A stretch of DNA of 64,000 nt, from positions 62,001-126,000 of the forward strand of contig NZ_JAEULM010000003.1 in NCBI RefSeq assembly GCF_016793825.1. The letters are read 5' to 3'. Positions 1 through 64,000 of the stretch are shown piece after piece. Numbering within the stretch: position 1 is the stretch's first letter; each line of letters starts with the position of its first letter. The notes below the pieces were generated by a model. That model was not told where the DNA came from. It saw only the letters and a list, made by a program, of their open reading frames with translations, and did not search any database. Both the position numbers and the translations under genes were made by a program. This stretch comes from Sphingopyxis sp. (GTDB lineage: Bacteria > Pseudomonadota > Alphaproteobacteria > Sphingomonadales > Sphingomonadaceae).

Positions 1-583
1 CCGTGATCTCCAGCAGGTCGGACGAGGCAAGCAGCGGCCCCGCGCGCCCGGCGAAGATGCCATGCGGCGCATTGGGCATGATGTGGAGCGCAAAGGCGGC
101 ATCGGGAAGCGGATCGATGATCCCATCCTCCAGCATGAAGCGCGCGCCATGGTGGCCCTCCTCGCCCGGCTGGAACATGAAGAGGACGGTCCCGGGCAAT
201 CGGTCGCGCGCCGCGCAGAGCAGCTTCGCGGCGCCGACGAGCATCGCGACATGCGTATCGTGCCCGCACGCATGCATCGCCCCGCTGATCTCGGAGGTGA
301 AATCGAGCCCCGTCTCTTCGAGCAGGGGCAGCGCGTCCATGTCGCCGCGCAGCAGCACGGTGCGCCCGTTGGCGGGCCCCCGCAGGATCGCGATCAGCCC
401 GGTCGTCGAGGGTCCCTCGCGAAATTCGAGCGGCAGGCCTGCGAGCGCCGCCTTGATCTTCGCCAGAGTCTTGGGGTTCTGCAGCCCCAACTCCGGCTCG
501 CGATGAATCGCGCGGCGAAGATCGACAAGATCGTCCAGCAGGGTTTCGGCCTCGGCGGGCCAGCTTTGGGTGAACTCGTTCAT
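1..583 (-). CDS. M20-family amidohydrolase (N-acyl-amino-acid/hippurate hydrolase type), 3' end outside window
   Basis: N-terminal half of a zinc-dependent M20 amidohydrolase that removes acyl groups from amino acids. I translated the strand directly: it begins MNEFTQSWPAEAETLLDDL and carries the family blocks LLRGDMDALPL (metal Asp), MHACGHDTHVAML (metal His/Asp) and QPGEEGHHGA (catalytic/metal Glu). The ATG at 583-581 is preceded by GAGGA about 6 bases away. The reading frame is open to the window edge, so roughly half of a typical 390-430 residue protein is present. No signal peptide is visible, so it should be cytoplasmic. It lies only 16 bp downstream of the low-GC orphan ORF on the same strand. 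The exact acyl substrate cannot be told from this fragment. Confidence 0.9.
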   Translation of the reverse strand, partial: MNEFTQSWPAEAETLLDDLVDLRRAIHREPELGLQNPKTLAKIKAALAGLPLEFREGPSTTGLIAILRGPANGRTVLLRGDMDALPLLEETGLDFTSEISGAMHACGHDTHVAMLVGAAKLLCAARDRLPGTVLFMFQPGEEGHHGARFMLEDGIIDPLPDAAFALHIMPNAPHGIFAGRAGPLLASSDLLEIT

Positions 584-599
584 GTCATTCCTCGCAATC

Positions 600-1265
600 T
601 CATGGCGCGTAGATTTTTGAGTCCAGCCAATCCACTAGGGCTTCAACCTGCTCCAATGCTTCGAACAAATTTTCCTTTGAAACCTTCAAACGCGGCATCA
701 GGAACCAAGACAAACTTCCTTCTTCTCTCGGCCAATCCTTCAGTTCGCTTTCGCTGGCAAAAAAAGGCGCCGGGTATTTCTTGAGTGTTTTGCCGTCGTG
801 CACAACCTCCAAGGACGTCAAATCGGTTCTATGCTGCCCGCGATTTCGAGCCAGAATGATTTGCTCGATGATCCCTAGGTCCGCTGGGCATTCAGCCCAA
901 TCCAACTCCAAAATCTCCCCCAGCACTTGTAGATTGGGGGCTAGGAAGCCGTTCTTGAAGGCGGTGCGTTCGTTTTGGAAACGAAAGCGCACAACCCGCT
1001 CCTGAAGGGTTAGGAAGTACAGCTTCAACGAATCGGAAAGTAGTGAGACGCAGGCAAGACCTTGAACCTGTTCCGCGGCAGCGGTATCCATCCATTCGTC
1101 AAGGTACGCTGGTTCGCCATCATTACTCCAAGGTGGATCATCGTAAGGCGGCAATTCGTCTTCGATGCACCGTCGAACCTCCACGAAAGCCGGAATCGCT
1201 GTGTTATAGTAGAAGCGGATGAAGTTAGTTCGCTTCTTCAGGAAATATCCGGCGTCCACAATCAC
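600..1265 (-). CDS. Low-GC orphan protein with HEPN-like RNxxxH motif
   Basis: Hypothetical protein of about 221 residues. The frame stays open further upstream inside the acyl-CoA dehydrogenase gene, but that part is its shadow; I place the start at the GTG at 1265, with GGAAG just upstream and 11 bp after the dehydrogenase stop. The protein is mostly acidic and helical, with no signal peptide. Near residues 138-145 it reads LARNRGQH, matching the R-N-x-x-x-H signature of HEPN ribonuclease-like domains (R140, H145). Base composition differs from the neighbours: bases 661-720 contain 25 G/C of 60, whereas 1321-1380 inside the dehydrogenase has 39 of 60, suggesting recent acquisition. Function unknown; a HEPN RNase or toxin-like role is inference from one motif. 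Confidence 0.6.
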   Translation of the reverse strand: MIVDAGYFLKKRTNFIRFYYNTAIPAFVEVRRCIEDELPPYDDPPWSNDGEPAYLDEWMDTAAAEQVQGLACVSLLSDSLKLYFLTLQERVVRFRFQNERTAFKNGFLAPNLQVLGEILELDWAECPADLGIIEQIILARNRGQHRTDLTSLEVVHDGKTLKKYPAPFFASESELKDWPREEGSLSWFLMPRLKVSKENLFEALEQVEALVDWLDSKIYAP

Positions 1266-1276
1266 ATCTTCCGCGC

Positions 1277-2449
1277 TTAGCGGCCCCCGAACAATTGCCG
1301 CCCCGCGAGGTCGAGCATGATTTCCTCGCTGCCGCCGCCGATCGCGTTGACGCGGACTTCGCGGTAGATGCGTTCGACCTTGCTGCCAGTGATATAGCTT
1401 GCCCCGCCCAGGATCTGCGCTGCCTCGCGGGCCACGGATTCGAGCATGCGGGTCGCTTGCACTTTCAGCATCGCGAAATCGGCGGGGCGGTCCTTGCCTT
1501 CGCGGACCTGCCAGGCGGCGAGATCGACCCACGCCTGCGTTGCCTCGATCTGGCGTTCCATGTCGGCGAGCTTGATGCGGATCGACTGGTGGCCGACGAG
1601 CGGACGCCCGAAGGTCTCGCGGTTTTGCGCCCATTCGGCGGCTTCGGCGAGCGCGACGCGGGCGTAGGCGCAGCAGCCCATCGCCATGCCGAGCCGTTCG
1701 CTGTTGAAATTGCGCATGATGCCAATGAAGCCGCCATTTTCGGGGCCGATCAGATTGTCTGCCGGGACACGGACGTCGCCGAAATGGATCGCGGCGGTGT
1801 CGCTGCAGCGCCAGCCCATCTTGTCGAGCCGCGTCCGCTCGACGCCGGGCGACGCCATGTCGATCAGCAGCAGCGAGATACCTCCCGCGCCGGGGCCGCC
1901 GGTGCGCACCGCGCAGGTCAGCCAGTCCGCGCGCATCCCGCTGGTGATGAACATCTTGCCGCCGTTGACGACATATGTGTCGCCATCGCGCACGGCCGTG
2001 GTCTTGAGGTTCGCGACGTCGCTGCCGCCGCCGGCTTCGGTGATGCCGAGCGCGATGATCTTTTCGCCCACAAGCACCGGCGGTGCGATGCGCTGCTTCA
2101 GTTCTTCGGAGCCGAGCGCGAGGATCGGCGGCAGGCCGATACCATGGGTCATCAGCGAGGCGCCCAGCCCCCCTGCACCGACCGCCGCCAGTTCCTCGGT
2201 GACGACGAGGCTGTGGAAATTGTCGAAGCCTTCCGAATGTCCGCCATATTGTTCGGGATAGCGCAGGCCGAGGATGCCGGCCTCTGCGGCTTTCCTGTGA
2301 AGCTCGCGCGGCAGTTCGCCCTCCGCCTCCCAGCGGTCGATGTGTGGCGCGATTTCGCGCGCGACGAAGCGGCGGACGCTTTGCGCCAACGCTTCGTGGG
2401 TTTCGTCATAATAGGGCGATCGGGCGCGCCAGTCGTCGAAGGCTGTCAT
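1277..2449 (-). CDS. Acyl-CoA dehydrogenase (isovaleryl/long-chain type)
   Basis: FAD-dependent acyl-CoA dehydrogenase of 390 residues, performing the first alpha,beta-oxidation of an acyl-CoA. Visible family blocks are the N-terminal helical region with GLRYPEQYGG, the FAD/substrate block GITEAGGGSDVANLKTTA, NGGKMFITSG, and the C-terminal ILGGASYITGSKVERIYREV. The position holding the catalytic Glu in medium-chain enzymes reads IGGGSEEIM, so it is Gly here; a Glu lies instead in NFNSERLGMA, the helix position used by isovaleryl- and long-chain acyl-CoA dehydrogenases. That points to a branched or long substrate. I chose the ATG at 2449 because the protein then begins at the family N-terminus; a GTG at 2497 would add 16 unlike residues. 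It is divergent from the adjacent dipeptidase. Confidence 0.88.
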   Translation of the reverse strand: MTAFDDWRARSPYYDETHEALAQSVRRFVAREIAPHIDRWEAEGELPRELHRKAAEAGILGLRYPEQYGGHSEGFDNFHSLVVTEELAAVGAGGLGASLMTHGIGLPPILALGSEELKQRIAPPVLVGEKIIALGITEAGGGSDVANLKTTAVRDGDTYVVNGGKMFITSGMRADWLTCAVRTGGPGAGGISLLLIDMASPGVERTRLDKMGWRCSDTAAIHFGDVRVPADNLIGPENGGFIGIMRNFNSERLGMAMGCCAYARVALAEAAEWAQNRETFGRPLVGHQSIRIKLADMERQIEATQAWVDLAAWQVREGKDRPADFAMLKVQATRMLESVAREAAQILGGASYITGSKVERIYREVRVNAIGGGSEEIMLDLAGRQLFGGR

Positions 2450-2527
2450 GCCGCGATGCTGCGCGGGCCTGACGGGAACGTCAAGCGAGGCTTGCACCGC
2501 GCCGCCAACGACTTAAGGTCGCATGCC

Positions 2528-3799
2528 ATGAACAAAGCCCCCCTGCTTGCCGGCCTGGCCGCACTCGCCCTTGTCTCCACCCCCGCGCTGGCGCAGGCCT
2601 CCCCCGAGGCGACCGCCGAAGCCGCGCTGAAGAAGGCGCCCGTCTTTGACGGGCATAATGACGTGCCCTGGGCGCTGCGCGGGCGGTTCGACAATGTCAT
2701 CAACGGTTTCGATTTCGTCGACACGACCGACACGGCAAAGCCTGATGCGACCCCGCCGGCGATCGCGATGCACACCGACCTCCAGCGTTTGCGCAAGGGC
2801 CATGTCGGCGCACAATTCTGGTCGGTCTATGTCCCCGCGAACACGAACGAGCAGCAGGCGGTGCAGCAGACGCTCGAACAGATCGACGTCACCAAGCGGC
2901 TTGTCGCGCGCTACCCGAATGACCTGGCACTGGCGTCGAACAGCGCCGAACTCGAAAAGGCGATGAAGGCGGGCAAGATCGCGGGCATGATGGGGATGGA
3001 AGGCGGCCAGTCGATCGGCTCGTCGCTTGCCGTGCTGCGCCAGATGTACGCGCTCGGCGCGCGCTACATGACGCTGACCCACTCGAAGAACATCCCCTGG
3101 GCCGATAGTGCGACCGACGCGCCGTCGCTGGACGGCCTCAACGATTTCGGACGACAGGTCGTTCGCGAAATGAACCGCATAGGCATGATCGTCGACCTCA
3201 GTCACGTAAGCGAAGCGACGATGAAGGACGCGCTCGCCGAATCGAAGGCGCCGGTGATGTTCAGTCATTCCGGGGTGCGCGCGGTGAATCCGCATCCGCG
3301 CAATGTCCCCGACAGCGTATTGCCGCTGGTCAAGGCGAATGGCGGGATCGTGATGGTCGTGTTCCTGCCAAGCTTTCTTGACGCCGACGTCCGCGCGCAG
3401 GGGTTGGCGCGCACCGCCGAACAGGCGCGGCTGAAAGCGATGTATCCGGGCGATCCGGCTTCCGCCGATGCCGGGCTCAAGGCCTGGGATGCGGCGAATC
3501 CGGTGCCGACGACCAACGTTCGGAAGGTCGCCGACCATATCGACCATCTGAAGAAGACGATCGGGGTGGATCATATCGGCGTCGGCGGCGATTATGACGG
3601 GATGGATTCAGCGCCGGTCGGCATGGAGGATGTGTCGGGATACCCCGCGCTGTTCACCGAGCTGGCAAGGCGCGGCTATTCGCAGGCCGAGCTGGAAAAG
3701 ATCGCGAGCGGCAACATGCTGCGCGTGCTGAAAGCGGTCGAGGCTTATGCCGCCAGCCAGAAGGGGCAGCCGCCGGTCGAAACGCCGGTTGCGAAATAG
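2528..3799 (+). CDS. Secreted membrane dipeptidase (M19, renal dipeptidase family)
   Basis: Zinc dipeptidase of 423 residues that hydrolyses dipeptides, including those with a C-terminal D-residue. A classic Sec signal peptide covers residues 1-22 (ending ALAQA), so the mature enzyme is periplasmic. All binuclear zinc ligands are present: DGHNDVPW (H43, D45), MGMEGG (E158), DLSHVS (H226), FSHSGVR (H247) and the distal GGDYDG Asp. ATG 2528 is the only start that leaves an intact signal peptide. It is a stand-alone gene, about 10 kb from the larger peptide-degradation block that holds two further M19 enzymes, one of which has lost several of these ligands. Confidence 0.93.
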   Translation: MNKAPLLAGLAALALVSTPALAQASPEATAEAALKKAPVFDGHNDVPWALRGRFDNVINGFDFVDTTDTAKPDATPPAIAMHTDLQRLRKGHVGAQFWSVYVPANTNEQQAVQQTLEQIDVTKRLVARYPNDLALASNSAELEKAMKAGKIAGMMGMEGGQSIGSSLAVLRQMYALGARYMTLTHSKNIPWADSATDAPSLDGLNDFGRQVVREMNRIGMIVDLSHVSEATMKDALAESKAPVMFSHSGVRAVNPHPRNVPDSVLPLVKANGGIVMVVFLPSFLDADVRAQGLARTAEQARLKAMYPGDPASADAGLKAWDAANPVPTTNVRKVADHIDHLKKTIGVDHIGVGGDYDGMDSAPVGMEDVSGYPALFTELARRGYSQAELEKIASGNMLRVLKAVEAYAASQKGQPPVETPVAK

Positions 3800-3850
3800 C
3801 CTATCGTCCTTGCGAGCGAAGCGACGCAGTCTCCTCGCAATGATGGCTTG

Positions 3851-4252
3851 TTATGTTCGTTTGCCGAACGGCCAGTCGGTTGAACCGCTGGCCCACAGCG
3901 CCCACCAGATGATCAGCGGCTGCAGTGCGAGGCGCGGGCCGTGATACCACCAGCTCAGTGTCTCGCCATGGATCGCGACATTGGCGAGCGCATGGTGGAT
4001 ATTCGCCGGCCAGACGCAAAGGGCATAGAGCGCGAGGCCCCAGCCGGCGGCCTTGCGGACCGGGGGAAGCATCAGCCCCAGCGCACCCGCCAGTTCGGCG
4101 ACTCCGGTTGCCGCAACGACGAACGCCGGCTGTGGCACCCAGGGCGGCGTGATCGCGAGAAAGGGCGCCGGGGTCGCGAGATGGCGATAGCCCGCATAGG
4201 CATATGCGAGCGCGAGCAGCCATCGCAGTGCCGCGCGGACGGGCTGCTTCAC
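3851..4252 (-). CDS. DoxX-like integral membrane protein
   Basis: Small membrane protein of 133 residues with four hydrophobic segments (about 8-25, 45-65, 70-90 and 105-125), matching the DoxX/DoxD-like family: an early LALAYAYAGYRHL, then the ATGVAELAGALGLMLPPVRKAAGWGLALYAL block typical of these proteins. DoxX-like proteins are often linked to thiol or oxidative-stress redox chemistry, but no reaction can be assigned. Its GTG start at 4252 overlaps the stop of the upstream flavoprotein gene (GTGA), so the two are probably translated together and may form a membrane redox pair. Confidence 0.8.
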   Translation of the reverse strand: MKQPVRAALRWLLALAYAYAGYRHLATPAPFLAITPPWVPQPAFVVAATGVAELAGALGLMLPPVRKAAGWGLALYALCVWPANIHHALANVAIHGETLSWWYHGPRLALQPLIIWWALWASGSTDWPFGKRT

Positions 4253-5541
4253 CGCCCGATCGCGGCGAGCATCGCCTCGACGCTGGTGAATTTCTCACGC
4301 GGGTTGCCGTCGAGCGCGGCGGCGACCTCCGCAGCTTCGATCCGTCGCCAGTCGCGGAAGGTGACCGGGGTGACGGTCCGGCTTGCCAGCAGCGCGTCAA
4401 GCCCCGCGCGTCCCGTCTTGCCGGCACCGCGGCCGATGTCCTCCAGCACCAGTTCGGCGATGCGGGCGCCGTCGGGCTTGTTGGTACCGATCGTTCCTGA
4501 GGGGCCACGCCGCGCCCAGCCGACCGCATAGAGCCCGGGAAGAATTCGCCCTTCGTCGCTCGCGAAACGGCCGCGTCCATGTTCATAGGGAACGCCAGGA
4601 ATCGCCGGCGTCTGATAGCCGATACAGCTTACGACGAGCCCCGCCTCGATCGCATAGGTTTCGCCGGTACCGCGACTGCGCAGATCGGCGTCGAGCCTGG
4701 TCCGTTCGATGATGACGCGCTGGACACGGCCATCCCCTTCGATCGCGATCGGCATGGCGAAGAAGTCGAAATCGATCGTCACCGGCTTCGCGACGGGGTT
4801 CGCGGCGAAGCTGCGCAGGTGCGTCACCGACTTGCGCATCCCGGGTTCGAGCATCGCATCGGCACCTTCGTCGGGCAGATCGGTGGGATCGACGCGCGGG
4901 CCGGCGCGTTCGAGGTGGCCGAGTTCGCCCAGTTCCTTCGGCGTCATCGCGATCTGGTGCGGGCCGCGCCGGCCAAGAATATGGATCTCGCGCACCGCGC
5001 TTGCCGCCAGCGCCGCGCGCGCGTGGGCGACGATGTCGCTGCCGGTAAATTCCGCGGGCGTCTTGGCAAGGATACGTGCAACGTCGAGCGCGACATTGCC
5101 GTTCCCGATCACCGCGACGCCGGGGGCATCGAGCAGCGGGTCGAGCCCTGCGAAGTCGGGGTGGCCATTGTACCAGCCGACGAAGGCGGCGCTGCCGATC
5201 ACGCCGGGAAGGTCCGCGCCGGGAATGTCGAGCGGCCGATCGTGCGGTGCGCCGGTCGCCAGAACGACGGCGTCGTAAAGCTCCGCAAGCTCGTCGATAC
5301 TGACGTCGGTGCCTACTGAAACATGGCCGACGAAGCGGACATTGTCGGCAAGCGCGACGCCTTCGTATCGGCGCGATACGGCCTTGATCGACTGGTGGTC
5401 GGGTGCAACGCCGGTTCGGATGAGGCCATAAGGGACGGGCAGGCGATCGATGACGTCGATTGCGATATCCTCGGCCTTTTGCAGGGCCTCCGCGGTATAA
5501 TAGCCAGCGGGGCCCGACCCGACGATCGCGACATGACGCAT
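4249..5541 (-). CDS. NADPH-ferredoxin/adrenodoxin reductase-type flavoprotein
   Basis: FAD- and NADPH-binding reductase of 430 residues resembling FprA/adrenodoxin reductase, which moves electrons from NADPH to a ferredoxin. The N-terminal dinucleotide fold reads VAIVGSGPAGYYTAEAL; the second fold reads VAVIGNGNVALDVARIL. LPVPYGLIRTGVAPDHQ, LGRRGPHQIAMTPKEL and VGWARRGPSGTIGTNKPDG are characteristic blocks. No iron-sulfur domain is fused. I prefer the ATG at 5541, with GGAGG six bases upstream, over the GTG at 5544. It is the first gene of a two-gene unit with the DoxX-like protein. The ferredoxin or P450 partner is not in the window. Confidence 0.9.
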   Translation of the reverse strand: MRHVAIVGSGPAGYYTAEALQKAEDIAIDVIDRLPVPYGLIRTGVAPDHQSIKAVSRRYEGVALADNVRFVGHVSVGTDVSIDELAELYDAVVLATGAPHDRPLDIPGADLPGVIGSAAFVGWYNGHPDFAGLDPLLDAPGVAVIGNGNVALDVARILAKTPAEFTGSDIVAHARAALAASAVREIHILGRRGPHQIAMTPKELGELGHLERAGPRVDPTDLPDEGADAMLEPGMRKSVTHLRSFAANPVAKPVTIDFDFFAMPIAIEGDGRVQRVIIERTRLDADLRSRGTGETYAIEAGLVVSCIGYQTPAIPGVPYEHGRGRFASDEGRILPGLYAVGWARRGPSGTIGTNKPDGARIAELVLEDIGRGAGKTGRAGLDALLASRTVTPVTFRDWRRIEAAEVAAALDGNPREKFTSVEAMLAAIGR

Positions 5542-5707
5542 CACCCACCTCCATGTGCGGGACCTGCGCCGGGCGCGGTCCCCCTTTTGTTATGGCGCGA
5601 TGCTAGCGGCGAAATACGTGAGGGCAAGCGGGCTGTTATGCGACCGTCGCGTGCGACCGCAGCGGCCTTGACACGCGGCCCACGCAATCATATTGCGCCC
5701 GCCTCGT

Positions 5708-5781
5708 TGCCCCGTCGTCTAATGGTAAGACTACGGATTCTGATTCCGTCTATCGAGGTTCGAATCCTCGCGGGGCATCCA
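5708..5781 (+). tRNA. tRNA-Gln (anticodon CTG)
   Basis: A complete cloverleaf folds by eye: seven-pair acceptor stem (TGCCCCG with CGGGGCA), D arm GTCT/AGAC, anticodon stem ACGGA/TCCGT with loop TTCTGAT, variable loop CTAT, T arm CGAGG/CCTCG with loop TTCGAAT, discriminator T and an encoded CCA tail. Loop positions 34-36 are CTG, which reads the glutamine codon CAG. Length is 74 nt. Confidence 0.96.
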
Positions 5782-5959
5782 GCATTTTCCTCCACATCTC
5801 GGGCTTGATTCGGCCGCGACGCGCGCGGACCGGACCTGTTACGCCCGATAGCTGGACTTGTCGGTCCTGACCGACCAACAAGAACCGCAAGGGCGGCGTA
5901 CCGTCCGCGGGGGCGTCGCGGGTGTCCTGGCCGGACCGCGTTCAACCAGGGGGAGTAAT

Positions 5960-6985
5960 ATGGCCACGCTTGATCTTCTTCTTGGTGAAGACCGACAATT
6001 GCTGCGCGACAGCGTCCAGCGCTTTCTGGCCGACCACAACCGGCCGCACTGGCGCGACCTGTCCGACGGGCTGGGCCTTGCCGGCCTTGCGCTCCCGGAG
6101 GAAGCGGGCGGATTCGGCGGCGGGCCGGCCGACATTGCGCTTGTCATGGCAGAACTTGGCCCTGCGTTGGCGGGAGCCGACTGGTTGGCGCACGCCGCAG
6201 GGTCGATGCTGCTCGCGCGGGCCGTGCCGGGGCATGCGGCGCTGCGCGATCTCGCGTCGGGCGCGCTGCGCATCGCCGCGATCTGTCCTGCCTCGGCGCT
6301 TTCGATGCCGATCGTCGATGCTGACGGCATGGTTCGCGGAACGGCGGCTCTGGTGGCGGGGGCGGCAGAGGCCGACCTGTTCCTGATTGCCGCCGACGAA
6401 GCTCTCCTGCTCGTTCCCGCCCATCCCGAGAAAGTCGAGCAGCGACATCGCGTCATGCATGACGGCTGCGTCTCGGCCGACCTTGGCTTCATGCTGAAGG
6501 CCGGGGACGCCGACATCCTTGCAACGGGTGCCGAAGCGCGCGTCCTTGCCGACCATGCGAACGCGCTGATTCTTGTGGGTCGCTGCGCCGAGGCCGTGGG
6601 CTTGATGCAACGGATGATCGCGGACAGCGCCGCATATATGGAGCAGCGCAGGCAGTTCGGGGCGGCGATTGCGTCGTTCCAGGCGTTGCGGCATCGCATT
6701 GTCGATATGCAGCTTGCGGAAATGGCGTCCGCGGCGCTGGTCGAAGCGGCGGTCGTCGCGGTCGAGGCGGATCATCCCGATCATATGGACGTTGTTGCCG
6801 CCGCCTGCGTGGAGGTTGCCGACGCGGTGCGCCGGGTCGGCGAGGGGGCGGTGCAAATCCACGGCGCCATGGGGCTGACCGAAGAGCTTGACCTTGGCGC
6901 TCATTTCAAGCGCGGCCTGGCTATTGTCGCCGCGATGCGGTCGCGGGCCGACCAGGTGGCCCGCTTTGCCGACGCGGATGCCTAG
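5960..6985 (+). CDS. Short acyl-CoA dehydrogenase-family protein
   Basis: Acyl-CoA dehydrogenase family member of 341 residues. The N-terminal helical domain (LLGEDRQLLRDSVQRFLADHNRPHW, LGLAGLALPEEAGGFGGG) and the C-terminal FAD domain (AAYMEQRRQFGAAIASFQALRH, then AVQIHGAMGLTEELDLGAHFKR) are clear; the middle beta domain is short, so the protein is about 40 residues below the family norm. This shape is common in the small subunit of two-component dehydrogenases acting on steroid, dicarboxylic or bulky acyl-CoAs. ATG 5960 has GGGGGAG about 5 bases upstream. The facing gene 24 bp away encodes a second dehydrogenase on the opposite strand, so a shared complex is possible but not shown. Confidence 0.87.
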   Translation: MATLDLLLGEDRQLLRDSVQRFLADHNRPHWRDLSDGLGLAGLALPEEAGGFGGGPADIALVMAELGPALAGADWLAHAAGSMLLARAVPGHAALRDLASGALRIAAICPASALSMPIVDADGMVRGTAALVAGAAEADLFLIAADEALLLVPAHPEKVEQRHRVMHDGCVSADLGFMLKAGDADILATGAEARVLADHANALILVGRCAEAVGLMQRMIADSAAYMEQRRQFGAAIASFQALRHRIVDMQLAEMASAALVEAAVVAVEADHPDHMDVVAAACVEVADAVRRVGEGAVQIHGAMGLTEELDLGAHFKRGLAIVAAMRSRADQVARFADADA

Positions 6986-7009
6986 GGCCCCGACCCTGGG
7001 ATCCCGACC

Positions 7010-8140
7010 CTAGCCCAGTATCTGCCGCGCGATCAGGTCGCGCTGGATCTCGTTCGATCCGGCATAGATGCTGGCCGCGCGGTCATTAAGGTAGCGCGGC
7101 ACCGCGACCGCCAGTTCGGTCGGCGTCTGGCCGTCGCTGTCGGCCCATGCGGCATAGCCCGCGATATCGCAGGCGAGCACGTCGATACGCTGCGCCGCTT
7201 CGGTGCCGAGGATTTTCAGGGCCGAGGCGTAAAGTGCCGGGTTTCCGCCCAACCCGCGCATCGCCTTGAGTTCGAGCGCCTGTAGCGCTCGCAAGCTCAC
7301 GGCTTCACGTCCGAGCCGCGTACGCAGCACGGGGTCGGCGATCGGCCGTTCGCGCAGCCGTTCGATTCGGCCAAGCAGGGATGGTGCATATTTGCCGCCG
7401 CGTTCGAATGTCAGCAGATGTTTCGCGACCGACCAGCCCTGATTCTCGGCGCCGAGACGGTTGGCCTGTGGTACGCGGACGTCATCGAAAAACACCTGAT
7501 TGAACTCGTGATCGCCCGCCAGCGTGCGGATCGGTTCGATCTGGATGCCCGGGGTCGCCATGTCGAGCAGGAGGAAGCTGATTCCGGCTTGCGGCTTTCC
7601 TTCGCTCGATGTCCGGACGAGGGCGAACATGCGGTTGGCGAAATGGGCGTGGGTGGTCCAGATCTTCGATCCGTTGAGGACATAATCATCGCCGTCGGAC
7701 GTCGCGCGTAGCTGGAGCGCCGCGAGGTCGGACCCCGCGCCCGGTTCCGAGAACCCCTGGCACCAATAGTCCTGGCCCGACAGGATGCGCGGCAGATAAT
7801 GGGCCCGCTGTTCGGCGCTTCCATAATGCATGATGACAGGCGCGACCATCTTGAGTCCCATCGGCGCAAGGTTCGGCGCCCCCGCGCGCGCGCATTCGGC
7901 CGCGAAGATATAGCGTTCGATCTCGCTCCATCCGGGGCCGCCGAATTCCGCCGGCCAGTCGGGCGCCGCCCAGCCGCGCGCGTTCAGGATGCGCTGCCAG
8001 GGCAACGAGATGGCGGGGTCGATGAAGACGCTGGTCGCGCGCGCGGCGGCGTGGCGCAGACCGTCGGGAAGCGCCGCGTCGAGAAAGGCGCGGACTTCGC
8101 TCTGAAAGGCGTCGAGTGCCGGATCGTTCAGCATGTCCAT
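7010..8140 (-). CDS. Acyl-CoA dehydrogenase (large-subunit type)
   Basis: Acyl-CoA dehydrogenase of 376 residues with family blocks APDWPAEFGGPGWS, CQGFSEPGAGSDLAALQLRA, LNGSKIWTTHAHFANRMFALVRT, and C-terminal YAGSNEIQRDLIARQILG. The Y-E-G-T catalytic Glu of medium-chain enzymes is replaced (YAGS), as is common in the larger partner of heteromeric dehydrogenases. No signal peptide is present. It is convergent with the short dehydrogenase at 5960-6985, so the two are not cotranscribed. The start could also be the second Met at 8134. Substrate unknown; the LuxR regulator and TonB receptor next door suggest uptake and degradation of a hydrophobic compound, which is inference. Confidence 0.88.
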   Translation of the reverse strand: MDMLNDPALDAFQSEVRAFLDAALPDGLRHAAARATSVFIDPAISLPWQRILNARGWAAPDWPAEFGGPGWSEIERYIFAAECARAGAPNLAPMGLKMVAPVIMHYGSAEQRAHYLPRILSGQDYWCQGFSEPGAGSDLAALQLRATSDGDDYVLNGSKIWTTHAHFANRMFALVRTSSEGKPQAGISFLLLDMATPGIQIEPIRTLAGDHEFNQVFFDDVRVPQANRLGAENQGWSVAKHLLTFERGGKYAPSLLGRIERLRERPIADPVLRTRLGREAVSLRALQALELKAMRGLGGNPALYASALKILGTEAAQRIDVLACDIAGYAAWADSDGQTPTELAVAVPRYLNDRAASIYAGSNEIQRDLIARQILG

Positions 8141-8189
8141 CCGCAGGGTCTAGAGGGAAGGCGAGCCACTGGCCAAGCTGACGAATGCA

Positions 8190-8939
8190 TCAGGCGGCCC
8201 GTGCGCCGACGAAACCCAATCCCGCAGCGATCTGGATCGACTGCGCGCGGCCCGTCGCACCGAGTTTTGCCGCGGCATTGCGCAGGTGAAAGCGCACGGT
8301 CGATACCGACAGGGTCAGGATGATGCCGATCTCTCCGTCGGTCTTGCCCGCCGCCGCCCAGCGCAAGCACTGCACTTCGCGCCGCGTCAGCGTTTGCGGG
8401 ACCGTCGCGTTGCGCGGCCGGCCGCGCGCTTCATTGTGCGTCGCGACCAGTTTGAGCGCGAGATTGTGCAGATCGCCGGCGTGGCTGGCGAACAGCGCCT
8501 CGACGCCGACCGGTTCGCGCGAACACCAGAAGACCGCACCGACAAGGCCGCGCGGCAAGTGCACCGGCGCGATGATCGCTTCTCCGAAATTGGGCGTGTT
8601 TCTGGCCTGTTCGCAATCGACGGCGTCCAGCAATTCGGTCGACCGCCATGTCCGGAGCCGACCGTCGCTGTAGAAAAAGGGTTCGGCGACGAGCCGTGCG
8701 GCGGTCAGAAATGCGATCTGGAGCGCCAGCTTGCGATCGCGCCAATAGGCATAGTCGGGGTCGATCCAGCGGAAACTCGTCTCCGCATAGGGGCGCCCGC
8801 CTTGGTCCGCCATCGGCTCGGGATCGCCAAGGTCGGCCTGCGCGGCGATGAAGGGCAGACCGATCGTGTTGCCCGCATTTTGTACCGCGGCGACGAGCGA
8901 TGGGAGCTCGGCCCAGCATTTTGCCCGGTGATCCGTCAC
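8190..8939 (-). CDS. LuxR-family transcriptional regulator
   Basis: DNA-binding regulator of 249 residues. The C-terminal quarter is a LuxR helix-turn-helix (LTRREVQCLRWAAAGKTDGEIGIILTLSVSTVRFHLRN region); the N-terminal 160 residues look like an autoinducer-binding-type sensing domain, though I could not confirm the conserved acyl-homoserine-lactone ligands. The start is fixed by a strong Shine-Dalgarno, GGGAGGAGG, four bases before a GTG at 8939; ATG or upstream codons lack this. No luxI synthase is in the window, so it would be a LuxR solo. It is transcribed divergently from the TonB receptor at 9077, whose promoter shares the 137 bp between them and is the obvious target. Confidence 0.87.
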   Translation of the reverse strand: MTDHRAKCWAELPSLVAAVQNAGNTIGLPFIAAQADLGDPEPMADQGGRPYAETSFRWIDPDYAYWRDRKLALQIAFLTAARLVAEPFFYSDGRLRTWRSTELLDAVDCEQARNTPNFGEAIIAPVHLPRGLVGAVFWCSREPVGVEALFASHAGDLHNLALKLVATHNEARGRPRNATVPQTLTRREVQCLRWAAAGKTDGEIGIILTLSVSTVRFHLRNAAAKLGATGRAQSIQIAAGLGFVGARAA

Positions 8940-8943
8940 GCAA

Positions 8944-8952
8944 CCTCCTCCC
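8944..8952 (-). promoter_or_regulatory. Strong Shine-Dalgarno deciding the GTG start of the LuxR gene
   Basis: On the minus strand GGGAGGAGG lies four bases before GTG 8939. It is the best ribosome-binding match near this gene and argues against the upstream in-frame Met codons. Confidence 0.75.
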
Positions 8953-9076
8953 TTCATCCTGCCACAGGTGCCAGCTTGCCGCCGACCGCGCAATTTAGTC
9001 CTTGGGCAGCGTCCGGTTGCTGCGACGCTCGCACAAAGACGAGCCCCGCGACAAGCCGTTTGAGGGAGGATCAGTC

Positions 9077-11527
9077 ATGAAGACAATGCGAATTATTCTG
9101 CTGGCGGGCACTGCGGCCGGTCTTGCGATTGCGGCACCGGCCTTTGCCGCCGAAGAGGCCGGCGCGGACGCTGCGTCAGCCGAGGGCGAGATCATCGTGA
9201 CGGCGCAGCGCCGTGCTGAATCGATCAACGACGTCGGCATGGCGATCCAGGCGGTCGACGGTGCAACGCTGGAAAATCTGCGCGTCACCGACCTTCGTGA
9301 CCTGACTGCGGTCGCGCCCAGCTTTACCGTCTCGCAAAGCTATCAGGGCGTGCCGACCTACACACTGCGCGGGATCGGCTTCAACACGATCAACCTGTCG
9401 TCGACGTCGACCGTCGGTACCTATGTCGACGAAGTCGCCTATGCCTATCCGATCATGAACACCGGGCCGGTCATGGATCTGGAGCGGGTCGAGGTGCTCA
9501 AGGGGCCGCAAGGAACGCTTTATGGCCGCAACACCACTGCGGGGCTCATCAACTTCATCACTGCGAAGCCGACCGACAGTTTCGAGGGCAGCATCAGGGC
9601 CGATCTGGGCAATTACCAGACGTACAATATCGGCGGTCATCTCTCCGGTCCGCTTGGCGAAGGGATCGCGGCACGCATCGCCTTCCGGAGCGAGAACAGC
9701 GACAAGGGCTGGCAGGTCAGCAACACGCGCGGCGAGCGGCAGGGGGAAGTTCAAAAGCTGGGTGTGCGCGGCGCGTTGGCGATCGACCCTGCTGTCGGCA
9801 CCCATTTCGACCTGTCGGTGACCTGGTGGCAGAACAAGTCGGACACGGTTGTCGGACAGGGAATCGGCTTCACGCCGGCGACCAATCCGGTGACCGGCAC
9901 CAGCAACTCGCGCTTCTTCAACGCGCCGGGCCTTGCAACCTATCTTGCGGCGAATGCGCCGACCAAAGCGTCGCAGGCGGACTGGGCCCCCTATGCGCAG
10001 CGCTCGGCAGACATCGGCACGGGGCTCGGCCTCGATGGGCCGCTGGCGGAGGATAATCGCTTCTGGGGTCTCAAGCTGCGCTGGGATCAGGACCTTGGCG
10101 ACACGGCGAAGCTCGTCTCGCTCACCAGCTATAATGATTTCAAGCGCAACGCGCTGTCCGACTGGAGCGGCGCGTCGTATGAAATCCTGCTGCAGAACAC
10201 CGTCGGCCGGATCAAGAGCTTTGCGCAGGACGTGCATGTGGAGGGCGAGTCGGGTCCGGTGACCTGGCTGGTCGGCGCCTATTACGCCAATGACCGGATC
10301 ATCGATTCCAACCGCACCATGCTGGGCCAGAACGCCAATGTCGGGCTGATCCGCGCGGCAGGTGCGCCCTTGCTTGCCAGCCCGATCTTCAACTCGGGCG
10401 GCTATACGCTGGCCCAGCTTCAGCAAGCCTTCCGCACCTATGAGGATTTCGGCCGCATCCGTACCAGGACCTGGAGTGTCTTCGCGAACGCCGACTGGGA
10501 GCTTGGCGATCAGTTCAAGATCAGCGGCGGGCTCCGCTACACCGAGGACAAGCAGCGCTACAACGGCTGTTCGCGTGACTTCAACGGCAATATGTTGCCC
10601 AACGTCAACGTCGTGAACCGGGCGCTGTACCTCCAGACCTATGGGGTCCTCGCGGCGCCGATTTCGCAGGGGCAGTGCAATACCTTCGACCCCGTGACCG
10701 GGACGTTCGGCGAAGTCCGATCGACCCTTGACGAGAATAATGTCGCGTGGCGCGTCGCGTTCAACTGGACGCCGAATTCCGACACGCTGGTCTATTCGTC
10801 GGTCTCGCGCGGCTATAAATCGGGGACGACGCCAATCAATGCGGCGAACCTTGCGCGGCAGAATGCGCCGGTGACCCAGGAAAAACTGACCGCCTATGAA
10901 GTCGGCATCAAGGCCACGCTCGCCGACCGCGCAGTGCAGGCCAACCTGTCGGCTTTCTATTATGATTATGCCGACAAGCAGATCAGCACCTATTTCGCGG
11001 ACCCGATCTACACGGCGTTGTCGCGGCTCGACAATGTGCCGAAGTCGAAGGCCTATGGCGTCGAGGGCGAATTGACGGTCCGACCGGCGACGGGGTTGAC
11101 GCTGGCGGCGAACGCGCTGTGGCTGAAGACGCGGATCAATGATTACAACGGGACCAACGCGGCCGGACAGGCGCAAAATTTCGACGGCGCTGAATTCATC
11201 TACAGCCCCGAATTCCAGGGTAGCCTGACGCTCGCCTATGATGCGCCGGTCAGCGATACGCTGAACCTCACCGGCGCGGTGAGCGCGCGGTATCAGAGCA
11301 AGTCGAACACGATCTTCGAGGATCTCGACCTGTACAAGGTCGATGCCTATGGCACGGTCAACGCGAGCCTGGGACTCAAGAGCGAAAGTGGCTGGTCGGT
11401 GTCGCTCTGGGCGAAGAACCTGTTCGACAAATATTATTGGTCGGCGGTTGCCAGCAACGCCAATGTGGTGGTGCGCTTCCCCAATCCGCCGCGCACCTAT
11501 GGCCTGACATTAGGCTTCGACTTCTGA
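9077..11527 (+). CDS. TonB-dependent outer-membrane receptor
   Basis: Outer-membrane active transporter of 816 residues. It has a signal peptide (residues 1-24, ending PAFA), a TonB-box-like EGEIIVTAQRR just after it, a plug domain with RVEVLKGPQGTLYGRNTTAGLINFITAKP, and a long 22-strand barrel ending in the terminal aromatic (GLTLGFDF). The closest style is the large sphingomonad receptor family for organic nutrients rather than iron chelates; no Fur box was seen upstream. ATG 9077 has GGGAGGA at a good distance. The gene is followed 15 bp later by a DUF2236 oxygenase, probably in one operon, and is divergent from a LuxR regulator. Confidence 0.94.
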   Translation: MKTMRIILLAGTAAGLAIAAPAFAAEEAGADAASAEGEIIVTAQRRAESINDVGMAIQAVDGATLENLRVTDLRDLTAVAPSFTVSQSYQGVPTYTLRGIGFNTINLSSTSTVGTYVDEVAYAYPIMNTGPVMDLERVEVLKGPQGTLYGRNTTAGLINFITAKPTDSFEGSIRADLGNYQTYNIGGHLSGPLGEGIAARIAFRSENSDKGWQVSNTRGERQGEVQKLGVRGALAIDPAVGTHFDLSVTWWQNKSDTVVGQGIGFTPATNPVTGTSNSRFFNAPGLATYLAANAPTKASQADWAPYAQRSADIGTGLGLDGPLAEDNRFWGLKLRWDQDLGDTAKLVSLTSYNDFKRNALSDWSGASYEILLQNTVGRIKSFAQDVHVEGESGPVTWLVGAYYANDRIIDSNRTMLGQNANVGLIRAAGAPLLASPIFNSGGYTLAQLQQAFRTYEDFGRIRTRTWSVFANADWELGDQFKISGGLRYTEDKQRYNGCSRDFNGNMLPNVNVVNRALYLQTYGVLAAPISQGQCNTFDPVTGTFGEVRSTLDENNVAWRVAFNWTPNSDTLVYSSVSRGYKSGTTPINAANLARQNAPVTQEKLTAYEVGIKATLADRAVQANLSAFYYDYADKQISTYFADPIYTALSRLDNVPKSKAYGVEGELTVRPATGLTLAANALWLKTRINDYNGTNAAGQAQNFDGAEFIYSPEFQGSLTLAYDAPVSDTLNLTGAVSARYQSKSNTIFEDLDLYKVDAYGTVNASLGLKSESGWSVSLWAKNLFDKYYWSAVASNANVVVRFPNPPRTYGLTLGFDF

Positions 11528-11542
11528 GGGAGTGCGAACAGA

Positions 11543-12436
11543 GTGCGACAAGGCGGTCTCGATACGTATCTGGGTACGGAAATCGACTTCTCGTCGCCGG
11601 TCGGTGAGCCTGCCTTGTTGTCGCCGGACAGCGTTCAGTGGCGGGTCTACAAGAATCCGATCGCGCTCGGCATTGGAGGGATCGCCGCCGTCCTGCTCGA
11701 GTTCGCCGAACCACGAATCCGTTCGGGGGTGTGGGATCATTCGACCTACAAGGTCGATCCGATCGGCCGGTCGCGCCGCACCGGCCTTGTCGCGATGCTT
11801 GCCTGCTACGGTCCCGCCAGCGTCGCGAAGGAGGTGATTGGCAAGGTCAACCGGATGCACGCGCAGGTAAAGGGCAAAACGCCGGCGGGTGAGGCGTATC
11901 GCGCGCTCGACCCGGAGCTGCTCGATTGGGTTGCCGCCACCGCCTCCTATGGCTTCCTGATGGCCTACGACCGTTTCGTGCGGCCGCTGACGCCGGCGGA
12001 CAAGGACCGGTTCTTGCGCGATGGCGATGCGATCGGGCGTGAATTCGGCGCACGGCACACGCCGCCGACGATCGATGCGTTCATGGCGATGATGGCCATT
12101 TTGGAACAGCGCTTCGAGCCGCACCCGATCCTGTTCGAATTTCTCGCCATTATCGAGTCGGGCCGTGCTGCTCCCGGCGTTCCGCGTGCCCTGCACCGCG
12201 CCATTGCCCGGGCCTCGGTGTCGCTGTTGCCGCCATCCATCCGGCAGCGGCTGGACCTTGGCGCCCGTTACGACCTCTCGCGGCTCGATCGCTTTGTCTT
12301 GCGTACCGCAGGTCGTCTGGCCGACCGGCGCGTCGATCGGACGTCGCCGCCATGCCAGGCGAGCGTGCGGCTCGGTCTGCCGCACGATTTCCTGTTCAAG
12401 TCGCCCGCCGAGCAGGGCCGAATTCTGGCGCGGTGA
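11543..12436 (+). CDS. DUF2236 / MpaB-type oxygenase family protein
   Basis: Protein of 297 residues matching the DUF2236 family, which includes the latex-clearing haem-b rubber oxygenase Lcp and fungal MpaB. Visible blocks: LEFAEPRIRSGVWDHSTYKVDPIGRSRRT, then YGPASVAKEVIGKVNRMHAQVKGKTPAGEAYRALDPELLDWV and YGFLMAYDRF. The His in the RMHAQVKG helix and the RT pair are candidates for haem and active-site positions. There is no signal peptide. The start is GTG 11543, with GGGAG about 10 bases upstream, 15 bp after the receptor stop. Together they suggest import and oxidative cleavage of an unsaturated or isoprenoid-like substrate; that is inference. Confidence 0.82.
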   Translation: MRQGGLDTYLGTEIDFSSPVGEPALLSPDSVQWRVYKNPIALGIGGIAAVLLEFAEPRIRSGVWDHSTYKVDPIGRSRRTGLVAMLACYGPASVAKEVIGKVNRMHAQVKGKTPAGEAYRALDPELLDWVAATASYGFLMAYDRFVRPLTPADKDRFLRDGDAIGREFGARHTPPTIDAFMAMMAILEQRFEPHPILFEFLAIIESGRAAPGVPRALHRAIARASVSLLPPSIRQRLDLGARYDLSRLDRFVLRTAGRLADRRVDRTSPPCQASVRLGLPHDFLFKSPAEQGRILAR

Positions 12437-12583
12437 ATCAACATCGCTGCGGCCGGCCCCCGCTCGCCGGTACGGTCGCACGGCATGTCGAAATGCGATA
12501 CGCTATCTCCGAAGGCAACGAACCGATCATCGTGGCATGCGGGTGCACATCCGCTTTTCCCCGGTCGGTGCAAGGGACAGGAT

Positions 12584-13444
12584 ATGGGCGACAAGATCGC
12601 GCTCGTCGAGGCGGGCGGCACCAAGTTCATTGTCGGCGTCGGCGATACCTCGCGGCAAATCCATGCGCGCACCCGCATCGAAACGACGCGCCCCGAGGAC
12701 ACGATCCCCGCCGCGGTCGAGTGGCTCCGCGCGCGGGGAGGCGACTATGCCGCAGTCGGCATCGCGAGCTTTGGACCGCTCGACCTCGACCGTGCGTCGC
12801 CTACATGGGGCCGTATCACGCGCACCGCCAAGCCGCATTGGAGTGGCGCCGATATCGCGGGGCCGTTCGCGCGCGCGTTCGGCTGCGCGGTCGCAATCGA
12901 CACCGACGTCAATGGTGCCGCACTCGCCGAATGGCGTTGGGGCGCCGGGCAGGGCGCGGCGACGGTGCTCTATCTGACCGTGGGAACCGGCATCGGCGGC
13001 GGCGCGGTCGTCGGCGGTCGGCTCATCCACGGCCTCAGCCATCCCGAGATGGGCCATATCCGTATGCCGCGGCATCCCGCCGACGCGGACTTTCCCGGTC
13101 ATTGTCCTTTCCACGGCGACTGCCTGGAAGGGCTTGCGGCCGGTCCGTCGATCATCGCGCGGTGGGGCGTTTCGCTGTCCGACCTTTCCGCCGACCACCC
13201 CGCGCACGACATCATTGCCTGGTATCTCGCGCAGGCGAGCCAGACCTTTCGCGCTGTTCTCGACCCCGCGCGCATCATCCTTGGCGGCGGCGTCATGAGC
13301 ACGCCGGGCCTGCTGGATCGGGTCAGGGCTCATGTCGGCAGACTGTGGGGCGGCTATTTTCCCGGAAACCCCGACGATATCATCGTTCCGCCTGCTCTTG
13401 GCCCCGACACCGGCTTGCTCGGCGCGCTCGCACTCGTGCGCTGA
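12584..13444 (+). CDS. ROK-family fructokinase
   Basis: Sugar kinase of 286 residues using ATP to phosphorylate a hexose, most likely fructose. The N-terminal phosphate motif reads VEAGGTKFIVGVG, the catalytic Asp lies in IDTDVNGAALAEW, the glycine-rich loop is LTVGTGIGGGAVV, and the ROK zinc site is complete: GLSHPEMGHIRM followed by CPFHGDCLEGLAAGPSI, the form typical of bacterial fructokinases. The true start is ATG 12584 (AAGGGACAGGAT upstream), not the longer ORF from 12485. It stands alone between the oxygenase operon and the convergent D-aminoacylase gene, with no sugar transporter nearby. Confidence 0.9.
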   Translation: MGDKIALVEAGGTKFIVGVGDTSRQIHARTRIETTRPEDTIPAAVEWLRARGGDYAAVGIASFGPLDLDRASPTWGRITRTAKPHWSGADIAGPFARAFGCAVAIDTDVNGAALAEWRWGAGQGAATVLYLTVGTGIGGGAVVGGRLIHGLSHPEMGHIRMPRHPADADFPGHCPFHGDCLEGLAAGPSIIARWGVSLSDLSADHPAHDIIAWYLAQASQTFRAVLDPARIILGGGVMSTPGLLDRVRAHVGRLWGGYFPGNPDDIIVPPALGPDTGLLGALALVR

Positions 13445-13486
13445 CCTTGCTGGCCGCGCCGGAACGCCGGTGCCCGAGGGGGCGGC

Positions 13487-15184
13487 TTAGTGGCATGCCT
13501 TCCATCCCGGGCCACGGACGGCGCGTCCGGGGGTGGCCCCGCTCGGTTCGCCATTCGTCAGGACGGCCACGCCGTTGACGTAAACATCGCGCATTCCGAC
13601 GGCATATTGATGCGGCTTTTCGAAGGTCGCACGGTCAGCGACGGTTGCCGGGTCGAAAATCACGACATCGGCAAAATAGCCGGGCCTGAGCGCGCCGCGC
13701 TCTCGAATGCCAAGGTTGGTTGCGGGCAGCGACGTCAGGCGGTGGATCGCTTCTTCGAGCGAGATCAGCTTCTCGTCCCGGACATAGTGGCCAAGCAGGC
13801 GTGCGAAATTGCCGTAGGTGCGGGGATGCGAGCCAGATTTCAGAAAGACGCCTTCCGCCGATTGGGACGCGGCATCCGACCCGAAGCTCATCCATGGGAG
13901 CTGGACCTGCTTCCGAACATTGTCCTCGGACATCAGGAAGTAGACGGTGCCAACGCGCGATCCGTCCTCGATCACGAGGTTCATCGCGGTTTCTTCGGGC
14001 GATGTGCCGCGCATCGCCGCGACCTCGGCAAGGGTCTTGCCGGTCAGCGGTTTCAGCGCCTCGCTCTTGAAGCCGGTCAGGATCATCTTGTCTGCGCCGG
14101 CGCCCAGATAGAGATTCTCCCAGTCGCTGCCGGGTTTCTGCATTTCGGCGGCTACCTGCGCGCGCGTCGCGGGGTCTTTCAGCCGTTCGATCCAGGCTTC
14201 GAGCCCGCCCGATTGCACCCAGGTCGGCATTGCGGCGTCAAGCCCCGTCGCGCCTGCGGTATAGGTGTACATGTCGGTGGTGATGCGCAGGCCGTCGGCG
14301 CGCGCCGCTTCGATCTTCTTCACGACCGCGTCGAACTTGTCCCAGTTGCCGCGGCCCGCCATCTTGAGGTGATAGATTTCGGCCGGCGCGCCCGAGCGGC
14401 GCGCGATATCGATCAGTTCGTCGACGGCCTCTTCGAGCCGGTCGCCTTCGGATCGCATGTGACTGATATACATGCCGCCGCACTGTCCGGCTTCGCGCAT
14501 CAGGGCAACGAGTTCGTCGGTTTCGGCATAGGAGCCGGGCGCGTAGATGAGCGAGCTGCCGACGCCCAGCGCGCCCTCGTCCATCGCCTGTCGGACGAGC
14601 AGCTGCATCCGGTCGAGTTGTTCGGGTGTCGGGTCGACATCGTCTTCGCCAAGCTCGTGGACACGGACCGTCGCGGCACCGACGAAGCTGGCGACATTGG
14701 TCGCGATTCCTCGCCTTTCCAGATAGGCCAGATAGTCGCCGAGGCTTGTCCAATCGATCCGGTACTTGATGTCGCCCTGCCGCTCGGTCTCCTGCGCCTT
14801 CATCGTCGCGTTGAGCGGACCCATCGACCAGCCTTCGCCCATCACCTCCAGTGTGACGCCCTGGCGGATGTCGCTCTGACTGCGCGGGTCGGCAATCAGC
14901 GATTCGGTCGCCCAGCTCAGCATGTTGATGAAGCCCGGTGCGACTGCCATTCCGCGTGCCGATATCTCGCGCTTCGCCGACCCTTCGACCCGGCCAACCG
15001 CGACGATGCGATCGCCCCTGATTGCGACGTCGCCGGTGACGGGCGGTGCGCCCGAGCCGTCATACAGGGTGCCGCCGCGAATGATCAGGTCATAGGGCGG
15101 GGCGGCGGGGCGGGCCGCGACGGGCGCCGCGACCAGCAGCATGCCGCCGAGCAGCATGGCGCGAAGCGGGAGGCGCTCAACCAT
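13487..15184 (-). CDS. D-aminoacylase-like amidohydrolase lacking the HxH metal motif
   Basis: Secreted amidohydrolase of 565 residues in the N-acyl-D-amino-acid deacylase family, whose members release D-amino acids from N-acyl-D-amino acids or small D-peptides. Signal peptide about 1-24 (ending AAPVAA). Family features kept: YDLIIRGGTLYDGSG, DVAIRGDRIVAVG, YISHMRSEGD (H242), IYHLKMAG (H272) and SFGSDAAS (D437). Features changed: the strand-1 HxH is replaced by PGFINMLSW (83-91), and the NCG cysteine block reads EVMGEGW. One metal site is therefore altered or the enzyme is mononuclear. ATG 15184 overlaps the upstream regulator's stop by 8 bp, so regulator and enzyme are cotranscribed. Confidence 0.87.
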   Translation of the reverse strand: MVERLPLRAMLLGGMLLVAAPVAARPAAPPYDLIIRGGTLYDGSGAPPVTGDVAIRGDRIVAVGRVEGSAKREISARGMAVAPGFINMLSWATESLIADPRSQSDIRQGVTLEVMGEGWSMGPLNATMKAQETERQGDIKYRIDWTSLGDYLAYLERRGIATNVASFVGAATVRVHELGEDDVDPTPEQLDRMQLLVRQAMDEGALGVGSSLIYAPGSYAETDELVALMREAGQCGGMYISHMRSEGDRLEEAVDELIDIARRSGAPAEIYHLKMAGRGNWDKFDAVVKKIEAARADGLRITTDMYTYTAGATGLDAAMPTWVQSGGLEAWIERLKDPATRAQVAAEMQKPGSDWENLYLGAGADKMILTGFKSEALKPLTGKTLAEVAAMRGTSPEETAMNLVIEDGSRVGTVYFLMSEDNVRKQVQLPWMSFGSDAASQSAEGVFLKSGSHPRTYGNFARLLGHYVRDEKLISLEEAIHRLTSLPATNLGIRERGALRPGYFADVVIFDPATVADRATFEKPHQYAVGMRDVYVNGVAVLTNGEPSGATPGRAVRGPGWKACH

Positions 15185-15812
15185 GGAGGCTCATCAGCGA
15201 GTCCATGAGGCCGTCGTCGGCGCTGGAGCAGACCCCCAGTACGAGTGCTTCCTCGCACCCTTCAGCGACCACATAGGCGTGGCCCATCGACGAATCGATG
15301 TAGATGCCCTGACCGACTTCGAGTGTGACCGGGTCGTAGAATTCGCTGTGCACTTCGATCCGTCCTTCCAGAACATAGATGAATTCCTCGCCCTGGTGAT
15401 GAACGAGTTCGCCGAATTCGCTCGCGCTGTGGGCGCGGATGCGCGTCAGAATGGGGATCATCCGCTTCTGGCGCAGGTCGGTGCAAAGATAGTGATAGTC
15501 GTAATTGTCGGTCGTGACGCGCGCGGCGCGCTCGATCGTTCCGATGCTGCGGCGGCCGGTCACGCGCGGTGCGGCATCCTCTTCATCCTCGGCGAACAGG
15601 TCCGACATGCGAATCTGGAGTCGCTGGCTGAGCTGCTGGAGCTTGTCATAGCTCAGCGTCAGCCGGTCGTGTTCGACCTTTGACAGCGTCGAGACGGGTA
15701 TGCCCGATTTCGCGCTCATTTCCTTGAGCGTCCAGCCGTTCCGCGCGCGAATGCCTTTCATCACCGCGCCGAGCGTCGGCGGGCTTGATCGGTCCGCCAT
15801 CAGTTTTTCCAT
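15177..15812 (-). CDS. XRE-cupin transcriptional regulator
   Basis: Regulator of 211 residues with an N-terminal XRE/Cro helix-turn-helix (about 14-72: GAVMKGIRARNGWTLKEM, then SAKSGIPVSTLSKVEHDR) and a C-terminal cupin sensor barrel (about 130-190: LVHHQGEEFIYVLEGRIEV, GQGIYIDSSMGHAYVV). Such proteins commonly control amino-acid or polyamine catabolism and bind a small molecule in the cupin. Its ATG at 15812 lies 8 bp from a 21-bp sequence (15820-15840) that recurs at 18948-18968, each placed as a promoter for the rightward genes; this position would let it regulate itself and both rightward transcripts. It leads a two-gene unit with the D-aminoacylase. The ligand is unknown. Confidence 0.9.
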   Translation of the reverse strand: MEKLMADRSSPPTLGAVMKGIRARNGWTLKEMSAKSGIPVSTLSKVEHDRLTLSYDKLQQLSQRLQIRMSDLFAEDEEDAAPRVTGRRSIGTIERAARVTTDNYDYHYLCTDLRQKRMIPILTRIRAHSASEFGELVHHQGEEFIYVLEGRIEVHSEFYDPVTLEVGQGIYIDSSMGHAYVVAEGCEEALVLGVCSSADDGLMDSLMSLHG

Positions 15813-15819
15813 TCCAGGT

Positions 15820-15847
15820 TTGACAATTTTCTAATCAGGATCATTAT
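15820..15847 (+). promoter_or_regulatory. Promoter/operator copy 1 of the D-peptide regulon
   Basis: A -35-like TTGACA (15820-15825), 16 bases, then CATTAT (15842-15847) reads toward the serine hydrolase at 15940. Between them TTCTAATCAGGA is an imperfect palindrome (TYCTnATnAGRA). The 21 bases from 15820 match 18948-18968 at 19 positions. It also sits immediately upstream of the divergent XRE-cupin gene, so it probably serves as that regulator's binding site. Confidence 0.65.
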
Positions 15848-15939
15848 GTCCCCATCGGGCCAACGGATGTTGGCCCCTTGGTAAGGGTTCGCGCGGTTCG
15901 CTGCAAGGGTCAGAGAGCGCGCCGGCAAAAAGGGGGACG

Positions 15940-17919
15940 ATGATGCAATTCATCCACAAGCTGATGGTCGGGCTGGCCGCGCTCGCTGCGGTGCCGCTGG
16001 CAGCGCAGGGGCCGGTTCCGGCGCCCGCGACGAAAAAGGCGGAGGTACCGCCATTGATCGCGGCAAAGCCTGTGCAGACCGCGAATCTGACCCGCACTGA
16101 CCTTGAGGCCTTCCTTGACGGCTTTCTCCCCTATGCGCTCGAACGCGCCCGTATCCCGGGTGCCGTCGTCGTCGTCGTGCGCGGCGATCAGGTCGTGCTG
16201 GAAAAGGGTTATGGCTTTGCCGATGTCGCGAAGCGCAGGCCCGTCCTGCCCGAGACAACGCTTTTCCGTCCGGGATCGGTGTCGAAGCTCTTCACCTGGA
16301 CAGCGGTGATGCAACAGGTCGAGGCCGGCAAGCTGGACCTCGACAAGGATGTGAACAGCTATATCGACTTCAAGATTCCGGCCTATCAAGGCAAGCCGAT
16401 CACGCTGCGCAACATCATGACGCACACGGCGGGCTTCGAGGAGTCGGTCCGCTACCTGATCAGCAATGATCCCAAGGCGGTCATGACGCTGAAGAAGCAG
16501 ATGCCGTTGGCGTTGCCCGAACGGGTCTTCGCGCCGGGAACCACACCTGCCTATTCGAACTACGCCACCGCCCTTGCCGGCTATATCGTCGAGCGCGTCA
16601 GCGGCGAGAGTTTCGACGATTATGTCGACAACCATATCTTCAAGCCACTCGGCATGACGCATGCAAGCTTCCGTCAGCCGCTTCCCAAAACGCTCGTCGC
16701 CGATATGGCGAGCGGATATCCCGACATCACCCAGAAGGCGCGACCCTTTGAAATCGTGATTCCGGCGCCGGCGGGCAGCCTGTCGGCGAGCGGCGCCGAC
16801 ATGGGCAAGTTCATGATCGCGCATCTGAACGACGGTGCCGGCATACTGAAGCCCGAAACCGCAAAAATGATGCATGATTACAAGGCGCCTGGCGTCGGTC
16901 CGCTTAACGCCATGGCGCTCGGCTTCTACGAACAATGGGTCAACGGTCACCGGGCGATCGCGCATGGCGGCGACACCGTCTGGTTCCATTCCTATCTGTG
17001 GCTGTTCCCCGATGCCGATGTGGGCGTCTACATCTCGATGAACAGCCCCGGCAAGGAAGGGGCGGCGGGTGCGATCCGCAGCGCATTGTTCCATAAATTC
17101 GCTGACCGATACCTGCCCGGAACCGAGGCGCCCGGCCAGGTCGACGCGAAGGCCGCCAGGCAGCACGCACAGATGATGGCCGGCAATTATGTCACCAGCC
17201 GTGGTTCGTTCACCAACTTCATGAGCCTGTTCGGCCTGCTCGGCCAACCGACGGTCACGCTGACCGAAGAGGGCAAGATCAGCGTTCCGGGGCTTGATGG
17301 CCTGGGGGCCGGCGCACGCGACTGGGTCGAGGTCGAGCCGTTCGTATGGCGCGATACCGGCACCGGCGAACGTCTCGCGGCCGAAGTCAGAGACGGCCGG
17401 ATCGTGCGCTGGAGCCTCGATGCCGGGTCGCCCTTCATGGTGTTCGAGCCCGCCCCTGCCGGGATCAACGCGGCCTGGCTGAACGTGGCGCTGATCGCTG
17501 CCATCGGCATCGCATTGCTCGCCGCGCTTGCATGGCCGGTGCGCGCACTGGTCCGGCGCAGCTTCAAGGCGGATTTCGCGCTCACCGGCCAGGCGCGCCG
17601 CGCCTATCGCCTGTCGCGCCTGTGCGCGTGGCTGATACTGGTCGCGCTGGCCGGCTGGGTCGTACTGGTGGTCGCCTTCACGCTCGATATCGGCAGCATC
17701 GGCGGTCCGCTCGACTGGCTGATATATCTGCTGCGCGTCCTGACGCCGGTCGCGACGTTTGGCCTGCTCGGCACGGCGGCATGGCATCTGTGGCTTTGCG
17801 TCAGGGACAAGCGCCGCTGGACGATGAAGCTTGGTGCGGTGCTGCTGCTTTTCGCCGGCGCGGTGCTGACGTGGGTCACGCTCGCCTTCCATCTCTATGG
17901 CTTCGGGATGGTCTATTGA
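15940..17919 (+). CDS. Serine hydrolase, beta-lactamase fold, with C-terminal membrane domain
   Basis: Hydrolase of 659 residues in the class C beta-lactamase/D-aminopeptidase/EstB superfamily. A signal peptide covers about 1-22. The catalytic S-x-x-K is SVSK (S113, K116), the Y-x-N is YSN (Y205), and a late HGG (AIAHGGDTVW) supplies the third motif. After the catalytic domain come a beta-rich linker and, from about residue 515, four transmembrane segments, tethering the enzyme to the inner membrane with the active site probably in the periplasm. GGGGGA precedes ATG 15940 (15943 is equally possible). It overlaps the epimerase gene by one base (TGATG). Acyl-D-amino-acid or D-peptide hydrolysis fits the neighbours but is not proven. 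Confidence 0.88.
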   Translation: MMQFIHKLMVGLAALAAVPLAAQGPVPAPATKKAEVPPLIAAKPVQTANLTRTDLEAFLDGFLPYALERARIPGAVVVVVRGDQVVLEKGYGFADVAKRRPVLPETTLFRPGSVSKLFTWTAVMQQVEAGKLDLDKDVNSYIDFKIPAYQGKPITLRNIMTHTAGFEESVRYLISNDPKAVMTLKKQMPLALPERVFAPGTTPAYSNYATALAGYIVERVSGESFDDYVDNHIFKPLGMTHASFRQPLPKTLVADMASGYPDITQKARPFEIVIPAPAGSLSASGADMGKFMIAHLNDGAGILKPETAKMMHDYKAPGVGPLNAMALGFYEQWVNGHRAIAHGGDTVWFHSYLWLFPDADVGVYISMNSPGKEGAAGAIRSALFHKFADRYLPGTEAPGQVDAKAARQHAQMMAGNYVTSRGSFTNFMSLFGLLGQPTVTLTEEGKISVPGLDGLGAGARDWVEVEPFVWRDTGTGERLAAEVRDGRIVRWSLDAGSPFMVFEPAPAGINAAWLNVALIAAIGIALLAALAWPVRALVRRSFKADFALTGQARRAYRLSRLCAWLILVALAGWVVLVVAFTLDIGSIGGPLDWLIYLLRVLTPVATFGLLGTAAWHLWLCVRDKRRWTMKLGAVLLLFAGAVLTWVTLAFHLYGFGMVY

Positions 17920-18926
17920 TGGCAACGCAGAGCACGCGCGAACTGACGCTCGACCTTCGGGTCGAGCGTTTTCCCTATCACCAGCCGTTCCGCATTTCGG
18001 GTCATGTCTTCACCGAGACCGCCTTGCTTGTCGCGGAGTTGTCCGACGGCACGAACGTCGGTCGCGGCGAGGGGGCGGGAGTATATTATCTCGGCGACGA
18101 TATCGACCATATGCTGGCCGAGGCGTCGCGCGTTCGCGACCCGATCGAGCGGGGGGCAAGCCGGCAGGACCTCCAGGCCCTGCTGCCGCCCGGCGGCGCG
18201 CGCAACGCGCTGGACTGCGCTTTCTGGGATCTCGAGGCAAAGCGGACCGGGCGGCCGGTATGGGATCTGGCCGGCATGGGACCGCCAAAAGCCTTGCGCT
18301 CGACCCTGACGCTGGGCGCCGATGGCCCGGGCAACATGGCGAAGGCATCGCTAGCGCTCGACCCCGAGGCTCCGGTGAAGGTCAAGCTGACGGGCGATCT
18401 GTCGGATGACATCGCGCGCGTCGTCGCGATCCGAACCGCGCGCCCCGATGCGTGGATCGGGGTTGATGCGAATCAGGGCTATTCCATCGCGACGCTTGCC
18501 GAACTGCTCCCGGTTCTCGTCCAGATGGGCGTGGCGCAGCTCGAGCAGCCGCTGCCCCGCGGGCGCGAGGCCGATCTCGACGGGCTGAAGCGCCCGCTTC
18601 CCTTCGTTGCCGACGAAAGCGCGGTGACGCTGGGCGATACCGCCTCGCTTGTCGGCCGCTTCGATGTCGTGAATATCAAGCTCGACAAATGTGGCGGGCT
18701 TACCGAGGGTTTGGCGATCGCGCGGCAGGCGCGCAAATTGGGGCTCGACGTGATGGTCGGCAACATGATGGGAACCAGCCTGTCGATGGCGCCATCCTAT
18801 CTTGTCGGCCAGCTTTGCGACATCGTCGACCTCGACGGACCGACCTTCCTCGCGCGCGATCGCGAACCGGGCGTCGAATATCGCGGCGGCATGATCCACT
18901 GTCCTGCAGAAATTTGGGGCGAATGA
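17919..18926 (+). CDS. Dipeptide/N-acyl-amino-acid epimerase (enolase superfamily, DgcA/YcjG-like)
   Basis: Enolase-superfamily epimerase of 335 residues, the type that interconverts L,D- and L,L-dipeptides or N-acetyl-D/L-glutamate. Catalytic pattern of the muconate-lactonizing subgroup is complete: KxK in VKVKLTGD (K154, K156), metal ligands D183 (GVDANQGY), E209 (LEQPLP), D232 (ADESA), and the second base lysine in VNIKLDKCGG. There is no signal peptide, so it acts in the cytoplasm after import. The start ATG overlaps the stop of the membrane serine hydrolase by one base, indicating translational coupling. A DUF1611 protein encoded 3.4 kb downstream is the partner such epimerases have in the D-glutamate DgcN-DgcA pathway. 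Confidence 0.9.
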   Translation: MATQSTRELTLDLRVERFPYHQPFRISGHVFTETALLVAELSDGTNVGRGEGAGVYYLGDDIDHMLAEASRVRDPIERGASRQDLQALLPPGGARNALDCAFWDLEAKRTGRPVWDLAGMGPPKALRSTLTLGADGPGNMAKASLALDPEAPVKVKLTGDLSDDIARVVAIRTARPDAWIGVDANQGYSIATLAELLPVLVQMGVAQLEQPLPRGREADLDGLKRPLPFVADESAVTLGDTASLVGRFDVVNIKLDKCGGLTEGLAIARQARKLGLDVMVGNMMGTSLSMAPSYLVGQLCDIVDLDGPTFLARDREPGVEYRGGMIHCPAEIWGE

Positions 18927-18947
18927 CGAATTGATGTCCTAAATGGG

Positions 18948-18975
18948 TTGACAATTTTCTGATTAGGACAATAGT
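18948..18975 (+). promoter_or_regulatory. Promoter/operator copy 2 of the D-peptide regulon
   Basis: TTGACA (18948-18953), 16 bases, then AATAGT (18970-18975), reading toward the dipeptidase at 19009. The central CTGATTAG is the exact reverse complement of the CTAATCAG of copy 1 at 15820. The 82-bp gap between epimerase and dipeptidase thus holds a second start for the downstream genes. Confidence 0.65.
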
Positions 18976-19008
18976 CTCTGAATTGCAATTTTGGGAGGTA
19001 GAAACGGA

Positions 19009-20151
19009 ATGGCATTGTCATTCCCTGTGACGCGCCGTGCGATATTCGCGGGCGCGGTCGGGGCCGCTTTGTCCGCGCCGATGATCAACCGGGGCGCCTT
19101 CGCTTTCGCGGCGGCGCCTGCGCAAAGCTATTCGCGCCGCGCCATCGACCTCGTCGCAGCGTCGCTCGTCATCGACATGCTGGCTCCGCTCAAGATCACC
19201 CTGTCGCCCGATTATATCGCACACCGGCTGACCGATGCCGAAGCGGCAGAGTTTCGTGGCAGCGGGATCACCGGCTTTCACAACGCCTATGGCCTTGGCG
19301 GTCCCAACGCGAAAGCGCAGGCGATGGAATATCTCGCCGGCTGGCAGGGGTTCGCGGGGCGCAACAGCCATGTCTTCACGCTCGTCGACGATGCGGCCGA
19401 TCTCGATCGCGCCAAGAAGGATGGCAAGTGCGCCGTCATCATGGGAATCCAGAACGCCGACCAGTTCGAGAGCGCGGAGGATGTCGCGCTGTTCCGCCGC
19501 CTCGGGCTTCGCTGTGCGCAGCTGACCTACAACAGCCAGAACCGCATCGGATCGGGAAGCACCGACCGCGTTGACGGCGGAATCAGCGATTATGGCGCGG
19601 CGATCATCGCGGCGATGGAAAAGGCGGGCATGCTCATCGACGTGTCGCATTGCGGCGACAGGACGACGCTTGATGCGATCGCGATCGCCGGCGGGCCGAT
19701 CGCGATCACCCACAGCAACGCCCGTGCCCTGGTCGACCATCCGCGCGTCAAGACCGACGAGGCGATCCGGGCATTGGCGGCAAAGGGCGGCGTGATGGGC
19801 ATCACCGGTGTGCGCATGTTCGTGCGGGCGACCGATCCGACGGATGTCGGGCATATGGCGGACCATATCGACCATGTCGCAAAGCTAGTGGGGATCGACC
19901 ATGTCGGCATCGGGTCCGACGCCGATCTCAACGGCTATGACGACATGAAGCCCGACGAATATGCGCTGCTGAAGGCAGGCTACAAGGACAGCTACGCCTT
20001 TCGCGACAAGATCGACATCGACGGCTTTGATCACCCCAAGAAGGTCTTCGACCTGACGGAGGAACTGATCCGTCGCCGCTATTCCGACAAAAACATCAAG
20101 GCCGTGCTCGGGGGCAATTTCCGCCGCCTGCTTGGCCAAGTCTGGGGGTAA
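19009..20151 (+). CDS. Tat-exported M19 dipeptidase homologue with altered metal site
   Basis: Membrane-dipeptidase (M19) family protein of 380 residues. The N-terminus carries a twin-arginine-type signal (TRRAIFAGAVGAALSA), suggesting export in folded form. H214 (IDVSHCGD), H235 (ITHSNARAL) and the GIGSDADLNG Asp are kept. The first ligands are not: where other M19 enzymes have HxD this one reads LVIDML (54-58), and the bridging-Glu block reads GIQNADQF (146-153) instead of G-x-E-G-G. It may hold one metal or act on another amide. ATG 19009 has GGGAGG 10 bases upstream and begins just before the twin-Arg; the in-frame TTG at 18991 lacks a suitable site. Followed 4 bp later by the TonB receptor. 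Confidence 0.87.
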   Translation: MALSFPVTRRAIFAGAVGAALSAPMINRGAFAFAAAPAQSYSRRAIDLVAASLVIDMLAPLKITLSPDYIAHRLTDAEAAEFRGSGITGFHNAYGLGGPNAKAQAMEYLAGWQGFAGRNSHVFTLVDDAADLDRAKKDGKCAVIMGIQNADQFESAEDVALFRRLGLRCAQLTYNSQNRIGSGSTDRVDGGISDYGAAIIAAMEKAGMLIDVSHCGDRTTLDAIAIAGGPIAITHSNARALVDHPRVKTDEAIRALAAKGGVMGITGVRMFVRATDPTDVGHMADHIDHVAKLVGIDHVGIGSDADLNGYDDMKPDEYALLKAGYKDSYAFRDKIDIDGFDHPKKVFDLTEELIRRRYSDKNIKAVLGGNFRRLLGQVWG

Positions 20152-20155
20152 GACG

Positions 20156-22360
20156 ATGAACAAGGGATTTTTGATTGCAGGAAGCCTGGTCGCGCTGGCG
20201 ACCGCGATGCCGGCTTGGGCCGACGAAGCCGCGGGGGAGAATGAGAACGACATCGTCGTCACCGCGCAAAAGCGCGAGCAGCGCCTGATCGATGTCCCGC
20301 AGTCGGTGAGCGTCGTGTCGGGCGATGCGCTGGAGAATGTCCAGGCCACCAACTTTTCCGACTATCTGAAGCTCGTGCCGGGGCTTCAGCTCAACCAGAC
20401 GACGGCCGGTTTCGGCCGCCTCGTGCTGCGCGGCGTCAATACCGGCGGCGTGGCATCGACGGTCGCGGTCTACCAGGACGAAACGACCTTCGGGTCGAGC
20501 AGCGGCCTCGTCAACGGCGCGATCCTCGCGGGCGATTTCGATACCTTCGACATCGAACGGATCGAGGTTCTGCGCGGGCCGCAGGGGACCATCTATGGCG
20601 CCAGCTCGATGGGCGGCGTCCTCAAATATGTGACGCGCAAGCCCGAGACGGGCGCGTTCGAAGTCCGCGCCCGCGGCAGCGTCGAAACGGTCAAGGGCGG
20701 CGATGAATCCTATCTGGGCAGCGCGGTCGTCAATGTCCCGCTGGGTGACACGTTCGCGGTCCGCGCATCGGGGTTCTACCGCGACTTCGGCGGGTTCATC
20801 GATTCGATCGGGACCGGCGGATCGGATATCGAATCGGACATCAACAGCTCGAAAAGCTATGGCGGGCGCGCTTCGGTGCTGTTCAAACCGAGCGAGGGCC
20901 TTTCGATCCAGCTTAGCGCTTATCTTCAGAATCTGAAGACCCATGCCTCGAACAGCGTCGACAGTGACCCGTCGACCGGCCGAACGCTCTACGGTCGCCT
21001 CTCTCAGTCGCAGTTCGTGCCTGAATTTACCGACGTCCGCTACCGCGTCTACAGCGCGGTCGTCGATGCCGACCTCGGTTTCGCCAATCTGGTGTCGGCG
21101 ACAAGCTACAGCACCCTGTCGCAGTCGTTCCGTGGTGACCTGACGCCGCAGTTCGGGGGGCTGATCGAGGCGATCTTTGGCACGCCGAACGATTTCTATC
21201 AGGGGCAGCTTACGCGCGTTCGGCGCGTTTCGCAGGAAATCCGCCTCCAGTCGCCCGAAAGCGACAGCTTCGAATGGCTCGTCGGCGCCTATTATACCCG
21301 CGAGAAGGGGGTCATCGATCAGACATACAACGCGGTCCAGCCGGGGACGCTGACCCCGGTTGCCGGGCTGCCGCTGCTGGGCGTCGCAACGCTGAATTCG
21401 CGCTATCGCGAACTGGCAGGTTTCGCGAATGCGACACTTCACCTTGGCGAACGCTTCGACCTGACTTTCGGCGGCCGCTACAGTGGCAACCGGCAGGTGG
21501 CGAACCAGGTGTCGGACGGCATTCTTGCGGGAGGGCTCATCGTCCTGCCCGATACCCGGTCGTCCGAAAATGTCTTCACCTTCTCCGTCGCGCCCCAGTT
21601 CGAAATCAGCGATCAGGCAACCGTCTATGCCCGCGTCGCGAAGGGGTTCCGGCCCGGCGGCCCGAACGTCCTCGCGCCGGGAGCTCCGGACGAACTGCGT
21701 TCCTACGCCTCGGACTCGCTCGTCAGCTATGAAGTCGGCGTCAAGGCGGAGACGGTCGATCGCAGCTTCTCGATCGACATCGCCGCGTTCCACATCGACT
21801 GGAAGGACATCCAGGTCTTTGGCCTCGTCAACAATTTCGGGATCAACTTCAACGGCGGCAAGGCGAAGAGCGACGGTCTGGAATTCACGACCACGCTGCG
21901 CCCGACCGATGGCCTCAGCTTCTCGCTCAATGGTGCCTACACCAACGCGAAGCTGAAGGACGACACGCCGGCGCAGGTCGGCGGCCTGACGGGCGATCGC
22001 CTGCCCTATACGCCCAAATACAGCATCGGCGCCAACGCCGACTATGAATGGGCGGTGGGCGGCGAGACCAAGGCCTATGTCGGCGCGTCGGTGCGCAGCC
22101 TGTCGAAACAGCCTGCCGGCTTTGATTTCGCTTTCCGCAGCATCAATGGGCGCCAGCGCTATCTGCCGTCCTATGAGGTGGTCGATCTGCGTGCGGGGCT
22201 CGACTTCGGGAAATATTCGCTCGAACTCTATGCGAAGAATCTGACCGATGCCGAGGGCAAGACCTCGCTGGAGGCGCCGGCGAATATTCCGCTCGGCGCC
22301 GCGGGGACCGCGGTCATCCGGCCGCGCACCTTTGGCGTAACACTGACAGCCGGCTTCTGA
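20156..22360 (+). CDS. TonB-dependent outer-membrane receptor of the peptide-degradation block
   Basis: Receptor of 734 residues with signal peptide 1-23 (ending PAWA), TonB-box-like NDIVVTAQKRE, plug domain (DVPQSVSVVSGDAL, RIEVLRGPQGTIYGASSMGGVLKYVTRKP), and a beta-barrel ending GVTLTAGF. Its gene lies 4 bp after a dipeptidase and 18 bp before the DUF1611 gene, so the receptor should be made with the degradative enzymes and import their substrate, probably an oligopeptide or acyl-peptide too large for porins. No Fur-type box precedes it. Start chosen at ATG 20156, which leaves a clean signal peptide. Confidence 0.94.
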   Translation: MNKGFLIAGSLVALATAMPAWADEAAGENENDIVVTAQKREQRLIDVPQSVSVVSGDALENVQATNFSDYLKLVPGLQLNQTTAGFGRLVLRGVNTGGVASTVAVYQDETTFGSSSGLVNGAILAGDFDTFDIERIEVLRGPQGTIYGASSMGGVLKYVTRKPETGAFEVRARGSVETVKGGDESYLGSAVVNVPLGDTFAVRASGFYRDFGGFIDSIGTGGSDIESDINSSKSYGGRASVLFKPSEGLSIQLSAYLQNLKTHASNSVDSDPSTGRTLYGRLSQSQFVPEFTDVRYRVYSAVVDADLGFANLVSATSYSTLSQSFRGDLTPQFGGLIEAIFGTPNDFYQGQLTRVRRVSQEIRLQSPESDSFEWLVGAYYTREKGVIDQTYNAVQPGTLTPVAGLPLLGVATLNSRYRELAGFANATLHLGERFDLTFGGRYSGNRQVANQVSDGILAGGLIVLPDTRSSENVFTFSVAPQFEISDQATVYARVAKGFRPGGPNVLAPGAPDELRSYASDSLVSYEVGVKAETVDRSFSIDIAAFHIDWKDIQVFGLVNNFGINFNGGKAKSDGLEFTTTLRPTDGLSFSLNGAYTNAKLKDDTPAQVGGLTGDRLPYTPKYSIGANADYEWAVGGETKAYVGASVRSLSKQPAGFDFAFRSINGRQRYLPSYEVVDLRAGLDFGKYSLELYAKNLTDAEGKTSLEAPANIPLGAAGTAVIRPRTFGVTLTAGF

Positions 22361-22378
22361 CGGCCGGATAGGAGACGA

Positions 22379-23440
22379 ATGACCATGGCCACCGTGCTGC
22401 AACGGCGTGCAGACGCCGAACGGGAGGGTGTACCCACGCTTCCGCAGCCCTACCTGCTCTTCCTCGGCGACACCAGCGAGGCGGGCTATGCGAAGACCGC
22501 TTTCGGCCTTGCCGACTGGGCGGGTGACCGCTGCGTCGGCGAATGGTCGATCGCTGGCTGCACGGTCACCACCGGCCTGCCGCGCCTGTCGCCAGCCGAC
22601 GCGGCGGCGGCCGGTGCGCGGTCGCTGGTGATCGGGGTTGCGAACCAGGGTGGCATCATCGGCGAGCGCTGGGTCGCCGTTCTGGTCGAGGCGATGGAGG
22701 CCGGACTCGATATCGTCAGCGGGCTACACACCCGGCTGGCCAACATTCCGGCGCTGGTCGACGCGGCGCGGCGGACCGGGCGGCACCTGATCGACGTTCG
22801 CACGCCGCCGCCCCTGATTCCGGTCGGTAACGGTCGCAAGCGGAGCGGCAAGCGGCTGCTGACCGTCGGCACCGATTGCGCGCTCGGCAAGAAATACACT
22901 GCGCTCGCGCTGCACCGGGCCTTCGTCCGGCGCGGCGTCGATGCCGACTTTCGCGCGACCGGCCAGACGGGCATCATGATCGCGGGAGGTGGAATGCCGA
23001 TGGACGCGGTCGTTTCGGATTTCGAGGCGGGAGCTGCTGAAATGTTGAGTCCCGACGCGCCTGATGACCATTGGGACCTGATCGAAGGGCAGGGGTCGAT
23101 CTTCAACCCCGCCTATGCTGCCGTATCGCTCGGCCTGCTCCACGGCAGCCAGCCCGATGTGTTCGTCGTCTGCCACGATCCGACGCGCAAGGTGATCCTT
23201 GGCATGGAGAGCTTCGCGCTGCCGACGGTTGAAGACGTGATCGACCTGACGATCCGCCTCGGCAGCCGGACCAACCCCGCGATCCGCTGCGGCGGCATCA
23301 GCCTCAATACCGCAAGTTTCGATGCCGACAGTGCCGAAGCGCTGATGGCGGCCGAGCGCAAGCGGCTGGGGCTGCCGGTCAGCGATCCGATCCGCGGAGG
23401 CGCAAGCTTCGACGCACTCGTCGAAAACATTCTCGCGTGA
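22379..23440 (+). CDS. DUF1611 family protein (DgcN-like)
   Basis: Cytoplasmic protein of 353 residues with the DUF1611 two-domain layout: an N-terminal Rossmann-like half (LGDTSEAGYAKTAFGL, GVANQGGIIGERW, GLHTRL) and a C-terminal P-loop half with GTDCALGKKYTA (164-175) and IEGQGSIFNPAYAAVSLGLLHGSQPD. Family members called DgcN work with a DgcA epimerase in D-glutamate catabolism, making N-acetyl-D-glutamate for epimerisation; I recall this from the literature and cannot check it here. The epimerase of this locus is encoded at 17919-18926. AGGAG lies just upstream; Met 3 (22385) is an alternative start with better spacing. It overlaps the transporter gene (TGATG). Confidence 0.87.
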   Translation: MTMATVLQRRADAEREGVPTLPQPYLLFLGDTSEAGYAKTAFGLADWAGDRCVGEWSIAGCTVTTGLPRLSPADAAAAGARSLVIGVANQGGIIGERWVAVLVEAMEAGLDIVSGLHTRLANIPALVDAARRTGRHLIDVRTPPPLIPVGNGRKRSGKRLLTVGTDCALGKKYTALALHRAFVRRGVDADFRATGQTGIMIAGGGMPMDAVVSDFEAGAAEMLSPDAPDDHWDLIEGQGSIFNPAYAAVSLGLLHGSQPDVFVVCHDPTRKVILGMESFALPTVEDVIDLTIRLGSRTNPAIRCGGISLNTASFDADSAEALMAAERKRLGLPVSDPIRGGASFDALVENILA

Positions 23441-24588
23441 TGGTGGGCGATCCGGGCAGCAGGTTGAGTACGGACCCTAACTGGTTTCAGCGCTTCCTGC
23501 TGCCCGGCTTCGCGCTCAAGGCGGTCATCATTGGCGGCGGTTACGCCACCGGGCGCGAGCTGGCCGAATATTTCGTACCGTCCGGGCCGTGGGGCGGGCT
23601 GGCCGCGATGGCGCTGGCGACGCTGATCTGGAGCATCGTTGCCGCATTGACCTTCGCGCTGGCGCGCCAGTTCGGCGCCTATGATTACCGGGCCTTCTTC
23701 AGGGGGCTGCTCGGCCCCGGATGGATCGCGTTCGAGGGCGCGTATCTGGTCTTCGTCATCCTGATTCTCGCGGTGTTCGGTGCCGCGGCGGGAGCGATCG
23801 GCGCGGCGACCTTCGGCTGGCCCGAATGGGCGGGCGCGGTGCTGCTTGCGGCCGCGATCGTTGCGGTCGTCACCAGGGGGACCGGAGTCGTAGAGCAGAT
23901 GTTCAAATATGTCTCGATCCTGCTGTACACGGTTTACGGCCTGTTCCTGATCCTCGCGCTTGCGAGCTTCGGTGGGCTGATCGGACAGGGATTTGCCAAC
24001 GCTCCGCCGCCGTCGGGCAACTGGATGGCGGGTGGCATCACCTATGCGAGTTACAACATCGTCGGGGCGGTTGTGATCCTGCCGGTGCTGCGGCACCTGA
24101 CGAGCCGGCGCGACGCGATCGTCGCCGGGTTGATCGCCGGTCCGTTGTCGATGTTGCCGGCGATCCTGTTCTTCGTCGCCATGATGGCCTTCTATCCCGC
24201 GATCGGTGCCGAGACCTTGCCGTCGGATTTCCTGCTCCGCCAGATGACGGTGCCGGGCTTTCACATCCTGTTTCAGGTGATGATCTTTGCCGCGCTGCTC
24301 GAAAGCGGTGCGGGGGCCGTGCATGCGATCAACGAACGTATCTCGGGCGCGCTCGAAAGCCGGGGGCGCCCCGCGCTGACCGCGCGGGCCCGCGCTATCA
24401 TCGGCGCCGGCATCCTTGCCGTCTGCATGTTCGTCGCCGGCGAGATCGGCCTCGTCGATCTGATCGCCAGCGGATACCGCTTCCTCGCCTGGCTGTTCCT
24501 CGCGGTCTTCGTCGTCCCGCTTCTCACCATCGGCACATGGCGCCTGCTGCGCCGCCAACCCGTCACCACCATGGAGACTCCGGCATGA
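23440..24588 (+). CDS. YkvI-like integral membrane transporter
   Basis: Inner-membrane protein of 382 residues with about ten transmembrane helices. The first helix region GFALKAVIIGGGYATGRELAEYF has the broken, glycine-rich look of LeuT/APC-fold transporters, and the protein resembles the YkvI family of uncharacterised transporters. Further helices lie around 55-75, 95-145, 150-180, 205-240, 270-290 and 320-370. It starts at ATG 23440, overlapping the DUF1611 stop by one base, and overlaps the next serine hydrolase gene by four (ATGA). Within the block it is the only obvious inner-membrane carrier, so it probably moves the amino acid or dipeptide released in the periplasm. Substrate unproven. 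Confidence 0.82.
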   Translation: MVGDPGSRLSTDPNWFQRFLLPGFALKAVIIGGGYATGRELAEYFVPSGPWGGLAAMALATLIWSIVAALTFALARQFGAYDYRAFFRGLLGPGWIAFEGAYLVFVILILAVFGAAAGAIGAATFGWPEWAGAVLLAAAIVAVVTRGTGVVEQMFKYVSILLYTVYGLFLILALASFGGLIGQGFANAPPPSGNWMAGGITYASYNIVGAVVILPVLRHLTSRRDAIVAGLIAGPLSMLPAILFFVAMMAFYPAIGAETLPSDFLLRQMTVPGFHILFQVMIFAALLESGAGAVHAINERISGALESRGRPALTARARAIIGAGILAVCMFVAGEIGLVDLIASGYRFLAWLFLAVFVVPLLTIGTWRLLRRQPVTTMETPA

Positions 24589-26162
24589 AATCGATCCGCC
24601 TGTTCGCCCTGTCGCTGATGCTGTCGGCCGCGACGCCGGTTTGGGCCGATCCGCCCGCCGATATCGGCGAGAGCGTCGAGGCACTGCGGCAGAAGGTCGG
24701 CGCGCCCGGCGTATCGATCGCCATCGTCGAGGATGGCAAGACGACGTTGTCGCGCGGCTGGGGCGTGCGCAAACTCGGCGAGAAGGCGCCGATCGACGCG
24801 CAGACGATCTTCCAGACCGGTTCGACCGGCAAGGCGATGACCGCCGCCGCGCTCGCGGTGCTGGTCGATGAAGGCAAGATCGCGTGGGACGATCCCGTCA
24901 TCAAGCATATGCCCTGGTTCCGCATGTACGACCCGTGGGTCACGCGCGAGATCACCATTCGTGACCTGCTCGTCCACCGCAGCGGGCTGGGGCTGGGGCA
25001 GGGCGATCTGATGTTCGTGCCGCGCACCAACCTGACGCGCAAGCAGACGGTCGAGCGCGTCGCCTATCTCAAGCCCAGGACGAGTTTCAGATCGGCCTAT
25101 GCCTATGACAATATCCTCTATGCCGTCGCGGGGCAGTTGATCGAGGACGTCACCGGCCAGCGCTGGGAGGATTTCATCCGCGCGCGGGTACTCCGGCCAG
25201 GCGGCATGAAGAATGCGACCAGCGACAGCGAGGAGCGCTTTGCCGTTGCCAACCGCAGTTGGCCGCACGCGCGCCTGTCGGGGCCGTTGCGTGGGCTCGG
25301 CGATCAGCAGGCGCTGAACGAACGCGACGAGCTTGGGCGCAACGGCGCGCCGGCGGGCGGGCTGGCGCTTAGCGCCAACGACATGGCGGCGTGGCTCAAG
25401 ATCCAGCTCGCACATGGCGCACTGCCCGATGGCAAGCGGCTGTTCAGCGAGAAGCAGGCCGCCGAAATGTGGGCGCCGGTCATCCCGATGCCGATCACCC
25501 AGCTACCCGACCAGCTCAAACCGGCGCAACCGATGCAACAGGCCTATGCGCTTGGCTGGCAGGTGCAGGACTATCGTGGCCATCGCATCATTTCGCATGG
25601 CGGCGGTGTTTTCGGCTCGATCACCCGGGTCGTCATCATTCCTGACAAGAATGTGGCTTTCGCGATCATGATGAACAGCGAGGAGAGTGGGATGCTGCTC
25701 GGCCTCACCTACGAGCTGCTCGACCATTATCTGGGAGAGCCCGACTATGGCTGGACCACCAAATGGCAGGATTGGTATGCGGCGCGACTCGAAGGCGGCA
25801 AGGCGTTCCTTGAACAGAAGGCGGCGTCACCGGCCAAATCGGGTCCGTCGCTGCCACTTGCGGGCTACGCCGGGCGCTATCGCGATCCCTGGTATGGCGA
25901 TATCGTGATCGGACAGGACGCAAATGGCCTGACGATCGACTTCACGTCGACGCCGCGGATGGCGGGACGACTCAAACATTGGCAGTATGACAGCTTCGTC
26001 ACCGGCTTCGACGATCCGGCGATCGAGCCCGCCTATGTCACGTTCGCGCTCGACGCCGACGGCAAGGTCACCGACGTGACGATGAAGGCGGTGAGCCAGA
26101 TCGCCGATTTCAGCTGGGACTATCACGACCTCGACCTGAAACCCGTGGAGGACAAGAAGTGA
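24585..26162 (+). CDS. Secreted serine hydrolase, beta-lactamase/D-aminopeptidase fold
   Basis: Periplasmic hydrolase of 525 residues with signal peptide 1-21 (ending VWA). Catalytic motifs: STGK (S80, K83), YDN (Y174) and HGGG (IISHGGGVFGSI). About 100 C-terminal residues (GYAGRYRDPWYGDIVIG, LTIDFTSTPRMAGRL) form a lipocalin-like beta domain common in these peptidases. Unlike the first serine hydrolase of this block it has no membrane segments. It overlaps the transporter stop (ATGA) and its own stop overlaps the GTG of the final dipeptidase. Family members include D-aminopeptidases, esterases and the linear-microcystin peptidase MlrB; no other mlr gene is here, so general D-peptide hydrolysis is the safer reading. 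Confidence 0.88.
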   Translation: MKSIRLFALSLMLSAATPVWADPPADIGESVEALRQKVGAPGVSIAIVEDGKTTLSRGWGVRKLGEKAPIDAQTIFQTGSTGKAMTAAALAVLVDEGKIAWDDPVIKHMPWFRMYDPWVTREITIRDLLVHRSGLGLGQGDLMFVPRTNLTRKQTVERVAYLKPRTSFRSAYAYDNILYAVAGQLIEDVTGQRWEDFIRARVLRPGGMKNATSDSEERFAVANRSWPHARLSGPLRGLGDQQALNERDELGRNGAPAGGLALSANDMAAWLKIQLAHGALPDGKRLFSEKQAAEMWAPVIPMPITQLPDQLKPAQPMQQAYALGWQVQDYRGHRIISHGGGVFGSITRVVIIPDKNVAFAIMMNSEESGMLLGLTYELLDHYLGEPDYGWTTKWQDWYAARLEGGKAFLEQKAASPAKSGPSLPLAGYAGRYRDPWYGDIVIGQDANGLTIDFTSTPRMAGRLKHWQYDSFVTGFDDPAIEPAYVTFALDADGKVTDVTMKAVSQIADFSWDYHDLDLKPVEDKK

Positions 26163-27337
26163 AGCGTATCGCGATCCTGCTGACGGCGACGGCGCTGTCG
26201 GCCTGTTCAACCGGCGGCAACGCGCCGAAAGGTCCGGAGGCACCGTTGCACAGCCGGATGCTGGTCCTCGACACGCACCTCGACACACCGCTGCATTTCG
26301 AGCGAGCGGGCTGGAACTTCGCCGACCGGCACGCGCTCGCCGATGACATGGCACAGATCGATATCCCGCGGATGAAGGACGGCAATCTCGATGGCGGCTT
26401 CTTCGCCATTTACACCGAACAGGGACCGCTCACCGCGAAAGGCTATGCCGACGCGCTGGCGTTCGCGCGGAAGCGGTCGGACCTGATCGACCGGACGATC
26501 GCGGCGAATTCGGGTGCGATCGCCCCCGCGCTGACGGCGGCTGATGCGCTGCGGCTCAATAAGGAAGGCAAGCTGATCGCTTTCAAGTCGATGGAGAACA
26601 GCTATCCGCTCGGCGAGGATCTGTCGCTGCTCAAGGAATTCTACGACAAGGGTGTTCGCCTGGCGGGGCCGGTGCATTCGAAGGACAACCAGTTCGCCGA
26701 CAGCGCAACGGGCGAGGCGCGCTGGAATGGGCTGAGCCCGCTTGGCAAAGAGTGGGTTGCCGAGATGAACCGGCTCGGCATCGTCATCGACGCGAGCCAT
26801 GCGTCGGACGCGGCGTTCGACCAGATCCTTGCGCTCTCGAAATATCCGATCCTGCTTTCGCACTCCAGCTTGCGGTCGGCCTATAATCATCCGCGTAATC
26901 TGGACGAGGCGCGGTTGAAGGCGCTTGCTGCGAAGGGAGGCGCGATGTGCATTTCGACGATCTTCCTGTCGGAGATGAACATGTCGCCCGCGCGCGCCGA
27001 CCTGTTCGGCAAATATGAGCATATCGGCAGCATGACCCCGGCCGAGCAGGCCGACCTCAACCGCCGCTGGCGCGAACTCGACAAGACCGAGGCGTTATGG
27101 GCGGCCGGCTTCGAGGATTATATGAAGATGGTTCTCCGCGCTATCGAAGTCGGCGGGGTCGACCATATCTGCTTTGGGGCCGACTGGGATGGCGGCGGTG
27201 GCCTTCAGGGTATCGAGGATATCGCCGCGCTGCCCAAAGTCACCGACCGGCTGAAGGCCGCGGGCTATTCGGACACCGATATCGAAAAGATGTGGAGCGG
27301 CAACATCCTGCGCGTACTCGCGGCGCAGGGGAAATAG
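26159..27337 (+). CDS. Lipoprotein M19 membrane dipeptidase
   Basis: Zinc dipeptidase of 392 residues carrying a lipoprotein signal: LSAC lipobox with Cys16. It should sit on the periplasmic face of a membrane. All zinc ligands are intact: LDTHLDT (H40, D42), KSMENS Glu, IDASHAS and LSHSSLRS His, CFGADWDGG Asp. It is the last gene of the long rightward unit, starting at a GTG that overlaps the preceding stop (GTGA). It pairs naturally with the metal-site variant dipeptidase at 19009: one canonical dipeptidase to finish dipeptides and one diverged. Renal-type dipeptidases accept a D-residue at the C-terminal position, consistent with the theme of the block. Confidence 0.92.
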   Translation: MKRIAILLTATALSACSTGGNAPKGPEAPLHSRMLVLDTHLDTPLHFERAGWNFADRHALADDMAQIDIPRMKDGNLDGGFFAIYTEQGPLTAKGYADALAFARKRSDLIDRTIAANSGAIAPALTAADALRLNKEGKLIAFKSMENSYPLGEDLSLLKEFYDKGVRLAGPVHSKDNQFADSATGEARWNGLSPLGKEWVAEMNRLGIVIDASHASDAAFDQILALSKYPILLSHSSLRSAYNHPRNLDEARLKALAAKGGAMCISTIFLSEMNMSPARADLFGKYEHIGSMTPAEQADLNRRWRELDKTEALWAAGFEDYMKMVLRAIEVGGVDHICFGADWDGGGGLQGIEDIAALPKVTDRLKAAGYSDTDIEKMWSGNILRVLAAQGK

Positions 27338-27583
27338 TCAGGCCGCCGCCGCCAGTTCGGCGGTCAGCTCGACCTCGATCACCATGACCATCTCGCCAAG
27401 CTTGGCCGCAAGGATGGCGGCTTGCGGAGGGTCGAGACCGGCGACGGCGATCTCGACCCTCAGATGTTCGCGCAGATGACGCATCCGCATCGTCGACGGC
27501 ACGATCGCGCGCTGCGCGAAGAAGCCGGCTATGCGCGGCAGTGACCCCGGATCGGGGGTCGCATCGATCCGGAATCGATGCAT
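27338..27583 (-). CDS. Small ACT-like protein coupled to Leu/Phe dehydrogenase
   Basis: Protein of 81 residues, MHRFRIDATPDPGSLPRIAG onward. The length, the opening pattern (aromatic-rich strand, D-P-G-S-L-x-R-I helix) and the later LRVEIAVAGL and MVMVIEVEL strands match a single ACT/IlvM-type ligand-binding domain. ACT domains bind amino acids and regulate enzymes. ATG 27583 overlaps the dehydrogenase stop (ATGA), so the two are translated together, and it may be an allosteric subunit for that enzyme. It ends directly against the convergent dipeptidase gene. No experimental counterpart comes to mind. Confidence 0.72.
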   Translation of the reverse strand: MHRFRIDATPDPGSLPRIAGFFAQRAIVPSTMRMRHLREHLRVEIAVAGLDPPQAAILAAKLGEMVMVIEVELTAELAAAA

Positions 27584-28635
27584 CAGGCCGCGACTCGTTC
27601 GGCGCAAGCAATCGCCTCTTCTGCCATCTCGTCGGCCACGACAGCGGGCGAGCGCCGCTCGCGAGCCGCGCGATCGAGCAAGGCTGCGACCCGCGGCGCG
27701 ATGGCCGATACGCGCGCTTCGACGGCGTTTTCGTCCTCACCCAGATATTCCGCCGAGACATTGATGATGCCGCCGGCATTGACGACATAGTCGGGCGCGT
27801 AGGTGATGCCGCGATCCATCAACAGGTCGGCGACGTCGGGCGACGCGAGTTGGTTGTTCGCCGCGCCGCAAACGAGTTTCGCCCGGAGGCCGAGGGCGGC
27901 GGCGCGGGTCAGCGCCCCGCCGAGGGCGCAGGGCGCGAAGACATCGGCCTCGACAGTGGCGATCTCGTGGCTATCGACCACCCTTGCGCCGTGGACCGCG
28001 GCAAGCCGGTCACGCCGTGTCGGATTCGGGTCGGCGATGATCAGGCGTGCACCGACGTCGGCGAGGCGGCGGCAGAGGTCGGCGCCGACATTGCCGGTGC
28101 CCTGGACCGCTACCGTCAAGCCGGCGAGGTCGGTGCTGAGTGCAAAGCGCGCCGCGGCCTGCATCGATTCGAAAACGCCTCTTGCGGTCCAGGGCGACGG
28201 ATCGCCCCCTGCGCGTCCGGCGGCGGATGGCAAGCCGGCCACATGGCGCGTCGCGCTGGCGACGTCCTGCATGTCGGCAACCGTGGTCCCGACATCTTCG
28301 GCAGTGATGTAGGCGCCGCCGAGCGCCTCGACCGCGCGGCCGAAGGCGCGGAAGAGGGCGACGCGGTCGAACGCGCCTTCGGGTTTGCGGAGCACCGCCT
28401 TTGCGCCTCCGAGCGGCAGGCCGGCGAGCGCGTTCTTGTAGCTCATGCCCTCGGCCAGGCGGATCGCGTCGGCCAGTGCATGATCGAGATCGGGATAGCT
28501 CCACAGCCGGCATCCGCCGGCGCCGGGCCCCAATGTTCGCGAGTGAATCGCGATGATGCCGTCGAGCCCGCTGCCGAGATCATACAACCGCACGCATTCA
28601 AGCGGTGGGGCGAGGCGGGTCGGACGTGAAACCAT
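27583..28635 (-). CDS. Leucine/phenylalanine/valine dehydrogenase family protein
   Basis: NAD-dependent amino-acid dehydrogenase of 350 residues that oxidatively deaminates a hydrophobic L-amino acid. Family markers are GPGAGGCRLWSYPDLDHALADAIRLAEGM, the two catalytic lysines in SYKNALAGLPLGGAKAVL (K67, K79), TAEDVGTTVADM, and the NAD fold VAVQGTGNVGADLC. ATG 28635 with GGAG about 8 bases upstream gives the family N-terminus; the 14 extra residues upstream are unlikely. It leads an operon with the ACT-like protein and is divergent from an Lrp/AsnC regulator across 125 bp, the usual arrangement for an amino-acid-induced catabolic gene. Confidence 0.9.
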   Translation of the reverse strand: MVSRPTRLAPPLECVRLYDLGSGLDGIIAIHSRTLGPGAGGCRLWSYPDLDHALADAIRLAEGMSYKNALAGLPLGGAKAVLRKPEGAFDRVALFRAFGRAVEALGGAYITAEDVGTTVADMQDVASATRHVAGLPSAAGRAGGDPSPWTARGVFESMQAAARFALSTDLAGLTVAVQGTGNVGADLCRRLADVGARLIIADPNPTRRDRLAAVHGARVVDSHEIATVEADVFAPCALGGALTRAAALGLRAKLVCGAANNQLASPDVADLLMDRGITYAPDYVVNAGGIINVSAEYLGEDENAVEARVSAIAPRVAALLDRAARERRSPAVVADEMAEEAIACAERVAA

Positions 28636-28760
28636 GACATCTCTCCTGTTGGACACGGCGGCAATATGTCGCTCCATTGCGGAGAAAACTTGCTCGATTT
28701 TCGCGATGCCGTGAGATATTCAGGAGTATGAAACCGGAATTTCGGTAATTTGGGGATGAA

Positions 28761-29225
28761 ATGACCGATCTTGACCCATTCGAGATGAAAATCCTCCGCG
28801 AGTTGCAACGCGATGCCAGTCTGACGACGGCCGAGATTGCGGAGCGCGTCGGGCTGTCGGCGTCGCCGTGCTGGCGGCGGATCGACCGGCTGGAGCGTGA
28901 CGGCTTCATTCGTAAACGGGTCGCGCTGGTCGACCGGCGCAAGGTCGGGCTGAACGCGCATGTTTTCGCGCAGGTCAAGCTGAACGCCCATGGTCGCGCG
29001 AATCTCGATGAATTCAGCGCAACGATCCGCGGCTTTCCGGAAGTCCTCGATGCCTATGTCCTGATGGGCACGACCGATTTCATGCTGCGCATCGTCGCAA
29101 AAGACATCGACGCCTATGAACGCTTTTTCTTCGATCAGCTCAGCAAACTGCCGGGGGTGCAGGAAATCAACTCGACCGTGGCGCTGTCGGAAATCAAGGC
29201 GACGACCGAATTGCCCCTGTCCTGA
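28761..29225 (+). CDS. Lrp/AsnC-family regulator
   Basis: Regulator of 154 residues: N-terminal winged-helix DNA-binding domain (LDPFEMKILRELQRDASLTTAEIAERVGLSASPCWRRIDRLERDG region) and C-terminal RAM/ACT effector domain (AYVLMGTTDFMLRIVAKDIDAYERFFFDQLSKLPGVQEINSTVALSEIK region). Such proteins sense an amino acid and typically activate an adjacent catabolic gene; here that is the Leu/Phe dehydrogenase transcribed away from it. No membrane or signal sequence. Confidence 0.94.
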   Translation: MTDLDPFEMKILRELQRDASLTTAEIAERVGLSASPCWRRIDRLERDGFIRKRVALVDRRKVGLNAHVFAQVKLNAHGRANLDEFSATIRGFPEVLDAYVLMGTTDFMLRIVAKDIDAYERFFFDQLSKLPGVQEINSTVALSEIKATTELPLS

Positions 29226-29279
29226 TCGGATTTCCCCGCGGATGTTGCATTTGGCGAACGGCGATAAAATATTGGGGGT

Positions 29280-29867
29280 ATGGCGCGGCAGACTTGTTTT
29301 CATATCTTCGAAACGACGGCGGGTGTCGCCGCGTTGGGCTGGAATGAAACCGGCGTTTCTGCCTTGCGCCTGCCGGCGGCGACGGCCTTTGCGGCAGAGC
29401 GCGCCCTGACCCGGCGGTTTCCGGCAGCACATCTCGCCCTGCCTTCGCCGCCGGTCCAGTCGGTCGTCGATTCCGTGGTGCGCTATTTTGCCGGCGACAG
29501 GGTCGATTTTGCCGACGTGCCGGTCGATCTGGGTGTGCAGGAGCCCTTTTTTCGACAGGTTTACGCATTTGTCCGTACTCTGGGGTGGGGTGAGACGACG
29601 ACCTATGGCGCGGTTGCCAGGGCCCTTGGCGCCGGCCCGGAATTCGCGCGTGATGTCGGACAGGCGATGGCGAATAATCCGGTACCGCTGATCGTTCCCT
29701 GCCACCGTGTGATGGGAGCGGGCGGCAAGATCGGCGGATTTTCGGCGCCCGGCGGATCGATGTCGAAAGCGCGCATGCTCGAACTTGAGGGCGTGGTGAT
29801 CGATCCCGCTTCGGTCGCAAAAGGGGCGGTGCGTGCGGACGACGCGCAGGCGGGTTTCGACTTCTGA
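29280..29867 (+). CDS. ogt: Methylated-DNA-protein-cysteine methyltransferase
   Basis: DNA-repair protein of 195 residues that transfers an alkyl group from O6-alkylguanine to its own cysteine. The acceptor motif is VPCHRVMG with Cys141; upstream are the DNA-binding helix TYGAVARALG and the arginine-finger-type segment. The N-terminal 90 residues are the poorly conserved alpha/beta domain normal for the Ogt class. A GGGGG run immediately precedes ATG 29280. Monocistronic. The symbol is assigned by family only. Confidence 0.9.
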   Translation: MARQTCFHIFETTAGVAALGWNETGVSALRLPAATAFAAERALTRRFPAAHLALPSPPVQSVVDSVVRYFAGDRVDFADVPVDLGVQEPFFRQVYAFVRTLGWGETTTYGAVARALGAGPEFARDVGQAMANNPVPLIVPCHRVMGAGGKIGGFSAPGGSMSKARMLELEGVVIDPASVAKGAVRADDAQAGFDF

Positions 29868-29946
29868 AGACCACAACCGTGCTTCGATACCTGCCGATCG
29901 AAGCGATCAGTCGCAGCTTTCGCGCGGCTCGGCGCGCGCTCTATTG

Positions 29947-29963
29947 TCAATTATATTAATTGA
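29947..29963. promoter_or_regulatory. Perfect palindrome upstream of the TauD-family gene
   Basis: TCAATTA-TAT-TAATTGA: seven-base arms with no mismatch and a 3-base centre, in an unusually AT-rich patch of an otherwise GC-rich region, 71 bp before the dioxygenase start. It has the shape of an operator for a dimeric regulator. A TTGTCA at 29944 could be part of the promoter it would cover. Confidence 0.55.
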
Positions 29964-30033
29964 GTTATTTCAGGCGTTGCGGGACGTAAGCCGAGTCGAC
30001 CGAATTTCATCCGAGCGACCAGAGGAGCGAGCC

Positions 30034-30927
30034 ATGGCCACCCTTGCCCAGACCCCCGATATCTTCGACGCCGCGCGTGCGCTTGGCGTCGCGATCCTGC
30101 CCGCGACGCCCACGATTGGCGCCGAAATCAGCGGGCTCGACCTTGATCGGCCGTTGTCGTCGGAAGAGGGCGACCTGCTGCGCGCGGCCTGGCTGCGCTT
30201 CAAGGTCCTGTTCTTTCGCGACCAGGATATCAGCCATGAAAGCCATGTCCGGCTCGGCCGTTTTTTTGGCGAGCTTGAAGGGCATCCGGTTATTCCGTCG
30301 GTAGAGGGCTATCCCGAGATATTGCGGATCGAGGGTGTCGAGGGCGTACAGCTTTCTGCCGAGACGCTTGCGCCATTTCAAGCCTACAACAAATGGCACA
30401 CCGACGTCACGTTTCGCGAGCGACCGTCGATCGCGTCGATCCTTCGCGCGCGGCACCTGCCCCCGCTTGGTGGCGATACGATGTGGGCCGATGCCGCCGC
30501 CGCCTATGTCGGCCTGCCACAGGCGGTAAAGGACCGCATCGACGGGTTCGATGCCGAGCATGACATCGTCCGCAGCTTTGGCGGACGGGTGAGCGAGGAA
30601 AAACGTGCGCAGCTCGCGCGCGATTTTCCGCCGGTGCGACATCCGGTCGTGCGTATCCACCCCGAAACGGGCCAGAAGATCCTCTACGTCAACTTTACCT
30701 TCACGACGCGAATCCTCGGACTTCCCGAGGATGAAAGCGACAGCCTGCTTCGTCTGCTCTTCGACCGGATCAAGGTTCCCGAATATCAGGTCCGGTTCCG
30801 CTGGACGCCGAATGCGATCGGAATCTGGGACAATCGTTCGACCCAGCATTATGCCGTCGGCGACTATTGGCCCGAATATCGTGCGCTTGAGCGCGTCACG
30901 GTGTCGGGCGACGTCGTTACGCGATGA
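30034..30927 (+). CDS. TauD/TfdA-family alpha-ketoglutarate dioxygenase
   Basis: Non-haem iron oxygenase of 297 residues. The iron triad is visible as WHTDVTF (H122, D124) and the distal His of RSTQHYAVGDYWPEYR (about H272), with the following Arg (EYR) for alpha-ketoglutarate. The family N-terminus ATPTIGAEISGLDL and the LFFRDQDIS strand are also clear. Members hydroxylate taurine, alkyl sulfonates or sulfates, herbicides or amino acids; the substrate here is unknown. AGAGGAG precedes ATG 30034; the longer ORF start at 29833 is a shadow. It overlaps the downstream COG4529 flavoprotein gene (ATGA) and is preceded by a palindrome. Confidence 0.9.
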   Translation: MATLAQTPDIFDAARALGVAILPATPTIGAEISGLDLDRPLSSEEGDLLRAAWLRFKVLFFRDQDISHESHVRLGRFFGELEGHPVIPSVEGYPEILRIEGVEGVQLSAETLAPFQAYNKWHTDVTFRERPSIASILRARHLPPLGGDTMWADAAAAYVGLPQAVKDRIDGFDAEHDIVRSFGGRVSEEKRAQLARDFPPVRHPVVRIHPETGQKILYVNFTFTTRILGLPEDESDSLLRLLFDRIKVPEYQVRFRWTPNAIGIWDNRSTQHYAVGDYWPEYRALERVTVSGDVVTR

Positions 30928-32327
30928 GGATGATCGAGGCTCAGCTCCATTCGCCGCGCCCGCGATTCCGGACCGCGACACGCGTTGCGATCGTCGGCGC
31001 AGGCTTTTCGGGTACGATGCTGGCGCTCAACCTGCTTGAACAGGCCGATGTCGAGGTACTGCTGATCGAGCGCGACCGGCACCGGATGGGGGCGGGGGTG
31101 GCTTACAGCAGCAGCGAAAGCGCGCATCTGCTCAACGTGCGTGCGGGCAACATGAGTGCGTTCGCCGATCGCCCCGATCATTTCTGTGACTGGCTGGCAG
31201 CCCGCGGGCTCGGCTGTGACGCGGCATTCGTGACGCGATCGACCTATGGACGCTATCTGCGCGAAACGCTGGCGGAGGCGATGGAGCGCCACGGCCGGCG
31301 TTTGAAGCTGGTCGATGACGAAGTCCTCGACATCGAGGAGCGCGGCGGACAGGTCACGCTGGGCCTCGTCAACGGCGGACTGATCGAGGCCGACCGCGCG
31401 GTGCTCGCGATCGGTAATCTGCCGCCGCATGATCCGCCCGCGCTCGCCAGCGCGCATCTGCCCTCGCATCGCTATATCGGCGATCCGTGGGCGAGCGCCT
31501 TCGAAGATGGTCTGCCCAACGACGCGCCGGTGCTGGTGATCGGAACGGGGCTGACGGCCGTCGACGTGATCCTGCGGCTGGTGGCTCATGGGCATCAGGG
31601 ATCGATTACCGCACTGTCGCGGCGCGGCCTGCGCCCGCATCGTCATGTCGACGGATTGACGCGCCCACGGCCGGTACTCGCCAGGCCTGCCCCTGAACTG
31701 TCCGACCTTGTCGGGTGGGCGCGGACCGAAGCACGGACGCAGGACTGGCGGCTGGTCGTTGATTCGATCCGTCCGATCACGCAAATGATGTGGGCATCCG
31801 CCGATGCGACCAAGCGCGCGCGTTTCCTTCGCCACTTGCGGCCATTCTGGGATGTCCATCGCCACCGGCTCGCGCCGGAGGTGGCCGATCGCATCGATGC
31901 GCTTCTCAACGCGGGGCAGCTTGGCTTTCGGGCCGGCAAGATCGCAAATGTCGCGGTCGAACGCGACGCGCTGGCCGTCGCATGGCGTCCGCGCGGCGAG
32001 ACGGAGCCGACGGTGACACGGGCGGCACGGGTGATCAATTGCACCGGGCCGCAGGGCGACCTGCTCCGTTCGACCGACCCGCTGGTGAAGCGCATGCTCG
32101 CCGCCAAACGCATCCGCCCCGATGCGCTGCGGCTGGGGCTCGATATCGACCGCGACGGGCATGTCGTCGATGCCCGCGGCGCGGCGTCCGAACATATCCT
32201 CGCGATCGGTCCGATGACGCGCGGGGACCTTTGGGAAGTCATCGCGGTTCCCGATATCCGCATCCAGGTCGGGGCGCTCGCACGCCGTCTTGTCAACGCG
32301 CACTGGACCGGCGGCGAAGGGCTCTGA
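30924..32327 (+). CDS. COG4529 (YdhS-like) FAD/NAD(P)-binding protein
   Basis: Flavoprotein of 467 residues: N-terminal dinucleotide fold VAIVGAGFSGTMLALNLL, the GAGVAYSSSESAHLLNVRAGNMSAF region diagnostic of the COG4529/NAD_binding_9 family, and a second fold VLVIGTGLTAVDVILRL. Function is not established for the family. Its ATG overlaps the dioxygenase stop, so a combined oxidation route is likely, for example an oxygenase product further oxidised or the flavoprotein feeding electrons. The second Met at 30930 is another possible start. Confidence 0.83.
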   Translation: MRMIEAQLHSPRPRFRTATRVAIVGAGFSGTMLALNLLEQADVEVLLIERDRHRMGAGVAYSSSESAHLLNVRAGNMSAFADRPDHFCDWLAARGLGCDAAFVTRSTYGRYLRETLAEAMERHGRRLKLVDDEVLDIEERGGQVTLGLVNGGLIEADRAVLAIGNLPPHDPPALASAHLPSHRYIGDPWASAFEDGLPNDAPVLVIGTGLTAVDVILRLVAHGHQGSITALSRRGLRPHRHVDGLTRPRPVLARPAPELSDLVGWARTEARTQDWRLVVDSIRPITQMMWASADATKRARFLRHLRPFWDVHRHRLAPEVADRIDALLNAGQLGFRAGKIANVAVERDALAVAWRPRGETEPTVTRAARVINCTGPQGDLLRSTDPLVKRMLAAKRIRPDALRLGLDIDRDGHVVDARGAASEHILAIGPMTRGDLWEVIAVPDIRIQVGALARRLVNAHWTGGEGL

Positions 32328-32565
32328 ACGCATGCCCGTGCCTTCGCGGCGCCGGCTCGTCGATCCAGCCATCCGAAAAATATTCGCGCGATGTGCATCC
32401 GCGGGCGCGCCTGATGTCGTCTAGTCCCTGATCGGTGTTCGCGCCGGTCCGGCGGCGGCTCCGCGCGCATCGTTTTCCGTTTCCCCGTTTGCGGATGACG
32501 ATGCGTCTTGCCGGGAGTCGCCGCCTGTGGTTTCACCATGCCATCGGGCATGAAGGAGGATGATG

Positions 32566-33159
32566 ATGACCTATCTGCTCGCCGCGACCGCCGCGGCTGC
32601 TGCCGTACCGGCAACGGCGCCCGCCGCCGTCACCGTGCCGGTAACCCCTGGCCAGTCGATCAGCGCGGCCGAAGTCGCCGCCTATATCGATCCGCGCGAA
32701 ATCGCGTCCTTTCTGCCGCCGCCGCCGCCGACCACCGAAATGGTCGCGATCAGCGACAGCTTCTTCAATCTTCTTGAGAATATCACGATGGTGGCGCTGT
32801 TCGTGATCGGTTTTTTCCTGCTTGCGCGCCTGCTGCACGCCTGGATGCTCCACCGGTCGATCCGCCGCGCGCTCGAGGCGAAATCGGACTCCGCGCTGGC
32901 GATGATCGACAAGCTCAACAAGCCGTACGAACATATCGGATTTACTCGCACGGGTGACGTCGGAGGCGACGATCGCAATGGGCTGGTGCTGATCGCGCTG
33001 GGACTGGCAATGGCAGGCTTCGGCTTGATTCAGGGGCATGAGCAACTGATCCGTATCTCGGCAGGCGCGGCGCTTTTTCCCGGCTTTGTCGGGGCCGCGC
33101 TCCTCTATCGCCGGCGCCTTGCCCGCGCCGCCGCTGCCGAGGAGCGCACCGCTGCGTGA
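32566..33159 (+). CDS. DUF6249-type membrane protein
   Basis: Membrane protein of 197 residues: an N-terminal hydrophobic/Ala-Pro-rich segment that may be a signal peptide, a helix at about 74-95 (ITMVALFVIGFFLLARLL), a basic cytoplasmic segment and two helices near 140-180. DUF6249 proteins are common next to ECF sigma factors in sphingomonads, as here. AAGGAGG ends at 32559; of three tandem ATGs (32560, 32563, 32566) the last has the right spacing. It is followed directly by the sigma-factor gene. Role unknown, possibly sensing. Confidence 0.75.
   Translation: MTYLLAATAAAAAVPATAPAAVTVPVTPGQSISAAEVAAYIDPREIASFLPPPPPTTEMVAISDSFFNLLENITMVALFVIGFFLLARLLHAWMLHRSIRRALEAKSDSALAMIDKLNKPYEHIGFTRTGDVGGDDRNGLVLIALGLAMAGFGLIQGHEQLIRISAGAALFPGFVGAALLYRRRLARAAAAEERTAA
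33139..33144 (+). promoter_or_regulatory. Shine-Dalgarno suggesting a CTG start for the ECF sigma gene
   Basis: GAGGAG seven bases before an in-frame CTG (33152). The only standard start codon in this frame before the conserved domain is a TTG at 33086 that has no visible ribosome-binding site. Confidence 0.5.
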
Positions 33160-33694
33160 CACGGCCGGCAGTTCCGATGAGGACGAAGCTCTCAACCAGC
33201 GTGTCGCGGCCGGGGATCGTGCGGCCTTCCAGCTCCTCGTGCTGCGGCACGAGGGGCGGCTGCGCAGTTTTCTGGCGCGCGTCGCGGGCGGAGATGCCGA
33301 CGACCTGGCCCAGGAAGCGTTCGTTCGGGCGTGGCAGCGCGCGGGCGATTATCGCGGCGAGGGGAGCTACGCGGGCTGGATCATCGGGATCGGCTGGCGG
33401 CTCTTTCTCGACCAGCGGCGCACCGCGCGGCGCCGCGAAGCGCTTGGTGCGCGTGATGACGCCCCGACATCGACGGACCCGCGCGGCAGCGCCGACGCGG
33501 CGATCGACGCCAACAGGCTGCTGGCCGGCCTTTCGGCGCAGGAACGCGCGGCGCTTACGCTCTGTTTCGGCCATGGCTGGTCGCACGGTGAGGCTGCCGC
33601 GATCATGGGCGTGCCGCTGGGGACGCTCAAATCGTTGGTCTTGCGCGGGCGGGCAAAGGCGCAGAAGATGATCGCGGAAGGAGCGCAGCGATGA
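33152..33694 (+). CDS. ECF-subfamily RNA polymerase sigma factor
   Basis: Alternative sigma factor of about 180 residues. Region 2 (NQRVAAGDRAAFQLLVLRHE, then DLAQEAFVRAWQRAGDYRGEGSYAGWI) and region 4 (LSAQERAALTLCFGHGWSHGEAAAIMGVPLGTLKSLVLRGRAKAQ region) are both clear. The start is uncertain: I favour CTG 33152 because GAGGAG lies seven bases upstream and the protein then begins about 20 residues before region 2; the alternative is TTG 33086, overlapping the membrane gene by 74 bp. Its stop overlaps the ATG of a small membrane protein that probably acts as its anti-sigma factor. Confidence 0.88.
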   Translation: MRDTAGSSDEDEALNQRVAAGDRAAFQLLVLRHEGRLRSFLARVAGGDADDLAQEAFVRAWQRAGDYRGEGSYAGWIIGIGWRLFLDQRRTARRREALGARDDAPTSTDPRGSADAAIDANRLLAGLSAQERAALTLCFGHGWSHGEAAAIMGVPLGTLKSLVLRGRAKAQKMIAEGAQR

Positions 33695-34017
33695 CGCCGC
33701 CGGACGAGAGCGAGATCGAGACGATGCTGGCGGCCATGCTCGCGCCGCCCGAACGGCCGGGCGACCGCGTCTTCACAGCGCGCGTTGATCGGGCGATCGA
33801 CGTGCAGGCCGCGCTGGTGCGTGCCGAACGCCGGTTCTGGCGTAGCTTCGCTTTCGAGGCGCTGGCGATCGGCGCGCTACTCGCCGCGTTGTGGCTCCTG
33901 TCGTCGTCGTCGCTGCTCGCCCCGCTCGCGGGATCGGCACAGTGGGGCCTGGCGCCGCCCCTGTTGCTGATCCTCGCCCTCTGGTTCGTGGGGACGCAGC
34001 GCCTGCGTCAGACCTAG
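33691..34017 (+). CDS. Putative membrane anti-sigma partner
   Basis: Protein of 108 residues with a charged, helical N-terminal half (residues 1-45, cytoplasmic size for holding a sigma factor) and two hydrophobic helices (about 50-70 and 82-100). It shares ATGA with the ECF sigma gene, which is the standard arrangement for an anti-sigma factor, though no zinc HxxxCxxC motif is present. It ends in a 4-bp overlap with the convergent XpaC-like gene. Assignment rests on position and topology. Confidence 0.7.
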   Translation: MTPPDESEIETMLAAMLAPPERPGDRVFTARVDRAIDVQAALVRAERRFWRSFAFEALAIGALLAALWLLSSSSLLAPLAGSAQWGLAPPLLLILALWFVGTQRLRQT

Positions 34018-34742
34018 CCGATCGGCTGATCCTCGCCCTCGATGCCCTGATATTTGAGCTGGAGATACCGTTCGCGGGTGGCGAGTTTGTCCAGTTCGCC
34101 CGCGGCAAGGCTTCGTGCCGCGTCGCCGATTTCGCGTTCGAGCATGGTCAGTCCGCCCACGAGGGTTTCGTCTGGGGTGCGGCCGGCGTGTGCTTCCTTG
34201 CGGAGGCCCGCCGGGATGCGTTGATAGCCTGCGACGAGTTCGGGGAGATCTTCGCCAACGAGCTTGCGGATGTTCGCCGCCGCCGGGCTGGCGGCATCGA
34301 GCGTCTGGAGCTGCGGCGCCAGCAGGTCGAGCTGGACGCCGATGCCGTCGACAAGCTGGCGCGCGGGTGCGGGCAGCGCCGGGCGCTGCGCCTCCAGCCA
34401 GATTTCGGTGCGGCCGGCGAGCTGCTTGAGATCGGCCTTGGGCAAGTCCTGTTGGCGCGGTTCGGGAAAGGGCGGCCATTTGCCGAACAGCACGGCGACG
34501 CCGATCAGCAGCACGAACAGGGCAAGGAGCCCGGTGAATCCGAGCGGCTGGATCAGCGCGCCGAACACGGCGGCCCCGATGAGCACGATACCGCCCGCGA
34601 TCAGGACGCGGCCCAGCTTTTTGTACAGATGCTGACGGCGCAGCGCGACGCTCTTCGTACCGATCGGACGGCGGCGTTCGCGCGATCGCTCGATCGCCGA
34701 CGTGGCCGAAAGCCGAACCTTGTCGACTTCACTCATGCTCAT
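34014..34742 (-). CDS. XpaC-like membrane protein next to TelA
   Basis: Protein of 242 residues: basic N-terminus, two transmembrane helices (about 45-65 and 68-86: VLIAGGIVLIGAAVFGALI, FTGLLALFVLLIGVAVLFG) and a long helical cytoplasmic C-terminal domain with likely coiled coil. Genes of this kind, often annotated as 5-bromo-4-chloroindolyl phosphate hydrolysis protein, regularly accompany telA, as here with a 5-bp gap. The biochemical role is not known. Confidence 0.78.
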   Translation of the reverse strand: MSMSEVDKVRLSATSAIERSRERRRPIGTKSVALRRQHLYKKLGRVLIAGGIVLIGAAVFGALIQPLGFTGLLALFVLLIGVAVLFGKWPPFPEPRQQDLPKADLKQLAGRTEIWLEAQRPALPAPARQLVDGIGVQLDLLAPQLQTLDAASPAAANIRKLVGEDLPELVAGYQRIPAGLRKEAHAGRTPDETLVGGLTMLEREIGDAARSLAAGELDKLATRERYLQLKYQGIEGEDQPIG

Positions 34743-34747
34743 CGGTC

Positions 34748-35959
34748 CTAGCCTTCGAGCGCGGCGAGCGGACTGTCGGCACCGCCGACGCTTGCCTGCG
34801 CCTGGCTCGCGCCCTCGGCGCGCGCGATATAGCCTTTCGACTTGGCGACCTCGCCCTCCAGCGAGGTCACGGTCGTCTTCATGGTGTCGAGCGCTTTCAG
34901 CTTGAAGGTGTCGATCGCGTCCATCGTATCGTAGATATTCTGGAAGGCGCGGCTCAGCGTTTCCATCGGGATCGTGCTCGACGCCGCCTGTTCATGGATA
35001 CGGGCGGTGTTGTCCTTCAGCATCTTGGACGTGCCGTCGATGATGTTCGCAGTCGTGGTGTTGAGTGCCGTGATCTGCTCGAGCACCAGCTTCTGGTTCG
35101 TCATCGCCTGTGCGACGGTGATCGCGGTCTTGAGCGCGCCGACGGTGGTCGTGCTGGCGCGGTCGACGCCCTTTACCAGTTCGACATTGTTCTTCTTGAC
35201 GAGGTCGAGCGCGAGATAGCCCTGCACCGTCACCGCCATCTGGGTCAGCAGGTCCTGTGTGCGCTGGCGCGCATAGAACAGCGCATTTTCGCGGATGATC
35301 TTGGCCTTCGCGGGATCGGACCCGTCAAGCTCGCCCGCTTTCGCCTCCAGCCTGGCGTCGAGCGTGCCGGCGATGTGGATCATCTGTTCCAGCTTGCCCA
35401 TCGATTCCCACATCTTGCGGCGCTCGACGTCGATGGCGGCATTGTCCATCAACAGCTCGTCCTTGCCGTTGGCAAGCGCGGTCAGGATGCCGCCGATGTG
35501 CGTCTGCGCGCTGCGATACTGGGCGAAGTAGTTGTTGATCTTGCTTCCGAAGATCTTGTCGAGGAAACCGCGCTTCGACAGCAGCTTGCCGTTCGCCGAC
35601 GGGTCGAGCCGTTCGACCGTGGTGCGAAGTTCGATCAGGCTCTGGCCGATGTCGGTATCGCGGTCCATCGCGCGGATCGGGCGATCGAGAAAGCGGTTCG
35701 AATGGCTCGCCGCCTCCAGCATTTCCTTGCGGCCCATGTTGGTGATCTGGTCGACGCGCTTGCCGAACTCGGGGGAGTTTTCATCCTGCGCGACCAGGTC
35801 GTCGATGAAGCTGTCGACGCGCTCCTCAAGCTTCGATTTCTGGTCGGTCGACAGCGGCACAAGACCCGCGGCCTTTTCGGGGGCCACGGTGGGGACAGGC
35901 TCGGGCGGCGTCAGCGTCAATGTCTCGGATGCGGTCGCCGTCACGGTCTCTTCGCTCAT
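34748..35959 (-). CDS. telA: TelA-like toxic anion resistance protein
   Basis: Cytoplasmic all-helical protein of 403 residues of the TelA/KlaA family, linked to tellurite and colicin or stress resistance. Family blocks include FIDDLVAQDENSPEFGKRVDQITNMGRKEM, SNRFLDRPIRAMD, LRTTVERLDPS, and DLLTQMAVTVQGYLALDLVKKNNVELVKGVDRASTTTVGALKTAI in the second half. ATG 35959 gives the family N-terminus; the TTG at 35974 is the other choice. It is the first gene of a pair with the XpaC-like gene. Direct involvement in tellurite resistance is unproven; many homologues are housekeeping envelope-stress proteins. Confidence 0.88.
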   Translation of the reverse strand: MSEETVTATASETLTLTPPEPVPTVAPEKAAGLVPLSTDQKSKLEERVDSFIDDLVAQDENSPEFGKRVDQITNMGRKEMLEAASHSNRFLDRPIRAMDRDTDIGQSLIELRTTVERLDPSANGKLLSKRGFLDKIFGSKINNYFAQYRSAQTHIGGILTALANGKDELLMDNAAIDVERRKMWESMGKLEQMIHIAGTLDARLEAKAGELDGSDPAKAKIIRENALFYARQRTQDLLTQMAVTVQGYLALDLVKKNNVELVKGVDRASTTTVGALKTAITVAQAMTNQKLVLEQITALNTTTANIIDGTSKMLKDNTARIHEQAASSTIPMETLSRAFQNIYDTMDAIDTFKLKALDTMKTTVTSLEGEVAKSKGYIARAEGASQAQASVGGADSPLAALEG

Positions 35960-36033
35960 TCCAGTTCCTTCCAACCTCCAAGTCGACCCTGGCCTTCATC
36001 CTATATGGCATGTGCATCTGTATTGTTCAAGCA

Positions 36034-36993
36034 CTACACCTCTGCGGAACGCGCCAGCCCCGGCGCGATCCACGCGGAGATGACGAGCTGCGCCATATGA
36101 TAGACGAGGATCGGGACGAGTACCACGCCCGCGATTGCGGGGGGAAACAGCGTCGCGGCGAGCGGCGCCCCCACGGCGATGCTCTTTTGCGCGCCGGCAA
36201 AGAGCAAGGTGATGCGGTCGGCGTGACGCAGGCGGAGCACGCCGCCGAGCGCCCATGCGCCGCCAAAGGCCAGCGCCAGCAGGGCCGCGACCGCGGCGAA
36301 GGCGACGCCGATCTCGCGGGCGTCGAGCTGGTGCCAGATGCCGCCGACGACCGCCGCCGAAAAGGCGACATAGACCGCGATCGCGATCGAGGTTCGATCC
36401 ATGAAGGTCGCCGCGCCGCGATGCGCGAGAACCCATGGGCGCAGCCAGCGCTGGACGAGCTGGCCGGCGATGAAGGGCAGCAGCAGGATCGCGACGATAC
36501 GCAGCGCCGCCGCGCCGTGGATGGCGCCGGCGCTGCCCGCGAGCGCCGCGAACAGAAGCGGCGAGGCGATCACGCCGACGAGATTGAGCAGCGCCGCTGC
36601 GACGACGCTGGCGGCGACATTGCCGCCGGCCATGCTGCTTGCTGCGGTCGCCGACTGGACGGTCGAGGGGAGGATGCCGAGAAAGAGGAAACCAAGCGCC
36701 AGCGTCGCGGGCAAAAACGGCGCTGTAACCGCCTGTGCCGCGACGCCGAACAGCGGCATGGCGAGGAAGCAGAAGGCAAGGTTGGCGCCCTGCAGTTTCC
36801 AGTTGCGGATGCCGTGCAGCACTTCGTCGCGTGGCAGGCGCACGCCGTTCAGGAAGAAGAGCAGGACGATCGCCGCCGTCGATACGCCCTGTGCGACCGG
36901 CACGGCCGCACCCTCGACCGGCAGAAGGCTGGCGAGCAGGATGGTGGCGAACAGCACCGGGACGAACCGGTCGGGGAAGATACGGGCAAGCAT
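36034..36993 (-). CDS. BASS-family (bile acid:sodium symporter-like) transporter
   Basis: Inner-membrane transporter of 319 residues with about ten helices. FPDRFVPVLFATILLASLLPVEG, LLFFLNGVRLPRDEVLHGIRNWKLQ, the crossover block LGILPSTVQSATAASSMAGGNVAASVV and LLFAGAQKSIAVGAPLAATLFP match the SBF-like/YfeH subgroup of sodium symporters, which has no firmly known substrate. The start at ATG 36993 begins directly before helix 1; longer in-frame sequence upstream is the shadow of the nucleosidase gene. Divergent from that gene by 99 bp. Confidence 0.9.
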   Translation of the reverse strand: MLARIFPDRFVPVLFATILLASLLPVEGAAVPVAQGVSTAAIVLLFFLNGVRLPRDEVLHGIRNWKLQGANLAFCFLAMPLFGVAAQAVTAPFLPATLALGFLFLGILPSTVQSATAASSMAGGNVAASVVAAALLNLVGVIASPLLFAALAGSAGAIHGAAALRIVAILLLPFIAGQLVQRWLRPWVLAHRGAATFMDRTSIAIAVYVAFSAAVVGGIWHQLDAREIGVAFAAVAALLALAFGGAWALGGVLRLRHADRITLLFAGAQKSIAVGAPLAATLFPPAIAGVVLVPILVYHMAQLVISAWIAPGLARSAEV

Positions 36994-37092
36994 GCGGCGA
37001 TGCGATGGCTGGGCGCGGGACGCTTGGCAAGCCCGTCCATCCGATCGCCCGGTATCGCTCGACTCGGCGCGATGGCGCGCTAAAGGGCGGCG

Positions 37093-37746
37093 ATGACCCG
37101 CATCCTCCTGCTCGCCGCGCTTCCCGAAGAGAGCGATGCCCTGTTTCCGGGCGAAGGCGTGCGGGACGATGGTGCTTTCGCCGTCCGCCGCCTCGTCGCG
37201 CATGGCCATGACCTTGTCATCGCCACCTGCGGGCTCGGCAAGGTCAATGCGGCGCTTGCGGCGGGTCTGTTCGGGGCCGACGCCGATTTGCTGTTGATGA
37301 GCGGTACCTGCGGATCGGTCGGCGCCGCGCCGGGCGCCTATTGGCTCGCCGAGGCGGTGCAGCATGATTATGGCGCCGCGCACCCAGGGTTGTTCCGCCG
37401 GTATCGTGCGGGGGCGTGGCCGATGGGCGAGCCCGGCGAGGTGCATTTTACCGCCATGGGCGATCCGGGCCTCGGCTTGCCGCACGCGCGCATCGCGAGC
37501 GGTGACAGCTTCATTGCCTGCCCCGATGCCGCCAGCGGCCTAGCGCGCGATCTGGGCGCAACGCTGGTCGACATGGAGGTCGGCGCGGTCGCGCAGGTGG
37601 CGGCGCGGCTCGGCAAACCCTGGGCGGCGGTGAAGGCGGTGACCGACGATGCAGATGATGCGAGCGGGCATGATTTTCAGTCCAATCTCGTTCGTGCGGC
37701 GCGTGCTGCTGCGTGCGAAATTGAAAAGCTGATCGGATTGTTCTGA
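37093..37746 (+). CDS. Nucleoside phosphorylase-family nucleosidase (MTA/SAH nucleosidase-like)
   Basis: Protein of 217 residues in the PNP/UDP family. ILLLAALPEESDAL at the N-terminus, CGLGKVNAALAAGLF, SGTCGSVG, VDMEVGAVAQVA (Glu binding ribose) and the catalytic Asp in KAVTDDADD match MTA/S-adenosylhomocysteine nucleosidase-like enzymes that cleave the purine from methylthioadenosine or related nucleosides. It is slightly short and divergent, so the specific substrate is uncertain. Monocistronic. Confidence 0.85.
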   Translation: MTRILLLAALPEESDALFPGEGVRDDGAFAVRRLVAHGHDLVIATCGLGKVNAALAAGLFGADADLLLMSGTCGSVGAAPGAYWLAEAVQHDYGAAHPGLFRRYRAGAWPMGEPGEVHFTAMGDPGLGLPHARIASGDSFIACPDAASGLARDLGATLVDMEVGAVAQVAARLGKPWAAVKAVTDDADDASGHDFQSNLVRAARAAACEIEKLIGLF

Positions 37747-37809
37747 CCGTTCCGCGCCCGTCATGGCTGTGCTAGATCAGGTCCCGTATCGGACTAGGGA
37801 GAGGTCGCC

Positions 37810-38736
37810 ATGCGGTACAGATATTCACTGGCTTTGTTTGCGGTCGGCGCAATCGTTGCGGCGCCATGGGCGTATGCGGCGGGCGGCGGTGGCGGAGGCG
37901 GCGGCGCGATGCCCAGCCAGAGCGCGCCTGCCTATGATCCGACGGTCGATTACAAGAAGGGTGCCGATGCCTTTGCGTCGGGCAACTACGCCGACGCAGC
38001 GAAGGCCTTCAAGAAGGTGGTCTCGGCGGTGCCGAAGAATCCACAAGCGAACTATCTGCTCGGCGCGAGCTATATGGCGCAGGGAGATTTCGCCCATGCC
38101 GTAAAGCCGCTGGAGGCGGCGGTACGCTATGACGAGAAGATGGTCGAGGCGCGCCGCGATCTCGGCATCGCGCAGGCGAAGCTTGGCAAAAGCGAAAAGG
38201 CGGCCGAACAGTTGGGGGCGCTGAAGGCGATACAGGAGAGTTGCGGCGGTATCTGTGCCAATGCCGCGAAGCTCACCGACGCGATCGCCAAGGTCGACGC
38301 GGCGATCGCGGCCGGACCGCAGGCGCAAAGTGCGGTCGAGCCCGAGGTTCGGCTGGCATCGGCGGGGTCGCTCGATGCTACCTATGTTGCCGCGGTCTCG
38401 CTGATCAACGAACATCGCTATGAACAGGCGATCGCGACGCTGGACCAGGCATTGTGGGCGGCGGGTCCGCATCCCGACGTGCTGACCTATCTGGGCTTTG
38501 CGAACCGCAAGTTGAAGCGGTATGACAAGGCCGAATATTATTACCGGACCGCGCTGGACATCGCGCCGACGCATCGCGGCGCGCTGGAATATTATGGCGA
38601 GTTGAAACTCGAACGCGGCGACGTGGCCGGCGCCCGGGCCAATCTGGCGAAACTGGAGGGCATTTGCGGCTTTGGATGCCACGAGGTCGATGAACTTCGT
38701 CGCTGGATCGTGGAGGGGCGCTCATCCGCAACCTGA
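37810..38736 (+). CDS. Secreted TPR-repeat protein
   Basis: Protein of 308 residues with signal peptide 1-23 (ending AYA), a Gly-rich linker, and tetratricopeptide repeats: GADAFASGNYADAAKAFKKVVSAVPKNPQANYLLGASYMAQGDFAHAVKPL region, then LINEHRYEQAIATLDQALWAAGPHPDVLTYLGFANRKLKRYDKAEYYY region. Two CGxxC-type Cys pairs (ESCGGIC, EGICGFGC) could be oxidised in the periplasm. It overlaps the following haem protein gene by 13 bp if that begins at 38724. Probably a periplasmic scaffold; no catalytic motif. Confidence 0.88.
   Translation: MRYRYSLALFAVGAIVAAPWAYAAGGGGGGGGAMPSQSAPAYDPTVDYKKGADAFASGNYADAAKAFKKVVSAVPKNPQANYLLGASYMAQGDFAHAVKPLEAAVRYDEKMVEARRDLGIAQAKLGKSEKAAEQLGALKAIQESCGGICANAAKLTDAIAKVDAAIAAGPQAQSAVEPEVRLASAGSLDATYVAAVSLINEHRYEQAIATLDQALWAAGPHPDVLTYLGFANRKLKRYDKAEYYYRTALDIAPTHRGALEYYGELKLERGDVAGARANLAKLEGICGFGCHEVDELRRWIVEGRSSAT
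38712..38718 (+). promoter_or_regulatory. Shine-Dalgarno preceding an ATC codon
   Basis: GGAGGGG, five bases before ATC at 38724, which opens a complete signal peptide in the frame of the haem protein. No ATG, GTG or TTG occurs in that frame between the stop at 38691 and GTG 38763. Confidence 0.5.
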
Positions 38737-39635
38737 TCGCGCTGGCGGCGCTGACCCTTGGCGTGGCCGCGACGCCGGGTGATGCTCCGCCGACGTTCGA
38801 ACAACTGCGCTGGACCGCACCCGGGTCGGAATTGGCGTTGCTGTCGGCGCAGCCGGCATCGTGCCTCGCGAGCAGCGATCCGCTTGTCCGAAGCGGCCGG
38901 GCGCTGTTCGGGGTCCCGACCCTGCTCGGCGGCCAGGCGGCCAAGGCTGGGCTGAGCTGTGCAAGCTGCCATATCAACGGCCGGGACAACCCGCATTTCC
39001 TGCTGTCGGGGGTTTCCAGCGCGCCGGGGACAGCCGATGTTTCCAACAGCTTCTTCAGTGCGGCGCGCGGCAATGCGCGCTTCGATCCGGTCGTGATTCC
39101 CGATCTCGCGATGCCGGGAAAAATATCGCGCGATGTGCGGGAAAAGGCGCTGGAGCCCTTTCTGCGTACCCTGATCGTCGAGGAATTCGGTGGCGCCGAA
39201 CCGAGCGCATCGATGCTGGATGCGCTCGCGACCTATGTGCGCGCCATCCGGCGCTGCAATCCGGACGCGCCGGTTGCGCGGACCCTGAGCGACCAACTCC
39301 GCGGGATCGACGATGGCATGGTGGGAAGCGCGACGATGCTGGAACGCGGCGATGCCGCCGGCGTGCGTCTGTCGATCGCCGCGATCCGCCATCAGCTTGG
39401 CCTGATTTCCGAACGCTACCCCGGTGCGGGTTTCGTGGGTGAGCGGGCGGGGCTGTTGTCGGCGTCGCGGGCCTTGCAGGCGATCGAGGAAGGCGGCGTG
39501 GACGGGAACAGCGATATCGGGCCCGCACTTCGGCGCTGGAAGGGTGATTTCGACAGGCGGCTGGTGCCACGACTGCAGCGCGTCGAGGGGCGTTCGCTAT
39601 ACCGGGAAGATCGATTGGCGCGCGCGCTTCGCTAG
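38724..39635 (+). CDS. Exported single-haem c-type cytochrome-like protein
   Basis: Protein of about 303 residues with one haem c motif, LSCASCHINGRDNPHF. An N-terminal segment IRNLIALAALTLGVAATP is a perfect signal peptide, but it precedes the first standard codon (GTG 38763); using that GTG would cut the signal in half. I therefore place the start at ATC 38724, five bases after GGAGGGG. The rest is helical and resembles haem proteins of the cytochrome c peroxidase or electron-carrier kind, without a second haem. It is coupled to the TPR protein gene. Function unknown; a periplasmic redox role is likely. Confidence 0.78.
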   Translation: MRNLIALAALTLGVAATPGDAPPTFEQLRWTAPGSELALLSAQPASCLASSDPLVRSGRALFGVPTLLGGQAAKAGLSCASCHINGRDNPHFLLSGVSSAPGTADVSNSFFSAARGNARFDPVVIPDLAMPGKISRDVREKALEPFLRTLIVEEFGGAEPSASMLDALATYVRAIRRCNPDAPVARTLSDQLRGIDDGMVGSATMLERGDAAGVRLSIAAIRHQLGLISERYPGAGFVGERAGLLSASRALQAIEEGGVDGNSDIGPALRRWKGDFDRRLVPRLQRVEGRSLYREDRLARALR

Positions 39636-39744
39636 GGTCGGGCGCTCTCGGCAATCATGTTGCGCTGCAGCGACCATTCTGTTAGGGGCGCGGCGTTTCG
39701 CGGCGCTCCGGGTGCTGCCCCCTTCCATCAAGGCTTAAATCCGC

Positions 39745-41577
39745 ATGTCTCTGCGCAATATCGCCATCATCGCGCACGTCGATCATGGCAAGACCACTCT
39801 CGTGGATCAGCTCTTTCGCCAGTCGGGCACCTTCCGCGACAACCAGCGCGTCGAAGAGCGCGCGATGGATTCGAACGACCTCGAAAAGGAACGCGGGATC
39901 ACCATTCTCGCCAAGTGCACCTCGGTCGAATGGGGCGAAGGCGCCGACCAGACGCGGATCAACATCGTCGACACCCCGGGCCACGCCGACTTTGGCGGCG
40001 AGGTCGAACGCATCCTCTCGATGGTCGACGGTGTCATCCTGCTCGTCGACGCCGCCGAAGGCCCGATGCCGCAGACCAAGTTCGTGACCGGCAAGGCGCT
40101 TGCGCTGGGGCTGAAGCCGATCGTCGTCGTCAACAAGATCGACCGCAGCGACGCGCGCGCTGCCGAAGTGCTCGACGAAGTGTTCGAACTCTTCCTCGCG
40201 CTCGAAGCCAATGATGAACAGCTCGATTTCCCGATCCTCTACGCTTCGGGCCGTGGCGGCTATGCTTCGGAAAGCCCCGAAGCGCGCGAAGGCACGCTGG
40301 AACCGCTGTTCAAGACGATCGTGTCGCACGTCCCGACCCCGGGCCTCGACGAAGATGCGCCCTTCACCTTCCTCGCGACGCTGCTTGACCGCGACAATTT
40401 CATCGGCCGCATCCTGACCGGCCGCGTCCAGTCGGGCACGGTCAAGGTCAACCAGCCGATCCACGCGCTCGACATGGACGGCAAAGTGATCGAAACCGGC
40501 CGTGCCTCGAAGCTGCTGGCGTTCCGCGGGCTCGACCGCGTGCCGGTCGAGGAAGCGAAGGCGGGCGACATCGTCGCGATCGCGGGCCTGACCAACGCGA
40601 CCGTCGCGAACACGATCGCCGACACCAGCGTCAGCGAGCCGATCGCCGCGCAGCCGATCGATCCGCCGACGCTGTCGATGCGCTTTGCCGTCAACGATTC
40701 GCCGATGGCGGGCCGCGAGGGCAGCAAGGTCACGAGCCGCATGATCCGCGATCGCCTGCTCCGCGAAGCCGAAACCAATGTCGCGATCCGCATCACCGAA
40801 AGCGCCGACAAGGACAGCTTCGACGTCGCGGGCCGCGGCGAGCTTCAGCTTGGCGTCCTCATCGAGACGATGCGCCGCGAGGGCTTCGAACTCGGCATCA
40901 GCCGCCCGAAGGTGCTGTACGGCGAAGACGAAGCCGGCAAGCGCACCGAACCTTATGAAACCGTCGTCATCGACGTCGACGACGAACATTCGGGCACGGT
41001 CGTCGAGAAGATGCAGATCCGCAAGGCCGACCTCACCGACATGCGTCCGTCGGGCGGCGGCAAGACCCGCATCACCTTCTCGGGCCCCTCGCGCGGCCTG
41101 ATCGGCTATCATGGCGAATTCCTGTCCGACACGCGCGGCACCGGGATCATGAACCGCCTGTTCGAGAAATATGGTCCGTACAAGGGCCAGATCGAGGGTC
41201 GCAAGAACGGCGTCCTGATCTCGAACGGCAATGGCGAAGCCGTCGCTTATGCGCTCGGCCCGCTCGAAGAGCGTGGCATCCTGTTCGTCTCGCCCGGCGA
41301 GGCGCTCTATGAGGGCATGATCATCGGCGAGAACGCCAAGCCCGACGACCTTGAGGTCAACCCGATGAAGTCGAAGCAGCTCACCAACTTCCGCTCGACG
41401 GGCAAGGACGACGCGATCCGCCTGACCCCGCCGCGCCGCATGACGCTGGAACAGGCGATCGCCTATATCGACGACGATGAAATGGTCGAAGTGACCCCGA
41501 AGAACATCCGCATCCGCAAGGCGCTGCTCGACCCGCACGAGCGCAAGAAGGCGTCGCGCAAGAAGGAAGCGGCGTAA
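39745..41577 (+). CDS. typA: Ribosome-associated translational GTPase TypA/BipA
   Basis: GTPase of 610 residues. G1 AHVDHGKTTL, G2 around RGIT, G3 DTPGHADFGGEV and G4 NKIDR are all present in the first 140 residues, followed by EF-G-like domains and the C-terminal BipA-specific domain (ALEERGILFVSPGEALYEGMIIGENAKPDDLEVN region). It acts in ribosome assembly and stress adaptation. Length matches the family. A strong terminator follows 10 bp after the stop, so it is monocistronic. Confidence 0.97.
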   Translation: MSLRNIAIIAHVDHGKTTLVDQLFRQSGTFRDNQRVEERAMDSNDLEKERGITILAKCTSVEWGEGADQTRINIVDTPGHADFGGEVERILSMVDGVILLVDAAEGPMPQTKFVTGKALALGLKPIVVVNKIDRSDARAAEVLDEVFELFLALEANDEQLDFPILYASGRGGYASESPEAREGTLEPLFKTIVSHVPTPGLDEDAPFTFLATLLDRDNFIGRILTGRVQSGTVKVNQPIHALDMDGKVIETGRASKLLAFRGLDRVPVEEAKAGDIVAIAGLTNATVANTIADTSVSEPIAAQPIDPPTLSMRFAVNDSPMAGREGSKVTSRMIRDRLLREAETNVAIRITESADKDSFDVAGRGELQLGVLIETMRREGFELGISRPKVLYGEDEAGKRTEPYETVVIDVDDEHSGTVVEKMQIRKADLTDMRPSGGGKTRITFSGPSRGLIGYHGEFLSDTRGTGIMNRLFEKYGPYKGQIEGRKNGVLISNGNGEAVAYALGPLEERGILFVSPGEALYEGMIIGENAKPDDLEVNPMKSKQLTNFRSTGKDDAIRLTPPRRMTLEQAIAYIDDDEMVEVTPKNIRIRKALLDPHERKKASRKKEAA

Positions 41578-41587
41578 AGATCAAAGA

Positions 41588-41622
41588 GGGGGCGGTCAGC
41601 AATGACCGCCCCCTTTTCTTTT
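41588..41622 (+). terminator. Rho-independent terminator after typA
   Basis: Perfect 11-bp stem GGGGGCGGTCA / TGACCGCCCCC with loop GCAA, followed by TTTTCTTTT. Confidence 0.93.
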
Positions 41623-41666
41623 CGAACAGCGTTCCCCCCGGCGGGCTTGCGCATTACAGGCGTCCG

Positions 41667-43280
41667 ATGCTTCGCCTGACCGAACTGACCTTGCCGCTGC
41701 ACCATGCGCCGGAGGATTTGCCCGCCGCGATCTGCAAGCGGTTGCGCATTACTCCGCGCGAGCTGATCCGCCACGTCGTCGCGCGCCGTGCGAACGATGC
41801 GCGCGACAAGACCAACATCAAGCTGATCTATTCGGTCGACGTGAATGTGAAGGACGAGGGCGCGGTGCTGGCGCGCTTTCGCAAGGACCGCAACGTCCAG
41901 CAGACGCCGAACACCGCGTATAAATTCATCATGCAGGCCCCGAAGGGGATCAAGCGGCCGATCGTCGTCGGTGCGGGGCCGTGCGGGCTGTTCGTCGGGC
42001 TGATCCTCGCGCAAATGGGGTTCCGCCCGATCATCCTCGACCGTGGCAAGGTGGTACGAGAGCGCACCAGGGACACATGGGATTTGTGGCGGCGCAGCGT
42101 GCTCCACCCTGAATCGAACGTTCAGTTCGGCGAGGGCGGCGCGGGCACCTTCTCCGATGGCAAGCTCTACAGCCGGATCAAGGATCCGCGGCACCTCGAC
42201 CGCAAGGTGCTCACCGAATTCGTCAAGGCCGGCGCACCGCCCGAAATATTGACCGAGGCGCACCCGCATATCGGCACCTTCAGGCTGGTGACGATGGTCG
42301 AAAGCCTGCGCGAGACGATCGAGGGGCTGGGCGGTGAATATCGCTGGCAGCACAAGGTCGACGGACTCGACATCGTTACCGACGGCGCCGGCGAGCGCCG
42401 CGTGCAGGGCGTGCACCTGGCGGGCGGCGACTATATCGAGGCCGACCGCGTCGTCATGGCGATCGGGCACAGCGCGCGCGACACTTTTGCGATGCTCCTT
42501 GCGGCGGGCGTCCATGTCGAGGCGAAGCCCTTTTCGATCGGCGTACGGATCGAGCATCCGCAATCGTGGATCGATACCTCGAGGTTCGGGGCAGATGCGG
42601 GCAATCCCATCCTGGGCGCAGCCGAATATCATATCTCGCACCACTGCAAGAACGGGCGTACGGTCTATAGTTTCTGCATGTGCCCCGGCGGCACCGTCGT
42701 CGCCGCGACGTCCGAGGAAGGGCGCGTCGCCACGAACGGCATGAGCCAATATTCGCGCAACGAGCGCAACGCCAATTCGGGCTTCGTCGTCGCGATCGAC
42801 CCCGCGCGCGATTATCCCGGCGATCCGCTCGCGGGCATCGCCTTTCAGCGGCACTGGGAATCGCTCGCCTTTGTCGCCGGCGGTTCGAACTACAGGGCGC
42901 CCGCGCAGCGCGTCGGCGATTTTCTGAAGGGGCGTCCGTCGACCGAGCTCGGCAGCGTCATTCCCTCCTATCGCCCCGGCGTCACCCCGACCGACCTGTC
43001 GCAGTGCCTGCCCGATTTCGCGGTCGAGGCGATGCGCGAGGCGATCCCGGTTTTCGGGCGCCAGATCGCGGGATATGACCATCCCGATGTCGTGATGACG
43101 GGGGTCGAGACGCGCACCTCGTCCCCGGTGCGCTTTACCCGCGGCGAGGATTTTCAGAGCCTGAACACCGCCGGATTGTTCCCCGCCGGCGAAGGCGCGG
43201 GCTATGCTGGTGGCATCTTGTCGGCGGCAGTTGACGGTATCAAGGTCGCCGAGGCGGTCGCACGGAGTTTGGTGCCGTGA
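41667..43280 (+). CDS. COG2509-type FAD-dependent dehydrogenase
   Basis: Flavoprotein of 537 residues. A ~95-residue N-terminal domain (LRLTELTLPLHHAPEDLP, ICKRLRITPREL) precedes a dinucleotide fold PIVVGAGPCGLFVGLILAQMG, then FGEGGAGTFSDGKLYSRIKDP and C-terminal GLFPAGEGAGYAGGILSAAVDG, the marks of the uncharacterised COG2509 oxidoreductases. The N-terminal domain is thought to bind nucleic acid or regulate the fold in relatives; not established. Its stop overlaps the GTG start of the pseudouridine synthase gene, so the two are linked. Confidence 0.88.
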   Translation: MLRLTELTLPLHHAPEDLPAAICKRLRITPRELIRHVVARRANDARDKTNIKLIYSVDVNVKDEGAVLARFRKDRNVQQTPNTAYKFIMQAPKGIKRPIVVGAGPCGLFVGLILAQMGFRPIILDRGKVVRERTRDTWDLWRRSVLHPESNVQFGEGGAGTFSDGKLYSRIKDPRHLDRKVLTEFVKAGAPPEILTEAHPHIGTFRLVTMVESLRETIEGLGGEYRWQHKVDGLDIVTDGAGERRVQGVHLAGGDYIEADRVVMAIGHSARDTFAMLLAAGVHVEAKPFSIGVRIEHPQSWIDTSRFGADAGNPILGAAEYHISHHCKNGRTVYSFCMCPGGTVVAATSEEGRVATNGMSQYSRNERNANSGFVVAIDPARDYPGDPLAGIAFQRHWESLAFVAGGSNYRAPAQRVGDFLKGRPSTELGSVIPSYRPGVTPTDLSQCLPDFAVEAMREAIPVFGRQIAGYDHPDVVMTGVETRTSSPVRFTRGEDFQSLNTAGLFPAGEGAGYAGGILSAAVDGIKVAEAVARSLVP

Positions 43281-43831
43281 CGCTGATCCTGTTCAACAAG
43301 CCCTGGGGCGTGCTCAGCCAGTTCACAGACAAGAGCATGACGGGAGGCGCCGACGGCCCGCGTGCTACGCTGTCCGACTATATCGACGTGCCCGGCGTCT
43401 ATCCGGCGGGCCGGCTCGATCGCGACAGCGAGGGGTTGCTGATCCTGACCGACGATGGCGCGCTGCAGGCGCGCATCGCGTCGCCGAAGCACAAGACGCC
43501 GAAGACGTATCTGGCGCAGGTCGAGGGCGAACCCGATGCCGCTGCGCTGGAGGCCCTGCGTCGCGGCGTCATGCTGAAAGACGGGCCGACGCGCCCGGCA
43601 GCCGTCCGCCGCATTGACCCGCCGCTGCTTTGGGACCGCGACCCGCCGGTACGCTACCGCAAGAGCGTCCCCGACAGCTGGATCGAGCTGACGATCACCG
43701 AAGGCCGTAACCGTCAGGTCCGCCGCATGACCGCGGCGGTCGGCTTCCCCACGTTGCGGCTGGTCCGCTGGCGGATCGGGGGGTGGGAAATCGGCGACCT
43801 TGCGCCGGGAGAATGGCGCCGCGTCGGGTGA
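43277..43831 (+). CDS. RluE-like 23S rRNA pseudouridine synthase
   Basis: RsuA/RluE-family enzyme of 184 residues lacking an S4 domain. The catalytic Asp lies in YPAGRLDRDSEGLLILTDDG, with LFNKPWGVLSQF at the N-terminus and ITEGRNRQVRRMTAAVGFPTLRLVR near the C-terminus, all family blocks. The missing S4 domain and length point to RluE, which modifies U2457 of 23S rRNA, but E. coli-style specificity is assumed. Starts at GTG 43277 within the upstream stop (GTGA). Confidence 0.9.
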   Translation: MTLILFNKPWGVLSQFTDKSMTGGADGPRATLSDYIDVPGVYPAGRLDRDSEGLLILTDDGALQARIASPKHKTPKTYLAQVEGEPDAAALEALRRGVMLKDGPTRPAAVRRIDPPLLWDRDPPVRYRKSVPDSWIELTITEGRNRQVRRMTAAVGFPTLRLVRWRIGGWEIGDLAPGEWRRVG

Positions 43832-44005
43832 TCGCGGTCGGTGGAGACGGTGTCCGACCCGCGCCGACCACACAGGAATCTGCCTCATCATCGTCCCACG
43901 ACACGCGGGTGCCGGAGCACCGGCATGGACCATTTCGGGTATGCGCGTGGCCCGATAATGATGATTTATGGCCCGATCTATGGAGAAAGGTGTGAGGTAA
44001 TTATT

Positions 44006-44024
44006 GCAAATCGTTCTCATTTGC
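44006..44024. promoter_or_regulatory. Fur-type iron box upstream of siderophore receptor
   Basis: GCAAATCGTTCTCATTTGC is a 19-base near-palindrome with perfect six-base arms. Its complement matches the E. coli Fur consensus at 12 of 19 positions by my count. It lies 42 bp before ATG 44067, in an AT-rich patch of the 235-bp intergenic region. The rest of that gap (43832-44005) shows nothing else recognisable. Confidence 0.75.
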
Positions 44025-44066
44025 GTTAGCGGCGAGAGCCTGAAACTACGCAAAAAAGGGAATTTC

Positions 44067-46238
44067 ATGCGCCGTTTTTCGAGGTTTGGCGTCGGCCATA
44101 TCGCTCTTCTTGCCAGCACGGCCCTGATGCCCGCCGCGGTGCATGCACAGGATGCTCCCGCCCCGCAGGAACAGGACGACGTTGGCGTCGAGACGGTTCG
44201 CCAGGACGATGGCGCGATCATCGTCACCGCCCGCCGCTTCGTGCCGTCGGGTGCGATTACCGCGAGCAAGACCACCGCGCCGCTGATCGAGACGCCGCAG
44301 TCGGTGTCCGTGATTTCGCGCGACCAGATCGATCTTCTGAACTTCGTCGATGTGCAGCAGGCCGTGCGCTATACTGCGGGTGTCGTCGGCGAAAATTACG
44401 GGCCCGATCTCCGCTTCGATTTCATCACCCTCCGCGGCTTCATCCCCGACCAGTATATCGACGGGCTGAAGGCGCCGGTCAGCGCGACGATCGCCAATGT
44501 CGGCGTCGATCTGTACGGCTTCGAAGCGGTCGATGTGCTGAAGGGGCCGGCCGGCGTGCTGTATGGCACGACCCCGCCGGGCGGGATCTACAACCTGACC
44601 AGTCGCCGCCCCTCGACGCAGACGGGCGGCGAGTTCCAGATCAAATATGGCACAGACGATTTCAAGCAGGCGGCGGGAACGATCACCGGCGAGCTTGCCA
44701 ACGGGCTGAGCGCGCGCCTGACGGGCCTGTACCGCGATCGCGACAGCCAGACCGATTTCGTGACCGCGCGACGCGCCTATGTCGCCCCGGCGGTCGCTTA
44801 CGAGATTGGCCCCGATACCAAGATTACCGCCCTCGGCTATTATCAGTGGGATCGCGTCGAAGGCGATACCAACGGATTCCTGCCGGCGCTGGGCGTGCTG
44901 TATCCGAACCCCGTCGGCAAGGTCCGTCGCGGCACCAACCTTGGCGAGCCCGATTATAATTTCTATCGGCGCGAGCAATGGGGCGCAGGCTATGAATTCA
45001 CGCACCGCTTTTCCCCGTCGCTGCGCTTTACGCAGAATGTGCGGTGGGGCGAGTATCACGAGTATCAGCAGATCATCTATGGCACCTTCCTGAACGCCGA
45101 CAATCGCACGGTGTCGCGCGCCAATTACCCATACAAGGACGATGTCGCGAACTTCACCGCCGACAGCCGCTTCGATGGCAGTTTCGCGACGGGCGCGATC
45201 GAACACCGTCTTCTCGTCGGCCTCGATTATCGCAATTACCGCGAGGCGTCGGCGTTCGCGTTCGATTTCAACGTGCCGTCGATCGACCTGTTCAATCCGG
45301 TCTACAGCGCGACGCCGATCGCGGTGCCTGCGCTGACGACCACCTTCACCGATCAGCGGCTGAAGCAGACCGGGGTCTATCTGCAAGATCAGGCCAAGAT
45401 CGGTAATTTCATCCTGACGCTGTCGGGTCGGCAGGACTGGGTGAACCTGACCAATTATGTGCCCGCAACGCCGGTCGAGACCAAGCAGGACAAGTTCACC
45501 TGGCGCGTCGGTGCGACCTATGTGACCGACGCGGGCATCGCGCCTTATGTCAGCTATGCGACATCGTTCCTGCCTGTGGTCGGTGCGACCTTCACCGGCG
45601 ATGCCTTTTCGCCCAGTTCGGGCGAACAGATCGAGGCCGGCGTGAAATATGACGCGCGCCTGCTGGACGATGTGAAACTGTTCGCGACGGCGGCGGTGTT
45701 CCGGATCGAGCAGACGAATGTCGTGACCGACGATCCCGACCAGATCAACCATCCGGGGGGCAAGGTTCAGGCCGGCGAAGTCGTTTCGAAGGGATTGGAA
45801 CTGGAGGTCGTCACCCGAATTCGCGAGCAGCTTTCGATCAACGCCTCCTACAGCTATATCGACGCGAAGATCACCAAGAGCAATTTCGCGCTCGAGGACA
45901 ATGCGCGCCTGTCGGCGCAGCCCCGCCATAAGGCGTCGCTGTTCGTCGACTATACCAAGGCGACCGGTTCGCTCGCCGGGGCCGGCGGCGGCTTCGGCAT
46001 TCGACACCTGAGCAGCAGCCCGGGCAATGTTCCGTCGGTCTTCGTCCCGCTCGTTTACACCAGTCCGGCGGCGACGCTGTTCGACGCGACGCTGCATTAT
46101 GACCTTCCGGGCTGGCGGATCGCGATCAACGGCAGCAATATCTTCGACAAGCGCTATGCGGGTCGTTGCACCAGCGCGATGGGCTGTTTCTTCGCGGAAG
46201 GGCGCCAGATCGTCGGTACGCTGACCAAGCGTTTCTGA
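44067..46238 (+). CDS. TonB-dependent siderophore receptor
   Basis: Outer-membrane receptor of 723 residues of the ferric-siderophore (FhuA/FpvA-like) type. Signal peptide ends VHAQ near residue 27, the TonB-box-like stretch is GAIIVTARRF, the plug contains APLIETPQSVSVISRDQID, DVLKGPAGVLYGTTPPGGIYNLTSRRP, and the barrel ends GTLTKRF. The plug pattern ETPQSVSVI is typical of siderophore receptors. AAAAGGG precedes ATG 44067; 63 bp of longer ORF upstream hold the Fur-type box and are non-coding. The convergent PepSY membrane gene downstream supports an iron-uptake unit. Confidence 0.93.
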   Translation: MRRFSRFGVGHIALLASTALMPAAVHAQDAPAPQEQDDVGVETVRQDDGAIIVTARRFVPSGAITASKTTAPLIETPQSVSVISRDQIDLLNFVDVQQAVRYTAGVVGENYGPDLRFDFITLRGFIPDQYIDGLKAPVSATIANVGVDLYGFEAVDVLKGPAGVLYGTTPPGGIYNLTSRRPSTQTGGEFQIKYGTDDFKQAAGTITGELANGLSARLTGLYRDRDSQTDFVTARRAYVAPAVAYEIGPDTKITALGYYQWDRVEGDTNGFLPALGVLYPNPVGKVRRGTNLGEPDYNFYRREQWGAGYEFTHRFSPSLRFTQNVRWGEYHEYQQIIYGTFLNADNRTVSRANYPYKDDVANFTADSRFDGSFATGAIEHRLLVGLDYRNYREASAFAFDFNVPSIDLFNPVYSATPIAVPALTTTFTDQRLKQTGVYLQDQAKIGNFILTLSGRQDWVNLTNYVPATPVETKQDKFTWRVGATYVTDAGIAPYVSYATSFLPVVGATFTGDAFSPSSGEQIEAGVKYDARLLDDVKLFATAAVFRIEQTNVVTDDPDQINHPGGKVQAGEVVSKGLELEVVTRIREQLSINASYSYIDAKITKSNFALEDNARLSAQPRHKASLFVDYTKATGSLAGAGGGFGIRHLSSSPGNVPSVFVPLVYTSPAATLFDATLHYDLPGWRIAINGSNIFDKRYAGRCTSAMGCFFAEGRQIVGTLTKRF

Positions 46239-46268
46239 GCCGGCGCCGGCAAGACCGCCTGTGACAGG

Positions 46269-46301
46269 GGCCGCGGAGTAAATGCTCCGCGGCCCTTTTC
46301 G
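46269..46301. terminator. Rho-independent terminator after the siderophore receptor
   Basis: Perfect 11-bp stem GGGCCGCGGAG / CTCCGCGGCCC (46269-46279, 46286-46296), 6-base loop, then TTTTC. It sits between two convergent genes; the T-tract serves the rightward transcript. Confidence 0.9.
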
Positions 46302-46320
46302 TCTCCCGATGTCCCAACCT

Positions 46321-46500
46321 CTAGGCGCGCCGGTTCCGCATCGCCCAGCCGACCACAAGAACGGGTATCGCAAGCGCCGCCCATGCCGCAACGTCGCGAA
46401 GGCCGTCGCCGGTCAGCGCGACGACGAGCCCGACGATACTGACAAGCGCGAGGGCGACGGGCAGCGCGAAGATGGCGCGGAGACTGCCGGGTTTCGTCAT
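46321..46500 (-). CDS. Small two-helix membrane protein coupled to the PepSY gene
   Basis: Protein of 59 residues, MTKPGSLRAIFALPVALALV followed by a second helix AAWALAIPVLVVGWAM-like stretch and a basic tail. Two transmembrane helices, no other motif. ATG 46500 overlaps the stop of the PepSY-TM gene (ATGA), so it is coexpressed. Comparable small proteins often follow PepSY iron reductases in sphingomonads; role unknown. Confidence 0.75.
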   Translation of the reverse strand: MTKPGSLRAIFALPVALALVSIVGLVVALTGDGLRDVAAWAALAIPVLVVGWAMRNRRA

Positions 46501-47663
46501 TCGGCGGGCGCCAGGTCGCCGCCGCTCTCGACCTCGCGGACAAGCGCGTCGGTGCCCGAGCGGCGCTTGCCGAGCCAGAGATAGAGGCCCGAGCCGAGGA
46601 TGATCATGGTGAACAGCGTCAGGATCGCCCACAGCATCTTGAGCGGCAGTCCGCCATAGTCGCCGAAGTGGAGCGGCTGCGAAAGCGCGAGCGCCTTGGT
46701 GTACCAGGGCATCGGCCGCGCGTCGGTGAACGCCCCCGTTTCGGCATCGATCAGCGCCGATGTCAGCAACCGCTCGGTCAGCGGCGTGTTGCCCTGAAAG
46801 AAGACGGCATAATGGTGCTTGCTGGAAAAGCCGCCGCCCGGGAAGGCGATGAACTGGGGATTGTTGCCGGGGATCGCCTTGCGTGCGGCCGCCATCGCGC
46901 GGTCGATCGAACCATAGCGGTCGGGCGTGACTGCGCCCTGTCCGGCATAAGCCTTCGTCATTTCGGCCAACTCGGTGGCTTGCCAATATTGGAATATCGG
47001 GGTCGCGAGCGCGTTGATCACCCCGGTGGCGCCGACCACGGTCATCCACGCCAGTGCGACGATGCCGAGCAGGTTGTGATAGTCGAGCCACTTCAGCCGG
47101 GCGCTGCGTGACACGCGCAAGGTCCCGAAATCGAGTTTGCGCATGAAGGGGGCGTACAGCACGACGCCCGAAGCGATCGCGATCACGAAGAACAGCCCCA
47201 TCAGCCCGAGAAAGAGCATGCCGGGCAGGCCGAGGAACATGTCGGTGTGGAGCTGGAGAAGGAAATGCATCACGCCGCCCTCGTCGGCGGCGCTGATCAT
47301 ATTTCCGGTGGAGCGGTCGAAAATCAGCAGCGTCATGTCCTCGGCCGGGGAGTCGGGCCGCGGCGCGGTGGTGATCGTCATCGACGGCTGATCATTGTCG
47401 AACGCCATGAAGACCGGCACTTCGCCGGGCCGGGCGGCAAGCGCTTTGGCGAGCATCTCGTCGAGCGGCCTGAGACCTGGCGCCTCGCCCGAAGATCCTG
47501 TGCCCGGCAGTCCGAACTGTAGCTGGCCCTCGGAAATCTCGTCGATCTCGTGATGAAAGATTAGCGGCAGGCCGGTGACGCACAGCATCAACAGAAAGGC
47601 GGTGCAGACGATGCTCGTCCATTTGTGGATCAGAAACCATGCGCGGATGGTCGAGCGTTGCAT
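46497..47663 (-). CDS. PepSY-associated TM-helix protein (iron-uptake reductase-like)
   Basis: Membrane protein of 388 residues with four transmembrane helices (about 15-38, 145-170, 195-220, 345-365) and large periplasmic PepSY-type domains between them. RAWFLIHKWTSIVCTAFLLMLCVTGLPLIF, FLLQLHTDMFLG and WLDYHNLLGIVALAWM are diagnostic; the His residues in LIHKW, LHTD and DYHN may bind haem. Relatives reduce ferric siderophores or pass electrons across the membrane. Convergent with the siderophore receptor, and cotranscribed with the 59-residue membrane protein. Confidence 0.9.
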   Translation of the reverse strand: MQRSTIRAWFLIHKWTSIVCTAFLLMLCVTGLPLIFHHEIDEISEGQLQFGLPGTGSSGEAPGLRPLDEMLAKALAARPGEVPVFMAFDNDQPSMTITTAPRPDSPAEDMTLLIFDRSTGNMISAADEGGVMHFLLQLHTDMFLGLPGMLFLGLMGLFFVIAIASGVVLYAPFMRKLDFGTLRVSRSARLKWLDYHNLLGIVALAWMTVVGATGVINALATPIFQYWQATELAEMTKAYAGQGAVTPDRYGSIDRAMAAARKAIPGNNPQFIAFPGGGFSSKHHYAVFFQGNTPLTERLLTSALIDAETGAFTDARPMPWYTKALALSQPLHFGDYGGLPLKMLWAILTLFTMIILGSGLYLWLGKRRSGTDALVREVESGGDLAPAE

Positions 47664-47877
47664 CAGGGGAACCCAGCGATGTTGCGAGTGACCATCGACG
47701 AATGCCTATGGGCGCGTCGGTGGTTTGACAACCCGCTTCGCATGGAGGATCGCGCTCATGCGGATCGCCTGTCTGTCATCCGGGTCATCGGTAGCGGCGA
47801 AGAACGCGGTTAACGGTCTTTTCATGCGCGCGGCGTACCGCTGATTGCGGAGGGGCCGCTCGCACTGGGGATTTGGA

Positions 47878-48348
47878 ATGCACAAGACGCGCGAATTGGA
47901 GCGGTTGCGCGCCGAACATGCGGCGCTTGCGACGCTGTCGCGATTCCTGATGGAGATGGTCGCGGAGGCAGCGCCCCCGCGTGCAACCGAACTGGCCGCG
48001 GTGCGCGGGATGCTCCGCGAAACGCTGGTCCGCCATCTGAAATGCGAGGACTGGGCACTGTATCCTCGCCTGCGCGGGACAGGCGATCTCGATATCAACC
48101 GGCTGGCGAAGGGCTTCGTCGATGAAATGGGCCAGCTGGCGGGCGATTTCGAGGCATATGACGCGCGCTGGACCGCCGACTCCATTGAGCGCCGCTGGGG
48201 CTGTTTCTGTGCGGAAACGACGATCATCGTCGATGCCTTGGAAACGCGGATCGAACGCGAGGATCGCGACCTGTATCCCGTTGCCGAACGCATGGCGACG
48301 ATCGAAGCCGAGCGTGCCGAATGGCGGCGGGCGCGGCGTGCCGTCTAG
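47878..48348 (+). CDS. Hemerythrin-like domain protein
   Basis: Four-helix protein of 156 residues of the hemerythrin/HHE class: LRAEHAALATL (H14), VRHLKCEDWALYP (H53, E57) and EREDRDLYPVAERM near the C-terminus. The second-half metal histidines are replaced by acidic residues as in a subgroup I recall from sphingomonads, so a di-iron centre is not assured. The start is ATG 47878 (GGGGATTTGGA upstream), not the GC-rich upstream extension. A weak inverted repeat follows the stop. Monocistronic, orientation opposed to the CHAT gene. Confidence 0.8.
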   Translation: MHKTRELERLRAEHAALATLSRFLMEMVAEAAPPRATELAAVRGMLRETLVRHLKCEDWALYPRLRGTGDLDINRLAKGFVDEMGQLAGDFEAYDARWTADSIERRWGCFCAETTIIVDALETRIEREDRDLYPVAERMATIEAERAEWRRARRAV

Positions 48349-48389
48349 GGTCAGGACCTTAGCCCTGACTTGCCCCCTGGGCGCCGACC

Positions 48390-51326
48390 CTAACGGTCGC
48401 GGTTGGTGACCAGCGTGAAGGGCGCCCAGCTAGCCGGATGGGCCCAATGGGGCTTCCAGCCGTCGACCACGCTGCCGTCCGGATGCTTGCCGGTGCGGAC
48501 CGCTTCCATCGCCGCCGCGAGCGCGCGCGCAGGCGTAGCGCCATCATTGGACAAGGTTTCGACGATCAGCGCCGCGGTGGCGTCGTCGGCGACGCGCCAG
48601 TGGCTGGCGAGCAGATTGCCCGACCCGGCGTAGAGGAAGCTGCGCGCGAGGCTGGACAGCGATTCGCCGCTTGCGCCCGCCTCGACCCCCGGCGTTGCCG
48701 TGTTGCAGGCCGACAGGACGACCCATTTGGCGCTGAGCGACAGCGCCGCGGCTTCGCTGGCGGTCAGAAGGCCGTCGTCCTCGGCGCTTGCGGTGCCGGG
48801 GGGTGTCAGCACGAGGCCCGGTTCCGATCCGATCCCCATTTCATGGGGCAGCAGGCCATGCGTTGCGAAGACGACGGTGACCGCGCGCGGCAGGTCGGTG
48901 TCGGCCTTGAGCGCCGTCTCGGTCGCCTCGGCGCCGAGCCGCGCGCCGCGGCCTTTGCCGATCGTTGCCGAAAGCCTGGTGAGTTCCATCGCGGTCCCCG
49001 GAAGCGGGGCGAGGCGGCGAAGCTTGTCGACCGATGCCATCGTCTTGTCGCCGTTCGCTTCGGTGAAGCCCGACCCGCGAACCCCGACGCCGCCGCGTCG
49101 CCGAAGCCCACCCCCGCGGTCGTCGCTTCCCGCGCCGGTCGGGCCGCTGCCCAGCAGCACTGGGGCGCCATAGGCGACAAGCGGCGGCCGCGTGGCGGCA
49201 TCGGCGGGCGCCTCGCGCTGCGCCAGCGCCAGTGCGCTGACCGACGGCAGCGTGATGAAGCGGTAGCGCTTGCCGAGCCATTCGGTCGCCTCGAGGTCTG
49301 CGACGGCGCCGCTTTCGGCATCGCCCTTCGGCGCTTTCGCGACGAGCGCGGCAAGGGGCAGCCCGGCGATCGGACCGCTGACGACATTATAGACCCGCCC
49401 CTGTTGCGGGAGGGCCGCCGCCACCGGCGCGATCAACTGTTGGTACAGGCGATAGGCGGCCGCGCGGTCGTAGCGTGGATAGCGTTCGTCGATCACGCTT
49501 TTGGTGCCGCGGTTTTCGGCGGCGAGCAGGTCGTTATAGTCGGCGAGCGAGCAACTGTTTTCATCGATCCGGCACTTCAACCGCGCGACGTCGGCGGCGA
49601 TGGGTGCGGCGCCGTTGTCGACGCGGTGCCAGAGCGCCTTTTTCTTCGAGATCGCGAAGGCATAATGATGTCCCTCCGACGGCAGCAGCATCAGCACCGC
49701 CTCGTCGGGTGCGAGCAGGGCCTGCACCGCTGCGACATCGATCGATTTTGGGGCCACGAGCGTCGCATAGTCGGGAAACTCGGCGGCGATGCGCGCGTCG
49801 AGCGGGGCGAGCCCGGCGGCTGCGTCGTCGAGCTGTCGGCGCAGTGTCGCGGCGCGCGCTTCGTCGCTGCCCAGCGATTGCTCGCGGTAGCGCTGACTGA
49901 GCGACACCACCGCCTGTGCAGCATCCTGCCGCTGGCGGACGAGTGCGCCGAGCGGGCCGCTGCCCGCGATGTCGCGCGCCGCCGCCTCGTTGATCGCATC
50001 GCCTGCGTCGGTCAGGGTAAGGTCCTGTGCGGCAAGGAAGGCGGGCCGTATGGTATCGGCCTTTTCGGCGCTGCGCGCCGCCCAACCCGAAGCCATAACC
50101 ATGTCGAACGCGCCCGATAGCGGGTTGCGGCGCGTCCCTTTCGCGACCGCCTTGGCAAGCGCGACGACCACGGGATTGGCGCTGCCGCCGTTGAACCCGG
50201 CATCGCGTTTGGCGCGCAGGCGGTCGGCCGCCTCGACCGCTGCGGCGAGGCCGTCGCTTTCCCTGCCCTTGACCTGCGCGCGCGCGCGGGCGAGCGTGGT
50301 GAGCAGGATGATCGTATCGTCGGTCCGACCACTCCAGGGGCCGGATTCGGCGGCGCGCTGCAACGGCAGCGCTTCCTCGAAATAGGGCAGGGCTTCGCTC
50401 GCCTTGCCCTGCCCGAGCAGGGCCAGCGCATAATTATAGCGCGATTTCTGGGTGCTGATATCGTCGCGCCCATTCAGCTTTTCGCTGGCGACCGCAGCGA
50501 GGCGGCCAGGTTCTTCCGCTGCCGCGAAGCGGCCGGCGATATTGCGGTAATAGCTGATCTGGTTGTTCGCGAACTGCGTGTGGCGCACATGCCCATCGAC
50601 CATCGCAAGAGTCTCGGCGAACCGCCGGTCGGCCTCTTCGTCGCGGCGGGCGAGCGTCAGCGCCTCGGCATAGGTGAGTTGCAGCTCCCAATAGTCCTGC
50701 TCCACGCCGGCCGCGTCGAGTTCGGCATAGGTGTCGTCGAGCGCGCGGAGAAATTCATCCTGCCGCCCTTCCGCCAGCAGCGGCAGGCCGGTGATCTGGA
50801 TCGAGCTGCGCGCGCTGCTGGCCCAACTGCTCGACAGCAGCCCGAGCTGGGCGGCGCGGCGGTGAACGAGCCGGGCGTGCGCGAGCTGATCGTCATAGGG
50901 TAACCCGGCCGTCATCCAGTCGAGAAACATCAGTTCGCCCTTGTGATCACCCGCTTCGCGGAAGCGGTTGGCGTGGCTCCGGATCCGGTCGACGACCCGG
51001 CGATAGTCGGCACCGCCCTGTTCGCGTTTGTCACCGCTCATGAAGATCCACAGCGTGGTGTCGGCGTCGAACCGCGTGCGCCGCGACAGCCGGTCGTGGT
51101 ATTTCGCGACGATATCGACCAGTTCGATCCCGACCTCGACCGTTTGCGGACCCCATACTGCCTGATAGCGATCGAGCACCGCGTTGACGGCGCGGTTCGC
51201 CTCATCGTCGCATTCGCCCTTCGCGTTTTCGGCGCAGGCCAGTGGTTCGGCAGCTCTGGCGTAAAGCTGGGCGGGGACGGCTAGCGGCAAGGCGGCCAGA
51301 ACGGCAAGGGCACGGCGTATCGTCAT
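48390..51326 (-). CDS. Secreted CHAT-domain (caspase-like) protease
   Basis: Protein of 978 residues with signal peptide 1-26, about 450 residues of helical TPR-like repeats, and a C-terminal CHAT cysteine-protease domain. Catalytic His is in VVFATHGLLPHE (H823), catalytic Cys in VVLSACNTATPG (C874). A long Arg/Gly-rich insertion (LRRRGGVGVRG) separates the two halves. The TTG at 51329 is possible but ATG 51326 is preferred. It stands alone, with no obvious substrate gene such as a gasdermin or TPR partner nearby, so targets are unknown; periplasmic proteolysis is inferred from the signal. Confidence 0.88.
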   Translation of the reverse strand: MTIRRALAVLAALPLAVPAQLYARAAEPLACAENAKGECDDEANRAVNAVLDRYQAVWGPQTVEVGIELVDIVAKYHDRLSRRTRFDADTTLWIFMSGDKREQGGADYRRVVDRIRSHANRFREAGDHKGELMFLDWMTAGLPYDDQLAHARLVHRRAAQLGLLSSSWASSARSSIQITGLPLLAEGRQDEFLRALDDTYAELDAAGVEQDYWELQLTYAEALTLARRDEEADRRFAETLAMVDGHVRHTQFANNQISYYRNIAGRFAAAEEPGRLAAVASEKLNGRDDISTQKSRYNYALALLGQGKASEALPYFEEALPLQRAAESGPWSGRTDDTIILLTTLARARAQVKGRESDGLAAAVEAADRLRAKRDAGFNGGSANPVVVALAKAVAKGTRRNPLSGAFDMVMASGWAARSAEKADTIRPAFLAAQDLTLTDAGDAINEAAARDIAGSGPLGALVRQRQDAAQAVVSLSQRYREQSLGSDEARAATLRRQLDDAAAGLAPLDARIAAEFPDYATLVAPKSIDVAAVQALLAPDEAVLMLLPSEGHHYAFAISKKKALWHRVDNGAAPIAADVARLKCRIDENSCSLADYNDLLAAENRGTKSVIDERYPRYDRAAAYRLYQQLIAPVAAALPQQGRVYNVVSGPIAGLPLAALVAKAPKGDAESGAVADLEATEWLGKRYRFITLPSVSALALAQREAPADAATRPPLVAYGAPVLLGSGPTGAGSDDRGGGLRRRGGVGVRGSGFTEANGDKTMASVDKLRRLAPLPGTAMELTRLSATIGKGRGARLGAEATETALKADTDLPRAVTVVFATHGLLPHEMGIGSEPGLVLTPPGTASAEDDGLLTASEAAALSLSAKWVVLSACNTATPGVEAGASGESLSSLARSFLYAGSGNLLASHWRVADDATAALIVETLSNDGATPARALAAAMEAVRTGKHPDGSVVDGWKPHWAHPASWAPFTLVTNRDR

Positions 51327-51511
51327 CAAAGACTGTCCTGCGATACGCGACCCGCAGGCCTTATCGGCGGCGCGGCGACCGAGCGCAAGGGCGCGATACG
51401 ATCCCCGAGCCGGTCCGTCGATCGCACGCTTTCCTGCATGGATGGACGACCCGGCGCTTGATTTGCGGCGCGTGCTCGCCTAGCGGCAGCGGCAGAAAAC
51501 GGAGATTCCAG

Positions 51512-51793
51512 ATGACCGACACGCCCCCCGACCATTTGTCGACCAACCCGCGTTCGCCCCATTTCGACATGGAGGTGCTGCAGCGCGGAATCGGTATTCG
51601 CTTCAAGGGCCAGGAGCGGACCGACGTCGAGGAATATTCGATTTCGGAAGGCTGGATCCGCGTCGCTGCGGGCAAGTCGAAGGACCGGTTCGGCCAGCCG
51701 ATGACGATCAAGTTATCGGGTGAGGTCGTGGCCTGGTTCGAAGATATCGCGGCAGAAGGCGGCGCAGAAGACGGAGCGGGCGACGAAGCCTGA
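51512..51793 (+). CDS. DUF3297 family protein
   Basis: Small cytoplasmic protein of 93 residues. It has the DUF3297 signature: PPDHLSTNPRSPHFDMEVLQRGIGIRFKGQERTDVEEY and SEGWIRVAAGKSKDRFGQPMTIKLSGEVVAWFED. GGAG lies 8 bases before ATG 51512. Function unknown; the family is common in alphaproteobacteria. A REP-like palindrome follows 10 bp downstream. Confidence 0.88.
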   Translation: MTDTPPDHLSTNPRSPHFDMEVLQRGIGIRFKGQERTDVEEYSISEGWIRVAAGKSKDRFGQPMTIKLSGEVVAWFEDIAAEGGAEDGAGDEA

Positions 51794-51802
51794 CGCCCAT
51801 CG

Positions 51803-51824
51803 CCCCTCCCGCTGGCGGGAGGGG
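51803..51824. repeat. REP-like palindrome, copy 1
   Basis: CCCCTCCCGC-TG-GCGGGAGGGG: perfect 10-bp arms with a 2-base loop, between two convergent genes. The same arms occur twice between atpD and atpC. Could also help terminate transcription. Confidence 0.75.
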
Positions 51825-51856
51825 GCGCAAATTCCGTATTTGGTCGGGGTTTCGGC

Positions 51857-52423
51857 CTAGCTGCCGAGCGAAGCGGCGACGATTTCGAGCCCGTTGCCCG
51901 GCTTCCAGTTGTTGCTTGCCCACACCGGTGCGTCGAACGCCCTGGTGTCGGGGCGCGCGTTGCCGCCGGCATAGATGAAGCCCTGCACCGGGTTGGCGCG
52001 CAGTCCGAGGTCGCCGATCGGGGCGTACCAGACGCGAACCATGCTCCAGTCGCCACGGTCGCTGACATCGACGACGCGGACATTCCGTTCGATCTGGCCG
52101 CGACGGCCGCCGATCGGCGACCAGTTGGCGTGGTCGATCAGGATTTCGCGGTCGCTGACCACCTTCTTGACGACGGCGACGTGGCCGAGCGGCATACCAG
52201 CCGTGCTGGCAAAGGCCATGACGGCGCCCTTGCGGGGTTCCTGGCCGCGATCATATTCGCCAGCCGCCTGCGCCCACCAGGTCTTCGCATTGCCGCGAAT
52301 GTCGACGCCCGATTCGGCGCGGGCGAAGGGGACGCATTGCAGATAGTCGCGGGCGGTGGCCGGGACGCTGGCCAGCAGCGAGGCACACAGGGCAAATGCA
52401 CCCAGAAAGCGACGATGAAACAT
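51857..52423 (-). CDS. Secreted CHAP-domain amidase/peptidase
   Basis: Protein of 188 residues with signal peptide 1-24 (ending ATA). The CHAP Cys-His pair is visible: YLQCVPFARAESG (C30) and PLGHVAVVKKV (H81), with IDHANW following. These NlpC/P60-like enzymes cleave peptidoglycan amides or peptide bonds. No SH3b or choline-binding module is attached. Monocistronic, about 230 bp from the GGDEF-EAL gene upstream on the same strand; that gap holds one inverted repeat near 52617-52640. Confidence 0.87.
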   Translation of the reverse strand: MFHRRFLGAFALCASLLASVPATARDYLQCVPFARAESGVDIRGNAKTWWAQAAGEYDRGQEPRKGAVMAFASTAGMPLGHVAVVKKVVSDREILIDHANWSPIGGRRGQIERNVRVVDVSDRGDWSMVRVWYAPIGDLGLRANPVQGFIYAGGNARPDTRAFDAPVWASNNWKPGNGLEIVAASLGS

Positions 52424-52616
52424 GGAAGGCGACCCCCGATTGGCTTGTCTTCAAGCGTTGGAGCGTCTGTGCCGCAGGTGCCCGAAGCCACCAACCCGAT
52501 AGCGGTGAATTGCGCCCATGATGCGGTGAATGGGGGAACCTTTTGTTAAGCTGTTCAGCTCGTCGCGCGATGCGTTCGACTGGTCGTTCACCGCGCAGGT
52601 CGTGATCGGTTTACCT

Positions 52617-52640
52617 CCCGATCGTTACCCGCTGATCGGG
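52617..52640. terminator. Possible terminator hairpin without T-tract
   Basis: CCCGATC (52617-52623) and GATCGGG (52634-52640), 7-bp arms with a 10-base loop, 17 bp beyond the GGDEF-EAL stop. Lacks a T-run, so only a weak call. Confidence 0.35.
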
Positions 52641-52656
52641 CGGTCGCGACAGGGAA

Positions 52657-55011
52657 TCACGCCGCCGCGATCGCCGTCGGCTCCGGCGGGCGGAAGAGGA
52701 TGAGAACGTCGCTGGCGGGCATCGGGCGACCGTAATAATAGCCCTGGATGTTGCTGCAGCCGAGCGCGCGGAGTGTGTCGACCTCGACCTCGGTCTCGGC
52801 GCCTTCGGCGGTAGTCGACATGCCGAGGCTGTCGGCGAGCGCGACGACGGCGCGGATGATCGCGATCGATTCGATGCTGCCCTTGGCGGCGCCGACGACG
52901 AAGCTGCGATCGACCTTGATCGTCGAGAATTGCGTCTTGCGCAGATAGCCGAGCGACGAATAGCCGGTGCCGAAATCGTCGAGCGACAGGCGGATGCCTA
53001 GGCCGATCAACTGGTCGAGCAGTTGCGCCGCGCCGCCGCCGTCGCGGAGAAACACGCTTTCGGTGACCTCGATCTCCAGCCGCTGTGGAGGCAGGCCGCT
53101 CTGGGCAAGGGCCGAGACGACGACCGACGCAAAGGCGGGATCGGTAAGCTGTTCGGCCGAGACGTTGACCGCAACCTTCAGGTTCGAAGGCCATTTCATT
53201 GCCTCGTAGCAGGCCGTGCGCAGCACCCATTCGCCGATCGGGGAAATCAGGCGGCTGTCCTCGGCCAGCGGAATGAACCGGCCGGGCGACACATTGCCCA
53301 GCTTCTGGTTCTGCCAGCGGATCAGCGCTTCGAACCCGTTCAACGTGCCGTCCGCCGCCGTCACGACCGGCTGATAATATAGTTCGAATTCACCACGATC
53401 GAGGGCGCCGCGCAGTTCCTGCTCCATCACGCGCCGTTCCTCGGCTTGCGCATGGAGCGATGCGACATAGCCGGCGACGACGTTGCCGCCCTTGTCCTTC
53501 GACTTGTAGAGCGCGAGGTCGGCGTTGCGCGTGAGCGTTTCGACCGTCGCGCCGTCGGTCGGGCCGATCGCGAAGCCGACGCTGGCGCCGACGAAAAGCT
53601 GGTGGTTATCGACCACATAGGGGCGACTGATCGTCGCGATGACCCGTGTCGCGAATTCCTCGGCGGCGAGCGATGAGGGGACATTGTGCAGCACGACGGC
53701 GAATTCGTCGCCGCCGAGCCGGCCGCAGGTCATCCCGCGCTCCATCATGCCCTTGAGCCGCGCTGCGACCTGCGCGAGCAGTTTGTCGCCCACCGGGTGG
53801 CCGAGCGTATCGTTGACCGCCTTGAAGCGGTCGAGGTCGATCATCAGCATTGCGCAGCGGGATTTCGCGTCGATCGCATGCGCCAGTGCGCGTGCCAGAT
53901 CCTCGTGCAGGCTGAGGCGGTTGGGCAGGCCGGTCAGGTTGTCGAAGCGCGCCATCTTGGCGATCTGCTCGGCCGTTGCATGCTGTTCGGTCACATCCGA
54001 CCCGACCCCGCGAAAGCCCAGAAACTTGCCCGCTTCGTCGAGGCGGGGCGAGGCGGACAATTCCCACCAGCGCGGCTTGCCTCCGATCGTCACCGGAACG
54101 ATCATGTTGGAGAAGCTTTCGCGCCGCTTCATCCGTTCGGCCATATTGTGCAGGGTCTTCGGGAAATTACCCGTCTCCCAGGAATCGCCCGAAAGCGCCT
54201 GGAGCAGCGGAACGCCTTCGAGTGCCTCTGCGGTGCCGCCAAGTGCATAAGCGAGGCGCGGCGTGACATGGATCAGGCGGCGGTTGTTGTCGGTCTGCCA
54301 CAACCAGTCGGCCGAGGTTTCCTCGAACTCGCGGAGCAGCAGGCTGACCGTCTCGGTCTTTTCGTGCAGCGTTTCCTCGGCCCGGCGGAAACGGACGTGC
54401 GCCTGTGCGAAGCGAAGGCAGAACAGGCTGAGCAGGATCCCCGCGACCACGGCAACCCCCGCGATCGGCGGCGATCCCGCGGCGAAAAGCGCGCCGCCGG
54501 CCGACAGGCTGACCGGCATGATGAAGAGGAGGCACGCTCGCGGCAGGCTGTGTGCGACGATCGCGAGCGTCAGCATCATGAGGAGCGCGATCGCCCACAT
54601 CGACAGCGCATGGTCGAGCGCAGGGGGCCATCCCTGCAGCCAGAACGGCGTCGACCACACCGCCGCGGAATAGAGCGCGTGGCGACTGCACAGCTGATAT
54701 TCGACGATACCCGGCGACTTGGGATCGCCGAACGGCAGCTTCGAGAAGGCCCGGTACGACCAGAGGCTGAAGCCCAGCGTGCCGGCAAGCCAGGCGCTGA
54801 TCAGCGGCCAGGCCATGTCGTGAACCATCGTGAAGGCCGCGACGAGCGCCATCCCGACGCCCATCCACAGGCGCAGGCCACCCTTGCCGCGAAGCGGCGC
54901 CAGTTGAAGCTGGCGAAGGTCGCCCACATCCTCGTCGCGCGGTCCCAGCCCCAAAAGGGTCCGCGTGGGGATATCGTTGGCAACTATCTGGTCGGTCAGC
55001 AGGCTTTTCAC
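52657..55011 (-). CDS. Membrane PAS-GGDEF-EAL cyclic-di-GMP protein
   Basis: Protein of 784 residues: about six N-terminal transmembrane helices (45-220), a PAS domain (about 235-350; SADWLWQTDNNRRLIHVTP), a GGDEF domain (LGGDEFAVVL near 433) and an EAL domain. The GGDEF motif is intact but the inhibitory RxxD site five residues upstream is absent. EAL residues all look present: EALIRW, VNVSAEQL, EVTES, DDFGTGYSSL, IKVDRSF, AEGAETE, QGYYYGRP. It could therefore both make and break cyclic-di-GMP. The start at GTG 55011 has a weak ribosome site but fits the length. Monocistronic. Confidence 0.93.
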   Translation of the reverse strand: MKSLLTDQIVANDIPTRTLLGLGPRDEDVGDLRQLQLAPLRGKGGLRLWMGVGMALVAAFTMVHDMAWPLISAWLAGTLGFSLWSYRAFSKLPFGDPKSPGIVEYQLCSRHALYSAAVWSTPFWLQGWPPALDHALSMWAIALLMMLTLAIVAHSLPRACLLFIMPVSLSAGGALFAAGSPPIAGVAVVAGILLSLFCLRFAQAHVRFRRAEETLHEKTETVSLLLREFEETSADWLWQTDNNRRLIHVTPRLAYALGGTAEALEGVPLLQALSGDSWETGNFPKTLHNMAERMKRRESFSNMIVPVTIGGKPRWWELSASPRLDEAGKFLGFRGVGSDVTEQHATAEQIAKMARFDNLTGLPNRLSLHEDLARALAHAIDAKSRCAMLMIDLDRFKAVNDTLGHPVGDKLLAQVAARLKGMMERGMTCGRLGGDEFAVVLHNVPSSLAAEEFATRVIATISRPYVVDNHQLFVGASVGFAIGPTDGATVETLTRNADLALYKSKDKGGNVVAGYVASLHAQAEERRVMEQELRGALDRGEFELYYQPVVTAADGTLNGFEALIRWQNQKLGNVSPGRFIPLAEDSRLISPIGEWVLRTACYEAMKWPSNLKVAVNVSAEQLTDPAFASVVVSALAQSGLPPQRLEIEVTESVFLRDGGGAAQLLDQLIGLGIRLSLDDFGTGYSSLGYLRKTQFSTIKVDRSFVVGAAKGSIESIAIIRAVVALADSLGMSTTAEGAETEVEVDTLRALGCSNIQGYYYGRPMPASDVLILFRPPEPTAIAAA

Positions 55012-55163
55012 GCCGTCGGGTCTAACCGCGACGGGTTACGGGAAGGTAACTATGCGGCTGGCGCGACAGGAAATCTTTGTCTCGTGACGGGACAGAAAAG
55101 ACGGTGGATTCGCGCGGTCAGCCCCACGGCGAAGGGCTGCTGCCGCGCGATCGTCCGGGGATG

Positions 55164-56978
55164 TCAGGCCGCGAGCTGGAAGGGCTGTATCTCGCCCGCC
55201 AGATATTGCGCGCGGGCCTTCGATCGGCTGAGTTTGCCCGAACTGGTGCGCGGCAGGGTGCGCGGCGGAATCAGTTCGATCAGACAGTTCATGCCGGTGA
55301 TCGCACGGACGCGGTCGCGGATCTTCTCCCGCAATGCGACGCGCTCTTCTTCGTCGCTGGTGCGGCACTGGACGAGCACCGCCGGCGTTTCCTCGCCGCC
55401 GGGTGCGGTGATCGCGAAGGCCGCGATGTCGCCCGATTTGAAGCCGGGAAGCTGTTCGACGGCCCATTCGATATCCTGCGGCCAGTGATTCTTGCCGTTG
55501 ATGATGATCATGTCCTTGGCGCGGCCGACGATGTAGATGTAACCGTCTGACAAATAACCCATATCACCGGTATCGAGCCAGCCATCGGCCATGCAGGCGG
55601 CGGTTGCTTCGGGATCGCGGAAATAGCCGGTCATCAGCGACGGGCCGCTGCACCACACTTTTCCGACCGTCTGATCGGGCAGAATGTTGCCGGCTTCGTC
55701 GCGGACCTCGATCGTCATGTCGCGCGCGGCGCGGCCGCAGTTGACGATCGCGCGGTAGCGGGTCGGCCGACCGGCGTCGCCGGCAGCGCCCGACAATTCG
55801 GTTTCCTCGACCAGCTCGACCACGATGCCTTCGCCCGGCGGCATGATGCTGACCGCGAGGGTCGCCTCGGCCAGACCATAGCTCGGCAGGAAGGCGCTGG
55901 CCTTGAAACCCGCATCGGCAAAGGCATCGACAAAGCTTTGCATCACGTCGGGGCGAATCATGTCGGCGCCGTTGCCGGCGACGCGCCAGCGCGACAGGTC
56001 GAAGCGGTCGGCGACGTGCGTCTGGCTCGACACGCGGCGCGCACAGATGTCGTATCCGAAGGTCGGCGAATAGCTGAGCGTCGTCCCCGGATTGCGGCTG
56101 ATGAGGTCGAGCCAGGCCAGCGGACGGCGGGCGAAATCCTCGGTCTTCAGATAGTCGACCGACACCTGGTTCGCCACGGGCGAGAGCAGGCATCCGACGA
56201 GACCCATGTCATGATACCACGGAAGCCACGAGACGCAGCGGTCGCTGTCCTGAACGTTCATGCCGTGCGAGTGCGCGGCGAGATTGTTGAGCAGGGCGCC
56301 ATGCGTGACCGCGACCCCGTGGGGGAAGCGGGTCGAGCCGCTGCTGTACTGAAGGTAGCAGGTCTCGTCGGTCTTTTGTTCGGGCAGGTCGGCGACCGGC
56401 GCCGCGCGCTTTTCGAACGCGCTCCAATCCATCGGCTGAACCCCACGCGCCTCGGCCGCTTCGGCTGCCATCGCAGCGATTTCGGGCGGGAAAAACAGCA
56501 TCTTGGGATCGCTGCTCGTCAACTGGACGACAAGCTGACCGACATAGGAATCGCGTCCGCCAAAGCTGGTCGGCAGCGGCAGCGGCACCGGCCAGGCGCC
56601 GGCATAGATGGTACCGAAAAAGAGGGCGGCGAATTCGGCGCCCGTCTCGGCGATCAGCGCGATGCGGTCATTCGGCTGTACGCCGGCGGCGATCAGGCGA
56701 TAGGCGGCGGCAAGGGCGTCGGCTTTCAACGCGCTATACGGATAGGGGCGCACGAGCTTTCCGCGCGGATCATGGAAGTTGAGCCCGCGCGTACCGCTTG
56801 CCGCATAGTCGAGCGCTTCGCCGACGGTAGCGAAGTCCGAAAAGCGACGCGGCTGCGCGCAATGGGTCGGAGTGGGGACGAGTTCGTCCGCCACGATTGC
56901 GGAATTTTCGGTCATAGGGCGTGTCGGGTCCCGGGAAACGGGACGCGCGGCAACAATCATGTCATCTTTTTCAGCCAT
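55164..56978 (-). CDS. Fatty acyl-AMP ligase (FAAL) family protein
   Basis: Adenylating enzyme of 604 residues of the FAAL subgroup, which activates fatty acids as acyl-AMP for transfer to a carrier protein. Motifs: LQYSSGSTRFPHGVAVTH, SWLPWYHDMGLVG, PSYGLAEATLAVS, DTGDMGYLSDGYIYIVGRAKDMIIINGKNHWPQDIE and the catalytic Lys in RTSSGKLSRSKAR. FAALs normally sit beside polyketide or lipopeptide genes, yet none lies in this window, nor an acyl carrier protein. ATG 56978 has AAGG five bases upstream; ATG 57023 is also possible. It is divergent from recX. Confidence 0.88.
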   Translation of the reverse strand: MAEKDDMIVAARPVSRDPTRPMTENSAIVADELVPTPTHCAQPRRFSDFATVGEALDYAASGTRGLNFHDPRGKLVRPYPYSALKADALAAAYRLIAAGVQPNDRIALIAETGAEFAALFFGTIYAGAWPVPLPLPTSFGGRDSYVGQLVVQLTSSDPKMLFFPPEIAAMAAEAAEARGVQPMDWSAFEKRAAPVADLPEQKTDETCYLQYSSGSTRFPHGVAVTHGALLNNLAAHSHGMNVQDSDRCVSWLPWYHDMGLVGCLLSPVANQVSVDYLKTEDFARRPLAWLDLISRNPGTTLSYSPTFGYDICARRVSSQTHVADRFDLSRWRVAGNGADMIRPDVMQSFVDAFADAGFKASAFLPSYGLAEATLAVSIMPPGEGIVVELVEETELSGAAGDAGRPTRYRAIVNCGRAARDMTIEVRDEAGNILPDQTVGKVWCSGPSLMTGYFRDPEATAACMADGWLDTGDMGYLSDGYIYIVGRAKDMIIINGKNHWPQDIEWAVEQLPGFKSGDIAAFAITAPGGEETPAVLVQCRTSDEEERVALREKIRDRVRAITGMNCLIELIPPRTLPRTSSGKLSRSKARAQYLAGEIQPFQLAA

Positions 56979-57095
56979 GTCTGCCTTGCGCGATCCCTGC
57001 AAGTTGGAACAAAAAAGGCCCATTTACGGGCGTTAGGGCCCGATATGGCGGCGCTGGTCGTTCTCAATCAGGCCCGACTGTGGCATAAACATGGC

Positions 57096-57668
57096 ATGGT
57101 GTCTCGCGCTTCTCGGTCCGACCGCTCCCGCAAACCGCTCGGCGCAGCGAAGCTCGACGAGCTTGCGCTCGCCTATGTCGCGCGATTCGCCACCAGCCGG
57201 GCAAAGCTGACGCGCTACCTGTCCCGCAAAATACGCGAATCCGAATGGGTCGGCGATGTCGATGCGATGACGGCCTGCGAAGCTGTTGCCGACAAGATGG
57301 AACGGTTGCAGTTTCTGGATGACCGCCAATATGCCGCGATGCGCGCGGGCGCGATGACGCGGCGAGGGCTGGGCGTCCGCCGGGTGAAGGCGCAGCTTTT
57401 CGTAGACGGAATTGCACCTGAGGACAGCGGTGAGGCGATCGCCGAAGCGGAGGACAGGGCGCTGGCGGCGGCCATCGGCTTTGCCCGCCGCCGCCGGTTC
57501 GGCCCCTATGCGACGCGCCCCGCCGACGATCCGGCCGTGCGCGATCGGCAGGTCGCAGCGTTCGCGCGGGCGGGGCACAGCCTGGCGCTTGCGCGCCGCA
57601 TCCTCGCCGTCCCGCCGGGGGACGCAGAGGCGATGGCGGCGCTGGACGCCGAAGCGGCGCTCGATTAG
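57096..57668 (+). CDS. recX: RecA-regulating protein RecX
   Basis: Protein of 190 residues with the three-helix repeats of RecX: LDELALAYVARFATSRAKLTRYLSRKIRES, LDDRQYAAMRAGAMTRRGLGVRRVKAQLFVDGI and ALARRILAVPP. RecX binds and limits RecA filaments. recA itself is not in the window. The start is uncertain between ATG 57045 and ATG 57096; neither has a strong ribosome site, and the shorter form fits the family better. Confidence 0.85.
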   Translation: MVSRASRSDRSRKPLGAAKLDELALAYVARFATSRAKLTRYLSRKIRESEWVGDVDAMTACEAVADKMERLQFLDDRQYAAMRAGAMTRRGLGVRRVKAQLFVDGIAPEDSGEAIAEAEDRALAAAIGFARRRRFGPYATRPADDPAVRDRQVAAFARAGHSLALARRILAVPPGDAEAMAALDAEAALD

Positions 57669-57707
57669 TTCGGCTGAATTGTTGGTTTCTTGTCATAGGA
57701 TCTGTCG

Positions 57708-58169
57708 ATGCGCGCCATATGGACCGCTCTTGCCCTGTCGCTTGCGTTGCCGATGGCGGGCTGCGGGAAAACTGCCAGCGAGGCGGAACAGGCGAACACC
57801 ATCCCGCTGACGATCGAAATGGCGGGCAAGACGCATCGTTTCAACGTCGAGGTCGCGCGAACCAGGGAAGAGCAGGAGCAGGGCCTGATGCTGCGGATGG
57901 GGCTGCCCGCCGACGGCGGCATGCTCTTTCCCTTTCCGACGCCGAGGCTTGCGAGTTTCTGGATGAAGAACACGCTGATCCCGCTCGACATGATCTTCGT
58001 TCGCGCCGACGGCACCATCGACCGGATCGCCGAAAATACGATCCCCGAATCGCTGGAGCCGGTGGTCAGCGGGGGAGAGGTCTCGGCGGTTCTCGAACTT
58101 GCAGGCGGGACCGCCGCGAAGCTTGGCATCGACGAGAGCGCCCGAGTGACGTGGAAAGACAAGAAATAG
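57708..58169 (+). CDS. DUF192 lipoprotein
   Basis: Protein of 153 residues with lipobox LPMAGC (Cys19) followed by the DUF192 domain: ARTREEQEQGLMLRMGLPADGGMLFPFPTPRLASFWMKNTLIPLDMIFVRADGTI region. The FWMKNT-IPLD core is the family hallmark; role unknown. Preceded by RecX and followed by the complex I accessory gene, all on one strand with small gaps. Confidence 0.92.
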   Translation: MRAIWTALALSLALPMAGCGKTASEAEQANTIPLTIEMAGKTHRFNVEVARTREEQEQGLMLRMGLPADGGMLFPFPTPRLASFWMKNTLIPLDMIFVRADGTIDRIAENTIPESLEPVVSGGEVSAVLELAGGTAAKLGIDESARVTWKDKK

Positions 58170-58230
58170 CGAAGCGCGGCGCGGTTTGCGGCTTGCAGAC
58201 CGCGCACCCTTGCCTGTAAACGCCGCAGCC

Positions 58231-58617
58231 ATGAGCATATTCGGCAAGATTTTCACCTGGTGGGACGGTGCGACCGTCGGCACGTTGCTGAACAGTTGGA
58301 GCACGGGCGAAAAGGTCGGCGAAGACAGCCTTGGCAATCGCTATTTTCGCGCGAAGAAGGGCAATCGCCGCTGGGTCCTCTACAACGGATCGAACGACGC
58401 CAGCCGGGTGCCGCCCGAATGGCACGGCTGGCTGCACGGCACGCTCGACGACCTTCCCGACGACGCGCTTCCGGCGCCGCGCGCCTGGGAGCGGGAGGCG
58501 AGCGCGAACCTGACCGGCAGCCCTGGCGCCTATCGCCCGGCGGGAGCGCTGGAGCGTGGGGGGCACCGCGCCGCGGCAACCGGCGACTATGAGGCCTGGC
58601 GTCCCGGCGCCGATTGA
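58231..58617 (+). CDS. NDUFA12-type complex I accessory protein
   Basis: Protein of 128 residues matching the NADH:ubiquinone oxidoreductase 17.2 kDa (NDUFA12) family: IFTWWDGATVGTLLNSWSTGEKVGEDSLGNRYFRAKKGNRRWVLYNG and PPEWHGWLHGTLDDLP are hallmark stretches. These alphaproteobacterial proteins associate with respiratory complex I as in mitochondria. The start is ATG 58231. Its stop overlaps the TTG of the DUF2155 gene (TTGA). Confidence 0.93.
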   Translation: MSIFGKIFTWWDGATVGTLLNSWSTGEKVGEDSLGNRYFRAKKGNRRWVLYNGSNDASRVPPEWHGWLHGTLDDLPDDALPAPRAWEREASANLTGSPGAYRPAGALERGGHRAAATGDYEAWRPGAD

Positions 58618-59273
58618 GCTTCGTGGGGTCGCATCCAATCCGGATCGCGCTTCTGGCGCTTGTCACGGTGACCGCGCTGTCGGCGTGCGACCGCGCGAAC
58701 AACGGCAAGCGTCCGGGCGAGACGTCGGCGCAACTCGCGAAGTCGGACCGGGTCCGCCAGGAAGTCGGCGGAATCGAAGGCGCCACCCCGATGGATCAGC
58801 GCGTTGCGGTGGTGGGCCTGCTCAACAAACGCAACGGCCTGGTCCGCGACCTCGAGATGAAGCCTGGCGACACCGTCCGGGCCGGCCGCGCGATCGTGCG
58901 TCTGCGGGCATGCGAAACGACCGCTCCGTGGGAAGACCCGCCCGAAACCGGTGCGTTCGTCCAGTTGACGGTGCAGGATCAGCGGGACGATAAATGGTAT
59001 CGCGTTTTCTCGGGCTGGCTGTTCAAGGAACGGCCCGAGCGCAATGTCATCCAGCACCCGATCTATGACGTCTTCGTCAAAAGCTGTGCGATGACATATC
59101 CGGGCGGCGAGCCCGTCGTGCGCGCCGCGCCCAAATCGGCGGTCGCGGCACCCAAGGCATCGAGCGCCGACCAGACGCCCGCGACGAACGGCGGCGAAGG
59201 CACGCCGGCGGCTGGCCCGTCCGCCCCGAAAGCGGCGCCTGCACCCGCCGCTCTCTCCGACAACACCGAATAG
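58614..59273 (+). CDS. DUF2155 lipoprotein
   Basis: Protein of about 219 residues. The LSAC lipobox marks export; the DUF2155 domain follows ([55 protein letters not shown] region). The last ~50 residues are Ala/Pro/Ser-rich low complexity and overlap, on the opposite strand, 211 bp of the aat gene. Start is TTG 58614, sharing bases with the previous stop; GTG 58623 is the alternative. The NDUFA12-DUF2155-aat neighbourhood recurs in alphaproteobacteria. Confidence 0.88.
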
Positions 59274-59842
59274 AGTCGCCGGAGATAGTCGGCCTGCGGA
59301 ATTTCGATCGCGCCGAGGCTTTCCAGATGCGGGGTGATGAACTGGCAGTCGAGAAGCTGCCATCCGCCCGCGATCAGCCGCGCGACGAGATGCGCGAGCG
59401 CGACTTTCGAGGCGTCGCGCGTGCGGCTGACCATCGATTCGCCGAAGAAGGCCCGGCCAAGCGAGACGCCGTAGAGCCCGCCGACCAGATCGTCCCCCAG
59501 CCAGCATTCGACGCTGTGGGCGTGGCCGAGCTGGAACAGGCGTTCATAACTCGTCTTGATGACCGGGTTGATCCACGTCGTCGGCCGGTCGTCGGCGGGC
59601 TCGGCGCAAAGCGCCATCATCGCGCGAAAGGCGGTGTCGGTGGTGACACGGAACCGGTCGGACAGGATCAGCTTTTTCAGGCTGCGCGACAAGTGAAAGC
59701 CGCCCAGCGGCAATATCGCGCGCAACCGCGGTTCGACCCAATGGACCGACGGGTCGTCCGCCCCGTCGGCCATCGGGAAAAGCCCCTGCGCATAGGCACT
59801 GAGCAGCAGCGCGGGGTCGATCGATTCCAGATGTTTCGTCAG
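59063..59842 (-). CDS. aat: Leucyl/phenylalanyl-tRNA-protein transferase
   Basis: N-end-rule transferase that adds Leu or Phe to proteins with basic N-termini, about 259 residues. Conserved blocks: [87 protein letters not shown] and [28 protein letters not shown]. The only ATG before the domain lies inside the conserved GLFPM block (59773), so it cannot be the true start; I use CTG 59842, which overlaps the upstream stop (CTGA). The C-terminal tail (about 55 residues) is unusual and overlaps the DUF2155 tail on the other strand. Confidence 0.88.
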
Positions 59843-60669
59843 GACGCGGGCTTCACGAATTTCAGCGTCATGCGGTCCGACTCGCCGATCGCAAGATATT
59901 TTTCGCGGTCCTTGTCGCCTTCACGCAGGCTCGGCGGCAGCGTCCAGACACCGTTCGGATAGTCGTGCGTATCCTTGGGATTGGCGTTGATGTCGCTTTC
60001 ACCGGCGAGCTTGAAGCCCGCAGCCTCCGCGAAGGCGATGATCGACGACCGTTTCATATAGCCGCTCTTTTCCTCAAGCGCCGAATCCATGGTTTCGGGC
60101 AGGCGATGTTCCTCGATACCAAGCACGCCGCCGGGCTTCAGCATCGCATAGATCTGTCGAAACGCTTCGGCGGTGTTGTCCTTGCCGCCGAAACGCCAGT
60201 TGTGGACGTTGCGGAAGGTCAGCACGGCATCGGCGCTGCCATCGGGCACTTTCGGTCCGTTACCGGCGGCGGGAAATTCCGCGAGCTTGATCGCGCCATA
60301 GACATCGGGCTTTGCCCCCTGCCATTCCTTGATACGGTTCAGCCCCTTTTCCCAGGGCGCCGCGGCATAGAGGGTTCCGCCCCCCGCCTTGGCGAGCGGG
60401 GCCAGGATTTCGGTGTACCATCCGCCACCGGGCCACAGTTCGACCACCGTGTCGCCGGGCTTCACCCCGAAAAAGGACAGCGTTTCGGCGGGATGACGAT
60501 ATCGATCGCGCGCGACATTGGCCGCGCTGCGGGTCGCGGCGGCGACTGCGGAGGCGATCGCATCGGATGTCTTCGCCGGACCATGGCCGGCATGGTCGTG
60601 CTGGATCATGGCGGCGGCGGGAACGGCAAGCGCGGCGACGGCACTTGCAACGAGGATCAGCGGACGCAT
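59839..60669 (-). CDS. Secreted SAM-methyltransferase-like protein
   Basis: Protein of 276 residues with signal peptide 1-21 (ending VPAAA), a His/Ala-rich linker ([10 protein letters not shown]), and a class I methyltransferase fold: [15 protein letters not shown] (SAM motif I), [12 protein letters not shown] and [14 protein letters not shown]. The motif I is altered but recognisable. An exported SAM-dependent enzyme is odd because SAM is cytoplasmic, so the protein may bind another ligand or stay near the inner membrane. ATG 60669 begins the signal; the longer ORF to 60747 is unlikely. It is divergent from a 61-residue membrane protein. Confidence 0.82.
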
Positions 60670-60689
60670 ATGGGCAACCTCTTGTCTTT

Positions 60690-60706
60690 CTCTCTCGAAG
60701 AGAGAG
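60690..60706. repeat. Short CT/GA inverted repeat in divergent promoter region
   Basis: CTCTCTC-GAA-GAGAGAG, seven-base arms, between the divergent methyltransferase and small membrane protein genes. It may be an operator or structure; low confidence. Confidence 0.4.
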
Positions 60707-60746
60707 CGGGGGGAAGGATCCCCTGTTTGCGAAGGGACGCACGCCA

Positions 60747-60932
60747 ATGCAAGGGTCGATGCTGACGGTGAGTGCGGCGAGCGCCGCGATCGCGGTCGTT
60801 GCCGAGGTCGCCGACTATCGCCGCCGCCACCGGCGCGACGTCGACAAGGTCGGTTTCATGCCATGGCGCGGCATCGCGTTGACCGCGGTAACGGTTGCGC
60901 TGTTCGCCGCGGCTTTCGGGTTGAAGGCTTAG
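60747..60932 (+). CDS. Small membrane protein of unknown function
   Basis: Protein of 61 residues: helix 1 about 5-22 (LTVSAASAAIAVVAEVA), basic loop YRRRHRRDVDKVGFMPWRG, helix 2 about 43-58. AAGGGA lies about 9 bases before ATG 60747. Its 3' end abuts the convergent cpaF gene (4-bp overlap). No known domain. Confidence 0.65.
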   Translation: MQGSMLTVSAASAAIAVVAEVADYRRRHRRDVDKVGFMPWRGIALTAVTVALFAAAFGLKA

Positions 60933-62425
60933 AGGCAGGCCTCGAGATAGGGCTGGTCGAAGCCATATTGACGGGCTTTTTCAAGCGTATAGGGGCGCAG
61001 GCCCATCGCGCGATATTCGCCGATGATCTTGCCGTCCTTGTCCTCGTCCTGATATTCGAACTTGAACAATTCCTGGGTGACGATGACGTCGCCTTCCATC
61101 CCGATCACCTCGGTGACGTTGGTGACGCGGCGTGAGCCGTCGCGCAGGCGCTTGATCTGGACGATCAGGTCGACCGAATCGGCGATCTGTTTCGATATCG
61201 CTTCCTTCGGAATCTTGATGTCGCCCATCAGCACCATGTTTTCCATACGGCCGAGGCATTCGCGCGGGCTGTTGCTGTGGAGCGTACACATCGATCCGTC
61301 GTGACCCGTGTTCATCGCGGCGAGAAGGTCGAAACATTCGGCGCCGCGAACCTCACCCATGATGATGCGGTCGGGGCGCATACGCAGCGCGTTCTTGACG
61401 AGGTCGCCCATATGAATCGCGCCGTTCCCCTCAAGGTTCGCCGGGCGCGTTTCGAGCGGCAGCCAGTGCGGCTGTTGCAGGCGAAGTTCGGCGGCGTCCT
61501 CGATCGTCAGCACGCGCTCGCCGGGGTCGATCATCTTCGACAGCGCGTTGAGCATCGTCGTCTTGCCCGAACCCGTACCGCCAGAGATCACGATGTTGAA
61601 CCGGCTCGCGCCCGCAATCTTCAGTGCGGTGCACATTTTCTGGCTCATCGCGCCCCATTGAAACAACATGTCGAGCGTGATCGGTTTGGCCGAGAATTTA
61701 CGAATCGAGATCGCGGTGCCGCGCAGCGACAGCGGCGGGACGATAACGTTGACGCGGCTGCCGTCCTTCAGACGGGCGTCGGCGAGAGGCGTCGTCTGGT
61801 CGACGCGGCGGCCGACCATGTTGCAGATACGCTGCGCAATCTGGAACAGATGCTGTTCGTCGCGAAACTGGATCGGCGCGATGACGAGCTGACCCTTCCG
61901 TTCCACATAGGTCTGGTACGGCCCGTTGACCATGATGTCGGTGATGTCGGGGTCCGACAGCAACTCTTCGAGCGGACCGAAACCCAGCAGTTCGTCGACG
62001 AGAACCTTTTCGAGGGCGAATTGCTCGCGGCGGTTCAGCGTGATGCGCAGTTCGGCGAGCACTTCGAGGATGATCGGGCGGAATTCCTCGGTCAGCTCGT
62101 CCTTGCTGAGCGTCGCGGCGGCTTCGGGATCGACGCGCTCGAGCAGGCGCGGCAACACCTGTTCCTTGATCTTGTGGACGCTGGCTTCAAAGCCTTGCGC
62201 CTTTTCGGGCTCCATCGCCTCGGCGGTCGAGCGCTGGTTCAGCCTCTCCATCGCCTCTTCTTCGGGAGAGAGATTCGACGGAATCGCGGGTATCTCGACG
62301 GGAGGCGGCGTTTCGATGGCAGGAAATTGCGAGCCGCCACCCATGCCGGAGCCAGTCTGCATCGGCTTGGCCACGCCGAAGGCGGGGCGGCCAGCGGTAC
62401 CGGGTCGGCGTCCGAATGCACTCAT
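60929..62425 (-). CDS. cpaF: CpaF/TadA-type secretion ATPase
   Basis: Type II/IV secretion ATPase of 498 residues. A Pro/Met-rich N-terminus is followed by an N1-like domain and the RecA-like core: Walker A SGGTGSGKTT (about 279-288), Asp box GERVLTIEDAAEL, Walker B DRIIMGEVRGAECFDLLAAMNTGHDGSMCTLHSN. It powers Flp-pilus assembly when present with other tad/cpa genes, but none of those is in the window; flanking genes are a small membrane protein and atpC. ATG 62425 fits the family N-terminus. Confidence 0.93.
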   Translation of the reverse strand: MSAFGRRPGTAGRPAFGVAKPMQTGSGMGGGSQFPAIETPPPVEIPAIPSNLSPEEEAMERLNQRSTAEAMEPEKAQGFEASVHKIKEQVLPRLLERVDPEAAATLSKDELTEEFRPIILEVLAELRITLNRREQFALEKVLVDELLGFGPLEELLSDPDITDIMVNGPYQTYVERKGQLVIAPIQFRDEQHLFQIAQRICNMVGRRVDQTTPLADARLKDGSRVNVIVPPLSLRGTAISIRKFSAKPITLDMLFQWGAMSQKMCTALKIAGASRFNIVISGGTGSGKTTMLNALSKMIDPGERVLTIEDAAELRLQQPHWLPLETRPANLEGNGAIHMGDLVKNALRMRPDRIIMGEVRGAECFDLLAAMNTGHDGSMCTLHSNSPRECLGRMENMVLMGDIKIPKEAISKQIADSVDLIVQIKRLRDGSRRVTNVTEVIGMEGDVIVTQELFKFEYQDEDKDGKIIGEYRAMGLRPYTLEKARQYGFDQPYLEACL

Positions 62426-62556
62426 CACATCATCCTGCTTCGAAGCTACGAGTTCGGGAATCCGCCAATTTTCATGGCAAACCCCCATCCGACACGGTGA
62501 ATAAATCGGAAACTTTGATATTCTCCTAATGCGGACGAACGATTGCGCGATCGGCA

Positions 62557-62588
62557 CAAAAAAGCCCGCATCCATGGGGATGCGGGCT
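62557..62588 (-). terminator. Rho-independent terminator of the atp operon
   Basis: On the minus strand, an 11-bp stem AGCCCGCATCC / GGATGCGGGCT with 4-base loop followed by TTTTTTG, 28 bp after the atpC stop. Confidence 0.92.
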
Positions 62589-62615
62589 CTTTGATGCGCC
62601 GTGGACGGCGAAAGA

Positions 62616-62873
62616 TCAGCTTGCGATATGCTCGGCAAGAACGGTCAGGCCAGCCTCGTTCACTTCGGCGAAGCCGCCTTCGACCTCGATGGTCTCCGGC
62701 GCGGCGCCATTCGCGGCATAGATGGTCAGCGGGCCGTTGCGCAGGGTCGCCATGAACGGCGCATGCCCTTCGAGCACCGAGAAGTCGCCTTCGCTGCCCG
62801 GGACGGTGACCATATAGACGTCGCTCGACCGCTCGAGGCGGGCAGGGGTGACGAGTTCGAACTTCAGGGCCAT
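62616..62873 (-). CDS. atpC: F1 ATP synthase epsilon subunit
   Basis: Subunit of 85 residues, shorter than the usual 130-140 because the C-terminal two-helix domain is missing, as in many alphaproteobacteria. Kept: the N-terminal beta-sandwich [51 protein letters not shown]. It links the central stalk to the c-ring. The last gene of the atp operon, preceded by a 123-bp gap with a repeat and followed by a terminator. Confidence 0.93.
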
Positions 62874-62885
62874 TCTTCAATCTCC

Positions 62886-62989
62886 CCCCTCTCGCTTGCG
62901 GGAGGGGTCGGGGGAGGGTGTGTTCCGGTTCGGCGAAAGACCCGTTCCCCGACAGGCCCTCCCCTAGCCCCTCCCGCAAGCGGGAGGGG
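62886..62989. repeat. BIME-like inverted pair of REP elements between atpD and atpC
   Basis: Two REP-like units face each other: 62886-62918 and the complement of 62957-62989 match at 29 of 33 positions. Each contains a small palindrome, CCCCTCTCGC-TT-GCGGGAGGGG (one mismatch) and CCCCTCCCGC-AA-GCGGGAGGGG (perfect). The whole can fold as one long hairpin with a 38-base loop. The same palindrome occurs once more at 51803. Confidence 0.8.
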
Positions 62990-62996
62990 AATTCGA

Positions 62997-64000
<1,004 letters not shown>

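Follow-up and report, generated by a model that had tools for sequence, protein, structure and literature searches.

Which substrate is served by a ten-gene locus of Sphingopyxis sp. in which a DUF1611 protein and an enolase-superfamily epimerase lie among hydrolases, a TonB-dependent receptor, a carrier and a regulator? The locus occupies positions 13487-27337 of the window, i.e., the whole stretch of 64,000 nucleotides that was analysed. A preliminary description had interpreted it as a regulon for the import and breakdown of peptides containing D-residues, an interpretation that is partly supported here. The reading that we favor, at somewhat better than even odds (about 0.55), is a locally controlled catabolic regulon for D-residue peptides that would be a variant of the DgcN-DgcA route. 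D-amino acids and the peptides that contain them represent a large, slowly degraded pool of organic nitrogen.

Gene content and layout

Open reading frame translations, Pfam and NCBIfam confirmed ten genes, arranged as divergent units (Table 1). Every gene of the preliminary description was found, and its observation as a whole was partly confirmed. Overlaps of 1-4 bp had been claimed for nearly all junctions, which was too strong, as they occur at four of the eight same-strand junctions; the others are one 8-bp overlap (regulator and D-aminoacylase-like gene) and three gaps of 82, 4 and 18 bp. The export signals that had been assigned agree with the N-termini read by eye from the translations, which are Sec-like on SH1, SH2 and the D-aminoacylase-like protein, of the twin-arginine type on M19a and with an LSAC lipobox on M19b. 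The compartment split into secreted hydrolases and cytoplasmic inversion enzymes, together with the TonB receptor and a LeuT-fold carrier, was likewise supported.

Table 1. Genes and promoter/operator sites of the locus, with positions in the window
Feature	Position	Strand	Characteristics
D-aminoacylase-like amidohydrolase (Amidohydro_3)	13487..15184	-	Signal-like N-terminus; lacks HxH and metal-binding Cys; two His and one Asp kept
XRE-family regulator with cupin domain	15177..15812	-	Best full-length NCBIfam match PuuR, far under the PuuR cut-off
Promoter/operator site 1	15819..15851	+	TTGACA and conserved CTAATCAGGATCATTATG; divergent intergenic region, 5' of SH1
SH1, class C beta-lactamase-fold serine hydrolase	15940..17919	+	SxxK, YxN, HxG intact; hydrophobic (membrane-type) C-terminal stretches
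DgcA-like enolase-superfamily racemase/epimerase	17919..18926	+	Retains the catalytic residues; has Gly/Phe/Tyr at the basic positions 21/24/50 (YcjG numbering)
Promoter/operator site 2	18947..18979	+	Inside the 82-bp gap 5' of M19a
M19a, M19-like protein	19009..20151	+	Twin-Arg signal; lacks HxD; Gln replaces Glu
TonB-dependent receptor	20156..22360	+	Slot kept among relatives, receptor type varies
DgcN-like (DUF1611) acyltransferase homologue	22379..23440	+	Under the DgcN cut-off; Ala/Leu at canonical Arg29/Arg255 (7xrj chain numbering)
Inner-membrane carrier	23440..24588	+	Predicted LeuT/APC fold; BasC (bacterial asc/LAT) has the highest TM score among the listed folds
SH2, beta-lactamase-fold serine hydrolase with DUF3471	24585..26162	+	Signal-like N-terminus; SxxK, YxN, HxG intact
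M19b, lipoprotein-type M19 dipeptidase	26159..27337	+	Usual metal-site residues present

Conservation and shared promoter sites

The gene set co-occurs in Sphingomonadales and also, in part, in a small number of Gammaproteobacteria such as Rudaea, Luteimonas, Dyella and Arenimonas. Relatives were fetched through DgcN and protein families were clustered at more than 40% identity; the 80 named loci (the window uncounted) are the most similar ones among at least 536 relatives and thus favor near relatives. The families most frequently present in these loci were SH1 (72), the carrier (71), DgcA (70), the XRE regulator (66) and SH2 (65), followed by the TonB receptor family (55), M19b (53), M19a (44) and the D-aminoacylase-like protein (41). 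The check for conserved synteny that had been proposed was run on these relatives, and both gene set and order recur; the locus is therefore more than a chance assembly. Regarding 20 canonical dgcN-dgcA loci from outside the family, drawn from the top scorers among the 69 genomes that exceed the cut-off, none has the XRE-cupin regulator, TonB receptor, SH2, M19 proteins and carrier. An ELFV dehydrogenase was rejected as a member of the system, being found within three genes of M19b in just 15 of 53 loci.

A 25-bp promoter/operator motif occurs at two sites in the 3.86-Mb assembly (control, 0; up to three mismatches), both of them at the locus, 5' of SH1 and of M19a. A search with the 29-nt sequence of site 1 at up to three mismatches yielded one site, and a matrix and the joint consensus also recovered site 2. 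At up to five mismatches, 141 scanned loci yielded 147 sites (control, 0); the motif was present in 69 of the 80 named loci, in none of 37 canonical loci (20 from outside the family and 17 from within) and in 11 of 23 other loci, i.e., it was absent from 11 of the named and 12 of the other loci. It was not found in genomes G367 and G446, despite their DgcN copies of 418-478 bits. Genome G371 has one site (three mismatches) on a contig for which no DgcN was listed. The operator is shared by the transcription starts and confined within the genome to this locus, which fits a single regulon, and its presence at both plus-strand starts supports the co-regulation claimed earlier. From its position, the XRE-cupin regulator probably acts at both sites.

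The DgcN-like and DgcA-like enzymes

The claim that no named system matches this gene set overlooks the DgcN-DgcA pathway of D-glutamate catabolism (EC 2.3.1.312, 5.1.1.25), reportedly described by Yu et al. in 2023 (ISME J 17:537), as the DUF1611 protein and the epimerase find their best NCBIfam matches in DgcN and DgcA. In the parts consulted of two reports (PMC10845958, PMC11747546), DUF1611 and this epimerase family constitute the route by which D-glutamate is acetylated and then racemised. The DUF1611 protein scores 450.7 bits against DgcN (450.6 bits in a genome-wide scan), under the curated NF041892 cut-off of 480 bits; both its N- and C-terminal domains are present (PF07755 and PF17396 over cut-off), and it matches PDB entry 7xrj at 1.4e-100. 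At 7xrj positions 29 and 255, which may line the acceptor pocket, it has Ala and Leu, where 36 of 38 canonical rows have Arg at each position; among all 144 aligned rows including 7xrj, 90 are Ala-Leu and 36 Arg-Arg. (Note that this Arg pair is a feature found in the present analysis and not a published DgcN criterion; the window group of 96 rows was set by at least 60% identity to the window protein and the canonical group of 38 by the presence of an Arg21 DgcA at the locus, with rows L124, L150 and L154, divergent or badly read, omitted from the group counts.)

The second enzyme, described earlier as a dipeptide epimerase, belongs to the enolase superfamily and is nearer to the N-acetyl-D-Glu racemase DgcA (358.0 bits, under the NF042940 cut-off of 400) than to L-Ala-D/L-Glu epimerase (235 bits). 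K149, K151, D176, E202, D225 and K247 are kept in all 81 window-type sequences (window included) and all 39 canonical DgcA sequences, whereas the canonical basic residues Arg21, Arg/Lys24 and Arg50 are missing in the window-type clade. Residue 24 (in L-Ala-D/L-Glu epimerase presumably a contact of the Glu side chain) is Phe in 79 and Ile in two window-type sequences, and Lys in 24, Arg in 13, Asp in one and His in one of the canonical ones. PMC3605383 was examined for residue roles and none were found. The clean split at residue 21 is by construction, as the groups (fragment L066_3 omitted) were set by Gly or Arg at this residue; neither the tree nor residues 24 and 50 depend on that definition, and in a tree with those loops removed the window-type rows lie on one side of a branch with an SH-aLRT of 99. 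Residue 50 discriminates poorly, since a second epimerase encoded elsewhere in the same genome has Tyr50 along with R21 and K24.

As judged from alignments and scores, both enzymes belong to a separate clade that lies under the cut-offs and lacks the conserved canonical basic residues. Among 124 same-locus pairs, no Arg-Arg DgcN accompanies a Gly21 DgcA, and the reverse does not occur either; as the absence of the basic residues goes back essentially to a single event within one clade, this pairing does not represent many independent co-changes. Loci L160 and L170 are partly independent cases with intermediate residue states. The replacement of basic residues by Ala/Leu and Gly/Phe/Tyr points to a non-acidic D-residue as the likely substrate, most likely one with a neutral or hydrophobic side chain and not glutamate.

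A plain regulon for D-glutamate or an acidic D-amino acid, in which DgcN and DgcA would perform their known reaction while the other genes supply peptide-derived D-Glu (e.g., from peptidoglycan fragments), is unlikely, even though both proteins find their best family match in this pair, the pathway serves D-Glu elsewhere according to the parts consulted of PMC10845958, PMC11747546 and PMC12363236, a profile search of the genome yielded no second DgcN match, and ArgJ is present. Against it stand both sub-cut-off scores, the missing basic residues and the coexistence, in 10 of 199 family genomes, of an over-cut-off DgcN with a copy of 418-478 bits, as though the two served different functions (this score band differs from the clade, as L170 falls within it yet retains one Arg). 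Genome G371 has seven DgcN-family copies, one of them over the cut-off.

Slightly less probable is a dipeptide epimerase for hydrophobic L-Xaa-D/L-Xaa substrates acting on imported dipeptides, with the DgcN-like protein acylating something else. A known epimerase of the superfamily acts on L-Ala-D/L-Phe, Tyr and His (PMC5808125), the DLDG motif common to YcjG is retained, and a POT peptide symporter (one representative scanned) is found in 9 of the 80 named loci; the higher score of the DgcA model, the DgcA-like gene in 70 of 80 loci fetched through DgcN and the LeuT-fold carrier family in 71 argue against it.

Hydrolases, receptor and carrier

SxxK, YxN and HxG are invariant in 72 of 72 SH1 and 66 of 66 SH2 members. 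Both proteins match models for class C beta-lactamase, AmpH and D-aminopeptidase, with scores far under every cut-off (class C beta-lactamase: SH1 87.5 and SH2 55.3 bits, cut-off 415). The HxD, Glu, His, His and Asp of M19b are present in 54 of 54 members. The nearest solved M19 structures are 2rag for M19b (3.6e-120) and 2i5g for M19a (2e-39). Unlike M19 dipeptidases, M19a lacks HxD and has Gln instead of Glu (alignment of 17); we take these residues to be metal ligands in M19 dipeptidases. A literature search for M19 substrates found nothing. The D-aminoacylase-like protein is homologous across most of its length to 1rjp and 3gip (D-aminoacylases/N-acyl-D-glutamate deacylase); of the Cys/His/His site and HxH of subtype V D-aminoacylases it lacks the Cys and HxH and keeps two His and an Asp (47 of 74 alignment rows examined). 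In the relative PpOngB, mutation of either HxH His abolished activity, according to the part consulted of PMC12017989. Of the metalloenzyme-like proteins described earlier, M19b has the usual metal site, and the D-aminoacylase-like protein and M19a lack family-typical ligands; with the hydrolase models far under cut-off, the statement that each family handles D-amino acids was overstated.

Two class C beta-lactamase-fold proteins together with M19 proteins, and a frequent exchange of receptors as for receptors under attack, would also fit detoxification, in which these enzymes destroy incoming peptide or beta-lactam antibiotics. This is very unlikely, as the TonB importer, carrier and cytoplasmic inversion enzymes suggest use and not defence, and neither SH1 nor SH2 comes near the cut-off for class C beta-lactamases. 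The receptor gene has been exchanged repeatedly among relatives with conserved flanking genes, which shows that the outer-membrane step evolves separately from the remaining cluster.

The carrier, called YkvI-like in the preliminary description, has no Pfam, NCBIfam or PDB sequence match, and Pfam on 36 members gave only four names, each in a single member and at chance level. Its predicted structure (pLDDT 92.2) has a LeuT-type (APC) fold by Foldseek, with a best TM score among the listed matches of 0.72 for a bacterial asc transporter. The likeness to BasC/LAT amino-acid transporters (6f2g and 9h76, TM 0.72 and 0.71) is one of fold, and when matches are ranked by E-value, other LeuT-fold proteins (9a52, Nramp) come first. 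On this model, the carrier is a LeuT/APC-fold transporter.

Proposed route and known systems

In the catabolic regulon that we favor, the TonB receptor would import a peptide, which SH1, SH2 and M19b, with their active sites intact, may trim outside the cytoplasm, releasing small peptides and D-amino acids. The carrier, in some relatives together with the POT symporter, would move these into the cytoplasm, where, by homology to the characterised pair, the DgcN-like enzyme would N-acylate a D-amino acid, probably one with a neutral or hydrophobic side chain, and the DgcA-like enzyme would racemise the product, draining it to the L-form. The XRE-cupin regulator would control the genes via the two promoter sites of the same type. 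A cytoplasmic L-aminoacylase that would complete the route was not found in the cluster; ArgJ, which acts on N-acetyl-ornithine/Glu, is encoded in the same genome.

More tentatively, the locus may represent a new route for using D-amino acids that are not acidic, and probably hydrophobic or aromatic, when these are released from D-peptides; it would be based on N-acylation and enolase-type racemisation in place of flavin or PLP enzymes, with a paralogous retuning of DgcN-DgcA, a two-promoter XRE-cupin switch and an exchangeable receptor. Genomes in which several DgcN-family copies lie beside different hydrolase sets, such as G371, suggest on this reading a family of routes of this kind for different D-residues. 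If the clade inverts non-acidic D-residues, the labels 'DgcN/DgcA, D-Glu' or 'dipeptide epimerase' mislead in many Sphingomonadales genomes, and a complete route from import to inversion would be testable via two purified enzymes.

Compared with the DgcN-DgcA pathway, the locus has in common the clustering of both enzyme families and the DgcA catalytic residues; it differs by the sub-cut-off clade without the conserved basic residues, by the attached XRE-cupin regulator, TonB receptor, SH2, M19 proteins and carrier, and by an operator that is absent at 37 of 37 canonical loci. Peptidoglycan recycling is improbable as a primary role, the Glu-type residues being absent and no gamma-D-Glu-DAP endopeptidase being found by Pfam among 10 extra proteins (six representatives of recurrent families from relatives and four window neighbors). 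The likeness to muropeptide recycling (YcjG/YkfB) lies in an enolase-superfamily epimerase adjoining peptidases (1jpd match, 2.1e-62). Unlike in YcjG/YkfB, R21 and R24 are replaced in the window epimerase, and the epimerase with R21/K24 sits elsewhere in the genome, outside the cluster.

Gene content and surroundings of the cluster

The cluster is real and conserved among relatives, and it has a shared putative operator. Its ten genes were correctly listed in the preliminary description. The minus strand encodes two of them, a D-aminoacylase-like protein and an XRE-cupin regulator; the eight on the plus strand encode the beta-lactamase-fold serine hydrolase SH1, an enolase-superfamily epimerase (DgcA-like), the Tat-signal M19-like protein M19a, a TonB receptor, a DUF1611 protein (DgcN-like), a carrier, a second serine hydrolase (SH2) and the lipoprotein-type M19 dipeptidase M19b. 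Overlaps of 1-4 bp, which had been claimed for nearly all junctions, were found at four of the eight same-strand junctions, whereas the others are one 8-bp overlap and three gaps of 82, 4 and 18 bp. The top model for the DUF1611 protein was DgcN (450.7 bits, cut-off 480) and that for the epimerase was DgcA (358 bits, cut-off 400; L-Ala-D/L-Glu epimerase model, 235).

Features of the cluster, its flanks and one further locus of the same genome
Feature	Coordinates	Strand	Remarks
Second TonB receptor, MpaB/Lcp-type oxygenase, ROK fructokinase-like gene	9077-13444		flanking the cluster
Ten-gene cluster	13487-27337	both	
Putative promoter/operator site 1	15819-15851		
Putative promoter/operator site 2	18947-18979		in the gap preceding M19a
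ELFV-type amino-acid dehydrogenase	27583-28593	minus	adjoins M19b region; closest model the tryptophan dehydrogenase ScyB (283 bits against a cut-off of 600)
Lrp-type regulator	28761-29225	plus	with the dehydrogenase beside M19b
TauD-type dioxygenase, then FAD/NAD-binding protein	30034-32327		unrelated to the cluster as far as seen
Stand-alone epimerase	8122-9408 of locus L176 (G000:C7:126000-143000)		own genome; R21/K24 present; 46% identity with the DgcA-like protein

Genes of the dehydrogenase family lie at most three genes from M19b in 15 of 53 loci, and the ELFV-type enzyme could be a user of the L-amino acid product.

Conservation, carrier and receptor exchange

Named genomes were scanned with the DgcN-like protein as query, and the loci of the best 80 of 536 relatives were kept. 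Within these 80, the most frequent companions were SH1 (72), the carrier (71), DgcA (70), the XRE regulator (66) and SH2 (65), followed by the TonB receptor family (55), M19b (53), M19a (44) and the D-aminoacylase-like protein (41). The closest named clusters were from Sphingopyxis. Synteny, proposed earlier as a check, is the rule in Sphingopyxis and in many Erythrobacteraceae loci of this set, the usual order being XRE, then SH1-DgcA-(M19a)-receptor-DgcN-carrier-SH2-M19b; it can still be made out, though gapped and rearranged, in loci of Rudaea, Luteimonas, Dyella and Arenimonas. In a five-protein tree one Luteimonas locus groups with one Sphingomonas locus (support 99; the Sphingomonas row is long-branched), a hint of interclass transfer. 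Nine of the best 80 loci contain a symporter of the POT family (PTR2); the single representative scanned matched TIGR00924 above cut-off (280 bits).

Two other layouts were observed. Loci L054, L057, L060 and L079 have a paralogous one (XRE, SH1, DgcN, carrier, alpha/beta hydrolase, D-aminoacylase-like protein, another serine hydrolase, DgcA, Xaa-Pro-dipeptidase-like amidohydrolase). Loci L064, L078, L080 and L081 have M19a-DgcN-SH1-another serine hydrolase with a divergent receptor in front, and DgcA farther downstream in L080 only.

Regarding the carrier, its family (36 members) yielded Pfam matches at chance level only, and a PDB sequence match was not found. The predicted model is LeuT-type (pLDDT 92.2, pTM 0.89); the top TM score among the matches listed was 0.72, for a bacterial asc transporter.

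A plus-strand gene of more than 600 codons lies directly upstream of DgcN in 54 loci, and these genes plus that of the window fall into 17 types at 65% identity. The gene of L058, not identified as a receptor, was left out of the tree of five conserved neighbours (54 rows, 16 receptor types). On this tree the types require 26 changes as against a minimum of 15, and 200 shuffles (mean 30.0 changes) never came down to 26; the types thus partly track the tree, with at least 11 extra changes. The closely related clusters L009, L016 and L022 carry three different receptor types. Substrate change and phage or bacteriocin attack are candidate drivers of this swapping.

The putative operator and two kinds of DgcN-DgcA locus

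The intergenic region between XRE and SH1 contains a block conserved among relatives. A matrix from 15 distinct sites revealed site 2 and matched in 82 of 141 loci (reversed-sequence control, 0). When up to 3 mismatches are allowed, the joint consensus, TTGACAWTTYTCYRATYAGGAYMAT, occurs exactly twice in the 3.86-Mb assembly, each time in the cluster (backward control, 0). It was matched in eight of 20 chosen relatives and in none of the ten genomes whose sole DgcN exceeds the cut-off. In a genus mate, two matches share a contig with its 452-bit DgcN, and the contig carrying its over-cut-off copy has none. As counter-examples, consensus matches were not found in G367 and G446, which have DgcN copies of 418-478 bits, nor near several DgcN copies of G371, in which one match of 3 mismatches falls on a contig for which no DgcN was listed.

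Allowing up to 5 mismatches, 147 sites were found in the 141 loci (control, 0): sites are present in 69 of the named loci (best 80 of 536), in 11 of 23 other loci and in none of 37 canonical dgcN-dgcA loci (20 from outside and 17 from inside the Sphingomonadaceae). At this threshold 59 loci have a site before SH1 and 59 one before M19a, receptor, DgcN or POT, with both in 53; none was found in front of the genes at 9077-13444. In L042 and L073 the D-aminoacylase-like gene sits elsewhere, with its own site. By eye, the site covers the presumed -35 to -10 region.

DgcN matches occur in 75 of 289 genomes of the Alphaproteobacteria (69 above cut-off) and in 50 of 199 Sphingomonadaceae genomes, 26 of which have an above-cut-off copy; by hand count, 32 of the 199 have copies of 418-478 bits and ten have both kinds. 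G371 has seven matches. The DgcN-like copy at about 7262 in L163 (G425) looks degraded, with stretches out of line with relatives. DgcA adjoins DgcN in all 20 canonical loci outside the family, and none of these yielded the carrier, XRE, M19, SH2, receptor, D-aminoacylase-like gene or POT (E 1e-12); one had a partial SH1 match (25%) and two an Lrp match. The 17 canonical loci inside the family likewise yielded no carrier, XRE, M19, SH2 or POT match; a D-aminoacylase homologue lies near 14, and a TonB receptor or a weak SH1 match was seen in several.

Active sites and relation to the published route

The D-aminoacylase-like protein lacks the HxH motif (FINMLSW versus FIDSHTH in D-aminoacylases) and reads GEG in the region where the Cys would stand. 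Among its homologues (47 of 74 rows examined), most from other window-type loci, i.e., those without the basic residues of the canonical pairs, also lack HxH, whereas in those that neighbour canonical pairs HxH is mostly retained, though the Cys is again missing. Both His are essential in PpOngB according to PMC12017989. M19a lacks HxD and has Gln in place of Glu, two His and an Asp being retained in 17/17. Given the residues missing, the metal site is incomplete in both proteins, which may work with a single metal ion or serve other functions. The active-site residues checked are present in all members of SH1 (72/72), SH2 (66/66) and M19b (54/54).

The 120 DgcA sequences were grouped by position 21 (YcjG numbering), which defines the groups (Gly 81, Arg 39). 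Position 24 is F (79) or I (2) in the Gly21 group versus K (24), R (13), D (1) or H (1) in the Arg21 group, and position 50 is Tyr in 98% versus Arg in 95%; the six catalytic or metal residues checked do not vary within or between the groups. In a tree without those loop columns window-type DgcA forms one side of a branch (44 of 84 rows, SH-aLRT 99). Canonical DgcN (7xrj numbering) has Arg29 and Arg255 in 36 of 38 rows each, whereas the 96 window-type rows have Ala at 29 (98%) and Leu at 255 (94%). States were never mixed among 124 same-locus pairs; three lack the residues on one side, and L160 and L170 are intermediate cases.

We take Arg24 of YcjG to be a side-chain contact. The intrinsic substrate of that enzyme is L-Ala-D/L-Glu, as stated in PMC5808125. 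From these residues, we infer that the side chain handled would be neutral or hydrophobic. Against this reading, the residue loss is confined to one clade, as one main event, and the second, stand-alone epimerase of the own genome has Tyr at 50 yet retains R21/K24.

The gene set was not found described in the open-access papers searched; the earlier statement that no named system matches leaves out the DUF1611 protein and epimerase, which best match DgcN-DgcA. An irreversible pathway that racemises acidic D-amino acids and their amides has been described with dgcN as its key gene (PMC12363236, citing Yu et al. 2023), DgcN-DgcA was judged from transcript levels to be very likely the main D-Glu route in one Shewanella (PMC10845958), and EC numbers are given for the pair (PMC11747546). 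Since DgcN-DgcA is a published D-glutamate route, the cytoplasmic half of the cluster is of a known kind, and the whole is best filed as a variant of that route within a putative D-peptide import regulon.
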